From Panagrolaimus kolymaensis (Eukaryota; Nematoda; Chromadorea; Rhabditida; Panagrolaimidae): a stretch of DNA of 64,000 bases. A program made the translations under genes and the position numbers. The stretch's first letter is position 1. Each line of letters starts with the position of its first letter. Below, piece after piece: positions 1-64,000 of this stretch. Location of the stretch: contig JAJQJQ010000011.1 in the NCBI GenBank assembly GCA_028622995.1, positions 558,001 through 622,000 on the forward strand, given 5' to 3'. The notes under the pieces are model-generated. The model worked only from the letters and a program-made list of their open reading frames with translations, was not told where the DNA came from and ran no database searches.

Positions 1-2513
1 AAGCTGTTGAACAATTTCATCGTATTTTCTGCTTTCTTGGCTGCTGTTATTTGAAACACATTCAGCATTTTGTGGACAACAATTTCTAATATTTTTACAA
101 TGATTTCGAAGTTGATAAACTCGAGCATAACATTTCTCTGCATTTTCCAATGATCGACCTTCGGGTATTTCTTTATGGGTGAAAAGTTCAGAAATAAGTG
201 AAATGAGTCGAATTTGTTGACATTCAGTGAATTTATTGGAATTAATGGTTGGAAGTTCAGCGGTTCGAGTGCAATTTTCATTTTGACCTGCCACAATGGT
301 TTCCAACATTCCTAATTGTCTTTGAGATTCAGGATCAACGGATTCCATACAACGCTTTTTAACTTTTTGATCAGTGACTTTTGAGTTTGAAAGAAATTCA
401 GCTCGAAGGGATTCCTTTTCAATTCCATAAAGGGCTTCTTCAGGTTGATATCTTCCATCACAAAGAGCAAATTGCTGTTCAGCCACTGCTTCACATTCCA
501 TATAATTTTCACAATAAAGTTGGGAAAGAGTTTCTTTTTCAGCTTTTTCCATTTGTTTTGGAGCTCTTGAAATCAATGGAGCAGCATGAATTCGAGATCT
601 TGGTTGTAAACTTGCTGGCAAAGTAGTTGGTTCAGGAGTTGGAAATGGTTTAGAAATTTTCTTTTGTGGACCTTTAGCTGGCTTTGGTGGTGCAGTTTCT
701 TCTTCCGATGTTGTGGGAGTTGATGAAGGTGCTTCAGCAGCTTCTTCATGACTGCCTCTTATTCGACCTTGAGCCAACAATTGCCTCATCTTTGATGATT
801 CTGCTTTCCATAGAGCAATTTGGGAAATTTGGGGAGATCCTAAAGCAGGTGGAGTTGTTGCTGCTGCTGCTGCTACAGTAGTAGTTACTGGAGGTTGTGG
901 AGCGGGAGTTGATGACACTGGTGGAGGTGTTGCAACTTCATGGCTGCTTCGGATTCGTCCCTGAGATAATAATTGTCTCATTTTTGATGCTTCTGCTTTC
1001 CATTTAGCGATTTGAGAAAGTTGAGGAGATTCTGAACTGGTTGGAGTAATAGTAGCTGGCTCTTCACCTTTAATTTTTCCTTGAGCTTTGAGTTTCTCCA
1101 TTTTTTCTGCCGCTGCTTTCCATTGATCAATTTGGGAATTTTGTGCTGATCCTGGTGCAATTGCAGCCGCCGCCGCCGATGTCAAATCTTCATCGCTTTC
1201 ATCAATTTTTCCTTGAGCTTTTAATTGATCCATTCGCTTTGATGCTGCTTTCCATTGAGCAATTTGTGAAATGGAATATGATGATCCAACTTTTTTCTTA
1301 TTTGCTTCACTATTTCGAATTTCTTGAACTCTTTCATAAATGGATTTAGTCGTTGTTGGTGGAGCTTTTGACGTCGTTGTGGTTGAAGCTTCTGTTGTTG
1401 AAGCAGCAGCCTTGGATGGGGTGGCAAAATTAGGGAATAAAAGTCTTGCTAAATCATTCAAAACTTTATCAGCTGGTGGCAAAGTTGGAAGGGTTCCAAA
1501 TGTTGCTGGAGGAGCAGCGGTGGTTGAAGCTTCTGTTGTTGGTGGTGTAATAGTTGTGGATGGCAGTGGAGCACGTCGAGCATCAGCGGAAAGATAGTGT
1601 TTGAAGGTTTCAGGTTTAGTATCAAATTTTTTATATCCAATGCAATTATCAAGTTGTTGAGCGAGCTTTTCCTCCTTTCCAAAAACATTATTTTCAAGTT
1701 CAGCTTTAGTGTGGCAACTAAAAAATAATGGAAATATTAATAGAATGGAAAATGGATAATAAGCATAAATTTCATAGCAAAAGTTCGATAGCTTTTCATG
1801 AGCTTTATTTTCAAATCAATGAAGATCACTTTTTCTAAAGAAACTTTCTAATCCTAAACTTACTGATTAAATTGTGGACAACAATCCTTTACCAAATTGC
1901 ATCGTTCCATTTGGCTTTCATAAGTATTTCGACATTCTCCACCATTTTCCGCGCCATTAATAGCAAAATTATCCAATCCAACTTCTTGTTGAATGGCTTT
2001 ACAAACGAGGGTTTGAGATTGATCAAGATTAAATGCTTGAGGATCAGTGCTTTTTGCACATTCAAATGTATCATGTTCTACCAATTGATAAATAGGTTGA
2101 ATATCAGTTTCAATACTTTGAATTAATTGTTTTTCACATTTTTCTGCTCTTGTACCTGGTTTGATTCGAAGTGAATCAGTTTGGGCCATAATCATTTTAC
2201 TAAATCCACCTGCACATCGTTCAAATTGTTGGCGAGCACTTTTTCGACATGATGCATATTTTTCACAATATTTCTGAAAGTTGTGTTTGAAGAATTAAAT
2301 TTGGTTTAATATTCGGCGAATGTGCTTGACTTTTAAAATACAAAACAAGCTTTACTTTCCACTTCACGATCATCCTCAAAATCACGGGTTCTCAACCTCA
2401 ACAACACATACCTGAATATCTCGAGCATCTTCTTCATCCAAAATATCTCTTGCATAAATTATTGTTAATGAAATTAAAATAAGAGAAAGTATTGAAATAA
2501 AAAGCGACCGCAT
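1..2513 (-). CDS. Secreted cysteine-rich protein with duplicated 11-Cys domain and WKA repeats (3' end outside window)
   Basis: Three exons (2412-2513, 1864-2273, 1717 down to the edge) join in frame to at least 743 residues with no stop; the 3' end lies outside. Residues 1-21 form a signal peptide (MRSLFISIL start, hydrophobic core, ends IIYA). A first domain (about 35-175) starts KYCEKYASC and ends KDCCPQFNHC. A Thr/Pro/Ala-rich linker follows, then four repeats with the core SQIxxWKAxxxKM, then a second domain starting LYCENYMEC and ending RNCCPQNAEC. The two domains align cysteine for cysteine (YCExYxxC, QFxxC, single Cys positions, xCCPQ), so this is an internal duplication. I do not recognise the family; an extracellular matrix or surface role is only inference from the signal peptide and disulfide-type pattern. 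Start chosen because exon 1 gives the signal peptide directly. Confidence 0.82.
765..1275 (-). repeat. Four coding repeats (WKA modules) inside the secreted protein
   Basis: Four copies of a roughly 25-residue module lie at about 1204-1275, 1076-1142, 955-1023 and 765-833. Each reads SQI(A/D)xWKAxxxKMxxLxxQGxI. The last two are closest to each other (RIR.SHE ends). Spacers are Ala/Thr/Pro-rich and differ in length. Confidence 0.85.
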
Positions 2514-3590
2514 TCTATTAAAATAAAATGACACTTTTAACCCATTCTAAATATTTTCCACCTTATTTCTTTAAAATACATAAGTATACATCTCTCCAAT
2601 TTTTATTTCCATCTTCGTGGATGAATAAATTGACCTGATTTTTTTGGTTCTCCATTTAAAATTTCGCTTTTATCAGGTAAAAATCTTTCAGGATATCTCT
2701 CTTTCTTTTTCTGTGTTTATTTCTTTCAAATCAGATTACGTATTTTTGAATTTAAATTGAAAGTATTTTTTGGTGAAAAAAAGGAGTAAAAGTAAAAAAC
2801 GAGAAAAAACGAAAGCAACCTACGCATTTTTTTTTTTGTTGAAGGAAGGAAAGAGCAAACTTGTTTTTTGGGAAAAATTAAGATTCTTGAATGAAAGTGA
2901 AAACTTTCTTTTAATTCTCAGCTTGCAAAACTATCTTCCACTAAAATCTTGTTACAAACAAGCAAAAAATTAAGATTTCATCAATTCATCGAAAAAGAAA
3001 AAGAAGGAGCAAAAAGTTTATTCATTTTTTTGTGGCAAAAACGTTGGATGAGTAAACTACATATGAATGAACGCTCAAATGTTGCGAGAGTCAAAGGAAG
3101 CATAAAAACGATTCTCTTTCATTTTTACTTTGAACCAAATAAATTATCTTTCATTGTTTGTTTGTTTGTTTGTTTGTTGGATTCAAAAAGTGAATAATAA
3201 ATTTATAAACTGTAACCTTATGAACTTATGGATTTTTTTAATCAACTAACCAAAACACCATTAATTGAGAAGGTAAAGAAGGTGAAAATTTGTAGTGTCT
3301 AAATAGAAAAAGTTACAGCAGTCTAAAATGCTGAATAAAATTGTGAAACAAATTTGCTTCGGCAATTGATTAACGTTCGTTCCCTGGTTTTTTAGCTCTT
3401 TCTTCGCGTGTTTATCATTGATCGTTTTCAACATTTTGATGCAAATTTAAACTCACAGACGATTGTTACAACCATTTTAGGATTTGATTTTATGTTGATT
3501 CGTCGAATGTTTCATATCGAAATTTGCATTTTGTTTCCACGATGTCTTCTTTTATGCTTCAAAAATTGAAAGAAAATTCAATCAACAACA
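2514..3590. other. Intergenic, no gene seen
   Basis: AT-rich spacer between divergent genes. It holds a (TTTG)n microsatellite at about 3157-3178. The open frames here are Lys/Phe-rich, unspliced and unlike the flanking proteins. It presumably contains the promoters of both flanking genes. Confidence 0.6.
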
Positions 3591-4385
3591 ATGGCAGATA
3601 ATTATGAACCAATACCTACGTAAGTATTTTATTTTTTCCATTATTATTTGCTTACTGATATCATTTTTTTAGATTTAAAGGTGGAGCAGCTATTGCTCCT
3701 GCTCCTCCTCCAGCTGCCGCCGTTCCTCCTGCTGAAATACGAAATAAACCATCACCGATAAAACCAACTCCAGCTATTGCACCTGCAGCTACAACACCTG
3801 CAGCTACAGCACCACCACCAAATCAAGTACATAAAAAAGTCAAGCAACTTCCAATTGCTCGTAAATCAATTCATGCTCCATCATCACAGCTTAACCAAAG
3901 TAGTCAAATAGCTCCATCATCTTTTGCCGGTCAAGATATTGTTGCTGAGAAAGATAATGTGAATAACAATGGCAAAAATGTTCGCGTTGCTAAATATGAT
4001 CCACAAGTTTACTCTGAACATGTTTCAAATGGTAAGCAAGTTGTTACAGGCTTTTATAATGGATAAATATGATGTATGATTGAAGCCTAAAAACGTTTAA
4101 GCTTCGTAGCCTTTTGCTTCCAATGTTCCTGCTCTTTAATTCTAAAGTTTTGCAATCATTCAACTTAAACCATGGAAGCTACTTGACGAAGTTTAATGAG
4201 CTTATGCTTTTATCATACTCTTATAATCCTTTCATTTATCATATGTTTAATCTAATAATAAATTTTCAGGTAAAACTTCAACAAATAATGCTGCATTCTA
4301 TTGTAAAGTTACTAGTGGTCTTTTTGGTACTTTGTTTGCTTTACTTTCAATTGCTTTGGCTATCGCTATGTTTGTAATAGAATGA
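3591..4385 (+). CDS. Small Ala/Pro-rich tail-anchored membrane protein
   Basis: Three exons (3591-3619, 3673-4031, 4270-4385) give 167 residues; phases agree at both junctions and introns are GT-AG. The N-terminal two thirds is low-complexity (Ala/Pro-rich around residues 12-60, then basic and Ser/Asn-rich). The last 25 residues form one hydrophobic helix (core LFGTLFALLSIALAIAMFV) ending two residues before the stop, the layout of a tail-anchored protein with a cytosolic N-terminus. An AATAAA follows within about 10 bases of the stop. No family recognised. The third exon would be missed by simple ORF calling because it is read in another frame. Confidence 0.72.
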
Positions 4386-4411
4386 TTGAAATAAACAAGA
4401 CTTTATTAACA

Positions 4412-4937
4412 TTATGATTTATTTACAGTTCGACTCAAATTATTCAAAACAATACATAAAAATTTGGCATCACTTTCTTTCATTAAATCACAGCGAAGAT
4501 ATTTGCGATGATTTGGATCGGCGATAGGGCTTTCATCAAAGCTGAAGGTGACGATGTTTTCTTTTCTTAGATGCCCAAAATTGTAGATTGCGACGAATTT
4601 GTACAGGACTCCTGTTTCATTTTCCAGCCACAGTTCACAGGATTCTTCACAGACGATGACATGAACATCTTCTAAAAGAACGTAGGACTGAAAAAGAGAA
4701 GGGTTAAAAAAGTTAGATTGAAAAAAATACAACTTCTCTACCATCAAAAAACCGGACATTACATAAAACACCAATAGGAACAACATCTTCTGATATTTCT
4801 TCGGTCACACTTTCATCAACATCATCTTGGGTGATGTTGATGAGATCATTGAGAAAGCGATCAATCTTCTCTTGATGAGATGGGCACAAGTATCCTTCAG
4901 TTTGAGAAACAACGAGTGAAAGATCTCCCGTCACCAT
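4412..4937 (-). CDS. Unknown two-exon protein, 5' end uncertain
   Basis: Exon 4731-4937 and exon 4412-4687 join in frame through a 43-nt intron (donor GTATTT, acceptor TTTTTCAG) to about 160 residues; an alternative donor GTAGAG at 4741 is out of phase. The protein is acidic in its first half (run DDVDESVTEEISED) and beta-rich in the second (FFDG..., IVTFSFDESP). It has no signal peptide or clear membrane segment. I do not recognise it. The ATG at 4937 is the only supported start: upstream in-frame sequence reaches a stop after 12 codons, though an exon could join at the AAG before it. The stop lies only 26 bases from the end of the convergent gene. Confidence 0.5.
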
Positions 4938-6315
4938 ATGAAGAGCATGGGCAGGAATATAGTTCTTATGAAAAAGTTAAGCTAAAAGAGTAAGGCCCAG
5001 AAAGGTCCGCTAAAATAAAGAATGTGGTAAAAGAGGATATAAAAAAAGAAAATCGTACCAAAAAATGAGCCAAAAAACGGACATAGATGAAGCAAAAAAT
5101 TTCTAAACATGAAAAATTAGGTAATCAACGAAGACCGGGAGTCATTTGCATTTGAGTGATGCTTAACCAAGTTACGTTTTAATTTGAATTCTTTCGAAAG
5201 GTATCGTAAAACTAGCCTATCAAGAAAGACTTTTATGGGGCTGGTTTCCCTCTGATTTTTACTGTCATATTAATGCTGTGCTTTGCCATAATTTGTTATG
5301 TGTTTCTCCTTTATTTATTTCATTCTTTTGATACATTTATAAAAAAATCTTTCGAATCTTCAATGCTGTAACCTTTTTCATACGGTAAATAACAGCTTTT
5401 ATGAATAATTTTTGATGTTTCAAACTTCGTTTTTTCTTGTCTTGTCGAACTTTTTTTTTAATTTTATGAACCAGAAGAGGAACGTTTGGTTTTTTTTATT
5501 AAATCAAACAAATGCTTTCATCTTTGAGATTTTGTGTTTTGAAATGTTACTAATTTCAGACATTTTTTTTCTTAATTGATCTCAATCTTCAAGTGTAATC
5601 ATCATCAACATCAAACTTCTTTCTTTCAAGTATTATTTACTTTTACCCTTCTTTTATAAATCCTAACCTTTTTGCAAGATCTTTTTTTAATATTAAAACA
5701 CACATAAAAAAAGAAGTGATGATCCTCTTTGATTTTTGTTACGTGAAGAGAGCTGGCTTTCGCCTGCATGCATTACAAGTGTTTGAAACAAAACAAAAAA
5801 CTTGTCATTGTCGTCGGTAATTCTTTCTCTTTTTTTATTTCCTGTACATCTTTTTTGTTTTTGCGGGACAGGTTAATGTCAATCCTTCACCATCATCACC
5901 AACAGACTTTGCTTACTATTTCTTTTTTTTTCATGATCATTTTCAATCAATGTTTTACATTGAAAAAAATAACCCTTTTTTGGTTAAAAGAAGAAGGAAT
6001 CATTTATTGCGTAAAAAAACAAAACAAAAAAAAAGTAATGAATTCCCATTTATTTTTTGACAAATTAGAGAACATTGAAACCTGCTTTTTTATGATAGTT
6101 TATTACTATTATTTTTCTCGATCAAGCTCCTTCATTATTATTTTTTTTGTTTTGTTTTATAGGAGATCGAAGAATCACTTTCCGCTTTGTTTTGCATTTT
6201 TTCTCACATTTTTGTTATGCAAAAAGAATTAATTGTTTAATGTTTTAATTCAATTAAGAGGTAATTGAAGGTGGTTTTAGATTTGTGAGAAGTTTACCCC
6301 AATATCATCATCATC
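4938..6315. other. Intergenic, T-rich, no gene seen
   Basis: Strongly T-rich on the plus strand, with many T tracts of 6-9. A 154-codon frame at 5768-6232 is Phe/Lys-rich low complexity. It lacks splice-supported extensions and is judged non-coding. Confidence 0.6.
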
Positions 6316-7862
6316 ATGGCTACGAGTCAACATACTGGTAGTGGAACATTACGAGGTGGTGGTGTTAAACGAGTTTATGGAAATATGGCGGTAAGAATAT
6401 TTTTGTAAATTTGTCTTAGGCGATCCATAATTAAGCTATATTTATTTTTAGTCATTGAAGCAATATAAAGAAAAAATTGATTATCGTTTACCATTGGTAT
6501 CAATAATTTGTTTAGCTTCAATTGCATCCATTTTATTTTTATATGGTTTATATCAATTAAAAGGACACGATACTCTTGTAGAATATGTCAAAAATACACG
6601 AGATATTGTACGGGTAAGGTTAGCTTTATTTAATTTCAAGCAAGGCTTTATTAAACCCTAATAATTTAAGTTCGTCACCGATCCGAGAAATAAACGAGCT
6701 ACTTCTGAAAATGGCGGAGAATTTGTTGAACCTTTGGCCGAACCAGGGGATGAAAATCCATCAGAAGAAATCAAAGAGGCTGTGGAAGCCAAAGCCACGG
6801 AAGCAACCATCATATCCGAATCGAAAGATGAAGAAAGAACCGAAAGACCGATATTAATTTTTGATAATGAAACAACATTATCGACCACCACCACAACAAC
6901 AACAACGACAACAAATATTTTATTATTAACGACAAATGCGACTACTATTAACGAAACGATAATAACAACTCCTATTGTAATTTTAACGACAACTACGACC
7001 CCATTAGGACCTGAATGGCTTACACTTGCAGAATTGGATGATTATCATGATCGATTAGTTGGTGTAAGTTTTTGAGCCTTGAGTGAAAAAACAAAAGCTA
7101 ATTATTTTATCTTTATAAATATATTACCCCTTCTTAACACTTTTTTAACATATTTCAGACTTATAAAACAATTTGGAATCTTTTTGCAATAAATATTATT
7201 GCCCTTCTTTTTCTTCTCCCTGCAACAATCCTCTTTCATCTTGATTCATTTGGAATTAATAAATATAAAACCATTTTTCGAGTTATCGTGTTTTTACTTT
7301 TGCTATTTTTCTTTATTCAACTTTTCTACCTTATTAGCCCAATTTTTACTTCAACTTCACGTTTTCCCGATATGGTGGATCGACTTTTTGATCCAATAAC
7401 TAAACCCAAACATGAAAGAGGTATTGGAGAAATAAAAGATACATTTGCATGCGAATTTGATACTCATCCAGAATTAATTGCACGTGGATTTCAAGTGAGT
7501 ACAGTAATTCTTTTATGTAAGGAAGAAAATTTCTTTCAGGATCCATGTGTACCCAAAATCAAAGATAGCCTTTTCCCAGCGTATGCCAGCGTTTTTCTAA
7601 TTTTATTTGATCTTTTACCATTTATTTTTGTTGCATTTACATATGCATGGGATGCATGGGTTAAAGATTGCACTCATGTTCGTGAAGCTCGAATGAGAGT
7701 TGAATTAAATAACCAACGAAGGCCTCAAACTCGTGAAGAAATTCTTCAACATGCAATTGAATCTCAAAATTGGTAAACTTTTTTACGAGGAAATCGAACA
7801 AACTAAAATTAAAAAATTGTTGATTTTTTAGGTCACGAAATTCTGCCGATCATTTTGTGTAA
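6316..7862 (+). CDS. Four-pass membrane protein with Thr-rich loop
   Basis: Six exons (6316-6390, 6452-6613, 6671-7063, 7159-7494, 7540-7772, 7832-7862) give 409 residues with all phases consistent. Hydrophobic segments lie at about residues 35-56 (LPLVSIICLASIASILFLYG), 215-235, 250-270 and 335-360 (FPAYASVFLILFDLLPFIF). Between the first and second is a long acidic, then Thr-rich stretch including ten consecutive Thr, likely extracellular and O-glycosylated (inference). The C-terminal tail is charged. No family recognised with certainty. The inverted duplication begins inside exon 4 at 7372, so only exons 4 (part) to 6 are repeated at 21918-22408. This is the only complete copy. Confidence 0.82.
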
Positions 7863-8259
7863 GCACCTGGTTCTACGACACCTTTATGTATATTTTTATG
7901 AGATTTTTGACAATATTTGTTTGAAAAATAGTAATACGATATTTTTTTTTATTATAATAAAGTGTTGGAAATATAAACTATTATTTACTAACAACTACAT
8001 AGAATGAATGGATAACGCTGTCAGAACAAAGTTCAAAATCAAAGCCAAAAAAACGAACCAAAGAAGTAACACAAAATACCAACAACAAAAAATTTGGCAG
8101 CGTTCAAAAGCGGCACGAAACAAAAAACACAAAAATGCAAATTTAAAAGACTTTTTTATTCATTTCTCGAAATAATTTTCAAAAATACATATTTACAGAA
8201 TCAATAAGCAGCTAGAAGAAAAGACAAAGCAGAATCAGATTAGTTAGTTAATATATTCT
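7863..8259. other. 3' intergenic between convergent genes
   Basis: A short spacer between the convergent membrane-protein and STMP1-like genes. It has AATAAA-type signals on the plus strand near 7959 and TTTATT on the other strand near 8155. No coding signal. Confidence 0.5.
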
Positions 8260-8412
8260 TCATTCACTCTTTCGATATTGCTCGACATATTGTTCAATTT
8301 TTTTCTGAATTTCACATGGCGATGGCACTTTTGGTACTTCATAATTTTGAGTTGCATAAGCTCCAACATAAGCACCAATTGTAAGAGAGATGAAATGTGT
8401 TGCTAGACCCAT
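8260..8412 (-). CDS. stmp1: STMP1-like short transmembrane mitochondrial microprotein (copy 1)
   Basis: One 50-residue frame, missed by ORF calling at 60 codons. It has a hydrophobic N-terminus (FISLTIGAYVGAYA), then QNYEVPK and a charged helix (IQKKIEQYVEQY). Short transmembrane mitochondrial protein 1 has the same plan: about 47 residues, a Gly-containing N-terminal helix, the signature GxYxAQNYxxP, then a Lys/Glu-rich tail. Known vertebrate members sit in the mitochondrial inner membrane and interact with respiratory complexes (established for the family, inferred here). A splice acceptor (TTTTTCAG) lies upstream at 8482-8489, so a 5' leader intron or trans-splicing is likely. The inverted copy is at 21368-21520 and is identical. 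Confidence 0.75.
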   Translation of the reverse strand: MGLATHFISLTIGAYVGAYATQNYEVPKVPSPCEIQKKIEQYVEQYRKSE

Positions 8413-8500
8413 TAATGATATATTCAATCTTCAGAAAATTCTATAGAAATCAGAGCAAGACGATGAAATGAAGGATATAAGCCTGAAAAATGAAACAAAG

Positions 8501-9234
8501 TGTTAGGCTCCGGCGTTCTACAGTACGTTAATTTCAGATTTTATCCACACCGGCTTGTGCACTGCAGGCAAGACCGGGCAAAGCAACTGCAGCTCACTCT
8601 AACTTGGTAACAAGCCAACCAGCCATCTAACTCTCCCTCTCTCTCTTCATATGCGACCATCCAAGTGCATGCGCACTCACTCCCTTATTGGTCAAAGCCA
8701 GCTGCCTTGCAAGTACTGACACTCTTGCAAAACCAACCAACCGGGTGCAGCAAAGCCAACAATGGATAGTATTATTGTGAATATATTAAAGCATTCTGAA
8801 ACAACTGACTCTCAATCCCTTTTATTATTCTGAAACAACTGGCGCCGCGTACCATTATTGAAGTGCATCGTCAAGCCATTCATTGCCGAAGGAAAGACTA
8901 TTTAAGAAGCAGCCGTTGTACCACTTATTTGTCGAAGGTTTCCATTCTAAAGACTCTCCCAAGTAGAGCACAATCAGTCGAGGCATAGAAGCCCGATGTA
9001 GTTAACAAGCTAGCACATGTATCCAAGTCTCCCCATGTTTATCTCTGTAATTCCAGTAATCTCTGATCAGTTTGGTGTGAATGTAATCTTTATATCTGTA
9101 TTTATGTTTATGTATTTATTTATATGAAGGATCGTTATCATAAAGTTTGCCTGTAGTTAATATAATATCTTGACTCGTCTGACCTCAAACAAACGTAGGA
9201 AGGTGTTCAGTCGACGGAATACCGGTACCTAACA
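8501..9234. mobile_element. Solo-LTR-like element (copy 1), 734 bp, AAAG target duplication
   Basis: Starts TGTTAGGCTCCGGCGTTC and ends in the imperfect reverse complement (GGTACCTAACA region), so it has TG...CA ends inside a roughly 19-bp inverted repeat. It is flanked by AAAG at 8497-8500 and AAAG at 9235-9238, a 4-bp target duplication. Base composition is richer in GC than its surroundings. It contains a 15-bp direct repeat (8793-8807, 8827-8841) and no long ORF. Best read as a solo LTR of a retrotransposon; a non-autonomous DNA transposon is the alternative because the terminal repeat is longer than usual for an LTR. Confidence 0.72.
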
Positions 9235-10001
9235 AAAGAAATTATAAAAAAACAAAGCAAAAATTAGGATTTTCACGCTTATTATTATTATTATTTTTTA
9301 CTAACAAATAATTCATAAAAGAAAAGGAAGCAAAAAAATATATAAAAACTTTTGCGGTCGGAAGGAAGTAAAAATATATTTGTGCGAGCAAAAAAGAAAA
9401 AAAAGGGCGCCAAAAAACAACAAATTTATAGGAAGGAACATGGTAATTGCCTTTTCGAAAATTTCTTTTGCCTGAATGCCTGAAAGATGAAGAAAAAAAG
9501 GTCTGGGCAACGGCGCAAAATTCAAGCATCATTTACTTGCTTCGTTCGTTTTCTTGATTCATTTATTTGCTTCATTTTTTGTTTTCTTGTTGAATTTTTT
9601 GATGATGTTTGATTGAAATGTTGTTATTTTTCTTGTATTTTGTTCAACTTTGATTATGTTTTGACTTGTTTCTAAGAATAGGATTCGGCAATAAAAGGAG
9701 GGTAGCAAATGGAATAATCAATGAATGCTTTTATTTTGTGATGAATGAAAACAAAAAATAGGAAGAAAAGTGCAATTTTAAACTCTTTGAGAGTTCAGTA
9801 TTTTCTTTTTTAGTTTATCTATTTTTTTATATAAAAAAAAGGAAAAAAATGTTTATTAAAGATTCACAGAAACAACAATAATTATTTTAAAAATATTTAA
9901 TAGTCGAACGATTGAAGATACACAAACATGTCAAAAAAAATCGACCAAAGAAAATTTTTTGTCTCCGCATTTTACAACATTTTTTGAGATAAACATAAAC
10001 T
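9235..10001. other. Intergenic, no gene seen (copy 1)
   Basis: A/T tracts and short low-complexity frames only (for example Phe-rich frames around 9242-9532). Repeated in inverted form at 19779-20545. Confidence 0.55.
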
Positions 10002-10803
10002 TTAAAGGTAATCACCAAATTCAGCAAAAGGATGATTCTGAAATAAAAAGTAATAAGTAAAAAATACAAAACTAACTTCTTTTAAAAAGCTTTACCTTTT
10101 TAAATTTCAAAAAATGTTGAGATTTTAAAAAATCTATTGGAATATCTTTGCCAATACACATTGACATTAAATTTGGAAAGAAAAGCGATTCAGCCATTTT
10201 CTCTGCGGTTTCTATGGTAAAAACTTGTGAATCGACTTTATTACTAAATAATAAATGGTTATTTTACTTTCATAAAAAAACTTACTATTCAAACTTTCTA
10301 ATCAATGGAAGCTTTTCAAGAATTTCAGCAAGCTCAACCCAATTTCCATTCGAATATTTTATTGACGAATTATAAAAATAAAAGTTTTCCACTTTACCAG
10401 CCATTATTAAAAATAATAATTCATTGTAAAACAAATTTTGATGCCAGAAATTTAATTTTTTGACATTAACGTAACCCAATTTGGGAAAAACATAGTCGAA
10501 TGCATTTGGAATATCAATGGAAAGCATTTCTTCGATAATCCATATTTTTGCAAAATTTTCTTCAAGTTCAATGTTAAAGTTTTCACTAAAAGTATCCAAA
10601 CTTTCAGCAATAACGACGGATGATTTCGTCAAAAAATATTTGCATGATTTGATTAACTTTTGATAAACAAATGGCGAAGCATTTTTTGAAAGGTAATAAA
10701 CAATGTTTTCAGGAAGAGTAAATTTTTGATGAATAAAGTTCTTCAGCAATTTTGTTGAAAACCTTTTATAATTTTTTGTATAAATCGGCACAACAAAATC
10801 CAT
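10002..10803 (-). CDS. F-box-like nematode protein (copy 1)
   Basis: Three exons (10286-10803, 10096-10243, 10002-10037) give 233 residues with matching phases. An F-box-like segment lies at about residues 28-65: LPENIVYYLSKNA, then SPFVYQKLIKSCKYF, which has the Leu-Pro start and the C-K-x-F end typical of F-box helices. The rest is rich in Phe, Asn and Lys without a second recognised domain. Nematodes carry large families of such F-box-like proteins, usually substrate receptors of SCF ubiquitin ligases; this one's role is inferred from that. The very short last exon (12 codons with stop) is supported by a TTTCAG acceptor. Identical to the copy at 18977-19778. Confidence 0.72.
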
Positions 10804-11734
10804 CGTTATAGTAATCGAGGATGAAAAAAAAAATCAACAACACAATAAAAAATCAATCAATGAGAAAAATAACGCAAATGTCTTTGGTCAAGTCAAATCA
10901 AAAAAAATTCTTTATTAACGATTTTTTGGATGTGTGTAAAAAAATGCCAAAAGCCCTTAAAGAATGTTCTTCTATAGCACATGCCTTTATGTAAGTTAAA
11001 AAAAGCTATGCATCATTGCAAAAAGTGTTGAGAGAATGAGAATAAAACAAACAATCGATTTTTCTAACTGCAGTACTTTTCTAAATCGATGACCTCTATT
11101 AATGGTTGGTTAACAACACAATGTTCATTTTTCAGTAAAATAATATGTATTTGTTGCTTACTTTAACCTTTGCCTAAACAAAAAATTTAAATTATTAAAA
11201 TTTGAAAAAAAACTATAGGTAATTACTGTAATTACAACTGTCATTCATGAATTCATCCACAAAGCATCATTCCAATGCAGCTAAGTTTGTTGAAATTAAT
11301 AAGTTTATAAACATTTTGTTAAATCTTGGTGCAAATTTAATGTACTTTAAAACTATCATAGTGATAAATAAATGTTATAAACAAGTTGAAGTAAAACACC
11401 CTTTCAGTAAAATAATTTCTTTTATTTTTGTTTTTGGTAATGAGAATAAAAAAAAATACTATATTTATTAAAAAATGTAATACAAAGCAAATGTTTTTTT
11501 TCTTTTTAATTAAATTGTTAAAACAAAACTAAAGCTAGCCGGTTTAACCAAATAAATTCTGGGACATTCATCTATGCCAAAGCTAAAAATATGCAAGCGT
11601 CGAAGTTGGAGTTTAAAGAAAAGTGTAAAATTGTTGAAAATAAAAAAAAGTAAAAAATATTGAAAGCATCGTCGTTTTTTGTTTATTTGGTTGTTTATTT
11701 ATTTTCCGATTTGAAATATAATAGGTGCTTTATA
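10804..11734. other. Intergenic, no gene seen (copy 1)
   Basis: Upstream of the F-box-like gene and downstream of the PDZ gene. A 74-codon plus-strand frame at 11247-11471 has no splice-supported extension and no recognisable motif. The AATAAA signals near 11694-11703 (minus strand) belong to the PDZ gene. Confidence 0.5.
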
Positions 11735-13541
11735 TTAATTATCAGCTCCTACAGCATGTGCAATTCGTTTCAAGCTTGAACTTTGTGGAGTAGGAGAACG
11801 ATGGCGAAGACCTTGCTCTTCTTCAGCAATCAATCGACGAGTTGCTGAATCCAAATATGCTGGGCGATTATTTCGAGGATAATCGCCACTAAAAGAATGA
11901 AAGAGAATTAAAGGAAAGCCACAATATGAACTCACTCAATAGGCAAATCTTGTCCTGTTTGCATTTTATATGCTTCAGCTGCAGCTTCGGGAGAATACAT
12001 TCCAAGGGGAGAATTATATTGTAAATGAGCCACAGTGGCATGTGGAGATAATTCACGAACAGTTCGAGGGCTTCGAGTATAATATGCTCGAGGACCTAAA
12101 ATTTTATGGAATGAATGAAAGATAATAACTAAAATATAGCTACTGGTGTTTAAAATTTCTCGGAAATACATGTTTACTATCTTTATTTATTTTTTAGTTT
12201 TACGATTTCACTTACCATCATAATGCGTTGGAGTTGTGCTTTGTCCACGATTTGGTGTGGTACTTTTATTTCGATAAACTGCATGAGAGCCAGGATATCC
12301 ACTATCTTGTCCATGATATTGCCCACCACCTCCACTTTGAGGGCTTTGCATTGTAACATGCTTACCTTGTCCTTGACCACCTTGTCCTGAACCATAACCA
12401 CCTTGGCCTTGATTTTGTCCCCATTGGGCATTTCCACTTCCACTGCCACCATAATTTCCACCTTGACCACCTTGTCCACTTTGTCCCCAACCTTGGGTGT
12501 TACTTCCTTGGCTCCAATTTTGTTGTTGTTGTTGGTTGCTTTGGTTTTGATTCCATGATGAACTATTATTTCCTCCACTTTGATTAACTTTATGCGATGG
12601 ATCCCATTCGCCTGTGGATGCATTTTGGTTCCAATTAACATTAGAATAATATCCATTTGGGCGGCCACCACCGCTCCCACCGCCACTTTGTTGATTTTGT
12701 TGTTGTTGTTGCCAACTATTATTACCAGTGGATGAAAAATTATTTGAAATTTGATTATTGGCGGATGAAAATCCTTGTGAACCATGATTAAATGGAGCAG
12801 CACTGGAAGAACCAATAGTTCCACCACCACCTGCTGGAGCAATGTTGGAGGATTCTGTTCGAGTATAAGTTCGATTAGTTTCATAATGCTTTTTAATATT
12901 TCCTTCATCTTGATCCCAATTTGAATTTGATTCACTTTTAACTGTATTGGAAAATGGAAGGTTTTCGTTATTAACATTGGTTGTTAATGGAGCTGGACCT
13001 TCACGAGTTTCAGTGCGTTTGAAATTTGTAATTTTTCTAACTTCTTCCGAGAATGGTGCTGCTGCATTTCCAAGGGATTGGGTTGATTTAAAGGAATTTT
13101 GGTAACCTGCAGTGTTCTGAAAACTGTGGAGTAAAAAAAACTTTCTCTTATTAGTCATTTTAAAATTCATTAGAAAATGCTACAAACCTGATCGCTAACA
13201 CCACTAACTCGACCAGAATTATCAAAATGATTTACAACTATTTGATTTCCCTTTTCATCCAAACTCCATGGCAAACTTGGTGGATGCGCAATAAAACGTT
13301 TCAAATTCATTGAAACTTCATTTCCACTTTGAATGCGACTTTGAGCATCATTTAAATTTTGTGGTTTCATACCAAAAACTTGTTCAACGGTATCTCCAAC
13401 TTTGACTCCAGCTTTATCAGCCATGGAATCGGCTTGTACGAAAGAAATGGCTAAAGTATTTCCTTGTTGGCGCAATTGAAATCCCCATTGAATTGTTGGA
13501 TTTGAACGGGTCATTCGAACATTAATATTTTCATACGCCAT
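11735..13541 (-). CDS. alp-1: ZASP/ALP-type PDZ protein without LIM domains (copy 1)
   Basis: Four exons (13188-13541, 12216-13116, 11936-12095, 11735-11888) give 522 residues. The N-terminal PDZ domain spans about residues 8-85 with carboxylate-binding loop QWGFQL. A long Gln/Asn/Gly/Ser-rich linker (about 165-385) includes poly-Gln. A ZASP-like motif follows in exon 3 (AHLQYNSPLGMYSPEAAAEA), then a short basic tail ending at a stop. PDZ plus ZM proteins of the ALP/Enigma family bind alpha-actinin at Z-discs and dense bodies (known for the family). No LIM domain is present in or after the last exon, as in insect Zasp66-type members. An in-frame GTAAGC in exon 2 could allow alternative splicing. 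Head-to-head with its identical copy at 16239-18045; the start ATG is shared by all three exon 1 copies. Confidence 0.88.
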
Positions 13542-14540
13542 GATTTTAAGGAAAATTTTAGTTTAAAAAGGCGTTAATTTTTTTTCGTCGTTGTTCGATG
13601 TCACTAAAAAGTTAAAAGTTTAAGTAATTGTGGGAAGCAAAAAATGGTAAGAATGAACGCGATTTTGAAGATATTAAAAAATATGAAAGATTTAAATCGA
13701 TAACAGAAGTCTTTCATCAACCATGCTCAAAAATAAAGTTACTTTCTAAAAATAATTACATCCTCAAAAAATTGCAAGAATTTGACTACTTTCATAATAA
13801 AAGTTTTTAAAAATGAGAAATGTTGTTTTTTTATTGCAAATTTTTTATAATCAAAACATCTGGAATTTTATGTTTCTTCAGCTGAAAAAATATCAAAGAA
13901 AAAATCATAATGTTTTCTTTTGCAAAATAAAAAACATAAACTTTAGGTTATCTTTTTTTGTTTGTGGTGGATAAACCTTTTTCTTGTTGAAAATGAAAAA
14001 ACGTTTGTTGGAGAAAAAGCACGCAAAAAAAGAAGATAGAGCAAAGGCAAAATGTCAGTGGTTTTGAGGTGAAGAAGCAAACAGCGCCCACGCTTCAAAA
14101 ATGTATGTATGTTAGTTAAGTGACTGATTAGCGAAGATAACCATAAAAACAAAACTAATAAAAAAAATTTATGTTAGATTTTAAATTGGCGGATTTATTA
14201 AAGAAAAATATTTTAAAAATCAGATAAGAAAATGAAAAAAAAACCATTCAACATTTTGAAGTTCGGGCAATTGTTGAAAAAAGCATGGAAAGTTTAATAT
14301 AAAAATTAATTCGCTAAAAATTATAATAATAGTCAAAGTAATATCAAAAAGCATTGACAAATATTTTTAAAAAATTTATGCGATATGATATTTTCCAAAT
14401 TGCTTCAACAGAAAAGCTGAACTAAGAAGCTACAGTATTCATTCGGGGGAAAAAGAGATATATAAAAAAAACCATTAAAATCCATAAAAATTAATTTCAA
14501 AAAAATTAACATAAACCAAAATTTAAACTTTGAAAATCAA
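13542..14540. other. Upstream region of PDZ gene, no gene seen (copy 1)
   Basis: Promoter-proximal DNA of the PDZ gene up to the transposon-like inverted repeat. Short frames at 13628-13810 (plus) and 13943-14152 (minus) lack splice or family support. This block occurs three times in the window (also 15240-16238 inverted and 22738-23736 direct). Confidence 0.5.
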
Positions 14541-15239
14541 ATTAGTGCACAAGATTACTATGTAAAAAAACAAAAGGCTGTTCAGGAAAAAACTTTTAGA
14601 CGGTTGAAGAGATTAAATTTTAATTGATTTGGCTTTTAGACGGCTAATGAGATTAAATTTTTTTTATTGATTTCAATAAATTATTTTATATGTTACACTG
14701 AAACAAACAGCCGCAGCACCGTCTTCGATTTTTAACAGTAAAAAAATTTTTGGTCCGACAATTAGTTATATTTAAATTTTTTGCTTAAAATACCTTTTTT
14801 CAAACATGCTTTGTTTCAGAAAACAATAGAAAATTGGAAAAAAAAACTAAAAATTTTATTTTGTAATTGACCTTATAATTATTATTTTTTTCAATTTACA
14901 CCAAAACATTTTTTACATCAAAAATCTTGCGAATATACGAGTTGCTTTTACATCTTATCTAATCAAGAATAAAACAAAATTTTTAATTTTTAACATTTTT
15001 AAAAAAATTTTTCAATATTAAATAGTTGGTAAAGAAGTTGGGTAATAACAATCGAAGACGGTGCTGCGGCTGTTTGTTTCAGTGTAACATATAAAATAAT
15101 TTATTGAAATCAATAAAAAAAATTTAATCTCATTAGCCGTCTAAAAGCCAAATCAATTAAAATTTAATCTCTTCAACCGTCTAAAAGTTTTTTCCTGAAC
15201 AGCCTTTTGTTTTTTTACATAGTAATCTTGTGCACTAAT
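14541..15239. mobile_element. Transposon-like element with 190-bp terminal inverted repeats, right end missing
   Basis: Perfect inverted repeats 14541-14730 and 15050-15239 enclose a 319-bp non-palindromic loop (14731-15049). Each arm holds two 40-bp subterminal units starting CTTTTAGACGG (14593-14632 and 14633-14672 on the left). No transposase frame; a MITE-like element is the best reading. The copy at 23737-24450 carries 15 further bases on the right ending GAGCCGTCTG. Here those bases are absent because the sequence turns back into the inverted arm at 15240. Confidence 0.75.
14731..15049. other. Non-palindromic spacer at the centre of the inverted duplication
   Basis: 319 bp without symmetry between the two arms. 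The same sequence occurs in the same orientation at 23927-24245, which shows that the third copy spans the centre. Confidence 0.9.
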
Positions 15240-16238
15240 TTGATTTTCAAAGTTTAAATTTTGGTTTATGTTAATTTTTTTGAAATTAATTTTTATGGAT
15301 TTTAATGGTTTTTTTTATATATCTCTTTTTCCCCCGAATGAATACTGTAGCTTCTTAGTTCAGCTTTTCTGTTGAAGCAATTTGGAAAATATCATATCGC
15401 ATAAATTTTTTAAAAATATTTGTCAATGCTTTTTGATATTACTTTGACTATTATTATAATTTTTAGCGAATTAATTTTTATATTAAACTTTCCATGCTTT
15501 TTTCAACAATTGCCCGAACTTCAAAATGTTGAATGGTTTTTTTTTCATTTTCTTATCTGATTTTTAAAATATTTTTCTTTAATAAATCCGCCAATTTAAA
15601 ATCTAACATAAATTTTTTTTATTAGTTTTGTTTTTATGGTTATCTTCGCTAATCAGTCACTTAACTAACATACATACATTTTTGAAGCGTGGGCGCTGTT
15701 TGCTTCTTCACCTCAAAACCACTGACATTTTGCCTTTGCTCTATCTTCTTTTTTTGCGTGCTTTTTCTCCAACAAACGTTTTTTCATTTTCAACAAGAAA
15801 AAGGTTTATCCACCACAAACAAAAAAAGATAACCTAAAGTTTATGTTTTTTATTTTGCAAAAGAAAACATTATGATTTTTTCTTTGATATTTTTTCAGCT
15901 GAAGAAACATAAAATTCCAGATGTTTTGATTATAAAAAATTTGCAATAAAAAAACAACATTTCTCATTTTTAAAAACTTTTATTATGAAAGTAGTCAAAT
16001 TCTTGCAATTTTTTGAGGATGTAATTATTTTTAGAAAGTAACTTTATTTTTGAGCATGGTTGATGAAAGACTTCTGTTATCGATTTAAATCTTTCATATT
16101 TTTTAATATCTTCAAAATCGCGTTCATTCTTACCATTTTTTGCTTCCCACAATTACTTAAACTTTTAACTTTTTAGTGACATCGAACAACGACGAAAAAA
16201 AATTAACGCCTTTTTAAACTAAAATTTTCCTTAAAATC
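15240..16238. other. Upstream region of PDZ gene, no gene seen (copy 2)
   Basis: Inverted copy of 13542-14540. It separates the transposon-like centre from the second PDZ gene, so the two PDZ genes diverge from a shared 2.7-kb interval. Confidence 0.5.
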
Positions 16239-18045
16239 ATGGCGTATGAAAATATTAATGTTCGAATGACCCGTTCAAATCCAACAATTCAATGGGGATT
16301 TCAATTGCGCCAACAAGGAAATACTTTAGCCATTTCTTTCGTACAAGCCGATTCCATGGCTGATAAAGCTGGAGTCAAAGTTGGAGATACCGTTGAACAA
16401 GTTTTTGGTATGAAACCACAAAATTTAAATGATGCTCAAAGTCGCATTCAAAGTGGAAATGAAGTTTCAATGAATTTGAAACGTTTTATTGCGCATCCAC
16501 CAAGTTTGCCATGGAGTTTGGATGAAAAGGGAAATCAAATAGTTGTAAATCATTTTGATAATTCTGGTCGAGTTAGTGGTGTTAGCGATCAGGTTTGTAG
16601 CATTTTCTAATGAATTTTAAAATGACTAATAAGAGAAAGTTTTTTTTACTCCACAGTTTTCAGAACACTGCAGGTTACCAAAATTCCTTTAAATCAACCC
16701 AATCCCTTGGAAATGCAGCAGCACCATTCTCGGAAGAAGTTAGAAAAATTACAAATTTCAAACGCACTGAAACTCGTGAAGGTCCAGCTCCATTAACAAC
16801 CAATGTTAATAACGAAAACCTTCCATTTTCCAATACAGTTAAAAGTGAATCAAATTCAAATTGGGATCAAGATGAAGGAAATATTAAAAAGCATTATGAA
16901 ACTAATCGAACTTATACTCGAACAGAATCCTCCAACATTGCTCCAGCAGGTGGTGGTGGAACTATTGGTTCTTCCAGTGCTGCTCCATTTAATCATGGTT
17001 CACAAGGATTTTCATCCGCCAATAATCAAATTTCAAATAATTTTTCATCCACTGGTAATAATAGTTGGCAACAACAACAACAAAATCAACAAAGTGGCGG
17101 TGGGAGCGGTGGTGGCCGCCCAAATGGATATTATTCTAATGTTAATTGGAACCAAAATGCATCCACAGGCGAATGGGATCCATCGCATAAAGTTAATCAA
17201 AGTGGAGGAAATAATAGTTCATCATGGAATCAAAACCAAAGCAACCAACAACAACAACAAAATTGGAGCCAAGGAAGTAACACCCAAGGTTGGGGACAAA
17301 GTGGACAAGGTGGTCAAGGTGGAAATTATGGTGGCAGTGGAAGTGGAAATGCCCAATGGGGACAAAATCAAGGCCAAGGTGGTTATGGTTCAGGACAAGG
17401 TGGTCAAGGACAAGGTAAGCATGTTACAATGCAAAGCCCTCAAAGTGGAGGTGGTGGGCAATATCATGGACAAGATAGTGGATATCCTGGCTCTCATGCA
17501 GTTTATCGAAATAAAAGTACCACACCAAATCGTGGACAAAGCACAACTCCAACGCATTATGATGGTAAGTGAAATCGTAAAACTAAAAAATAAATAAAGA
17601 TAGTAAACATGTATTTCCGAGAAATTTTAAACACCAGTAGCTATATTTTAGTTATTATCTTTCATTCATTCCATAAAATTTTAGGTCCTCGAGCATATTA
17701 TACTCGAAGCCCTCGAACTGTTCGTGAATTATCTCCACATGCCACTGTGGCTCATTTACAATATAATTCTCCCCTTGGAATGTATTCTCCCGAAGCTGCA
17801 GCTGAAGCATATAAAATGCAAACAGGACAAGATTTGCCTATTGAGTGAGTTCATATTGTGGCTTTCCTTTAATTCTCTTTCATTCTTTTAGTGGCGATTA
17901 TCCTCGAAATAATCGCCCAGCATATTTGGATTCAGCAACTCGTCGATTGATTGCTGAAGAAGAGCAAGGTCTTCGCCATCGTTCTCCTACTCCACAAAGT
18001 TCAAGCTTGAAACGAATTGCACATGCTGTAGGAGCTGATAATTAA
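16239..18045 (+). CDS. alp-1: ZASP/ALP-type PDZ protein without LIM domains (copy 2)
   Basis: Exons 16239-16592, 16664-17564, 17685-17844 and 17892-18045 encode the same 522 residues as the left copy: PDZ, Gln/Asn/Gly-rich linker, ZM motif and short tail. All splice sites, the start and the AATAAA about 35 bases after the stop are retained, so the copy looks fully functional. Because the arms match, both copies should be expressed unless the shared divergent promoter interval behaves differently from the ancestral one. Confidence 0.88.
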
Positions 18046-18976
18046 TATAAAGCACCTATTATATTTCAAATCGGAAAATAAATAAACAACCAAATAAACA
18101 AAAAACGACGATGCTTTCAATATTTTTTACTTTTTTTTATTTTCAACAATTTTACACTTTTCTTTAAACTCCAACTTCGACGCTTGCATATTTTTAGCTT
18201 TGGCATAGATGAATGTCCCAGAATTTATTTGGTTAAACCGGCTAGCTTTAGTTTTGTTTTAACAATTTAATTAAAAAGAAAAAAAACATTTGCTTTGTAT
18301 TACATTTTTTAATAAATATAGTATTTTTTTTTATTCTCATTACCAAAAACAAAAATAAAAGAAATTATTTTACTGAAAGGGTGTTTTACTTCAACTTGTT
18401 TATAACATTTATTTATCACTATGATAGTTTTAAAGTACATTAAATTTGCACCAAGATTTAACAAAATGTTTATAAACTTATTAATTTCAACAAACTTAGC
18501 TGCATTGGAATGATGCTTTGTGGATGAATTCATGAATGACAGTTGTAATTACAGTAATTACCTATAGTTTTTTTTCAAATTTTAATAATTTAAATTTTTT
18601 GTTTAGGCAAAGGTTAAAGTAAGCAACAAATACATATTATTTTACTGAAAAATGAACATTGTGTTGTTAACCAACCATTAATAGAGGTCATCGATTTAGA
18701 AAAGTACTGCAGTTAGAAAAATCGATTGTTTGTTTTATTCTCATTCTCTCAACACTTTTTGCAATGATGCATAGCTTTTTTTAACTTACATAAAGGCATG
18801 TGCTATAGAAGAACATTCTTTAAGGGCTTTTGGCATTTTTTTACACACATCCAAAAAATCGTTAATAAAGAATTTTTTTTGATTTGACTTGACCAAAGAC
18901 ATTTGCGTTATTTTTCTCATTGATTGATTTTTTATTGTGTTGTTGATTTTTTTTTTCATCCTCGATTACTATAACG
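18046..18976. other. Intergenic, no gene seen (copy 2)
   Basis: Inverted copy of 10804-11734; same contents (PDZ-gene polyadenylation signals, F-box-like gene upstream region). Confidence 0.5.
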
Positions 18977-19778
18977 ATGGATTTTGTTGTGCCGATTTAT
19001 ACAAAAAATTATAAAAGGTTTTCAACAAAATTGCTGAAGAACTTTATTCATCAAAAATTTACTCTTCCTGAAAACATTGTTTATTACCTTTCAAAAAATG
19101 CTTCGCCATTTGTTTATCAAAAGTTAATCAAATCATGCAAATATTTTTTGACGAAATCATCCGTCGTTATTGCTGAAAGTTTGGATACTTTTAGTGAAAA
19201 CTTTAACATTGAACTTGAAGAAAATTTTGCAAAAATATGGATTATCGAAGAAATGCTTTCCATTGATATTCCAAATGCATTCGACTATGTTTTTCCCAAA
19301 TTGGGTTACGTTAATGTCAAAAAATTAAATTTCTGGCATCAAAATTTGTTTTACAATGAATTATTATTTTTAATAATGGCTGGTAAAGTGGAAAACTTTT
19401 ATTTTTATAATTCGTCAATAAAATATTCGAATGGAAATTGGGTTGAGCTTGCTGAAATTCTTGAAAAGCTTCCATTGATTAGAAAGTTTGAATAGTAAGT
19501 TTTTTTATGAAAGTAAAATAACCATTTATTATTTAGTAATAAAGTCGATTCACAAGTTTTTACCATAGAAACCGCAGAGAAAATGGCTGAATCGCTTTTC
19601 TTTCCAAATTTAATGTCAATGTGTATTGGCAAAGATATTCCAATAGATTTTTTAAAATCTCAACATTTTTTGAAATTTAAAAAGGTAAAGCTTTTTAAAA
19701 GAAGTTAGTTTTGTATTTTTTACTTATTACTTTTTATTTCAGAATCATCCTTTTGCTGAATTTGGTGATTACCTTTAA
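18977..19778 (+). CDS. F-box-like nematode protein (copy 2)
   Basis: Exons 18977-19494, 19537-19684 and 19743-19778 encode the same 233 residues as the left copy, with the F-box-like LPENI...SCKYF segment at residues 28-65. Start, splice sites and stop are intact. Confidence 0.72.
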
Positions 19779-20545
19779 AGTTTATGTTTATCTCAAAAAA
19801 TGTTGTAAAATGCGGAGACAAAAAATTTTCTTTGGTCGATTTTTTTTGACATGTTTGTGTATCTTCAATCGTTCGACTATTAAATATTTTTAAAATAATT
19901 ATTGTTGTTTCTGTGAATCTTTAATAAACATTTTTTTCCTTTTTTTTATATAAAAAAATAGATAAACTAAAAAAGAAAATACTGAACTCTCAAAGAGTTT
20001 AAAATTGCACTTTTCTTCCTATTTTTTGTTTTCATTCATCACAAAATAAAAGCATTCATTGATTATTCCATTTGCTACCCTCCTTTTATTGCCGAATCCT
20101 ATTCTTAGAAACAAGTCAAAACATAATCAAAGTTGAACAAAATACAAGAAAAATAACAACATTTCAATCAAACATCATCAAAAAATTCAACAAGAAAACA
20201 AAAAATGAAGCAAATAAATGAATCAAGAAAACGAACGAAGCAAGTAAATGATGCTTGAATTTTGCGCCGTTGCCCAGACCTTTTTTTCTTCATCTTTCAG
20301 GCATTCAGGCAAAAGAAATTTTCGAAAAGGCAATTACCATGTTCCTTCCTATAAATTTGTTGTTTTTTGGCGCCCTTTTTTTTCTTTTTTGCTCGCACAA
20401 ATATATTTTTACTTCCTTCCGACCGCAAAAGTTTTTATATATTTTTTTGCTTCCTTTTCTTTTATGAATTATTTGTTAGTAAAAAATAATAATAATAATA
20501 AGCGTGAAAATCCTAATTTTTGCTTTGTTTTTTTATAATTTCTTT
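19779..20545. other. Intergenic, no gene seen (copy 2)
   Basis: Inverted copy of 9235-10001; low-complexity frames only. Confidence 0.55.
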
Positions 20546-21279
20546 TGTTAGGTACCGGTATTCCGTCGACTGAACACCTTCCTACGTTTGTTTGAGGTCA
20601 GACGAGTCAAGATATTATATTAACTACAGGCAAACTTTATGATAACGATCCTTCATATAAATAAATACATAAACATAAATACAGATATAAAGATTACATT
20701 CACACCAAACTGATCAGAGATTACTGGAATTACAGAGATAAACATGGGGAGACTTGGATACATGTGCTAGCTTGTTAACTACATCGGGCTTCTATGCCTC
20801 GACTGATTGTGCTCTACTTGGGAGAGTCTTTAGAATGGAAACCTTCGACAAATAAGTGGTACAACGGCTGCTTCTTAAATAGTCTTTCCTTCGGCAATGA
20901 ATGGCTTGACGATGCACTTCAATAATGGTACGCGGCGCCAGTTGTTTCAGAATAATAAAAGGGATTGAGAGTCAGTTGTTTCAGAATGCTTTAATATATT
21001 CACAATAATACTATCCATTGTTGGCTTTGCTGCACCCGGTTGGTTGGTTTTGCAAGAGTGTCAGTACTTGCAAGGCAGCTGGCTTTGACCAATAAGGGAG
21101 TGAGTGCGCATGCACTTGGATGGTCGCATATGAAGAGAGAGAGGGAGAGTTAGATGGCTGGTTGGCTTGTTACCAAGTTAGAGTGAGCTGCAGTTGCTTT
21201 GCCCGGTCTTGCCTGCAGTGCACAAGCCGGTGTGGATAAAATCTGAAATTAACGTACTGTAGAACGCCGGAGCCTAACA
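20546..21279. mobile_element. Solo-LTR-like element (copy 2)
   Basis: Reverse complement of 8501-9234, with the same TGTTAGG...CCTAACA ends and a CTTT duplication on both sides (20542-20545, 21280-21283). It was carried along by the segmental duplication, not inserted independently: the flanks are the same. Its right edge lies 19 bp before the splice acceptor of the STMP1-like gene. Confidence 0.72.
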
Positions 21280-21367
21280 CTTTGTTTCATTTTTCAGGCT
21301 TATATCCTTCATTTCATCGTCTTGCTCTGATTTCTATAGAATTTTCTGAAGATTGAATATATCATTA

Positions 21368-21520
21368 ATGGGTCTAGCAACACATTTCATCTCTCTTACA
21401 ATTGGTGCTTATGTTGGAGCTTATGCAACTCAAAATTATGAAGTACCAAAAGTGCCATCGCCATGTGAAATTCAGAAAAAAATTGAACAATATGTCGAGC
21501 AATATCGAAAGAGTGAATGA
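21368..21520 (+). CDS. stmp1: STMP1-like short transmembrane mitochondrial microprotein (copy 2)
   Basis: Identical 50-residue frame to the left copy: N-terminal hydrophobic helix, QNYEVPK signature, charged tail. The 5' leader exon begins after the TTTTTCAG ending at 21298. Likely mitochondrial inner-membrane microprotein by family membership. Confidence 0.75.
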   Translation: MGLATHFISLTIGAYVGAYATQNYEVPKVPSPCEIQKKIEQYVEQYRKSE

Positions 21521-21917
21521 AGAATATATTAACTAACTAATCTGATTCTGCTTTGTCTTTTCTTCTAGCTGCTTATTGATTCTGTAAATATGTATTTTTG
21601 AAAATTATTTCGAGAAATGAATAAAAAAGTCTTTTAAATTTGCATTTTTGTGTTTTTTGTTTCGTGCCGCTTTTGAACGCTGCCAAATTTTTTGTTGTTG
21701 GTATTTTGTGTTACTTCTTTGGTTCGTTTTTTTGGCTTTGATTTTGAACTTTGTTCTGACAGCGTTATCCATTCATTCTATGTAGTTGTTAGTAAATAAT
21801 AGTTTATATTTCCAACACTTTATTATAATAAAAAAAAATATCGTATTACTATTTTTCAAACAAATATTGTCAAAAATCTCATAAAAATATACATAAAGGT
21901 GTCGTAGAACCAGGTGC
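21521..21917. other. 3' intergenic (copy 2)
   Basis: Inverted copy of 7863-8259; polyadenylation-type signals only. Confidence 0.5.
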
Positions 21918-22408
21918 TTACACAAAATGATCGGCAGAATTTCGTGACCTAAAAAATCAACAATTTTTTAATTTTAGTTTGTTCGATTTCCTCGTAAAAA
22001 AGTTTACCAATTTTGAGATTCAATTGCATGTTGAAGAATTTCTTCACGAGTTTGAGGCCTTCGTTGGTTATTTAATTCAACTCTCATTCGAGCTTCACGA
22101 ACATGAGTGCAATCTTTAACCCATGCATCCCATGCATATGTAAATGCAACAAAAATAAATGGTAAAAGATCAAATAAAATTAGAAAAACGCTGGCATACG
22201 CTGGGAAAAGGCTATCTTTGATTTTGGGTACACATGGATCCTGAAAGAAATTTTCTTCCTTACATAAAAGAATTACTGTACTCACTTGAAATCCACGTGC
22301 AATTAATTCTGGATGAGTATCAAATTCGCATGCAAATGTATCTTTTATTTCTCCAATACCTCTTTCATGTTTGGGTTTAGTTATTGGATCAAAAAGTCGA
22401 TCCACCAT
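21918..22408 (-). pseudogene. 3' half of the four-pass membrane-protein gene, truncated by the junction
   Basis: Contains part of exon 4 (22286-22408), exon 5 (22008-22240) and exon 6 (21918-21948) of the gene at 6316-7862, all sequence-identical. Exons 1 to 3 and the first membrane segments are missing. It begins at codon ATG of the sequence MVDRLFDP by chance and has no promoter of its own. The third copy of the PDZ exon 1 is fused directly upstream on the same strand. Confidence 0.88.
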
Positions 22409-22737
22409 CCAGAATTATCAAAATGATTTACAACTATTTGATTTCCCTTTTCATCCAAACTCCATGGCAAACTTGGTGGATGCGCAATAAAACGTTTCAA
22501 ATTCATTGAAACTTCATTTCCACTTTGAATGCGACTTTGAGCATCATTTAAATTTTGTGGTTTCATACCAAAAACTTGTTCAACGGTATCTCCAACTTTG
22601 ACTCCAGCTTTATCAGCCATGGAATCGGCTTGTACGAAAGAAATGGCTAAAGTATTTCCTTGTTGGCGCAATTGAAATCCCCATTGAATTGTTGGATTTG
22701 AACGGGTCATTCGAACATTAATATTTTCATACGCCAT
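22381..22737 (-). pseudogene. Chimeric ORF: PDZ-gene exon 1 fused out of frame to membrane-protein exon 4
   Basis: The first 110 residues equal the PDZ protein (the complete PDZ domain, to NHFDNSG). After the junction at 22408/22409 the frame runs into membrane-protein exon 4 in the wrong frame, adds WWIDFLIQ and stops, giving 118 residues. The PDZ-gene promoter region is present upstream, so transcription is plausible. Downstream donor and acceptor sites of exons 4 to 6 could be spliced, leaving a premature stop and probable nonsense-mediated decay. If the message survives, the product would be a PDZ-only fragment able to compete with the full protein (inference). Confidence 0.85.
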
Positions 22738-24435
22738 GATTTTAAGGAAAATTTTAGTTTAAAAAGGCGTTAATTTTTTTTCGTCGTTGTTCGATGTCAC
22801 TAAAAAGTTAAAAGTTTAAGTAATTGTGGGAAGCAAAAAATGGTAAGAATGAACGCGATTTTGAAGATATTAAAAAATATGAAAGATTTAAATCGATAAC
22901 AGAAGTCTTTCATCAACCATGCTCAAAAATAAAGTTACTTTCTAAAAATAATTACATCCTCAAAAAATTGCAAGAATTTGACTACTTTCATAATAAAAGT
23001 TTTTAAAAATGAGAAATGTTGTTTTTTTATTGCAAATTTTTTATAATCAAAACATCTGGAATTTTATGTTTCTTCAGCTGAAAAAATATCAAAGAAAAAA
23101 TCATAATGTTTTCTTTTGCAAAATAAAAAACATAAACTTTAGGTTATCTTTTTTTGTTTGTGGTGGATAAACCTTTTTCTTGTTGAAAATGAAAAAACGT
23201 TTGTTGGAGAAAAAGCACGCAAAAAAAGAAGATAGAGCAAAGGCAAAATGTCAGTGGTTTTGAGGTGAAGAAGCAAACAGCGCCCACGCTTCAAAAATGT
23301 ATGTATGTTAGTTAAGTGACTGATTAGCGAAGATAACCATAAAAACAAAACTAATAAAAAAAATTTATGTTAGATTTTAAATTGGCGGATTTATTAAAGA
23401 AAAATATTTTAAAAATCAGATAAGAAAATGAAAAAAAAACCATTCAACATTTTGAAGTTCGGGCAATTGTTGAAAAAAGCATGGAAAGTTTAATATAAAA
23501 ATTAATTCGCTAAAAATTATAATAATAGTCAAAGTAATATCAAAAAGCATTGACAAATATTTTTAAAAAATTTATGCGATATGATATTTTCCAAATTGCT
23601 TCAACAGAAAAGCTGAACTAAGAAGCTACAGTATTCATTCGGGGGAAAAAGAGATATATAAAAAAAACCATTAAAATCCATAAAAATTAATTTCAAAAAA
23701 ATTAACATAAACCAAAATTTAAACTTTGAAAATCAAATTAGTGCACAAGATTACTATGTAAAAAAACAAAAGGCTGTTCAGGAAAAAACTTTTAGACGGT
23801 TGAAGAGATTAAATTTTAATTGATTTGGCTTTTAGACGGCTAATGAGATTAAATTTTTTTTATTGATTTCAATAAATTATTTTATATGTTACACTGAAAC
23901 AAACAGCCGCAGCACCGTCTTCGATTTTTAACAGTAAAAAAATTTTTGGTCCGACAATTAGTTATATTTAAATTTTTTGCTTAAAATACCTTTTTTCAAA
24001 CATGCTTTGTTTCAGAAAACAATAGAAAATTGGAAAAAAAAACTAAAAATTTTATTTTGTAATTGACCTTATAATTATTATTTTTTTCAATTTACACCAA
24101 AACATTTTTTACATCAAAAATCTTGCGAATATACGAGTTGCTTTTACATCTTATCTAATCAAGAATAAAACAAAATTTTTAATTTTTAACATTTTTAAAA
24201 AAATTTTTCAATATTAAATAGTTGGTAAAGAAGTTGGGTAATAACAATCGAAGACGGTGCTGCGGCTGTTTGTTTCAGTGTAACATATAAAATAATTTAT
24301 TGAAATCAATAAAAAAAATTTAATCTCATTAGCCGTCTAAAAGCCAAATCAATTAAAATTTAATCTCTTCAACCGTCTAAAAGTTTTTTCCTGAACAGCC
24401 TTTTGTTTTTTTACATAGTAATCTTGTGCACTAAT
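22409..24435. repeat. Third, direct copy of 13213-15239
   Basis: Offset is exactly +9196. It starts inside PDZ exon 1 without shared bases at the join and covers the PDZ upstream region, left terminal repeat, 319-bp loop and right terminal repeat of the central element. It ends at 24435, where the sequence continues into unique DNA instead of turning back. Confidence 0.95.
22738..23736. other. Upstream region of PDZ gene, no gene seen (copy 3)
   Basis: Direct copy of 13542-14540. It should carry the PDZ-gene promoter and drive the chimeric ORF at 22381-22737. Confidence 0.5.
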
Positions 24436-24450
24436 CTCTTGAGCCGTCTG
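23737..24450. mobile_element. Transposon-like element with long terminal inverted repeats, right end complete
   Basis: Inverted repeats 23737-23926 and 24246-24435 around the 319-bp loop. The right side continues 15 bases (24436-24450, ending GAGCCGTCTG) with a third relative of the subterminal AGACGG unit, so the true terminus is probably CAGACGGCTC in the outward orientation. The left side lacks this terminal stretch. No transposase. No clear target duplication because the left end is truncated. Confidence 0.65.
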
Positions 24451-25635
24451 CAACAATAATTACTAGAAACTCCGCTGCCTCCGGTCGGCGATCTTACTTG
24501 TTTTATTGAAAAATACAAAATTGCCACTCGTATTAATGCCTATGTTTTAATAATTACTTTTCCAAAAAGTTATTGTATTGACTTTTATAAAAATTAAAAC
24601 TTTTCCCGAACAATCTTATCACTCGTGTCTATTTTAATCACTTAATTTTCAATAATGAGATCCTAAAAATTGAAACATGTGTAAGCCTTTAAAACTCTTT
24701 TTTGGCAAAAATCTAAAGAAAAAAAGTTTTTCGGTCTAATTTTATTGGGTTCTTGAATTGATCAGAAGCTAATTAACTTTTCCGATGATTTTGCCTTTTC
24801 TACTTATTGCACTTTAACAAAAAAAGTTATAACGGTTACTTTTTTTTTGCACGAATCAAAATAAACAATGAACTGAACCATTAAAAAAAATTTATACCAG
24901 CTTGTGAAAAATTCGCAAAAAGTTAAGGTTATAGTCATCGAGCAAGCTTACAATAGTTAAATCACTTAATTTGCGCAGCAAGCAAACCCATGTTTTGCTG
25001 ATTTTTTATGTATATGAAAATTACCCAAATCATTTCATCGCGCTTGGAAAACAAAATATAGTTTCATTCTAATTTATGCAAATTTTTTAGGTGAATTTCC
25101 TATTTTAATATAAAAGATTTCAAGATAAGATACAAAAAAACAGAGAGAAAAAGAATAATAATATGTATGGGAAATAGCGAAGCCTAGTAGCCCTGGGACT
25201 GCGACCAAAAGTAATCGAAAACGAACGAACAATAAAAATTAATAAGAAGGAAATATTCAAGTTACTTTTCGATTAAAATCACCGAAAATAATAAAAAAAG
25301 TTCCCTATGTTTATTCTTTTCATAAACTAAACGTCAGCGTACTTTTAATTAAATTTTGCGTTTAGAATACCTAAAAGTTTTGTATGCTAATCCAATTAAA
25401 TTTAGAAAAAAAAATATACGATCCAAAAGCTTAGTTAAAAAAAATTTCATTGAAAATCGTTAAAAATAATTTCGCTTTAATTTCATAATAAAGAAACTTA
25501 ATATTCATAAAAAAAGTAAAATTTGTGAATATTTTATTAAAAATTTGCATATTTTCTAATGAAAACATTATTAAAAATCATAAAAAATTATTTGGATATA
25601 ATTGTCTCAATTCAATTAAAACAATTTATTAAAAA

Positions 25636-25712
25636 AAGTTGTGGGGATTCGAACCTATGACAGAAATATCCTAACATCACCGCCTTCAACGCCTACGCCA
25701 CACAGCAAATGT
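25636..25712 (-). other. Degenerate tRNA-like or tRNA-derived SINE fragment
   Basis: On the minus strand an A-box-like TGGCGTAGGCG is followed about 45 bases later by a perfect B-box GGTTCGAATCC, the internal promoter of RNA polymerase III genes. Acceptor-like ends (GCTGTG / CACAAC) pair with one mismatch, but the T stem has only two pairs and the anticodon stem does not close. A working tRNA is therefore unlikely; a tRNA pseudogene or SINE head fits better. Confidence 0.4.
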
Positions 25713-26084
25713 ATAACAAGGAACTTTAGCCAATGATATTTTTACTCTAAATCAAAATATTTAAATTTCCATAGCGGCATACATCTATTTTTATGTGATG
25801 TTTTTTAAAGTTAGCTTACTCATAGAGGTAATTGAGGGTGGAGAAAACGATTTTTATAGCCAGAATATGCGTTAACTTTGCTGCAACGCTCAGCGGGACA
25901 TTGTGAACTTTTAAAATGTTGTGATTAAGCACTTTTTTTCTATACTTCCTTCTATTTTTTTTAAAAATTCGTCAATGCGACGAAAAATTGACCCTAGAGA
26001 GCCCTCTAATATCAACATAATTACACGAAATAAAAAAAATCATAAATTTCGGTTAGCAGATCGGGCGTTCTCATTGCTAAAACA

Positions 26085-26115
26085 GCCGCACCCCTCGCTT
26101 CGCTCGGGGTGCGGC
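26085..26115. other. GC-rich perfect hairpin
   Basis: GCCGCACCCC and GGGGTGCGGC form a 10-bp stem around an 11-base loop (TCGCTTCGCTC), in DNA that is otherwise strongly AT-rich. No coding context. It could be part of a repeat or a structured element. Confidence 0.6.
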
Positions 26116-26827
26116 GGGATTAAAAAAAACAACAAATTATTTTTTTGCTGCTGCTTTCATCAACGAAACAACCTGTTTATCTCAAGCATGTTGTTGCCCT
26201 CAAAATGAAAAAAAAATTTCTTCAATCATCGAGAAGAATTTTTTTTGCTGCCGCTATTGTCTTTTCCTTCCTCCGGAAACAACACCGATCTCTCGCTTTC
26301 TTTTTTGCTTGCTTACATGTGTGTGAACAACTGTCACCCGATTGCGATTTCGATCATATCCACAAAGCTCACGCAACAATAAACAAATACATATTTCTTT
26401 TTTTCTCTTCATCACGCTCGAGAATAATCTAAGAGTTTTTTTGTGCATGCCATCGAAGAAAAAAACGGGTGTTGTGTTGAAAATAAGATCTTTTTTTTAT
26501 TTTTTTTCTCGTTGCCTTGTTTCATCGCCGCAAAACAAAAGGAAAAGCAAATGTTTGTGAATCGCATCAGCAATGATCCATGAAAGTTTTTTTGTTGTGT
26601 TTATTGATAAACCTTTGTTGCCACTGCTCATTGCCACGGAATGTGTGACTTTATTTTTGTTTAAAAAAAGAAAAGAATTTGTTAAAAAAGAGCCAAGATT
26701 AAAACAGAAAAAGTAAAGACAAAAATAGTGTCTTAAAAAAAATCAGAGTTTCAAATAAAAAATTGAGAAAGTAATTAAAACACTTTATTTAATTTCTTTA
26801 CACAATCAAAACGTATTCAACGCAAAA

Positions 26828-29810
26828 CTAAATGTAACATGGATCAGGAAAAATTTGTAAATATCCCGCATTTTTTTCTTCTTCTTCGAGCAATTGAAAT
26901 AATTTTCCTTGAATTTTTTCAAAAGTTGGTCTATTTTCCTTTTTCATTAACCAACAACTTTTCATAATTTCAATAATATTCCATGGCATAAATTTAGGTG
27001 GCTCAAGTCTTTTATCATTTTTCAAAAATTCTATTAATCCTTCCATATTTTTTATATTGTAATATGGTAAAGCTCCAAAAGACCATATTTCATACATAAC
27101 TATTCCGAATGACCAAATATCACTTGATTCAGAAAATATTCGATTTGTTAATGCTTCAATGGATAACCATCGCCATGGAAGAGTTTTATGTTTAGATGAT
27201 GCCATATAAATTGATGAATAGTCATCGCATTCAGAACAAAGTTCAAAATCGCCAAGTTTTGCAACATTTGAATGTGAAATAAGAATATTTCGAGCTGCAA
27301 CATCTCGATGCACAAGGTTTTTAGATGCCACATATTTTAACGCATCTAAAATGAAAAATTATTTGTTTAGAATCTCAAAAGGTTGGAATAATAGGCTTTA
27401 GAAATGATCGAAACAATAAAAAATAATTACCTGAAATTTGCCATAAAAATTGTAAATACAAGTCACTAGGAAATAATTTATTGTTTTTAGATTTTGAATT
27501 ATTTTTTACATGTTTGTATAAACATGTGTTCATTTGATCAAAAATTAAACATGGAATTCCTTGATACGTGGTCCATCCAATGGCTAAACAAAGATATGGA
27601 TGATGTTTAAGTTTTTGACACATTTTTAATTCATTTTCAAAATCCATATATGATGAAAATTTGGTTAAAATTTTTATTGCAACATTGCTACAATAATTGG
27701 AAGAAGAATTTTTTATTGTTGCTGAATAAACTATACTACTATGGCCTTCACCAAGTTTATCTTTATCATTCACTATTATTTCATCTTCAGATATACACAA
27801 GTCTGTGTATTCGGTTCCCAAATATGGTCGACTAAAATTAAATTTTTTAAAAGAGATTTTTCTTAGATTAATCAAGCAAAACCTGTAAAAACTTTTAACA
27901 ATAAAGAATTTGATTCTATCCTTTTTTATTATAATCGCTATAATTATTATAGCAATTAATGCAATAGCTGCTACAGTAGGAATTATTACTATTAACCAAA
28001 TATGTTTGCCAGTGTTAGATGCTGCGGTCGCTATCTTTGGTATTTCTGAAATCTGATTTTAACGTAATTTTGTTATTTTTATCCTACCATATTTTCGATA
28101 TGGAATAATATCTTTAATGTCACTATAGTTTTGATAATTAATTATATGAAATTCTGAATAATCTCCATAATTATGTTTTGCTTTCCAATTTTCAAAACTG
28201 TTTTTTGTTGCTTCTGCGGCATTATTATTGGTTTCATTTTCATCATCATTAAGATACAAAACAAATGCAACTTTCTAAAAAGAATGCTATAAAGCTCTCT
28301 GCTATTTTTTAAATTAATGTCAAACCTGAAAATCATCAGCTCCAGAATCATGATGAACATTAGTTGAAACATTAAAATCTTGAAAAATATCCGTGATAAT
28401 AAGATTATATTGAAAATTATGGATGGTTTCAGTTTGATAAATGGATGTAAAATTTTTAATAAAAGAATAAAAATTTGGTGGAGGATTTTTCATTGCATCT
28501 TAAAATATTTTATTTGAAAAGTTAAAAGATTTAAAAATATTTTTAAAAACTTACAATAATGCGGCCAATATTTTTGAAATATATATTTTTTTATAAAATC
28601 AAAATATTCCACAAATTCTTTCTGCTTTCCTTTTACACATGGAACAACAAATTCTAAAAACTTTTAAACTATCTCCAAAGTGATCAATAGTTTTTTTTAC
28701 CTGTAGCTATGGTATAAGAATAATATCGACGAATAACATAAAAATAAAAAGTAAATCTTTCAGTTTTAGTTATATTTGATGCGGATGGAAAAACTACGTC
28801 TTTAATATAGTCTCTGACAACATACCATTTTAGTCGATCAAGATATATTAAAAAATTAAACGTATTTTCAACCAAGTTTACACTGTATTCTGAAAAAAAA
28901 TTGGTCCTTTTCGCGAAGCGTAAATGATTAATAATTTACAAAATTTTTACCTAATTGATCCCCCAAAAACATATAAGCTTCTTCTTCGGTGACATTATCA
29001 AATTTTGGAATTACTCGATAATGAATATTAGATTCGCATGGTCTTTCATCCCTAAAAAATTAAGCCTTTGTTTTTTCATTAAATCCCTAAACTTTGTTTA
29101 TTTACCGATCTTGCAATAACAAAGCGTAATGGCTTTTGAAGTTAGCATTTGATTGTGTAAAATTTTCAAATGCATTTTCCCAAATACATTTATCACTTAT
29201 AACCAAATGTGTATATTTATTTAATACGGAATCATTGGATGCTAATAATGATTTTTTCGAAATTAAATTTGATAATTTACAAATTGGCTAAAAAATCAAT
29301 CATCAAATTTTATCTTTTTATTTTTTGTTTTTGCAAACTTACATTTTTCTCACAACTTTTTTCTAAAGAGTTGCCCAATGAATTATTTTTCAATTCCTAA
29401 AAAGTTAGTTTTCAAAATTTATCTTTTTGTTAAAAAAAAAACAAACTATTTTAAATTCATTTGATTTCAACATAGACTCGAGTTCAACAGAAATATTTTT
29501 ATTTCCTGTATTTAAATCATAAGTTAAATTTCGATTTCCTGAATATAAAAAAATTGGAAGGTTATGAGTTACTCGGCATCTTACGCATCCGTTTTGTAAC
29601 TAAAAACTTGGTTATTTTTTCCGCAAAAAAATCAAAATTTACCGAAATATAATATTCCAATAATCCTACAATTCTTTCTATTTCATAATTTTTGTTTAAT
29701 ACAATTTGAACGTAGGTTTGACGTTGAGTTGCTGGATATGAAATCCATACATCACAAAAAGTTAAAATAAAAAATAATGATAACCAAAGAAATGAAAATA
29801 TTATATTCAT
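26828..29810 (-). CDS. Divergent receptor tyrosine kinase (KIN-16-like), DFG changed to DFE
   Basis: Twelve exons (29643-29810, 29447-29599, 29343-29396, 29106-29287, 28951-29051, 28701-28889, 28555-28653, 28326-28498, 28088-28274, 27883-28045, 27431-27831, 26828-27345) give 795 residues, all phases consistent. A signal peptide (about 1-20) is followed by an ectodomain of about 410 residues with several Asn-glycosylation sites and no recognised module, a membrane helix around 445-470 (IWLIVIIPTVAAIALIAIIII), and a kinase domain. The kinase has glycine loop LGEGHSSIV, lysine in VAIKIL, helix-C Glu in FENELK and catalytic HRDVAARN. The metal-binding motif reads DFE, not DFG, and APE reads SIE. 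HRDxAARN marks a tyrosine kinase. Nematodes have lineage-specific receptor kinases of this kind; ligand unknown. Activity may be altered by the Gly-to-Glu change. Confidence 0.82.
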
Positions 29811-32800
29811 TAACCAATGATGTCAATAAAATGGTTATAGTGGCTACCTTTTAAGATTTCCAACCAAATAGTTTAAAGGATATAAGTGTGAAAATGGAAA
29901 AATTAGGAGTAAATAAAATTTATTACAGAAAAGCTTTTGCACAACAACAAAAAAATAGCGGCCAAAATAATTTTCTTGTTTTTGAAAAAATAAAATTTCG
30001 TTAAAAAATTTTCCGCTTCTGATAAGAGCTTTCTTTTTATTTAAAAATAAAAAACAAACATTGATAAAATAAAATTAAACATAGATGATATTGAAATCTA
30101 AATTTATTTTTAAAAATTGTTTTCGAAAAAATCATCAAAACACGAAGCATAAAACAAAGGACGTTTTAAATTGTTTTTTTAATAACTCAAAACATATCTA
30201 ATTAAAACATTAAAATGCATTTTTTGAACACTATTTTCTTTAAAAAAACTTTGAAAAGGCAGTGTTTGTTTTACATTTTGTTTATTTATGAAAATTTGAC
30301 TGAAAAATACGTCTTTTGTAAGATTTTTCATTTATTTTACTATGGTTGTTATAACTTATAAATGAGAATTTTAATTCTATTTGGTGTTTTGTTTTATATC
30401 TCGTGCTTATGCTCATCGTCCAAACAAATTTTTAATTTTTGCTTTCATTCTTTCTAAATGTTTTTTCACCATTCATTTTTCGTTTTCTTTTCTTTTGATT
30501 TTTATTTTTGTATTTGATCAAAAGAACCAACTAGTTTTCATGAAGAACTGTTTTTCAAGTCCATTTTGTACAGTAACTAAATTTCATCATCAACATCAAA
30601 ACCCATCACAAAAAAAGGGTCTGCCGATAATGAATCGACAGCAAAAAAATAAACTTCATTATTCGATTTTTCTCAAAAAAATAAATATAAAAATTTCACT
30701 TTTATTTTCGCGCATTTTCAACCAATCAGTTTTCATCGACGAAATTATCGGCGTCTGCCTCTTTGTTATCGTCAAAAGCAAGCTGATCTTTAACTCTCTA
30801 TATTTTCCATTACGGTCGATTGAATACTAAAAAATTCTTAATCAAACATGCATATCAAAAAAAAATTCAGGAGTCAAAGTGTGCCGAAGCGTAAAAAATT
30901 ATATTTTTTCCGTTTCGCTTCTTTTAGAAAATTTGCAATCTTCAAATTTCATCAGCGGCATTAAAAAAAAGCACGGGTTTGGTTGATTGAAAAAAAAATT
31001 AACTTAAGTTACTTCAAAAACAAGAGACTAGTCTCGATTGAAATCAAAAAAATAAAATGCAAAAAAAAGAAGAAGATGGGGATGCGATGCCGATCATCAA
31101 CGGTGGCGCCGCTGCTGAATACGACCTTGGCGGGATTGAATAATTTTCTTTATTTTTTTTGTTTGCCTAAAAAAATTTGTTTTTCATTTTTATTGAAATT
31201 TTCTTAATGATTTTTAGTATTAAAATTAGGAGTTTATTTTCCTGATCCGGTTTCTTAAAAGTGAAAAGTTTCTTGAAGCCTCAAGACTGGTGATGGAAGT
31301 GAAAGTTACAGTAGTATTCTGACGGAGTCGTCGTTGACGTAAAAGTGAAATCATCTCTCTTTTTTTTGTTTGCGCAATTTGTCTTTTGATAGTAGCCAAT
31401 GAAAAACGTGTCTTCTCTAAAAATGCGTTCATTAACTCTGAATATATTTGAAATATGTGAGAGGAAGGCTACTGTATGAATTTGAGAGAGAATGAGATCA
31501 TCTTCCAATTTTTTTAAAATCGGAAGCGAAATAAAAAAGAAGGATAATAAAGAAAAAATTTATTTATATTTCCATAAATCTAATGTAGCTTTATAAAAAT
31601 TCCCACAAAAATGTTAACTTTGCAATAGGTCAAAAATTGCATATTCTTCTTATAATTTTTTTTATGGAACTTTAATATTTTTTTACCTAACCTTTTCATA
31701 CCACTCGCTGACTATTTGCCTTTCCAAATCACAAGGCAGTTTTTTTATTGTTTATCCTTAAAAAATAAATATCTTAAATTTATATCTCCCATTCTTTGCG
31801 TCACTCAAAAAAAATTTATTTAAATCTGATAGCGTTTTTTTTTATAAACTTAACATTTCAAGGATCCAAAATTTTCTCGATCTTGAATGATGGAAGGAAG
31901 AGCAATAAATTTTTCGCACTTTTTTTCATTATTTCCATTAATGAATCTTCCCATAATTTTTTTTAAAATAAAAGGTGTCAAGGATGGCACCAATTTTATT
32001 TAATATTTTTATTTATGATTGATGAGTTACAGAATTTTGGTAAAATGCCAATCTATTGTTACACTAAAAAAATTTTTTTTTTGCTTTTTGTTTTTGACAC
32101 TTTCTCGTGATTCTGTGATTACTCTTCAAGGTCGAAATTTTTTTTACTTTACTTATTTTGGCACCTATCTCACTCGGCTTTGGCATTTTTTTGATTGATA
32201 TTTCTTTACTTTTTTCATAGATCATTGTTACTTGAAATTTGACGAAGTTTTTGGTACGTTTCGAATTTTGGGCTTTGGAAATTTCAAAAATTTAAATTTT
32301 AGGTAGCCAACTATGAGGTGACCATTTTTAATGTTTTTTGCCAAATTACTTTCTTTCTGTTTATCATGTTTTTTTTATCAACCTTTGGCTCTCAAAAATT
32401 TAAAAAGTTCCCTTTACTTTTTGTTATATGAAATTGAAAATAATTAGTATTTCTGTTGAAACCGCTTTCAGTTTTTTTTGATTCTCATCTCTTCATCCTT
32501 TTTTTTGAGTTTTTGAATAATTGGAAGTTTACGATATTTTTTTCTTCTCAATTCGTTGCTATCCTTCGTGATCCATTCCATTCTTTTAAATGCCACATTT
32601 AAATCATCTTTATCCAGTTCTTTTTTTTTATAAAGCCTTTTTATGAGACTGCATGAGATTCTTCACACACTTTTTTTAATCCATTCTTTTCTTTAAAAAC
32701 TTTTATAGTCGTTTTTTTACAACTTTTAGAAGAAGAAGAAAGATGAAGATATTTTTAGGTTTATTTCTTTGTGTTATTGTAAAAAACACCACATGATTAA

Positions 32801-33643
32801 AAACTCGATTTGAAACGATTATAATTTTTTTATTGTTCAGAAGTTTTTTTTATAAATCCTTCCTCAAATGTTTTTTTTAAACATAGACTGTAAATTTTTT
32901 CATCTCCCTCTTTTTCTGGCTCTTTGATGAAGAAAAAAAAGTGTCCTTCAACAACCATAAAAAAAATAAGAATAAAAAGTAGTCAGTCGTCGGTAGCGTC
33001 GATGTAAAAGAACGCTTTTGTTTTTGAGGATAGAAAAAGAGAGGGAGAACATGAAATAATAAAATAACTATAAAAGAATCTCCAAGTTTTTATATTCTTC
33101 AAAAAATTTTTTATGTTATGGAATCCTTCTTTTTATTTTTAAGGGTTCTCTTTTTTGAAACATAAAAACCAAAATCAACACAAAAATGCCGACACTCAAA
33201 AAAAATTTTGTGTTTCTTTTTTTTTCAAAAAAAGTTTTGATTGGAAGGTCATGTTTTGATTTTTGCCGAAGAAAATTAACATTTTTGGCGCGGGATTTCT
33301 TTTTTTCTTCTTCTTGATTTAAGTCATCATCAAAATTTCATTTGTTTTGAAATTGGTTCATGGAAAAATGTTTCTTTTTTTTAATTAGAAATTTACCGCT
33401 TTTATTCGAGTAACAAAACAGTGATTGAAATATTTTTTGAACGACTATGGTTAAATGAAAGCGGTTGTTGTTGGACTTTGAGAATGAAATATTTTTGGCG
33501 TAGTTTTTAATTTCCCTTTACTTTTTGGTTTTTTAAAAAGTTAAATTTCGATAAGCAAAAATAATTTGGAAAATAAGAAATATAGCAATCTGGTAAATAT
33601 GTTTATTGCCAAAATGTGAATCGAACAAAAAGAATATAAAATT

Positions 33644-33853
33644 TTAAATATTTAATTTTCTCGTTGAGCTAATCTTTCCTCTATCATTTTTTATCCAAGG
33701 TTTTATAACCCAAATTTTTCGGAGAGATATAATTATATAATGATCTCCACTGTGCTTATTGACATGGTTCTGGAAACTTTTATCTACCTTTCTTTTTAAT
33801 TCGTTTTGTGCTTCCGCCATTTTTTGAAAACCAATGGTTAGCTTTCTTTCCAT
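33644..33853 (-). CDS. Possible small 69-residue protein, unsupported by homology
   Basis: An ATG-initiated frame with more balanced amino-acid use than other frames in this region (MERKLTIGFQKMAEAQNELK start, charged and helical). The stop is followed about 45 bases later by an AATAAA on the same strand. No recognised family, no introns. Could be chance. Confidence 0.25.
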   Translation of the reverse strand: MERKLTIGFQKMAEAQNELKRKVDKSFQNHVNKHSGDHYIIISLRKIWVIKPWIKNDRGKISSTRKLNI

Positions 33854-36800
33854 TTATTTATGCCTTTCTAATTAATTGTTAGTCACTTACGCATTAGCTT
33901 GCGAAAATATATTAGTTAACGGCCTAACCTAGCACCAAGTAATACAACAAAAATCTTGAATAATTTCAACAAAACTTTTCTTTTCGTTCCCTCACTTTTT
34001 AGTTTTTTTTTCGTGAATCATAATTTATTTTTAATTTCCTTTTTTTAATGGAAGTTAGTTAAAAATGGCTGCATGAAGAAAAGAAAAGTGTGAGAGAGAA
34101 AGCTTTGTACGCTGATTATAATCTTTTTTCTTCAAACAAATAATAAAAAAAAGCTTCAGCCCGAGAAGATGATGGAGAATTGAGGGCATTAAACCTGACA
34201 CTACCATCCATCCTCATCATTTTCACAATCAAAATCAAAAAATCACTGAATAATAAAAAAACGAATGAGTGAACGGAAAGAAAAAAAAAACTACTGAATT
34301 TTTTTTTGACAAAAATGATTTTTGACAATGTCTTAAAATTCATCAAATTTTATGAGCTTTTTTTTGTTTTAAAACACAAAAGAGAGTGAAGGAAGCGACA
34401 ATGTCGATGTCGGCGTTGTTGTCGTCCTTCAAAGTTAACGATGACAGAAATTTTTTTTGTTGTTGAATGGTGTTTTTTACAAAAGGGTGTTTTTTGTCTT
34501 TTTTTGGGGTTCTATTCTTTCTTTGAAGAAGGTAATTATAATTTGTTGTTTTTTTTTTGGAGAATTCAAAAAAGAGCTTTTTCATTACTCGAAGCTGCTT
34601 TGCTTTGGAGGACTTCGAAGGCCATCATGATTTTTTTGGAGCTATGAATTAGTAAGAGTCAGTCGAAGCAAAAGCGACCGCGGTTGCAGTGGCAATGACC
34701 TTCAAAAAAATACAAAAAGCAGCAAAAGAATTTTGGTAATGATTTTTTTTCTTAAATGCGGCACTTTTTTTTGATTTACAATGTTTTTTTGAATTATTCA
34801 AAAAATGACAAAATGATTTTTGACATGATGAAGGGATTTTTGCTTTGATAGTGGCGGCGAAAAATTATCAAAAAGATGGTTGTCAGCAAGTTTTTGGGAG
34901 GTAATGATGATTGAGTTTGAAAGTTTTTTTTGGCATGTCAGTCAGAGTTTTCAGAAAAATAAAAACAAACTTTCATGAGGGTAAAGAAGAAAAAACGACT
35001 TAAAAGTATAAAAGGAATACTATGTCTTTTTGTTGTTTACATAAAATTTAAGAATTCACAAATGCTACAATTTGTTTTGCTGGAATCCAAAATTTTTTAT
35101 TTCAAGAAAGCCTTTCTTCAACAGTAATTAATTACTTTCTCAACTCCACAAATTTCGAAAACCTTTTTTTTAGAATTTTGTCGTAACTTCTTCATAAACT
35201 TGCGCTTCCTTTTCCATTTCAGTCGGCTTGGAAATACTGTACTTTCAGTTGCCCAAAAAGTTTTTTAATTGCCTGGAAAAAAAGTTCTTTCGTAGATAAA
35301 TGTTTTTGTTTGCTCGCTTTATTTTAACTAGGGTCTGCTATTATCGTAACTTTTGACATTTGGTTTTTTCATTTTCATCTTTTCCATTTGTAATGAAGAT
35401 AGCTCTTTTTTCTAATTATTTTACACCCATCAGCAACTATCGCTCGTTTACCGTATCTTTGACATTTAGATTTTTCTTTTTTTTTCACTGCTATCTTTTT
35501 TCTTCTTTTGAGAGTCTTTGCATCCCGAAAGTTACAAAATCATATACATAATGCAAATGAGTTTTTTTCTTCTTCTTTCGTCGTTGATCGGATGAAGAAA
35601 AAAAAGTAAGCAAATGCCCGTGTTTTTTTGTTGTTGTTGCTTGCATCGAAAAAAACCGTAAAGTTTTTTTTTCATTGGCAAAAATGAGAAGAAAAAAGTT
35701 TATCAAAAAAAACCCTGAAAAAAATATCTTTGTGTTTTTTCTTTTTCCACCTTTTCTTTAACAGAATACTTTTCATTTATTTTTTGGGTTTGATTGACAA
35801 ATAGCTTTTCATTGAAAATTTCTTGTACTACCTCCTTTAATCAATCATACATAAACGAGAAAGAAAGAAAAAAGTGCCATGTTATATAATTTCTTTTTGT
35901 CCTTGATAAATATGTATGGTGATGCTGCTGCGAGAATATGATTATATTGCGTTTTTTGTCCCTCATTTTTTTATTACCAAAAAATTGGTTTTTTAGTTTA
36001 TTGAAGAAAAAAAATTATGGCTTCATGATTGCTTTTTCATTTTTTTGATATTTGGCGTGTCGCCCAACTAATCATCACCGATAAAAAAAACGCTTGCAAT
36101 GCTAAAGTAAAGAACTGATCGTAATCAGTAAAGAAAAAAAAGATGCTGTGTTGACAAAAAAAAAAGTAAAGCAAGTGTTTTTTTTCTTCTTATGTGCGCT
36201 TTTTTATGGTGATTGTAAAAAAGTAAAAAAGTAGACGATATGGCTGCTGATTTGATTTCATGAGTTCTCTAATAAAAAAAGAGTAAGAAAAAAATGTTCT
36301 TTAATGGGTGCTAATTTAAAATGGATTTATGGTATCACATATGAAAGAATCCAAGATACATGGGTTTTTGAGACAGTCGTAAGGGGTTAGATGTGTCGTT
36401 AACAAGCAATTCAAAACAAAATTGACAAAATCTCCTGGAGCTTTCTTTCTCAATTTTCCGTTGAAATCGTTTCTTAAAAATTTTATGATGAAATTTGTAG
36501 GTGGTCTAATTTAAGTGTTTTATTTATTACAATTTTTTTAAATTAAAAATTAGATTTTATTTTTTGAAAAGATTGGTTGAAAGTTTCTAAAAGCTATAGA
36601 GAAGAGACCTTGAGAAAATGAAACTAGTTTTGGGAGATGAATTCGAAAGCTGATAGAAAAATGTTTTTATTGGAGAAAGCAACCAGCTGATACTCACAAA
36701 GCTTGTGTGTTAAGCAGAGTCTCCAAAATCACGCGATTTAAAAAAAAACAAAGACGATTTTATCTTTTTAAAATTATTATTATTTTGATAATTTTTCTAA

Positions 36801-39800
36801 CATTTTTTTGATTTTACCGTTTTCTTTTCCCTTTCTTTTTCATCTAATCAGTCTTTCCATTTCTTCCATGCGCCTCTCATCTCTTTTTTGCATTCCTTTT
36901 TCATTCTGACACTTAATTAATAAACTGTTTAACTTTGGTTTCTTTTTACCGAAATTTTCAAAATAACACATAAATGTCCTTGTCAAATTCGAAGGAAGAA
37001 GAAAAAATTAAAAGCTGTCAACCCAAAAAAGTGACCGATTATTCATATACCACCTCTTTCTTTACTGGTCAGTAAAGGAGCCAGTCGGCTGCCAAAGCTT
37101 GATCATTCATTTATTTTTTCATAGACTTCCAAAATAAGAAAAGCGGCCTTGAAATTGTTTTGGATTTTTTGACTAAAATATTAAAATGCCGAAAGATTAA
37201 TAGACTCCCAAAAAGGAGAAATATTTTCGGCATATGTTTTTTATGTGAATTTTATTAATTAAGAAAAAAAACTAACGAGTTAGGCTCGGCTGGTTTTTGA
37301 AGCATGTAAAAATGTAAGGTGTTGAAATTTCTGTATCAGATTTTTTTCTTAAAGTAATTTTTTGTAACTTTTTTATTTGTTTTTAAAATTTTAAATAATT
37401 ACCAAAGACACAAAGGTTAATAGATTGGTGAGAGTCATAATGGCGCCAAAAGCAATAGAATGCGCAATCAGCAAATAAATATTATATCAAAAAAAGGAAC
37501 AAAAAACTAAAAAAAAGAGAGGGAAAAAAAAGACAATTGAATGAATGCATCATTGATGAAGGTTGTTTAGTTGTTGTTGTGTGTTTGGAGGAAAAAAGAA
37601 ATAATGGGTGGAAAAATGATAATAGCGGTGGCGGGAAATGAAAGCTTGAAAATAGGTAACTTTTTTAAATTTTCAAGTAGTCTAAAAACAATGTATAAAT
37701 ATTATTTAAATATTCTTTTAAAGCTTTTAAACGATTGTTATTTTGTTCATTGTTTTTTATCTCAATTTTTTTCTTGATTTTGAAGCTTCCAAAACCTCAA
37801 CATTTTTTCTTATAAGAAAAGTTATTTTTGGCTTGAGTTTTTATTTTTACACTTCTTTTAGTGAATGATGTATGCATGAATGTGTACATAAGTGCTTAGA
37901 AAAATATTTGAAACGTGAAAGGCTTAAATTAAAGGCAAACCTACCGTTTCCAAAAAGATGAAATTCAAAAACCGTTTTGCTTGCTTTTTGTTTGTCACAC
38001 AGAAGCTAATCTTTTTCTTGCTCAAAGCTATGAACGAGAACTACAGTATTGAAAATAAAAAATTTTTAAAGCTCGATTGTAAACCAAAGAATTTTTTGAG
38101 TTTTGAGCCAAACCAAATTTAAAAAAAAAGTTTAATTTTGTTTTCTGATTCAATCATTTTTTTGCCATTCTATTCTCTTTTTTTCTTCACAATTGTTTGT
38201 TTGCCTCTTAATCATCTCTCATCTTCCCATAATTTTCCCTCGCATTTTTCTTTTGTGATTTTCTTTTTTTTTCAAAATAAATAAACTGACGCTAATCTTA
38301 GGTAATCGCTTCGCCGGAGGCAGATGACGACTATAAACGACGACGACGCAATCTTGGCGCCAGATTCTCGAATGAAGAGACTAAATAAAAAATAAGAAAG
38401 AAAAGAAGGCCAAGGCCTTCATTTCAAAAGAAAAGATATATACAATTTATTTTTTTCGAGAAAGACTGAAAATAATTTTTTTTACATTATTATTTTTGGC
38501 GGGAAGCTTTCCGTGTATTTGTGGCGTCGGTTTTTTTCTTCTATTTTATTTCAAGCGTTGTTCATGTTATCATTTCTTCATCGTCCCTTTCTCCTTCCTT
38601 TTTCTTTACTTTGGCTGGCCATCATTAAAGGATAACGTTCTTGTTGTTTCGTCCTTTTTTCTATGTTTAAATTGCGGGCGGGCTACCTGCTAAGAAAAGA
38701 TAGAAAAAAAAGTGTCCATGAACGTTTGTGTTTATTTTACTTTTTTTGTTTGTGATCATTGTGGTTTTTCTTGGAGATTTTTTCTTGGAGGCTTGATGAG
38801 TCAGAATGTATTTTTCCTCAAATTTTGAAAGTAAATATAATTCTAACTTCTCTGGAGAACCAAAAACAAAAAAATCTTCTTAACTTAATCCACCTCCATT
38901 GCTCGCAAATATGTCGACAAATTCAAATAAAATTTGGAAAAGCCTGAGAATTTCTTCGAATTAATAAAATAAGAATCAAAAAATTGTGATTTTGCAAAGT
39001 GGATTTTAAGTATTTAAATTTTTTGGTCTTCCCATCTCGGGAATTATATCATACTCTTGAATTTAGTGCCAGTTCCAACTAATCTAAGTTTTTTTACAAC
39101 AAACATTCAAGGCTACACTCTTTTAAAACTTTTTTTACAACCCATTGTTTCCTTAATCTTTCTTTCTCTATATTTATTTAAATTTTTTTCTTCTTCAACA
39201 AAATTCCATTAAAAACTAAAAAAACTTCTATCATCACTGTGTTTTTTTATTACCGCAATTTTAGTTCAAGGACGTCAAAAAACATCTCATTCTCTCTTCT
39301 CTCCATTTTTAACTTCTTTAACAAACAAAAAACAGTTACATAAAAAAAATAATGCAAACAAAGACATTGTTGACAGACGCCCTTGTTACTTGCTAATTAC
39401 CACCTGCAATTTTATTATACTTTTGTATTTGACAAAAAAGAGAGAAAGGAATTAACAAATTTGATGTCTCCATTATTCTCCCTTCTTTTTTCACATCCAT
39501 CAAGGCATTTTTTAAATTTATTTTTAAACAAAATGTCTTCATCTTTTTAATGGGAGAAAAAATGACTGTACCGTAAAAAAATTCTTTCTATTTGGATGCC
39601 ATTATTCTTACTTATAAATAGGAAAGTTTTTTTTATAAAAGGAGGTAAGATTAAGAAGGCGTGAGAAACTGTCAAAAGAGATTTCTTTTGTAGAAAGCAG
39701 ATGATGATGACTATTTTGAACAAAAAAAAGAAACAGGATTTCAAAATCTGGGTGTGGGAAAGTTTCAACATCATTGTTGAATTATTGAAACTATTACAGT

Positions 39801-42800
39801 CATAATCGTAAGAAAAGAAGAAAGACTTCAATGTTTCAATTGAAATGTTTGAAATAAAGCATGAATCATTGTTTACTTTTGTAAATCCTTTTTTTATTAT
39901 TACTGAATTAGTTTAGAAATGCTACGGTAGCAGTTCATCACATTTTCTAACTTTCAGCTTGAACATTCTTCTGCAGGCCTTTCCTTGTTATTTTTTACTT
40001 TTCTCTCTTTTTAAATTCACAATTTCCCTCACTTTCTCTCCGGTTAGAAAAAAAAATAGTACGGAAGTATCTCTCTCCCTCTCTTTTTCTTGTTCTTGTT
40101 GTTTTTTTAAATTAATGACTTATGTCATTTGAAACAAATACCAAAAAAACAAGCTTTCTTTTTTATTTGATGAGCACATGATTATCGCTGCTTCTGATGT
40201 TGTTGACATTTTTCAAGAAGCTTTCATTTTTTATTACTCCTCGAAGGGACACAGCAAAGATTATAATCATTCATGATCCATGTTCCTTTTTTTTGTTTTG
40301 AAAAAAAGACAATGAAAAGCAGCTTCTCTCCCGCCAATATTTTTTTAATGCTTTGTTTTTTGTCATTCATTATTTTTGTCATCGTTCGTCATCTTCAAGG
40401 GCTGATTAGTAATGGAGGAGGCTATTTCCTCATATCTAAAAACTGTCTAAAATCTAAGAAGAGGCAACACAATTTCGAGAAGTTCCTTCATAGCCGAGGT
40501 GAGCTAATCTATGGCCAATATTGAAATCAAATTTCCCTCTCATTTTTTTCGAACATGTTGTTTCATTAATGTTTCTATTTTCTATATTTTATGTTTTTGT
40601 CTTTTTTCTTCTGGTTTCAGGCGGGTTGGCAGTTGGCCAAACCATTGTGATTTTTCATTTTTTCGCTATCACATTTTCATCTTTCCAAAAAAATAAAGTA
40701 ACAAAACAAAAAATGTGTCTTTTTCTTTTGCGCAATAACAATAACTTTTCGGTTGGCTATACGCCAGTTTTTCGCGCCAAAATTTTATATTATTGAACTT
40801 GGCCAAAACCGGATGACTGCATCAAAGGGGTAAAAAAGCTGGTTATTAAGGGTCATAGAGCGATGTTGTTGATGTTGATGAGAGTAAAGGGTATTTTTTT
40901 AAGGATGAGGCATGACAGATCATGCAAAACAAAGAAGACGAAGAAAAAAAACTTCAATGTTTGATGCCTTCTGGAAGGTTTAAGTTTTTGATTTTTTGGA
41001 ATTGACTGATTACAAAAAGAAGCTGATGTGAGAGGTAAAAAAAACAAGAAAAAAATAAAATGAAAATAGCAACAATAAGCATTGATGAGTTTTAAAAAGA
41101 TGATGAGTGACAAATTTAGAACTAAAGAAGCATACGATAGTAAGAAGTGTAGCGTAAAAATGAGATACCGAAATAAAAAAATTCTGCCAGATTGAATACT
41201 AATTTTTCTTTATTGAATTTCCTTTCTCTCTCTCTTACAAGAAACAAATATTTTTTGAAATCTCGATCTCTTTTTAAAAGCTTTTCATGTTTCATTATTT
41301 TTTATCTTCCTCTCAAGCTTCTTTGTCTAATTTTTTTAATCAATGTTTAAAAAAAATGATTCACAACTAGTTTCGTTATTTTTTTTTTACCCCTCGAATT
41401 TTTCTTCTTCGTTTTTTGATAATATATTTTGGTATTGCTTCTTTTTTTGCGTGATATTGTTTTTTTCTTTATTTTTTTGGCGGGCTTTAAGTCGTTTTTT
41501 TTCAACTTCTGAAATAAAATAGAAAAAATAAAATAATAAAAGGGTAAAAAAACGCGCCAAATCTTTGACAAAAAACATGTTTTTTGTTGTTAATGCAATA
41601 ACATAGTTGTAAAAAATCTCAGCTCTTCTCTTTACTTCGTTTTCGCTTTCTTAAAAAGGGTGAGAATATTGAAGAAAAATAAGTTTCAGGAAAAAAGGCG
41701 GAAAAAAATGAGAGTTGAGTTAACATGTAGGTAAAAAGTGCGGTTGATGAATCAAAAGGTAAAATGGTGGTTGCAATTGAAGAGAACGAAAAGAATAAAG
41801 GGTAAAAGGGAAGTCGAAGAAATATGTACATGAGTACTTGTGGTTAATATTTGAGCCAAAAAGGTTGAAAGAGTTAGAAAACAAAAGTTATGTTATTGAG
41901 TTTAATCATAGTCAAAAAAAAAGAGTATGATTAATTAATGACCATTTAGAAAACAATGTGTTACTTGGAGATACTTACTTAGGTTATAAATGTTAAAGAA
42001 AATTTTAAGGTTAAGGAAAGACCTTATTTATTGCATGTAGGGTTTTAGAACTTTATTATTCCATAAAAAGCAAGTAATAACAGCCAGTTATTAATTGAAA
42101 ATCAAATAAATTTAATGAAATCTTAATTTTAAAATTTTTTATTAGTGTCTCATTTTTTGAATTTTGGAACATGCTTCACTTCTTTCAACAACAAAAAAAT
42201 TGTTAATGGTCTTTAGAAATAACAGAATGACCACTGACTAACTAACTAACAGGTAACAGCAGTCAGTCATTTTTTCTTCTTTCATCATCGCTTTTTTCAT
42301 TTTTTTGAATTCTTAAAAAAAACATCTGTTGTTGGTGTATTTTAACATCAAAAAAGGATCTAAAGCGCAAATGTCTTCAATGCTCTTTTTTTTCTTGATT
42401 ATGCAAAATAGATGAGTCAGAAGAATTAGTTCCGTAAATAAAAACCAAATTAGACGTTTTTTATGTTTTTGTATCCTTAAAGTATCTCAAAATACGTTGA
42501 TGGTCGATAGATGCCATGAATGTCAAAATTAGCATTTTCAAACCAAAGATAAAATTAAAAAGTCTCACTAACGGTTTTTTTTAGGAAAAAACTACTGAAC
42601 GAGCCTTTGCAGCTACTAAAAAAAGCCTGCAAAAAAAAGTTTGAGAGCGCAAAAGTTTTTTTAAAGTGGGTTTACTGACTTTTCTCTTAGAAAATGAACG
42701 ACGGGAAGCAAAGTGGCATAAAATTTATGGGATTTCATTTAACTAAAAAACGGGGAGAAAAAAATGATTTATTGGTTAATATTTTTATTATTACATAATA

Positions 42801-45345
42801 ATAACTGGTCGCAATTATATATTTTTGAATCTATGGCGAAAGCTGTCGTCGTCGTCTGTCTTATCTAACATCGATGGAAGGTTAATCCGGGTCGAGGATA
42901 ATGCATTTTTTTTCTTATTCGAAGATCCGATATTTATTTTGTGGAAGCAAAAGCTGGTGACAGAACACAACAACAGCTGTTTTTAAATCCATTAAAAATT
43001 GAGAAATCGAAGTGGTAGTTATCGCATGTAAAGTGTTCATTCGAAAAAATGGATATTTTGAGATTCTTGTTAGACTTTTACTTTTTTTAAAAACGACTTT
43101 ACGATTGCCTTATTTTTATTGTTTGTTTTCTTTTATCTTGCCAATTTTCAAATTTTTTTCAAATCTTTTTTTGTTTTTCAAACATTTATTTTCTCAAATT
43201 TAATCTCCGCGTTTTTTAAAGCAAAAAATCAAAAATACACGAGCTTTGCCAATTTCTTACTGTAACTCTCGATGTTTTTCTTTTACAAAGTTTTGGAAAC
43301 TTTCTTGTTTTTATTAAAACATACTTCAAAGAAAAAACATTAAACAAAAAAATCTTTTCTCGAATATAAATATTTTTCAAATAAGCCGAGAAAAAATAAA
43401 ATATTATTACTTTCCTCCATCAATGGCATTAGTGCCAGCCTGTACAACATTTGCATTTTCTGTTATATTTGCACAAAAAAAATGCAGCAAGCAAATGCTA
43501 GTTTTCATGATTCATTCCCAATCGTCATGAAACGTGTAAAAGGGAGAAACGGAAATTGAGGCGATGGTTGAGTGAAGAGACAACGAAGCTTGAGAAAAGC
43601 TTGAAGAAGAATGGCTTCTTAACGTCAAAAATTTTATTAACAAAAGTTTTGAAATGAGTTAAAGTAGCAGCATATAACAGGAAAAAAAGGAATCTTTTTA
43701 GGTTTTTTACAATAGCAATTTTTATTCTTACTTTTCCATTTTTTCTTTCAAATATATGCATTTGAATCAAAGTCTTTTTTAAAGATAAAACAAGCAAGCA
43801 CGATAGATGCTTTCCTTCTTCGGCAATTCTCGACTCTACTCTCTTTTTTGCTTCTTTTTTTGCTTATCAAAACTTGCCGATCATCAAAATATTTGCATAT
43901 TACTTTTTCATTTTCCCATTTTGCTTTGGCTCTTTTTTTTTTTTTGCTGACAGATTCCTCTCTTAAAAAAAAACAAAAACATAAGCCGCAACTTTTTTAT
44001 TTGTGAAGGTCAAAAATATTATTATTACTTTATTTCTTCATACCGCTTATACCTTTTTGATTTGATTGGATTCGATCAGCAAAAAAATTAAACTCATAAA
44101 ATGCCGATATTAAATTATTGGAATGTGCCATTCATGATGGAGACTTTTGAAGAAGAAAAAAATTATCTTGATCGCTTTGCTTCTTTCTCTTTCTTTCGTT
44201 TCACGGAGGCATTTTTTTACTGATTGCCGTCGTTCATGGACTGGTCTTTATTATTGCGCGATCATCTCCACCTCTTTTTCTTCCTTTGAAGGCTCTGAAA
44301 TTAAGAGGCAACCGACTGCATTGAAAAAAAGAAGAAAGATGATTGGAGGCGGAGCAAATTCTCAAAAAATAGGCGGATTCCTTTCTAACTGAAAAAGAGA
44401 AGAAAGAGAAAAACTAGAAAACTAAAAAACGCATACACATACACAGCCAAAGCCGCCATGAGATGATGGCAGTCGACAGTGTTTTTAATTTTTACTAATA
44501 TTTTTTTAAAATCGTACAATTTTTTCTCGAAAAGCTTTGTATTTTTTTTAATTGGAAAAAATTTCTTGATTCCATTTTCTTTTTATGGCTTTTTTTGATT
44601 TTGCTTGAAAAAAATAAATGAGGGTGGCGTCCGAGCAGTGTTGGCTGTCCTTTCGAATGGCTTGGGCAACGAGCCAGCTTGCTTGCTCTAAATGAGTAGT
44701 GAGTGTATTTGTTTGCTGGCTGATGCAGCAGCTTCATTTATGCTTTGACAACGCACAGACAACCAGTCGCCTGCCTTTTTTCCTCTCTTTTATATATTTT
44801 TATTTTCGACGATAAAAAAACCTTTTTCTTCTTTTTTCTTTGACCAATCGTAAGTTTTTGTTTTCTTGTTGTGGTCAGTTTTCTTTTGGAGTTTCCTACG
44901 TTTGCTTTGTATTCGACGTATTTGACTCAACGGTCAGTGCGTCGCTCGCTCCATTGGGTTATTCTCCAAGTTTAAATTCTCTATGTTTTTTTTACTGTTT
45001 TGTCCCGATTCCATTCCATTCACCCCTCAATTAATTGCCAACCTCTTGAACTTCCCATTTATTTCCATTCTCCAGCTCTCATTCAAATATCTATCGCGTG
45101 CTGCTTCGATTACTACCTATCTTTTGTTTTTTTATTCTCCTTGACCTTTTTTTATAATTCTTAGTGTTTTTTGTCACTCATATTTATTCAATACTAAAAG
45201 CGTGAATGTGCAAGATATTCGTCGCTAGCACTCTCCCTTCAGCTTTGGATTATCCCTTTTCTCGATCTCTAACTCCCATCTCCTTTCTCGTTGGCTCGCT
45301 GGCTCGATCTGTCTCGATATTAGTATTCAGTCAGTCATTTTTACA

Positions 45346-45375
45346 ATGGCACCGCCCTCACCCAACCGGACTTGA
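45346..45375 (+). promoter_or_regulatory. Candidate upstream ORF in the CDK-inhibitor leader
   Basis: ATG at 45346 opens nine codons (MAPPSPNRT) and stops. It lies in a GC-rich block about 440 bases before the main start and upstream of the acceptor TTTTTCAG at 45738-45745. Whether it is in the mature leader depends on the unknown transcription start and on trans-splicing. Confidence 0.3.
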
Positions 45376-45784
45376 CCTTGCCGCGTTTCAACGGCGCCGC
45401 TACAGCCGCAACTTGGAGCTCTCTCCCTTTCCCCTTATTTCTTTTTTACATAGCTCTTTTGCCTATTTTTTTTTTCTGTTGTGGGTTGTTTCACTCGAAT
45501 TCATTGCGCATTGCCGAGAACGGCGCTTTTTTACATTTTTTCTTTCTATTTTTTTTCTTTCTCCGATCGCTTGGTTTTTTTCGTTCTCGCGAGCATCGAG
45601 AAAAGAAATTTTTTTTCCATCTCTGTCTCATTTTTTCGCTGCAGTCGTTGTCGTGTTTCGTTTATTTTTTTCGTGTGCCAAAAGAAATAAAAAAACGCGA
45701 TGCAATTTATGAGTGTCAGAAATTAATTTTTCTTTATTTTTTCAGGCATCAAAAAAATTGTGCAAGCAACCAACCAAGCCAATC

Positions 45785-46414
45785 ATGTCTGATGAAATTG
45801 AACTCCCTTCATTCACTCCAAAAAAGTCCCACGCAAAAAGAAGCTTATTTGGAAAGCCCGATTTAGCAGCCAATGATGTCTTTTTGACTCGATTACTCAA
45901 TGAAATTATGATGGAAAAATCAAATCAATGGGATTTTGATTTTCATAATGGAGTTCCACTTCCATCTTCATCCAACTTTGAATACACTGCTGTCCCTGCA
46001 TCCAATGTGCCCGGTTTTTATTCATGCAACTCATTGGCTTCATCCCGTCAAACTTCATCCTCTTCCCTTTCATCTGGCTCGGATTCAGAAAATTATAATC
46101 CTTCGGGTTCCATGATCGATCTTGATTCATCAATGGAAAGCGATGATTTCAAAAATAGCTTGAAATCACCTCAAAAATCCATTAGCACTCCAAAGAAAGT
46201 TCGTCAACCTTTATTCCTTCGAAAAAAGCTTTCTGCCAAACGATCATCCAAAACCATGGCTGCTTCAAATGATCAAAAAATTACTTCACATATGACTCTT
46301 CGGGTTTCAAAACGTATTATCAAAAAGACTACTGCCACCGGTGCCACCAAAAAGCTTAATGGATTCCATCAATCAGCTTCCGCAACAAATTTAAATACTG
46401 TTAGAGAAGCTTAA
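45785..46414 (+). CDS. cki-1: p27/Kip-family CDK inhibitor (first of tandem pair)
   Basis: Single coding exon, 209 residues, preceded by a splice acceptor ending at 45745, so the leader is cis- or trans-spliced. The CDK-inhibitor domain spans about residues 18-80: cyclin-binding KRSLFG (18-23), a linker helix, CDK-binding QWDFDFHNGVPL (48-59), and a downstream aromatic stretch (FEYTAV...FY). The tail is Ser-rich, then strongly basic (LRKKLSAKRSSK, VSKRIIKK), a likely nuclear localisation signal. Minimal CDK sites occur at Thr11-Pro and in STPKK. Family members bind cyclin/CDK complexes in the nucleus and drive G1 arrest. The frame is open further upstream, but that part reads through the acceptor and is not coding. 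Assignment to cki-1 as opposed to cki-2 is tentative. Confidence 0.88.
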   Translation: MSDEIELPSFTPKKSHAKRSLFGKPDLAANDVFLTRLLNEIMMEKSNQWDFDFHNGVPLPSSSNFEYTAVPASNVPGFYSCNSLASSRQTSSSSLSSGSDSENYNPSGSMIDLDSSMESDDFKNSLKSPQKSISTPKKVRQPLFLRKKLSAKRSSKTMAASNDQKITSHMTLRVSKRIIKKTTATGATKKLNGFHQSASATNLNTVREA

Positions 46415-49400
46415 GTTAAAGCTTTTATTTCTTTTGTATTCTTCCTCTTCCTCCTTCAAAGTCGTGACAAATTTATCCCAGTGCTCTAGTCGACACCGCA
46501 TGCTTTTTTTTATTTGTCTCTAAAACTTGTTTTCTCTCTTTTCATTGCCTCAGATTTTGGTCTTTATCGATATATAGGATATTGCACCATTATTCTGATT
46601 CTGCATGTTTAAATCCGTGAAAATTTCCTTTTTTCTTTGCTTTGTTTCAGGCTTAAAAAACCTTTAAAAATTTTGTCTTGAAAACTTTTGAAGTTTTATA
46701 TTGTCATTTTTTTAAACAACAGATTTTTATTTAAAATTTTATATATTTTTTCCCGTAGCAAATTTCTTTATAGTCTTCTTAACTTTTTTTTAATGTTTGA
46801 TTTTATTTTTTTTTTGTTATTTGTAATATAGAATTTAATAATAAAAAGAGATTTATACAAAACCAATATTCTCGTGTCTCGATAATGCAAAATAATATTG
46901 AAGGTCGTCAATAATAATAATATATGTGTTTTTTTATTATTTCTCTGAGCCAAGAAGACAAGGTAGTCGTTGGTGGTTATGTGGAGAAGAGAAGAAAGAT
47001 ATTATGAGTTTTGAGTGGTTTTTGAGGCGAAGCAACAAAAAAAGAAGCTGCTTTTTTGAAGGCCATTGTCGATCGTCGTCCATTCAAGGACAAAACATAA
47101 CTTTTGTTCTCGTTTTGTGCCGTTTTTTGAAAAAAATAGTGAAGGAAAAGAAAAAAATGGCATTTATGTTATAAAAGTAAGATGAATGCCTTTCAATTTG
47201 CAGTTTTTATAAGTTTTTTTTTTGAATAAATTTTCTGACTTTGAAATGAATATAAAAAAAGTGATTAAAATTGGTTGATGACGGCAAGGGCATTTGGAAA
47301 GAAGAGTCTGTTTTTTTTTTTAAAGTAAAAACATTGGTATTTTGACAATTTTGTTAAAATGTTGGTTACTATTATTATTATTACATTTTAAATTATTTCC
47401 GACGATATTTAACAGAAATTAGTTGTTTTTTTTTTTGCCATTTTCGTCGTTTAGTTTTTCTTTACTTTTTGCTTGCTCCTTCGATTGCTAATTTTGGCAT
47501 AACTTTTTATCGATTTTTCTGTGTTTCATTTATTTATCTTTAAGCAAACAAAAAAGTTCAAATAACGGCAATTGGGCAATCAAAAGGGCAGAAAAGAAAA
47601 AATAATTTAAGCCACCATATCGGCATTTCCTCTCTTGCCGATCTCGATTAACTTTGACCGGGAAAAGAAAAAGAGAAAAACAGAAACAACTTCCGCTCTC
47701 GATAAATCATATTTATGACCGACTGTTTTCGATTAGGTCTGTCTTGTCGCCGCCGTCGCTTTCATTTTCTTTTACTCAGCTCATCATCATCATTATTGGC
47801 AAATAAAAAAGTTAAACCACAAAGTAAAAAAATGAAAAGAAACATGAACAAACAACGTCCATCATTTAATCCGTCATGAATATTCTTTTATTTTTTTATT
47901 TTTCCTTTGACTTTGCTCGACCTCATAAAAAAATGCCGTCAAAGGAACTGCAATATTTTCCTTTTCCGCTGCTTTTCTTTGTTTTGTTTAGATATGTTTC
48001 TTTAATGAGAAGAAGAAGAAGAACAAAGATGAAGTCCATCACCCTTTCATTAATATTTATAAGGAGGAACGCTTCCGTTCTGTCGTCGTCGTTGTCTTTC
48101 GCATATTTAAAAATGCTGCTTTAAATGGATTAGCTTTGTTTTTTTGTTATTAATGTTTTTATAAGGCAGCGGCCGCCTGCTGAGTTCTCAAAGGTCAAAA
48201 AAGGACAAAAGATGAGAAGCATTCATTCATCCATTTATTCTAATGCTCGAGAAGAATAAAAAAAGAAGCATTAAATGACAAGGAAAGAAAGTTGAGCTTT
48301 TCCGAGCCCGAAAAAAGAGAAGCAAAATGTATGGCATGTGGTTAGCAGCAGATTTGGTTGGCTTTGTAATGGGGTCAAAAGAGAAAGAAAATCAGTGAAT
48401 GAAATCAAGATTTGTAACTTAATAGTTTATTCAAAAGCAAAGGGATGACTTACATAATTTTAAAAAATGATAGTAATCAAATCCCAAAAAATATTGTCAA
48501 AAAGAAGTTAGAATTTTTTTTGTTCCAAATATTATTCTTTCCGGTTGCATAAACATTTTCTCAAACACTTTCGAAACCACTTAATCCAAATTCTCAGTTG
48601 TCAATGCGCTTTTTTTTATGAACTTCTGGTGTCAATTCTCGTCATGTATGTTCTACTCTTGCCATTTTTTTTTAAATCTTATTCAATCCTTCCCTTTCCT
48701 TCCTGAGAAAAAAAAAGAGAAGATACAACAACCTCTTTAGCACCCAATTGAACCATCTGTCATCGTCGTATCGTTTTAGTTTTTTTTATTTCTTCGACAA
48801 ACATGCAATTCCTGTCACAATTTATTTTTATTTCGTTAAATCACTTCGAATTTATTTAAATTCAATCAAAATCAAATCTCTCTCTCTTTCTCAAAAGTTG
48901 ATTTTTTGATGCCGAAGGAAATAAAAAAGAAAATGAAAAGAAAAGCATCCGTGAGAATCAGGTCATCAAAAAAATAAAATCCAATCCTTTTTTATTGCTG
49001 CTGCTCACTTTTTTCTTTTTTCAATTTTTTACACTTTTTTAACGCCGCATTCGTAAAAAATATAAAATGGAAGAGATGAAACAATAGTATTCTAATTTTT
49101 CTTCTTCAATCAAAGAAGAAGAAAAAAAGGATCCTAAAAAATAAAGAAGAATTGTTTATTCTTCTTTTTTCTTCCCATTCTTTTATTGTTTCTTTTTCCT
49201 CAAAAAAAAAAGTTAATGGAATCCTCAACCAAAAGAACCGCGGCAGCAGTATTTATTTCGGATCAGTGAAAGTCATTAGAGTAACAAAAGAAAAAAGTTT
49301 TATTTTTCAAAAGGAAAAAGGAAAAGAAAGAGAAAGGCATTGTTTGTGGCCATTCAAGTGAGGTTAATCGAAGAATGAAAGACAATATCTATCGTAAGTC

Positions 49401-52400
49401 GGTGAGCTTTGAAAAAAATAAAAAGAAAAGAAGCTAATTGGTATCGAATAAACTTTCTTCTTTCTCGGCGCCGGAAACTTTTTTGTTTGAGGTTGAAAAG
49501 GAAAAAAGAAAATTTAGAGAGCTTTAAAGCTTAATTAAAAGAGATTAATGAGAAATCGGTAACATTGCTTTTGTAGTAGATGAAATTACAAAGAAAAAAA
49601 AGTTGTAAGCGATTTTTTATGGTTGAATGAGGATTGTTTGTAATTGAGAAGAAAAGAAAAGAAAGTATTGTTGAAAGAAAATTATACAGAATAATGAAAT
49701 TTTTATTTTTAATGACCAATAACAGTAATTTGAATTTGCAAACCATTGTTAATTTAATAATTGATTACTATCATTTACAAAAAGGCAAAAAGAAAAAATT
49801 TCTGCTAAATTGGTTTCCAAAACATTTGTAAAACAGAAAAATCCAAAATTAATAATCCCTTGCGACGTACTAAAATTATGTGCATCCGTTTTTTCCAAAA
49901 TGGATAGAAATTCTCATTAAACAAAACTTTGCAATTAACTATTACTGTCATAATTATGAAATATTTACGCTTGAAAATTTGCTTTGATATATGTATTTGC
50001 ACTTTTTTCTTCTCAAACTATAGCATTAACCGTAACTTCCTTTTCTTTTTAAATCAAAAGTCAAAAAAAACGAGAAAAACAAGCTTTTTTTATTTTTTTT
50101 TGGCAAAGTCTTATCAAAATCAATGCTTGCTTTTTTTTGCTATAGTCATTAACCAAAAAAGCATCGCTTTCTTTTTACAGTATACATCCTCCTCCTTTAC
50201 GTTCGCTTTTTTCCTTTTTAAATTTTTTTTCTTCAAAGAATTAAGCAAACATTTGACTAAAAAAAGAGAGAAAGAAGCGATCAAGTGTTACGTCGACGAC
50301 GATAAAAAAAACCGACGACGTGTGTTGATTTTTTCATTTTTTTTTTCAAAAGCCAAGGAACGGTGTTCAATTCTCGACGCTGTGATGTTGTTGTTGTATT
50401 TGCCAAAATTAAATGGGACGCAACGACTTAGAAGCAGCGATGAAAAAAAAAATTGAATCCATGTTGTGAAGAAAAAAATAAAAAGATTGATAAGAAATTG
50501 AAAAAAAAATATGAAGCAACGCTCAACTAAAATAAAAAAAAAAACAAGGGACCACACGGGAAATATACAATCGTATGCACTTGATTCTTTCTGATCAAAT
50601 GATTGAAATTTAAAATTTAACTAAACTAACATCAATGAAAGGGAAAGTATTAAAAAAATAGAAAAAGTAAAAAAATAAAAGTCGGCTTATCAAAAATTTT
50701 GAAAACAGTACAGTGCTCAAATAAAAAATAGCAAATGAATTATAGGCAGAAAAATGGGAATGAAATCCGCAGAACGAGAAAGAAAAATAAATTAATAAAT
50801 TAAAGAAGTAAAGTAAGTTGTTTACCCAAAAGAAATAAAAAAAATCAACCTTCTAATTCTCCTTTCGAGATTAGCCTTATAGTATCATACTTTCTTTACA
50901 CAAAATTGAATTCAAAAAGGCTTGAAAGATTTTTCTTCTTCCTATTATCGTATGGTTCCAATTCTTACGGTAGGTACCAGCGATAAAATGAATAATTAAG
51001 CATTGAGCATAAAGAAAAGAAAAATATTGTGAGATAAGAGAGACAATCCTTCTTTTTTTGAATGTTCCGTTTTTTGAGAACTCAAAAATCCATCCTATGA
51101 CAAAAAAATAAATAAAGCTAATCATCATCATGACAAAGTGTTATGAAAGAGAAGTTTCTATTTTTTTTTTCTTCAACTCATGAAAAAATAAAAATGATAA
51201 GAAGGTGGCCCAACCAAGCTTGAAACGTGAAATAAACAAAAAATCCCGCCAAAAAAACTTTTTTTTAACAAAGCGTGGTTGTTTGAGAAAATGGATGAAT
51301 AATTTTTATGATAAAATAAATTTGTTTATGGAATGGAAAATGGCATATTTCTTTATTCAATAATATGTACAATTGCCAAAAATAGAAAGAAAGAAAGAAA
51401 AATAAATTAATTAGTACAGTTTATGTGAAAAGCAAGCGACAGTAATCATCATTAAAGAGGAACAGCAAACGTGTTCGTTGATAAAAATAAAGAAAGAAAT
51501 AATAATGATAGCATTGAAAAGAAAAAATAGAAGCGATTCCAAAATACTAAAGTACAAAACTGGGTTTAGAAATAAATAAAAAGGGAAATGGAAGAAAATA
51601 CAATGGCTAAAATTTTTAAACAATAAAGATCAAAACTCAAAATAGAATTTTGGTGAAACAAAAATGTTTGCGAAAAGATTTGCAGTAACAATCTTTCTAA
51701 ATATTAAAATTTTTGGGTAAAATTTAAAAAAGCGGTGGTCTTTTTCTCGCAAACATTAAAAATCTTTGTACACTTTACAAATACTTTACTCGAAACATTG
51801 AATATTTATATTTATTGGTTAATGGAAACTTTGATCTTTATATTTGCTTATTTTTTTATTTTGTGTGGCCTTTTTACTTTTGTGGAAGAAGGAAAACATT
51901 TGTTGACCATTTGACCTTTTTTTAAATATTTTTTTGACACATCATCAATTTGACATTTTTTTGCTCATTCATTCATTATTGCTGTGAATGAAGAATGAGA
52001 AATCATAAATCCAAATCTTAAGTGATGCCACTTGCTCCAACCACACATACATTTTTTTTGTTGATGGCTTTTAAATCATTTTTTTGGCAAGCAAATTTTC
52101 GTTCAAGCAAGGCCATTTTTTAATCCTCCGATTTAAAAAAAACTTTTAATGGTTCAACAAACAAAAAATGTCATAAATTTAATTTTTACATTTTTTTCGT
52201 TCATGACTTTTTTTGCTTCAATGGCATCGTCGTCTGCTTTTTTTTCACTTGCTTCTAAATAAATGTTGCTTGATTTTGAACAAATGTTTCCAAACCAAAA
52301 ATAAAATGTTTTCTCCTTTTTTTGAATCTTAATTCTTTAATTTTTTTCTTTACTCACAGAAACATTAAATAAAAATCCCGCGCAAAAAAATAAAAAAAAT

Positions 52401-54318
52401 TCCGTAAGTTTCTTGTGGCCACAAAAAAGAGACGAAAACAAACAGCGTATTTTTCTGAAAAAAAATTCATCACTCACCTCTCCACATAGAAAATAAAATT
52501 TAAGAAAGCCGCAATAGAAAAAATATATTTAAATGGCGCCAAAAAAACCTGAATGCCCACGTATGTTTTTTTGTTATGTTTTGTTTCATTCATATTGACC
52601 ACAAAGTTGGCGGGTAAAAAACTGGATTTTTTTTTGCGGTGGAGTCTAGGCTTCAGGTGTATTATTTTTTCCATTTCCATCTTTGGACATACATACATAA
52701 ATTTGCCATTTCAAACCAAACAAAAAGAATGTTTTTTAAATTTGATAGGAAAAAGAAAGTTCAGGGGTCGATTAATTTACTGAGGCAAAAACATTTTAAA
52801 GGCATGAAATAATAATCTAAGGTAAAATTTAAAAACGAGAGGAAAGCGTTGACGAAAAAATAAATTCCCAAACTTGGCCTTTTCCTGTTTTGCTTCCGGC
52901 GATGACTCGAGTGATCGTTATTTACGCATGCCCTTTTTACTAACAAAGATTCTTTTAACTTTTTTTAACGGCAAATGTTTTAAAGGACAAATTAGAATTT
53001 TAGCAGACAATAGTGAACATTTTCTCAGACTTTTTTTTCTTTTTCCGGTGAAACAATGACTTCGAAAAAAACTTAAATTTGATATTTTTGATGGTGCCGT
53101 GCCGTTAAACAAAATAAAAGGTTGCAAATTTGAATTTTCTTGTTTCATTTTATATTTTGCCTTTTTTATTGTTAACAAAAAACTATAATAAAAAAGCCAG
53201 AATTTCAAAAAATAAAAAAAGTAATAGGCAATTTGCCAGGTTTTTTTAGAGGAGATCATTATCCACCCTCCTCTCCATTACAAAACCAACACATTGCTGA
53301 ATTTCCGGTATTATAGTAACAACAGACGCGCAGCAAATGACGCCATATGTTGTTGAACTTAACAACAGCTAATCGTTTTTTGAAAAAATTAAGTCTTCGA
53401 CTATAATGACTAAGAAGAGGGAAATTAGAATATCGAATGACAGGTGGTTAAATTCCTATATGAGTTTGAGAGACACAAATTGGGTGATAAGTGGTACATA
53501 TACATACTCAAATTGTCGTCATGAAATATATACCCCTCACCACAACTACTTAAATTAAAAAAATAGTCTCCTCATCATCGTCATTATACTAAACCAAACT
53601 AACCACCATCTTGACCAGATGAAGAAGATAGAAATAGAGAGAAAGAGAGAGAAGAGGAAAGCATTTATGTGTTTTTTTTTCTCTCTAAGTAATTGACTTT
53701 TAAAGAGATGGAGTAAGTAATACACAATGAAAATTAGCATGAAACCATAAACATTCAAGGACATGGAAATTATTTGGAAAGGAAAAAATTAGCAATTGAA
53801 ATGAGGGATCAAATTCAAGCAAAAACTAAGAAAAATTCAAGAAAAAATAAAGCAGCATTATTGGCGCCACAAAAAAATAAAAATGATGGAAACTTCAAAA
53901 GAATCATATTTTTTAATAAACTTTTTTCATTTCAAATTTTAATATTGGTGCCTTTTGCTGGCTTCGTGTTTATGGGTTTGTTCGAGGCGCGCGTTTTCTT
54001 TCATTCAAAAATGAACAAAGAGCATCGATTTTTTCTTTTTTCTTTCTTTCTTCTTTCGGCAACAAAGAAAAAAAGCAACGATCTAATCGATGGTTCCCCA
54101 AATGAGGGAAAATCATAGCACTTTGCAACCTATGTTTTTTTGTTGAAACAATAACAACTTTTTTTTTGTTCGAGGAAATTCTTTGTAAATTTATTTCTTA
54201 TTTTTTGTTTTGCCCTTGCTGAACTTTAATATTTTCCTTAGATTCACGTATTTGTTGAATTAAAAAACTTTGGTGTCACATGAAGACTTAAGTCTGCTAA
54301 GATTTGCATCGAAAACAA
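46415..54318. other. 8-kb A/T-tract-rich region between the two CDK inhibitors, no gene seen
   Basis: Includes the 3' untranslated region of the first inhibitor, with AATAAA near 46838. The rest resembles the upstream desert: T/A tracts and low-complexity frames such as 49929-50456 and 53801-54118, without splice or family support. Probably regulatory spacer. Confidence 0.5.
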
Positions 54319-55275
54319 ATGCCCCGTGAAAGCATATTTCGTCGCCTTCCAGTTCAATCACCCGCAAGACGTCGACTTTTTGGTGAAGCCGATCATGAAG
54401 ATCTAAATCGTCGGCTTCAGAATGAACTTGATTCTGAAATGAATGAACAATCTAGACGATGGAGTTTTGATTTCCGCAATGACGTTCCTATTCATGGCGA
54501 CGATAACAATAATCCATCATCATCAACATCGGCTTCTTCATCCTCTGCAAATTATATATACCAATCAATAGCAGCCACTCAAGTAAGTCTTAGCATATTT
54601 TTATTATTGGATTAATTCAATAGCTCTTTTAGGTCCCAATTGTTTATCGACCCAATAGCATAATACGAACTGAAATCACAGGTCTTGGAGTGGTTGAAGT
54701 CAAAACTTATCCAACTGGATTGGGACCAATTGAAACCCCTGATGAAGAAGCTATTGGACCCAGCGAACATGTTGTTCCAGAACCACATTCAGTAAACCCT
54801 CGTAAACGAAATCTTCCAACACCTTTGAAGTCGCCAATGAAACTTCGAAAACGTGCATCGCCCCACAAAACTCCAATTAATCCTGGACCTAAACCCAGTG
54901 AACACTTAAACGGTAAGCATTTTTTCTGTGTATTGTTAAGCCAAGGAAAAATAAGAAGATGCATGTTTTTGGTTTCCATCTCTAGCCATTTATCTCCTTT
55001 TCTAAACCACAAATATTCGAACAACAACTGCTCGTATGTTTCAATCAAAAATAACTCAAGTTTTTTATGAAACCATTTTTCATTTTCTTATTTTTTGACC
55101 CATTAATTATTTTAAAAAACTTGTTCAATTTTTCATTTTTTATTTTTTTGTAGGAACAAGTGTCAATAAACGACCACGAAGAAATCTCAATGAAAAGTTC
55201 AAGTTGGCGACATCATCAGCTGTTACTTCCTCAACCACAACTACCTCAACATCCTCCGAGTATGCTAGTAAATGA
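54319..55275 (+). CDS. cki-2: p27/Kip-family CDK inhibitor (second of tandem pair)
   Basis: Three exons (54319-54582, 54633-54912, 55154-55275) give 221 residues. The inhibitor domain spans residues 17-100: cyclin-binding RRRLFG (17-22), linker helix HEDLNRRLQNELDSE, CDK-binding RWSFDFRNDVPI (47-58), a Ser/Asn insertion, then YIYQSIAATQ and VPIVYRP from exon 2. The C-terminal half has repeated Ser/Thr-Pro sites (TPLKSP, SPHKTP) and basic nuclear-signal-like stretches (PRKRNLP, NKRPRRNL). Same strand and next in order after the first inhibitor, as in Caenorhabditis where cki-1 and cki-2 adjoin. The TTG-started extension upstream is ignored because an ATG follows within 15 bases. Confidence 0.87.
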
Positions 55276-55964
55276 ATGAATGAAAAAGAAATTTATATGT
55301 TTTTTATATAAAAAAATAATCGCAAAGAACATAAAAAAAGGTGCAGCATATTTCATAAATTGGAAAAGAAAAATCATAATTCTTGTTGTTAATTAAAATA
55401 GCTTTATTGTTTTTAAAAAAATTTGTTTATTGGTATTCGTGCAAAATTAAAAAATAGTAGATTAGTCTTCGTTGTAATTGTTAAAAAGTTGAATAAAGTT
55501 TTGTATTTCCAAAAATTATTTGGGTTCTTCTTCATTCAATCAAAAAGATTCAAGTGGAAGACAATAAATTATAGTAAATATTTTTGCTCCTGGATTCTAA
55601 GGCATTTATAATTCTTTCAGCGTTTAATTAGCAAGAACACAAACATGTTTTACTATAAAATTTGGTCATTCTTAATAACATCACTTTGGAAATACTACTG
55701 TTTTAGTCAATTTGAATTCTTTGAGTTCCAAATCCATCAATGAGAAAACACACATTGTTATCAAAGTAGCTGCTTTTAATTAAAAGTTTTATCACAAAAA
55801 CTAATAAGATTTTGACATCTTTTTTGTTTTAAAAATCAATAAAATCTCGGCCATCACCAAAGAGCACACAAAGAAAAGAAAAACGGAAGAGAAGAAAAAA
55901 TGTATGTAAGCCCAAAACAGTTTTTCTTCTCTCAATTTTCACACTTTTAAAAAAGCTTCCAATT
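55276..55964. other. Intergenic, no gene seen
   Basis: Tandem spacer between the CDK inhibitor and the transporter. An AATAAA occurs after 55800; the 62-codon frame at 55423-55611 is Lys/Phe-rich and unsupported. Confidence 0.5.
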
Positions 55965-57910
55965 ATGTCGCCGCTAGAGAAAAATTTATTAACTTTACCT
56001 CAAGCAATTGCATATTGTATTTCGGATATAATTGGATCAGGAATATTTATTTCTCCCACAGGAATATTAAAATATTCTAATTCTTCATGGTTTTCTTTAA
56101 TCATTTGGATTCTTTCGGGTTTAATTTCATTGTTTGGAGCATTAATTTATATAGAATTTGCAACAATTGTAAAAAAATCTGGTGGAGATTTTGCTTATTT
56201 AACCTATGTTGGTTGGAAACCCATTGCAACTTCATTTTATTTTGTTGGTTCAATTTTAACTTATTCTTCGATTCTCGCAATTCAAACTTCAGCGATTGGG
56301 TATTATTTAACAGATGGAATAACTTCATTATTAAATTATGAACCGAAAAATTTGCCATTATTAAGATATTTACTTGGTTATTGTATTTTGCTTCCAACAA
56401 TATTCTTAAATTTATTTTCATTGCGAAAATCAGCCGGTCAATTTCAAGTTTTTGCAACAGCAATTAAAATTTTGATAGTGGTTTTTGTTATTGGTAGTGG
56501 AATTGTTTATTGGATTCAAAATGGTAAGTTTTTTAAAAAAAAGTTTAGATAAAATTTATACCAATGAATCCCTTTCGTTGTTTGATGCATTTGAAAAGCA
56601 TTGTTTTATAGGAACAAAGAATGGCGCGTTTAGTGACAATTTTTTCAATAAAAATACAACACTTGGAGATATTGTTTTAGCAACATATTCGGGATTGTAT
56701 TCTTACAATGGATGGGCTATTTTAACTGTAGGAGTTGAAGAAGTTGGAAATCCTCGGAGGTTTTGTTTCAAGTAATAAATTTGTTACTTTTTATTCGTTT
56801 TCTATTTTTAGGACTCTACCGATTGCAACTTTTATTGGTTTAGGAGCTGTAATGATAGTTTATGTTTGCATGAATGCTGGGTATTTTCTTGCTTTAACCA
56901 CCGAAGAATTCAAATCCACAGAAACTGTCGTTACTGTATGATTTCTTTTCTCACTAATATTACATCATTTTATTCATATTTTTTAGTTATTTTTCCAAAA
57001 ATCTATTAGTAAATCGTTTTCACACGCGGTTCCATTTTTGATTACTTTTGTTCTCATTGGAAGCCTAAATGCAACAATTTTTGGTGCAAGTCGATATTTA
57101 TTTGCTGGATCTCGAGGCAAATTAATGCCTTCAATGTTTTCCACACTTCATTCATCAAAATCTCCGAGAGTGGCTGTGATGGCTGTATTGCTACTTTCAA
57201 CAATTATGTCATTTATTGGTGGCTTGGATGAATTAATTAATTATGTTAGTTATGCCATTTCTCTTCAACAAGTTGCAGTTTTATTCGCACTTTTTTATTT
57301 GAGGTTTACACAGGAAAGAGTGAAAGGTGCTTGGAGGAATCCATGGTTTGTATTGGTGGCTTATTTATTCATCAGCTTGGCACTTGTGATTATTCCGATA
57401 TTGCCTGAAGATGGAAAAGTTGTAAGTTTTAAAAAATTTTTAAGCGCCCTGAAGTTGAAAAAAATCATAAAAAAGATTGCAGCAAATAATAAAAAATTAC
57501 CACTTTTCTAAAGACTGTTGTCGCTAATTTTCAAACAAATATCATTTTGTTCTTTAATTTTTCTCACTGTAAAAATAACATTTTACGATCATAATTTTTC
57601 TCACTCTTCCCCCTTTTTTTAACGATCCCATTAAAAGCAACAGCGAAATTTCTTGCATAATTTTATTATTATTTTTTGTAGAATTATTTTATTGCAATTT
57701 ATGCTATTGGTTTACTTATTTGTGGCCTCATTGCACATTATATTTTAATAAGGCCATTAAAGTTGCCATCATTTTTACGTATTCTTGATCGTAAGTGCTT
57801 TTCTCGTTATATTCATGGAAAGACGCACCTATTTTTTAGATCGTTTGCTTGTTGCAAGTCAAATAATTTTTGATACTGAAACTATTGGCATCCATCCAAA
57901 TATTGAATAA
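55965..57910 (+). CDS. SLC7 light-chain type amino-acid transporter
   Basis: Six exons (55965-56523, 56612-56759, 56812-56935, 56987-57421, 57682-57790, 57840-57910) give 481 residues, the usual length of SLC7A5-type light chains. Helix 1 carries the unwound substrate site IIGSGIFISPTGIL (22-35) typical of the family. About 12 membrane helices follow, and helix 6 has the motif TYSGLYSYNGWAIL. These proteins exchange neutral or cationic amino acids at the plasma membrane, often as a disulfide-linked dimer with an SLC3 heavy chain (Caenorhabditis AAT proteins). The conserved cysteine for the heavy chain was not located in the helix 3-4 loop, so it may act alone. The intron before the fifth exon is the longest (260 nt). 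Confidence 0.88.
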
Positions 57911-58559
57911 TAAGAGCAGCATTAAATATTGTAATCATCAAATCATCACCGCTACTCCTGCGATGCCTAAACATTCCAGTCCATCATTGACGGCAGCAAT
58001 GCCATAATTCTTCCTTTCGCATTTAGTTTTTATTTTTCATTGCTCAATTTAGTTTTTGACTTTTTTCTTTCTTCCTTTTTTGTTTACACGATCTCAATTC
58101 TTGCGCAAGAAAACGAATCTTTCACTCTCGACCTTGGCCACTTTTTTGAAAAGCAAAATAGATAAGCATCATTTGCCAAGATTGGTTGGGTATTGCACAT
58201 TGGCAACAAATAAAAAAGAAAGTGTCTCAAAAAAAACTATAAAGCAAACACATAAACTAAATAAATATGAAAGGGGTTTAAAAAATCAACGCAATAACTA
58301 AATGGAATAAAGTCCAAAAAATAAATGTTATAAGAAAAAGAAAAAATCTGTATTAAATTTTTTTATCCAACAAACTAAAAGACATAACTCTCAAAAACAG
58401 ATACTATAGCATGATTAAACTTCGGTGTGGTTGTTGTGTGTTGCAGCTCATATGCAACTAAACTTCTCATTTATCCGATTTGTCAATGTACAGAATGTAG
58501 CAAAAATTTATCAGTAAATATAAAATGCAGAAATTCAACAATAAATATTATAAAAATTT
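57911..58559. other. 3' intergenic between convergent genes
   Basis: Shared 3' region of the transporter (plus) and the TOE1-like gene (minus). AATAAA-type signals occur near 58318 (plus), and TTTATT-type signals for the other strand lie close to 58540. The 81-codon frame at 58056-58301 is untranslated-region sequence. Confidence 0.5.
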
Positions 58560-60538
58560 TCACTCGATTGAAATAATACCCGATTTAAATTTTAAATTTT
58601 CTTTCTTTTTCTGCGCAATTTCTTTCCAAATTTCTCGATGTTTGATTGTTGAAGGAGCATAAGAACTTTTAACAATTGGTAGAGGCTTTTCAAGACCAGG
58701 AACAAGAGTTTGATTTGCAAACGCTCGATCCAAAGTTTGATGTTTAAAAAGATGCATTCTTTGTGAAAATATCACTGTAAAACCCGTCATAAATGCATCC
58801 ATTCCAGCTCGATGGCAACCTTTCGTGGAAAAATGCGTTTTTTCATGAAACCCAAGCTCTTCTTCATCATTTTCTGATTCAGATTCAAGCTTTTTTGAAA
58901 CCGCACTGGGCAATCCTCGAGTTTTCTTTTTTGGTGGAGGTGCTCCATTTGATTTTTGACGCTTTTTCAAAATTTTTTGACATTCTAAATCAAGCATTAA
59001 GTCGACTTCATGATATTTGGGGCAATCGCGTTTGCGACAAAAGCCATGTTGCTGAAAATTAAAAGATTGAATTTAAAAATTATGCTTATGTGATTTCAAA
59101 AAAAATAAACCAAAGGTGAAACTTACAGCATAAAATGGACATAAACTTTCTTTTGCTTCTTGATTCATAGCAAAATTATTTCTTAAAAAATGTGGACTCA
59201 TTGAACAATCAACATAATCAATATCTTCTTTATTTATTCCAGCACCAAAATCTTTTAAAAATTTAATTCTTATGTATAATCGATTATCTCGATATTCCAT
59301 AACATTCGATCGTTGACTTTTTCGAAATACATATTCAAGAAATGTAGCAAAAAATTGATCAGAAGCTGCTGCAAATTTACTGTCAAAAAATAACCCTCTA
59401 CCACCAGATTTATCCATATCAATTCCTTCAGATGTAAACCAATCATAAATATTTGATTGAAAGATTCCAATAGATTCCGGAATTTCATTAAATAAATGAT
59501 GATAAATGAATGCGAGATCGACGAATCCATTATGAAAAACCAATGAAGCACCGGATAATAAAATATCTTTTAAAAGATTATTTAGAGGACCTATGCGCTA
59601 AAAAATTAATATCATCAGCATCATTAAAGAAAATTAATAATAAAATTGTTAATGACCCATGGCTAAATTGCTTAGGATTTTGGTAAAAAAAGTTTATTTT
59701 ATCAAAGTCTTTGGAAGCCTCTGCTAAGTTTATGACAAGAAGTTAGCAGAAGAATGAATGGCTTTGAACATTTGGTTAACATTTTTTGAAGTAAACAAGC
59801 AAAGATTTTTAGGATGGGTGCAGGTTTATATAGTCTTTTTTACTAAGCCCCTGAAGCTAAATTTTAATAAAGCTAAACCTCTTTTCTAAAAAAAAGTACA
59901 AAATAATGAAAGCTGACAAGTCTTCGTCAAGTAACACCTCAACTTTTTTCCCTTTTAAGAAGATAACATTAGATTAGTAGTGCAAAACCAAAATGAAAGT
60001 AAATTCAAGTAGATTATTAAACCCCTTATTTTGCCACCACCACATACAGCTTCAAAATGAATCTACAAATCCTAAATGCTCAAGGGAATCTTCTTATATG
60101 CTTAATAACTAAAAAAAGAATAATTACATTTTTAATTGAATATAATATTGCAGAATTAATTAATCGATTAAAATCAAATCCATGTTTTGAAAGAAATGCT
60201 AAAGCATCAGGTTCCACAATATAATTATCATTCAGCATTGTCAGTAAATTGAAAACTGAACTTCTCAATTTGATAGTTTTCTTTTCATCAATACATTTAT
60301 AAATTTTAAATGTTGCAATACCAATGGATAAAATAGAACGAGATTCCACTGTTTCACGAATTCGATCAAATCTTTCTTGAAATGGTCGACCTCGAAGACC
60401 TTTAGTATTCCCAATTCCAGATAATTCAAGATCAATGGCAATAATATCAGCATTTTTGATTGAATCTTTTAATAATGGTAAAACATTTTCATAATTATTT
60501 CGATTGATTTCAATTATTGGAACTTTATCATCAAACAT
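58560..60538 (-). CDS. toe1: TOE1-like 3'-5' exoribonuclease (CAF1/DEDD deadenylase)
   Basis: Three exons (60128-60538, 59127-59597, 58560-59051) give 457 residues. The CAF1-family nuclease domain holds the DEDD carboxylates: IAIDLELSG (Asp/Glu), FHNGFVDLAFIY (Asp) and FFDSKFAAASDQFF with FLEYVFRK. A CCCH zinc finger spans the second intron (CPFYA...HGFCRKRDCPKYH; C-x8-C-x4-C-x3-H). A basic NLS-like stretch (PPPKKKTRG) and the signature CHRAGMDAFMTGF follow in the C-terminal part. This order is that of TOE1, which trims 3' tails of snRNAs and other small RNAs in nuclear Cajal bodies. The first intron is long for this window (530 nt) and its donor (GTAATT) is the weakest call. Confidence 0.88.
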
Positions 60539-61088
60539 GTCTCTTAAAAAAGGTAGCGATAATAGTCAAAATATATTAGAGATGGTTAAAAGTAAAGGTA
60601 TCATAAAAACGTTAGTTATCAAACGTTAAAAAAACACGCAAACAAAAACAACAAAAAAATTACGATGAAAGTTACCGAATTAAATCTTTTTATTATTTTA
60701 AAATTTATAACCATTATAGATTTAAAAATATTAACAAAATTAACAAAAAAAAGAAAGAAAGAAGAGCTAAATTAACTGTACAAAAAATATTAATTTTTTT
60801 TTAATTTCATTGCTCGAATAAAGAAGAAAAGAAAAAATGAGATAAGAAATAAAGAATCCTAATTTTTTTCGATCATAAAGCTTTTGAAGAAAGTTATGAG
60901 AAAATTATGCTAATAGGTGGTGGTGACTAGGAAGGTAAGAAGGAGATAATTGAAACTTTTATAAATAATGCTATTATTGTGACTGACGACTGGGATTAAG
61001 TAAGTAGAGAGGCGATAAAAAAATAATAATGGCAGAATCTTGGCTCTTTTTTTCTGTGAGAAAAAAGGATATTTTTTTGTGAAAAGAA
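60539..61088. other. Intergenic, no gene seen
   Basis: Spacer between the TRIC gene's 3' end and the TOE1-like start, both minus strand. A/T-rich, with a GACTGAC (reverse of GTCAGTC) at 60981. No coding signal. Confidence 0.5.
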
Positions 61089-62297
61089 TTATTGTTCTTT
61101 TTTATGTTCGGGTGGCACGGTTCCATTTTCAGTAATATTTTTTCGTTCGCGTGATTGTACAACCGCTCTGAAAAAAATAGTTTGAAAGCAATGAATCCGA
61201 TGATAGACAAAGAAGTCGAAGGTGTAAACAAAGCAAACCTTGTAAGAGCATCCCAAATTCCACCCATAAAAACAGCACAAAATAAATTTTCAAATGGTGC
61301 CAATGGATCATTAACATGAAGAAGGACAGCGCTAAGTTTGAAATAAACAAAGAATGCAACGATGCACTGAAGAAAAAAAAATTAAGATTTATCAACACTT
61401 TGAAATTTTGTGGGAGAGCACAATAAGTTTTAACGAAAGAAAGAATTTCGTTACTTTTTTCTGTCTCAAAAAAGCTTACCAAATAAGTAATTTCATGGGG
61501 CAATGCAATATAAAGAGAATGACGATCGAGGGTAAAAATGATGGAAGCAATCACGCAAGCTTTAGTCGCAAAAGATGGTCGAAGTATTTCGCTTTGTGTT
61601 GGAATCCAGACTCCTCGAATGAGTTGTTCAAAAACTTTAACGATTCCTGATCCTGCACCTTTTGCTGTACCAACAATCACATGAATTAAATATGCATTGG
61701 GATATAATTTTGCTGCATATGCAACACCATGATGAATTTTATATGCTCGTTGAATTTCTTTCATCACAGATAAAACTATTTTAATTGGTGTTATTTTTGT
61801 TAATTTAAATACCACATCAAAAGGGGAATAAAAGATGAGATACCATACAGCTGTAGCCTAAAAAAATTTTTGGAAGTAAGTAATTGGAGATATTTGGAAT
61901 AGCAAGTTTACCAAAAGGATATCTTCATGCTTTTTGAATGGAGCAATAAGAGGTTCGCCGAGAAGGAAATTGGCAAGAAGGCTTCCAGCAAAGCAAACTA
62001 CCATGGAAGATACCCAGCAACTAAGTGGATGACGGCGTGAAAATGTTTGCCCATTAGTGCCGAGATCATCTCGAACCGCTGCCACCATCTGAAAAATGGA
62101 TATTTGTTAAATCCGGAAATCAAACAACAAAAGCATTTGAAAAGGCTTCTTTTTTCCTTCTAAGGACAAAAGTAATAAAAACTCACTAAAAGATAATGTG
62201 CTATATCAAAATATGGTGTCATTTTTAATCTTTGAACTGAACTTCCTGCAGTTAACAGGACATCTTGGTCCACTTTGATGCTGTCGAAGAATCCCAT
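61089..62297 (-). CDS. tric: TRIC-type intracellular cation channel (TMEM38 family)
   Basis: Five exons (62187-62297, 61912-62088, 61480-61857, 61239-61366, 61089-61167) give 290 residues, the family's normal size. Hydrophobic helices are interrupted by the conserved stretches YSPFDV, the KEIQRAYKIHHGV segment and VKVFEQLIRGVW, with DPLAPFENLFCAV and GGIWDAL near the end, then a short charged tail (VVQSRERKN). TRIC channels form trimeric monovalent-cation pores in the ER/SR membrane that balance charge during Ca2+ release. The last intron (61168-61238) was preferred because the unspliced reading gives an unlike, longer tail. A leader acceptor lies just upstream of the ATG at 62297. Confidence 0.9.
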
Positions 62298-63008
62298 CTT
62301 CGCTTCCCCCTTTTTTGTCGATGGTAAAAATTTATACCCTAAAAATTGCAATCATTAATATTTTTCTTTAACAAAACCAGGGAACACATTATTTAAAAAA
62401 ATCTAAAGCTATTCATTGTCAAAAACATTGTTGAAAAGCAACAATAAAAAAATGCTTTTTTGAACACGACAAACGTAAAACCGCTGTTTTATTGCTGCTT
62501 CTCCAGACATATAACAAGGAAATTAAAGAATTTAAAAAAAAATGAGCTTAGGTGAGAGGATATTTTCTTTTTTCTCGATCGATGCAGTTGAGAAAAAAAA
62601 ATAAAGAAGAAAGATGAAAGCTATACGCTTTTTGCTGTGTAAAAATGACAAGTTTTTATGTGAGGTTTTTTTGAGCAACTTAAAGGAAGAAGAAAGAAAG
62701 GGAGAGGATCCTTCCATCCGTTCGCAAACAAAACAAAAAATATATCGAAATGGATGCTCTGCTTTTTTGAAACACAATAAGCTTGTTTTTTTTTTTGTTA
62801 TTTCCAATGATTTGAGTTTTTTTTGGCTTTTAAAACTTTGTGATTTTAGGAAAGATGGATGGCAAAAATATTTAGGCTAACTTCGACACTGGAAAAATCG
62901 GAAGTGATTTGTTCCCAACAAAAAAAAAATACAGAACAAAAAATATTTTAAATCGCAATCGAATTTCTTTTTTTTCTTCAACATCTTTTACTTTATGAAA
63001 CAAAAAAA
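62298..63008. other. Intergenic, no gene seen
   Basis: Spacer between the PP2C 3' end and the TRIC gene. The frames at 62532-62880 on both strands are Phe/Lys-rich mirror images of A/T tracts, not genes. Confidence 0.5.
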
Positions 63009-64000
63009 CTACAAATTTATTAAAGCACTTTTAAACCCAATAATTACAATAGAAACATTATCCCCACATCCACGACGAATGGCTTCTGCACTTAAATCAT
63101 CTACAATTAAATCCCATAAAGATTGATGAAAAATTTCTTCATTTTTTTCATTATTTTTTAATGATTTTAATTTCTCTAAAACATAATTGATTGCTTCTTT
63201 AGAAGTAAAAACTTTCCATAAACCATCACAAGCGAGAATAACGAATCTAAAAACCAATAAAATGGAAGGGATAATGTTGAAGGATATAATAATTAAATTA
63301 CTTGTCATTTGATGAAAGAGTAACTTTTTTAACATCTGGAACACAAATAACTCCTAAATTTTTAAATGATCCATCACCAATGGATCGAGAAACTTCGATA
63401 GAACCTTGAACTCTGCCATCTCTGAAAAAACATCAGATTGTAATTAATAAATTTAAGGGATTTTCTCAAATGTGGAGGACTAACTTAACAAATCCGCCAC
63501 TTTTTTGAATTCTCATTCTTTCATCAAATAACATAGGTGAATGATCTATGGTTAAATCTAATGGAAGATAAGATGAAACTTCCTCGCTTTTTTTACGACA
63601 TAAAACAGCCTAAAAATTCAAGTTCTCGACTTTGCTATAACGGGCCATGTTTAAAACTAACTCGACTATCACCAACATTAGCGACATAAATAACATTATT
63701 TAATAAAAATAAAATTGTTACAGTTGAACCATCTTTAAGAGATGGAATTCTGAAATCACGCCTTTACTACTTCACAATCCCGGAATAAGAAAAAGCTTAC
63801 GAGGCTTTTGCAATTTGAAGAAATTCTTCATCAATATTTTTAAAAGATTCAATAAATATTTTTTTCATTGATTTTTCAAGTACAGATAACTCATTCGTCG
63901 GGGATGCATCTGCAAAAAATTAAAATATTGAATATAAAAAAATTCGAGGAATGTGGCGGCTTACATTTACAACAAGAATTAATAAAAACATTGGAAAATT
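63009..64000 (-). CDS. ilkap: ILKAP-like PP2C serine/threonine phosphatase (5' part outside window)
   Basis: Six exons or parts (63965-64000 partial, 63801-63909, 63662-63749, 63485-63609, 63302-63421, 63009-63246) give about 238 C-terminal residues, phases consistent. PP2C motifs in order: STVTILFLLNN, VANVGDSRAV, the EVSRSIGDG motif, FVILACDGLWKVF and a RGCGDNVSIVII end. The final Asp-Asn and the GDSR/CDG aspartates bind Mn2+/Mg2+ in this family. The combination CDGLWKVFTSKEA and RMRIQKSGG resembles ILKAP, the phosphatase that acts on integrin-linked kinase signalling, more than other PP2Cs. The N-terminal catalytic aspartates lie outside the window. Confidence 0.85.

Follow-up and report, generated by a model that had tools for sequence, protein, structure and literature searches.

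How a segment of about 7 kb came to be followed by its own inverted copy, and then by part of itself once more, is the question raised by a stretch of Panagrolaimus kolymaensis DNA (assembly GCA_028622995.1, contig JAJQJQ010000011.1, positions 558,001 to 622,000), which is 64,000 nucleotides long and is called the window below. At this locus, on contig C10, the order of segments is A-B-H-B'-A'-B-H-element body-flank, whereas both homoeologous loci, on contigs C4 and C22, have A-B-flank. The features of the window are as follows, with primes marking the inverted copies.

7372..13212, plus strand: segment A, native first copy (5841 bp), identical to 16568-22408 reversed and collinear with C4 and C22 save for local indels
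13213..14540, plus strand: segment B, native first copy (1328 bp), in triplicate on C10 and single on each of C4 and C22
14541..15239, plus strand: H, first copy (699 bp), turning point of the palindrome, from sequence comparison and folding
15050..15239, plus strand: interval of junction 1, distal to the sole informative mismatch at 15049
15240..16567, minus strand: segment B, second copy, inverted (sequence identity)
16568..22408, minus strand: segment A, second copy, inverted (sequence identity)
22408..22409, no strand: junction 2, where A' (7372) is joined bluntly to B (13213), from the junction sequences
22409..23736, plus strand: segment B, third copy, direct (sequence identity)
23737..26119, plus strand: complete Helitron-like element, H (23737-24435) and body, from copies elsewhere, the right end and the T flank
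26120..37829, plus strand: native right flank, collinear with C4, and with C22 to 35007, the end of the C22 stretch compared

Sequence comparison showed that 7372-14540 is the reverse complement of 15240-22408, identical at 7169 of 7169 bp, and that 13213-15239 recurs as a direct copy at 22409-24435 (2027/2027 bp). The direct, inverted and direct order of 7372-24435 given in an earlier, sequence-only reading is thus exact to the base, and its three copies of 13213-14540, with the middle one inverted, and two of 7372-13212 are borne out by the same identities. As assembled, the window contains A twice, B three times and H twice, a copy profile of 1-2-3-2-1 in which the triplicated segment is inverted in its middle copy. 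The rearrangement added 9196 bp of DNA and left a full palindrome with 7.2-kb arms intact. Such a repeat structure of A, B and H is far beyond chance. No mutations were seen in the duplicated DNA in either full-length copy comparison. The near-perfect identity itself was correctly noted, but the very recent event that it was taken to imply is less certain, since gene conversion is able to homogenize the arms of a palindrome (PMC7953838).

Only two of the joins are novel; 7371/7372 and 13212/13213 are native and are present on C4 and C22. Junction 1 lies in the right arm of H, beyond 15049, because the first H matches the native H at every base, including 15049. Junction 2 (22408/22409) has 0 bp of homology and no insert. 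One join within 190 bp of inverted repeat and one blunt join had been proposed, and both were recovered.

The homoeologs provide the ancestral allele for which a search had been suggested, and they do so within the same assembly. C4 and C22 are collinear with C10 through 7371-14542 and again from about 26120, without duplication; the element site is empty on both, and B was counted 3:1:1 on C10, C4 and C22 by sequence search. Judged from these sequences, the plain order is apparently the ancestral one, and the C10 arrangement is taken as derived because of the collinearity, the empty site and the 3:1:1 count. The assembly looks polyploid, with one rearranged locus on C10 and two sister loci.

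H consists of 194-bp inverted ends with a single mismatch (14731 versus 15049) and a 311-bp loop. Folded as single-stranded DNA it reaches -249.7 kcal/mol, whereas 20 shuffled versions average -65.1. The inverted repeat of the supposed transposon hairpin is present, but it is not an isolated hairpin: H is the self-complementary left end of a larger Helitron-like element of 2383 bp (23737-26119). A stand-alone MITE was ruled out, as all 37 complete H copies sampled outside the window run on into the element body. The DNA after 24435, previously described as unique, is not; 24436-26119 is the repeat body, for which the best 40 of 315 search candidates all match, 39 of them outside the window. 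Element copies elsewhere are mostly 99-100% identical. The exact right end occurs 254 times in the assembly, with T as the next base in 218, and T also follows the right end in 14 of 16 element copies retrieved. A GC hairpin, GCCGCACCCC...GGGGTGCGGC, is located at 26085-26115, with 4 nt between it and the end of the element.

Canonical Helitron termini are TC...CTRR. The element resembles non-autonomous Helitrons and Helentrons in its GC-rich right-end hairpin, in the strong preference for T directly 3' of the right end, and in that no target-site duplication was seen at the empty sites of C4 and C22 (by eye, in AT-rich DNA with a few differences). It differs from them in its 699-bp fold-back left end and in its termini, which depart from TC...CTRR. 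No protein of its own was detected in 23737-26119. Helitron proteins are abundant in the assembly (the 150 best of 426 candidates were all above the cut-off, many with long open reading frames); however, no autonomous partner with these ends was found, as none of the 136 right ends listed (100 of the 218 T-flanked and all 36 others) lies less than 27 kb from the 150 listed protein matches, the smallest distance being 27.8 kb.

The 37 complete H copies outside the window are a sample of at least 254 elements. In 5 of the 37, H is flipped relative to the element body, and exchange between the arms of H thus seems to occur at other copies, as far as these sequences indicate. None of the 37 is the centre of a palindrome, their mirrored flanks matching at 10-21 of 60 bases, although 25 were viewed with at most 1.5 kb of flank, where a more distant second H would escape notice. 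On this count H could seed palindromes only rarely, if at all. In 20 sampled 10-kb stretches (200 kb of 266 Mb; 16 picked for carrying the element and 4 being homoeologs), the only inverted repeat that reached 200 bp at 90% was an H.

We give roughly even chances to an origin of the inverted triplication through two template switches in DNA copying, after insertion of the element beside B. The Helitron-like element would first have inserted there. At a broken or stalled fork, a 3' end would then have come to lie within 15050-15239, the right arm of H. Annealing of this arm to the complementary left arm, either by snap-back on the same strand or on the sister, would have primed synthesis in reverse through B and A as far as 7372. 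There the end may have come off its template and, with no microhomology, resumed at 13213 of the sister; synthesis through B, H, the body of the element and the flank would have given back a normal chromosome. The joins may also have arisen in reverse order, reading from right to left; the sequence fits either. The sister rather than a homoeolog is the probable template because both homoeologs are without the element.

Origin by two switches is supported by the exact structure, the derived state and the 3:1:1 copies of B, by the location of the turn, which falls at a 194-bp inverted repeat that folds very strongly, and by the apparent arm exchange in 5 of the 37 other H copies. It is also supported by the blunt join, which connects two points within the same 7-kb locus, an outcome not often expected from random ligation or a scaffolding error; a chimera of either kind was rejected on this ground, and solo recombination between element copies was excluded by the lack of element sequence at junction 2. 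In human DUP-TRP/INV-DUP cases (PLP1, MECP2), the first of the two joins likewise falls in an inverted repeat, and the second mostly shows short homology (microhomology in 14 of 16, blunt in 2 of 16; PMC4352052), which adds further support. The same origin is weakened by the 0 bp at 22408/22409, where the microhomology usual for template switching, and expected of FoSTeS/MMBIR at the non-recurrent join, is absent, as well as by the lack of mutation in the new DNA and of palindromes at the 37 other H copies. It is weakened, too, by the report in PMC9484634 that amplification polymerases turn around at inverted repeats in vitro in just this way.

That last point leads to the possibility, which we consider unlikely but real, that the turn at H and the second switch both happened during whole-genome amplification or library preparation and that the resulting double chimera was carried into the assembly, the true order being A-B-element-flank. 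Two chimeric joins in one molecule would be needed, with enough support to enter the contig, and neither the 37 other H copies, among at least 254 elements, nor the 20 sampled stretches revealed further palindromes or inverted repeats, apart from the one H. On the other hand, amplification polymerases switch templates at inverted repeats, and reads consisting of inverted repeats made up as much as 50% of the long reads in some MDA reactions, a figure that PMC9484634 quotes from another paper. An artefact would yield perfect identity, and searches with 6800-7800 and 12900-14500 gave no second contig of the C10 allele. Published palindrome lists are also said to include misassemblies (PMC7953838, in part). 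Fold-back reads from missed adapters or fragment ends were rejected as a source, as their turn would fall randomly and cut the loop of H, which is complete and in native orientation.

A biological alternative, which we regard as doubtful and less probable than the artefact, is a larger inverted triplication between H and an inverted repeat to its left (by ODIRA or breakage-fusion), from which a later end-joining deletion joined 7372 to 13213. The final sequence would be the same: one inverted-repeat join and one blunt or near-blunt join are predicted by such trimming (PMC10766186), and a return point inside the inverted tract with a blunt second join is readily accounted for, at the cost of an extra step and of a presumed left turn that was lost. 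The repeats in ODIRA, according to the same excerpt, are about 5 nt long and 40-80 nt apart, whereas the arms of H measure 194 bp and lie 311 bp apart; ODIRA also involves two turns, at inverted repeats on either side of an origin, and C10 shows one. It is hardly probable that the structure is a by-product of transposition, in which the 3' end of B was released by a Helitron-type nick at the left end of the element and then folded back while H was being copied. The palindrome is indeed centred on the left end of an element with a right-end hairpin and a T-adjacent insertion without visible target duplication, in an assembly with at least 150 Helitron protein matches, but junction 1 can be placed within a 190-bp stretch of H's right arm and not at the nick site itself, no autonomous partner was found for the 136 listed right ends of 254, and none of the 37 other complete copies sampled is a palindrome centre. 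Very improbable too is the wider idea that a rolling-circle transposon amplifies genes by way of the nick made for its own transposition, through snap-back at a 0.7-kb hairpin, reverse copying of the neighbouring gene and re-entry on the sister, so that an asexual polyploid nematode would gain inverted gene copies without sex. If this were true, the untouched homoeologs would serve as built-in controls.

Returning to the two template switches, the DUP-TRP/INV-DUP signature proposed by the sequence-only reading holds in its two-junction pattern and fails in its classical order and unique flank. In the classical form, the return join falls beyond the inverted tract and the proximal segment is duplicated in direct orientation (four table rows of PMC4352052), while on C10 the return point at 13213 falls 5.8 kb inside the inverted tract 7372-14540, A is duplicated in inverted orientation and a palindrome with 7.2-kb arms remains. 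Shared with the human cases in that text are the 1-2-3-2-1 profile, the two joins, of which one is in an inverted repeat and one of low homology, and the inverted middle copy. On C10, however, the inverted repeat is a transposon end, where the human cases have low-copy repeats, the host is a nematode, and the 9 kb added compare with duplications of 145-458 kb in the four human rows. The C10 structure is best read as a variant within this class and not as its classical form.

Yeast ODIRA triplications, as described in part of PMC10766186, share the turn at an inverted repeat, the palindromic product and the possible removal of one turn by end joining; they differ from C10, with its 194-bp repeats, 311-bp loop and only one turn. 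A limited survey in the same source did not turn up a human case whose palindromic arms were unambiguously intact, whereas C10 has kept its palindrome whole. In yeast and humans, fold-back inversions (PMC7467729, PMC10622511 and PMC3907307) also produce inverted duplications through hairpin or fold-back priming, but on C10 the chromosome regained its own flank through a second join. Palindromes have been counted in asexual Meloidogyne, one in M. incognita and three in M. arenaria (PMC5465968 and PMC7953838, in the parts available). Like C10, these and other palindromes of parthenogens are inverted duplicated blocks on a single contig; they are collinear at the level of genes and show homoeolog-like divergence, whereas the C10 copies are 100% identical, with base-resolved joins and ancestral alleles in the assembly. 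A limited literature search found no nematode precedent for such a rearrangement, the sole nematode-related match among those listed being a centromere review, and none of the matches listed linked Helitrons with template switching.

If the structure is real, it provides an inverted triplication resolved to the base, in an organism other than man or yeast, in which the seeding hairpin, the palindrome and two ancestral alleles are all preserved. A high-copy mobile element would then be tied to local gene amplification in an apparent asexual polyploid, where changes in copy number may matter for adaptation, and with more than 250 copies of the element the rate of such events could be counted in long-read data. 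If it is an artefact, it flags a trap for the study of palindromes in assemblies.

The gene content of the repeated DNA includes a PDZ-domain exon (13179-13541, minus strand; Pfam), which lies mostly within B and for which a homologue search gave two proteins with at most 93% identity. A LIM-motif scan aimed at the 3' part of the PDZ gene was negative, and no tRNAs were found. On C10, two intact copies of the exon stand head-to-head across H, and a third is truncated at 22408 by the blunt join.

Self-comparison recovered, exact to the base, the segments that a sequence-only reading of this DNA had mapped. With A for 7372-13212, B for 13213-14540, H for 14541-15239 (699 bp) and primes for inverted copies, the order on C10, the contig bearing the window, is A B H B' A' / B H as assembled. 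All 7169 bases of 7372-14540 are identical to the reverse complement of 15240-22408, and all 2027 bases of 13213-15239 are identical to 22409-24435. H has inverted ends of 194 bp, with a single mismatch (14731/15049), and a loop of 311 bp; folded as single-stranded DNA it gives -249.7 kcal/mol, whereas 20 shuffles average -65.1. Since the middle H equals the native H including position 15049, the homologous turn is confined to 15050-15239, within the inverted repeat as had been read. The A'/B join at 22408/22409 was likewise correctly read as blunt, having zero bases in common with either parent sequence across it. The DNA beyond 24435, previously called unique, is a repeat body copied across the genome. 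The rearrangement stands as assembled, not as proven.

Most of a PDZ-domain exon (Pfam PDZ and PDZ_6) lies within B on the minus strand. It begins with a methionine, is apparently the first coding exon, and occurs as follows.

Copies of the PDZ exon in the window
13179-13541, minus strand: complete copy, head to head across H with 16239-16601
16239-16601: complete copy, head to head across H with 13179-13541
22408-22737: third copy, cut at the A'/B join, where the predicted frame continues into a few foreign residues

A search of the assembly (265.8 Mb, 807 contigs; window G+C, 30.2%) found three homoeologous copies of the locus, on C10 and on contigs C4 and C22; these features would fit a polyploid nematode. 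Positions 6800-7800 matched both palindrome arms on C10, C4 at 97% and C22 in two pieces (92% and 98%), with no further match elsewhere in the assembly; 12900-14500 matched B three times on C10 and once each on C4 and C22, with a weak 49-bp match on contig C46. The stretches on C4 and C22 start upstream of 7372 and are collinear with the window up to 14542 and again beyond about 26120, at 87-94%; at the aligned locus both lack the element, the palindrome and the extra B. The ancestral allele, for which comparison had been proposed, is thus represented by empty-site homoeologs in the same assembly, and the C10 order is therefore derived. Because H is central and present twice, the rearrangement dates with or after the element insertion. 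An insertion of about 0.83 kb, found only on C10 among the three alleles, lies in both palindrome arms (8500-9333 and 20447-21280) and is therefore older than the palindrome; 735 bp of it recur with 100% identity at C29:321220-321954, and the insertion is probably another recent mobile sequence. The C22 homoeolog (L019, 4546-4903) is longer by about 357 bp at window position 7500, adjoining the left border; this added stretch contains a short direct repeat.

H and the next 1684 bp, the body, form one element (23737-26119, 2383 bp) with a GC-rich hairpin at its right end, 4 nt from the terminus. Among the best 40 of 284 candidates for 14000-15500, which includes H, H was found at at least 38 places outside the window; for 24436-26000, 39 of the best 40 of 315 candidates lay outside. 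Identity was 97-100% among the matches listed. Of 41 element sites retrieved from outside the window, 37 have a complete H, always with the body attached, and the remaining four a cut or rearranged one. The genome contains 254 exact matches to the 29-base right end, of which 218 precede a T and 36 another base; a reversed control pattern has 0 matches. No target duplication was seen at the two empty sites, within the limits of AT-rich, slightly differing flanks. Helitron proteins are abundant, all of the best 150 of 426 candidates scoring above the cut-off; many of these Helitron_like_N matches score equally and have open frames 1400-1900 aa long, which suggests a Helitron burst that is recent and may still be under way. 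For the 136 right ends with a listed position, the nearest listed Helitron protein match was always more than 27 kb away, so that no autonomous partner was found. Canonical Helitron termini are TC...CTRR, which the element ends do not match; for both reasons, "Helitron-like" denotes likeness, not class assignment.

The 60 bases on either side of the 37 complete H copies elsewhere were compared as mirror images. Between 10 and 21 of 60 were mirrored, against perfect arms at the middle H of the window, and no further palindrome centre was seen at these 37 copies, of at least 254 elements. The window palindrome is centred on an extra H 9 kb from the body-attached H, not on the latter itself; 25 of the 37 copies had at most 1.5 kb of flank, so that a distant extra H would escape, and no such palindrome occurs in the 10-kb stretches around the other 12. 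Five of the 37 (L039, L040, L047, L050, L056) have H flipped with respect to the body, and in two incomplete copies (L031, L033) it is partly flipped; exchange between the inverted arms seems to occur. The 20 fetched 10-kb stretches contained one inverted repeat reaching 200 bp and 90%, itself an H; this sample, 200 kb of 266 Mb mostly picked for the element, says little on the whole assembly.

A two-join route is the simplest path from A B H flank to A B H B' A' / B H flank. In the first join copying would reverse direction at the inverted ends of H, either because a 3' end snapped back or because it moved to the complementary arm. The second would link 7372 bluntly to 13213, with the sister as the likely template, given that the homoeologs are devoid of the element and diverge by about 10%. 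The two template switches of the duplication/inverted triplication/duplication class (DUP-TRP/INV-DUP), as first proposed, agree in their joins with the human two-step scheme of PMC4352052, where the first join lies in inverted repeats and the second arises via MMBIR or end joining, with microhomology in 14 of 16 second joins and a blunt junction, as here, in 2 of 16. The return point does not agree: in four complete table rows of that paper the proximal duplication begins outside the triplication, whereas the C10 restart falls 5841 bp inside the inverted tract, so that A is duplicated in inverted orientation and a complete palindrome with 7.2-kb arms is left. A larger inverted triplication, later trimmed by end joining (PMC10766186), would explain no less well why the second join is blunt and why it lands inside the inverted tract, but it requires an extra event that left no trace and is therefore given about one third the weight of the two-switch path. 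According to that paper, its limited survey turned up no human case in which the palindromic arms were unambiguously intact.

A sequencing or assembly artefact appears rather unlikely, though far from negligible. Amplification polymerases turn at inverted repeats (PMC9484634), and the palindrome list for asexual animals in PMC7953838 includes misassemblies according to its authors; however, an artefact would need double chimerism, the blunt join links points of the same locus, and nothing alike was seen at the 37 other H copies. Gene-level palindromes, one in M. incognita and three in M. arenaria, were counted earlier (PMC5465968, PMC7953838).

The near-perfect identity that had suggested a very recent event holds, with zero differences in 9196 duplicated bases; by the rule of three, divergence is then under about 3 in 10,000. 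At the C. elegans mutation rate of 2.7e-9 per base and generation this would correspond to less than some 60,000 generations, but gene conversion between the palindrome arms could mask a greater age.

The large contigs differ greatly in how many exact right ends of the element they carry. The T-flanked list, which covers C1-C23 in full, holds 16 on C1, 13 on C11 and 12 each on C10 and C13; C2, C3, C7 and C20 have zero in both lists, C17 has one (non-T list), and C4 and C22 have one each. Possibly the element labels one of the two parental subgenomes of a hybrid. Some copies are embedded in tandem satellite arrays (L007/L008, L027, L029) whose periods are about 141 and 151 bp, and two C1 copies separated by 4.5 kb, which share 99.7% identity across 3707 bp of element and satellite, are a local duplication. 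The body is about 144 bp shorter than the window copy (at about element positions 958-1101) in 25 of the 41 fetched places (L035, L036, L004-L008 and others); the longer body occurs in 16, of which 14 were retrieved by searching with the long body.
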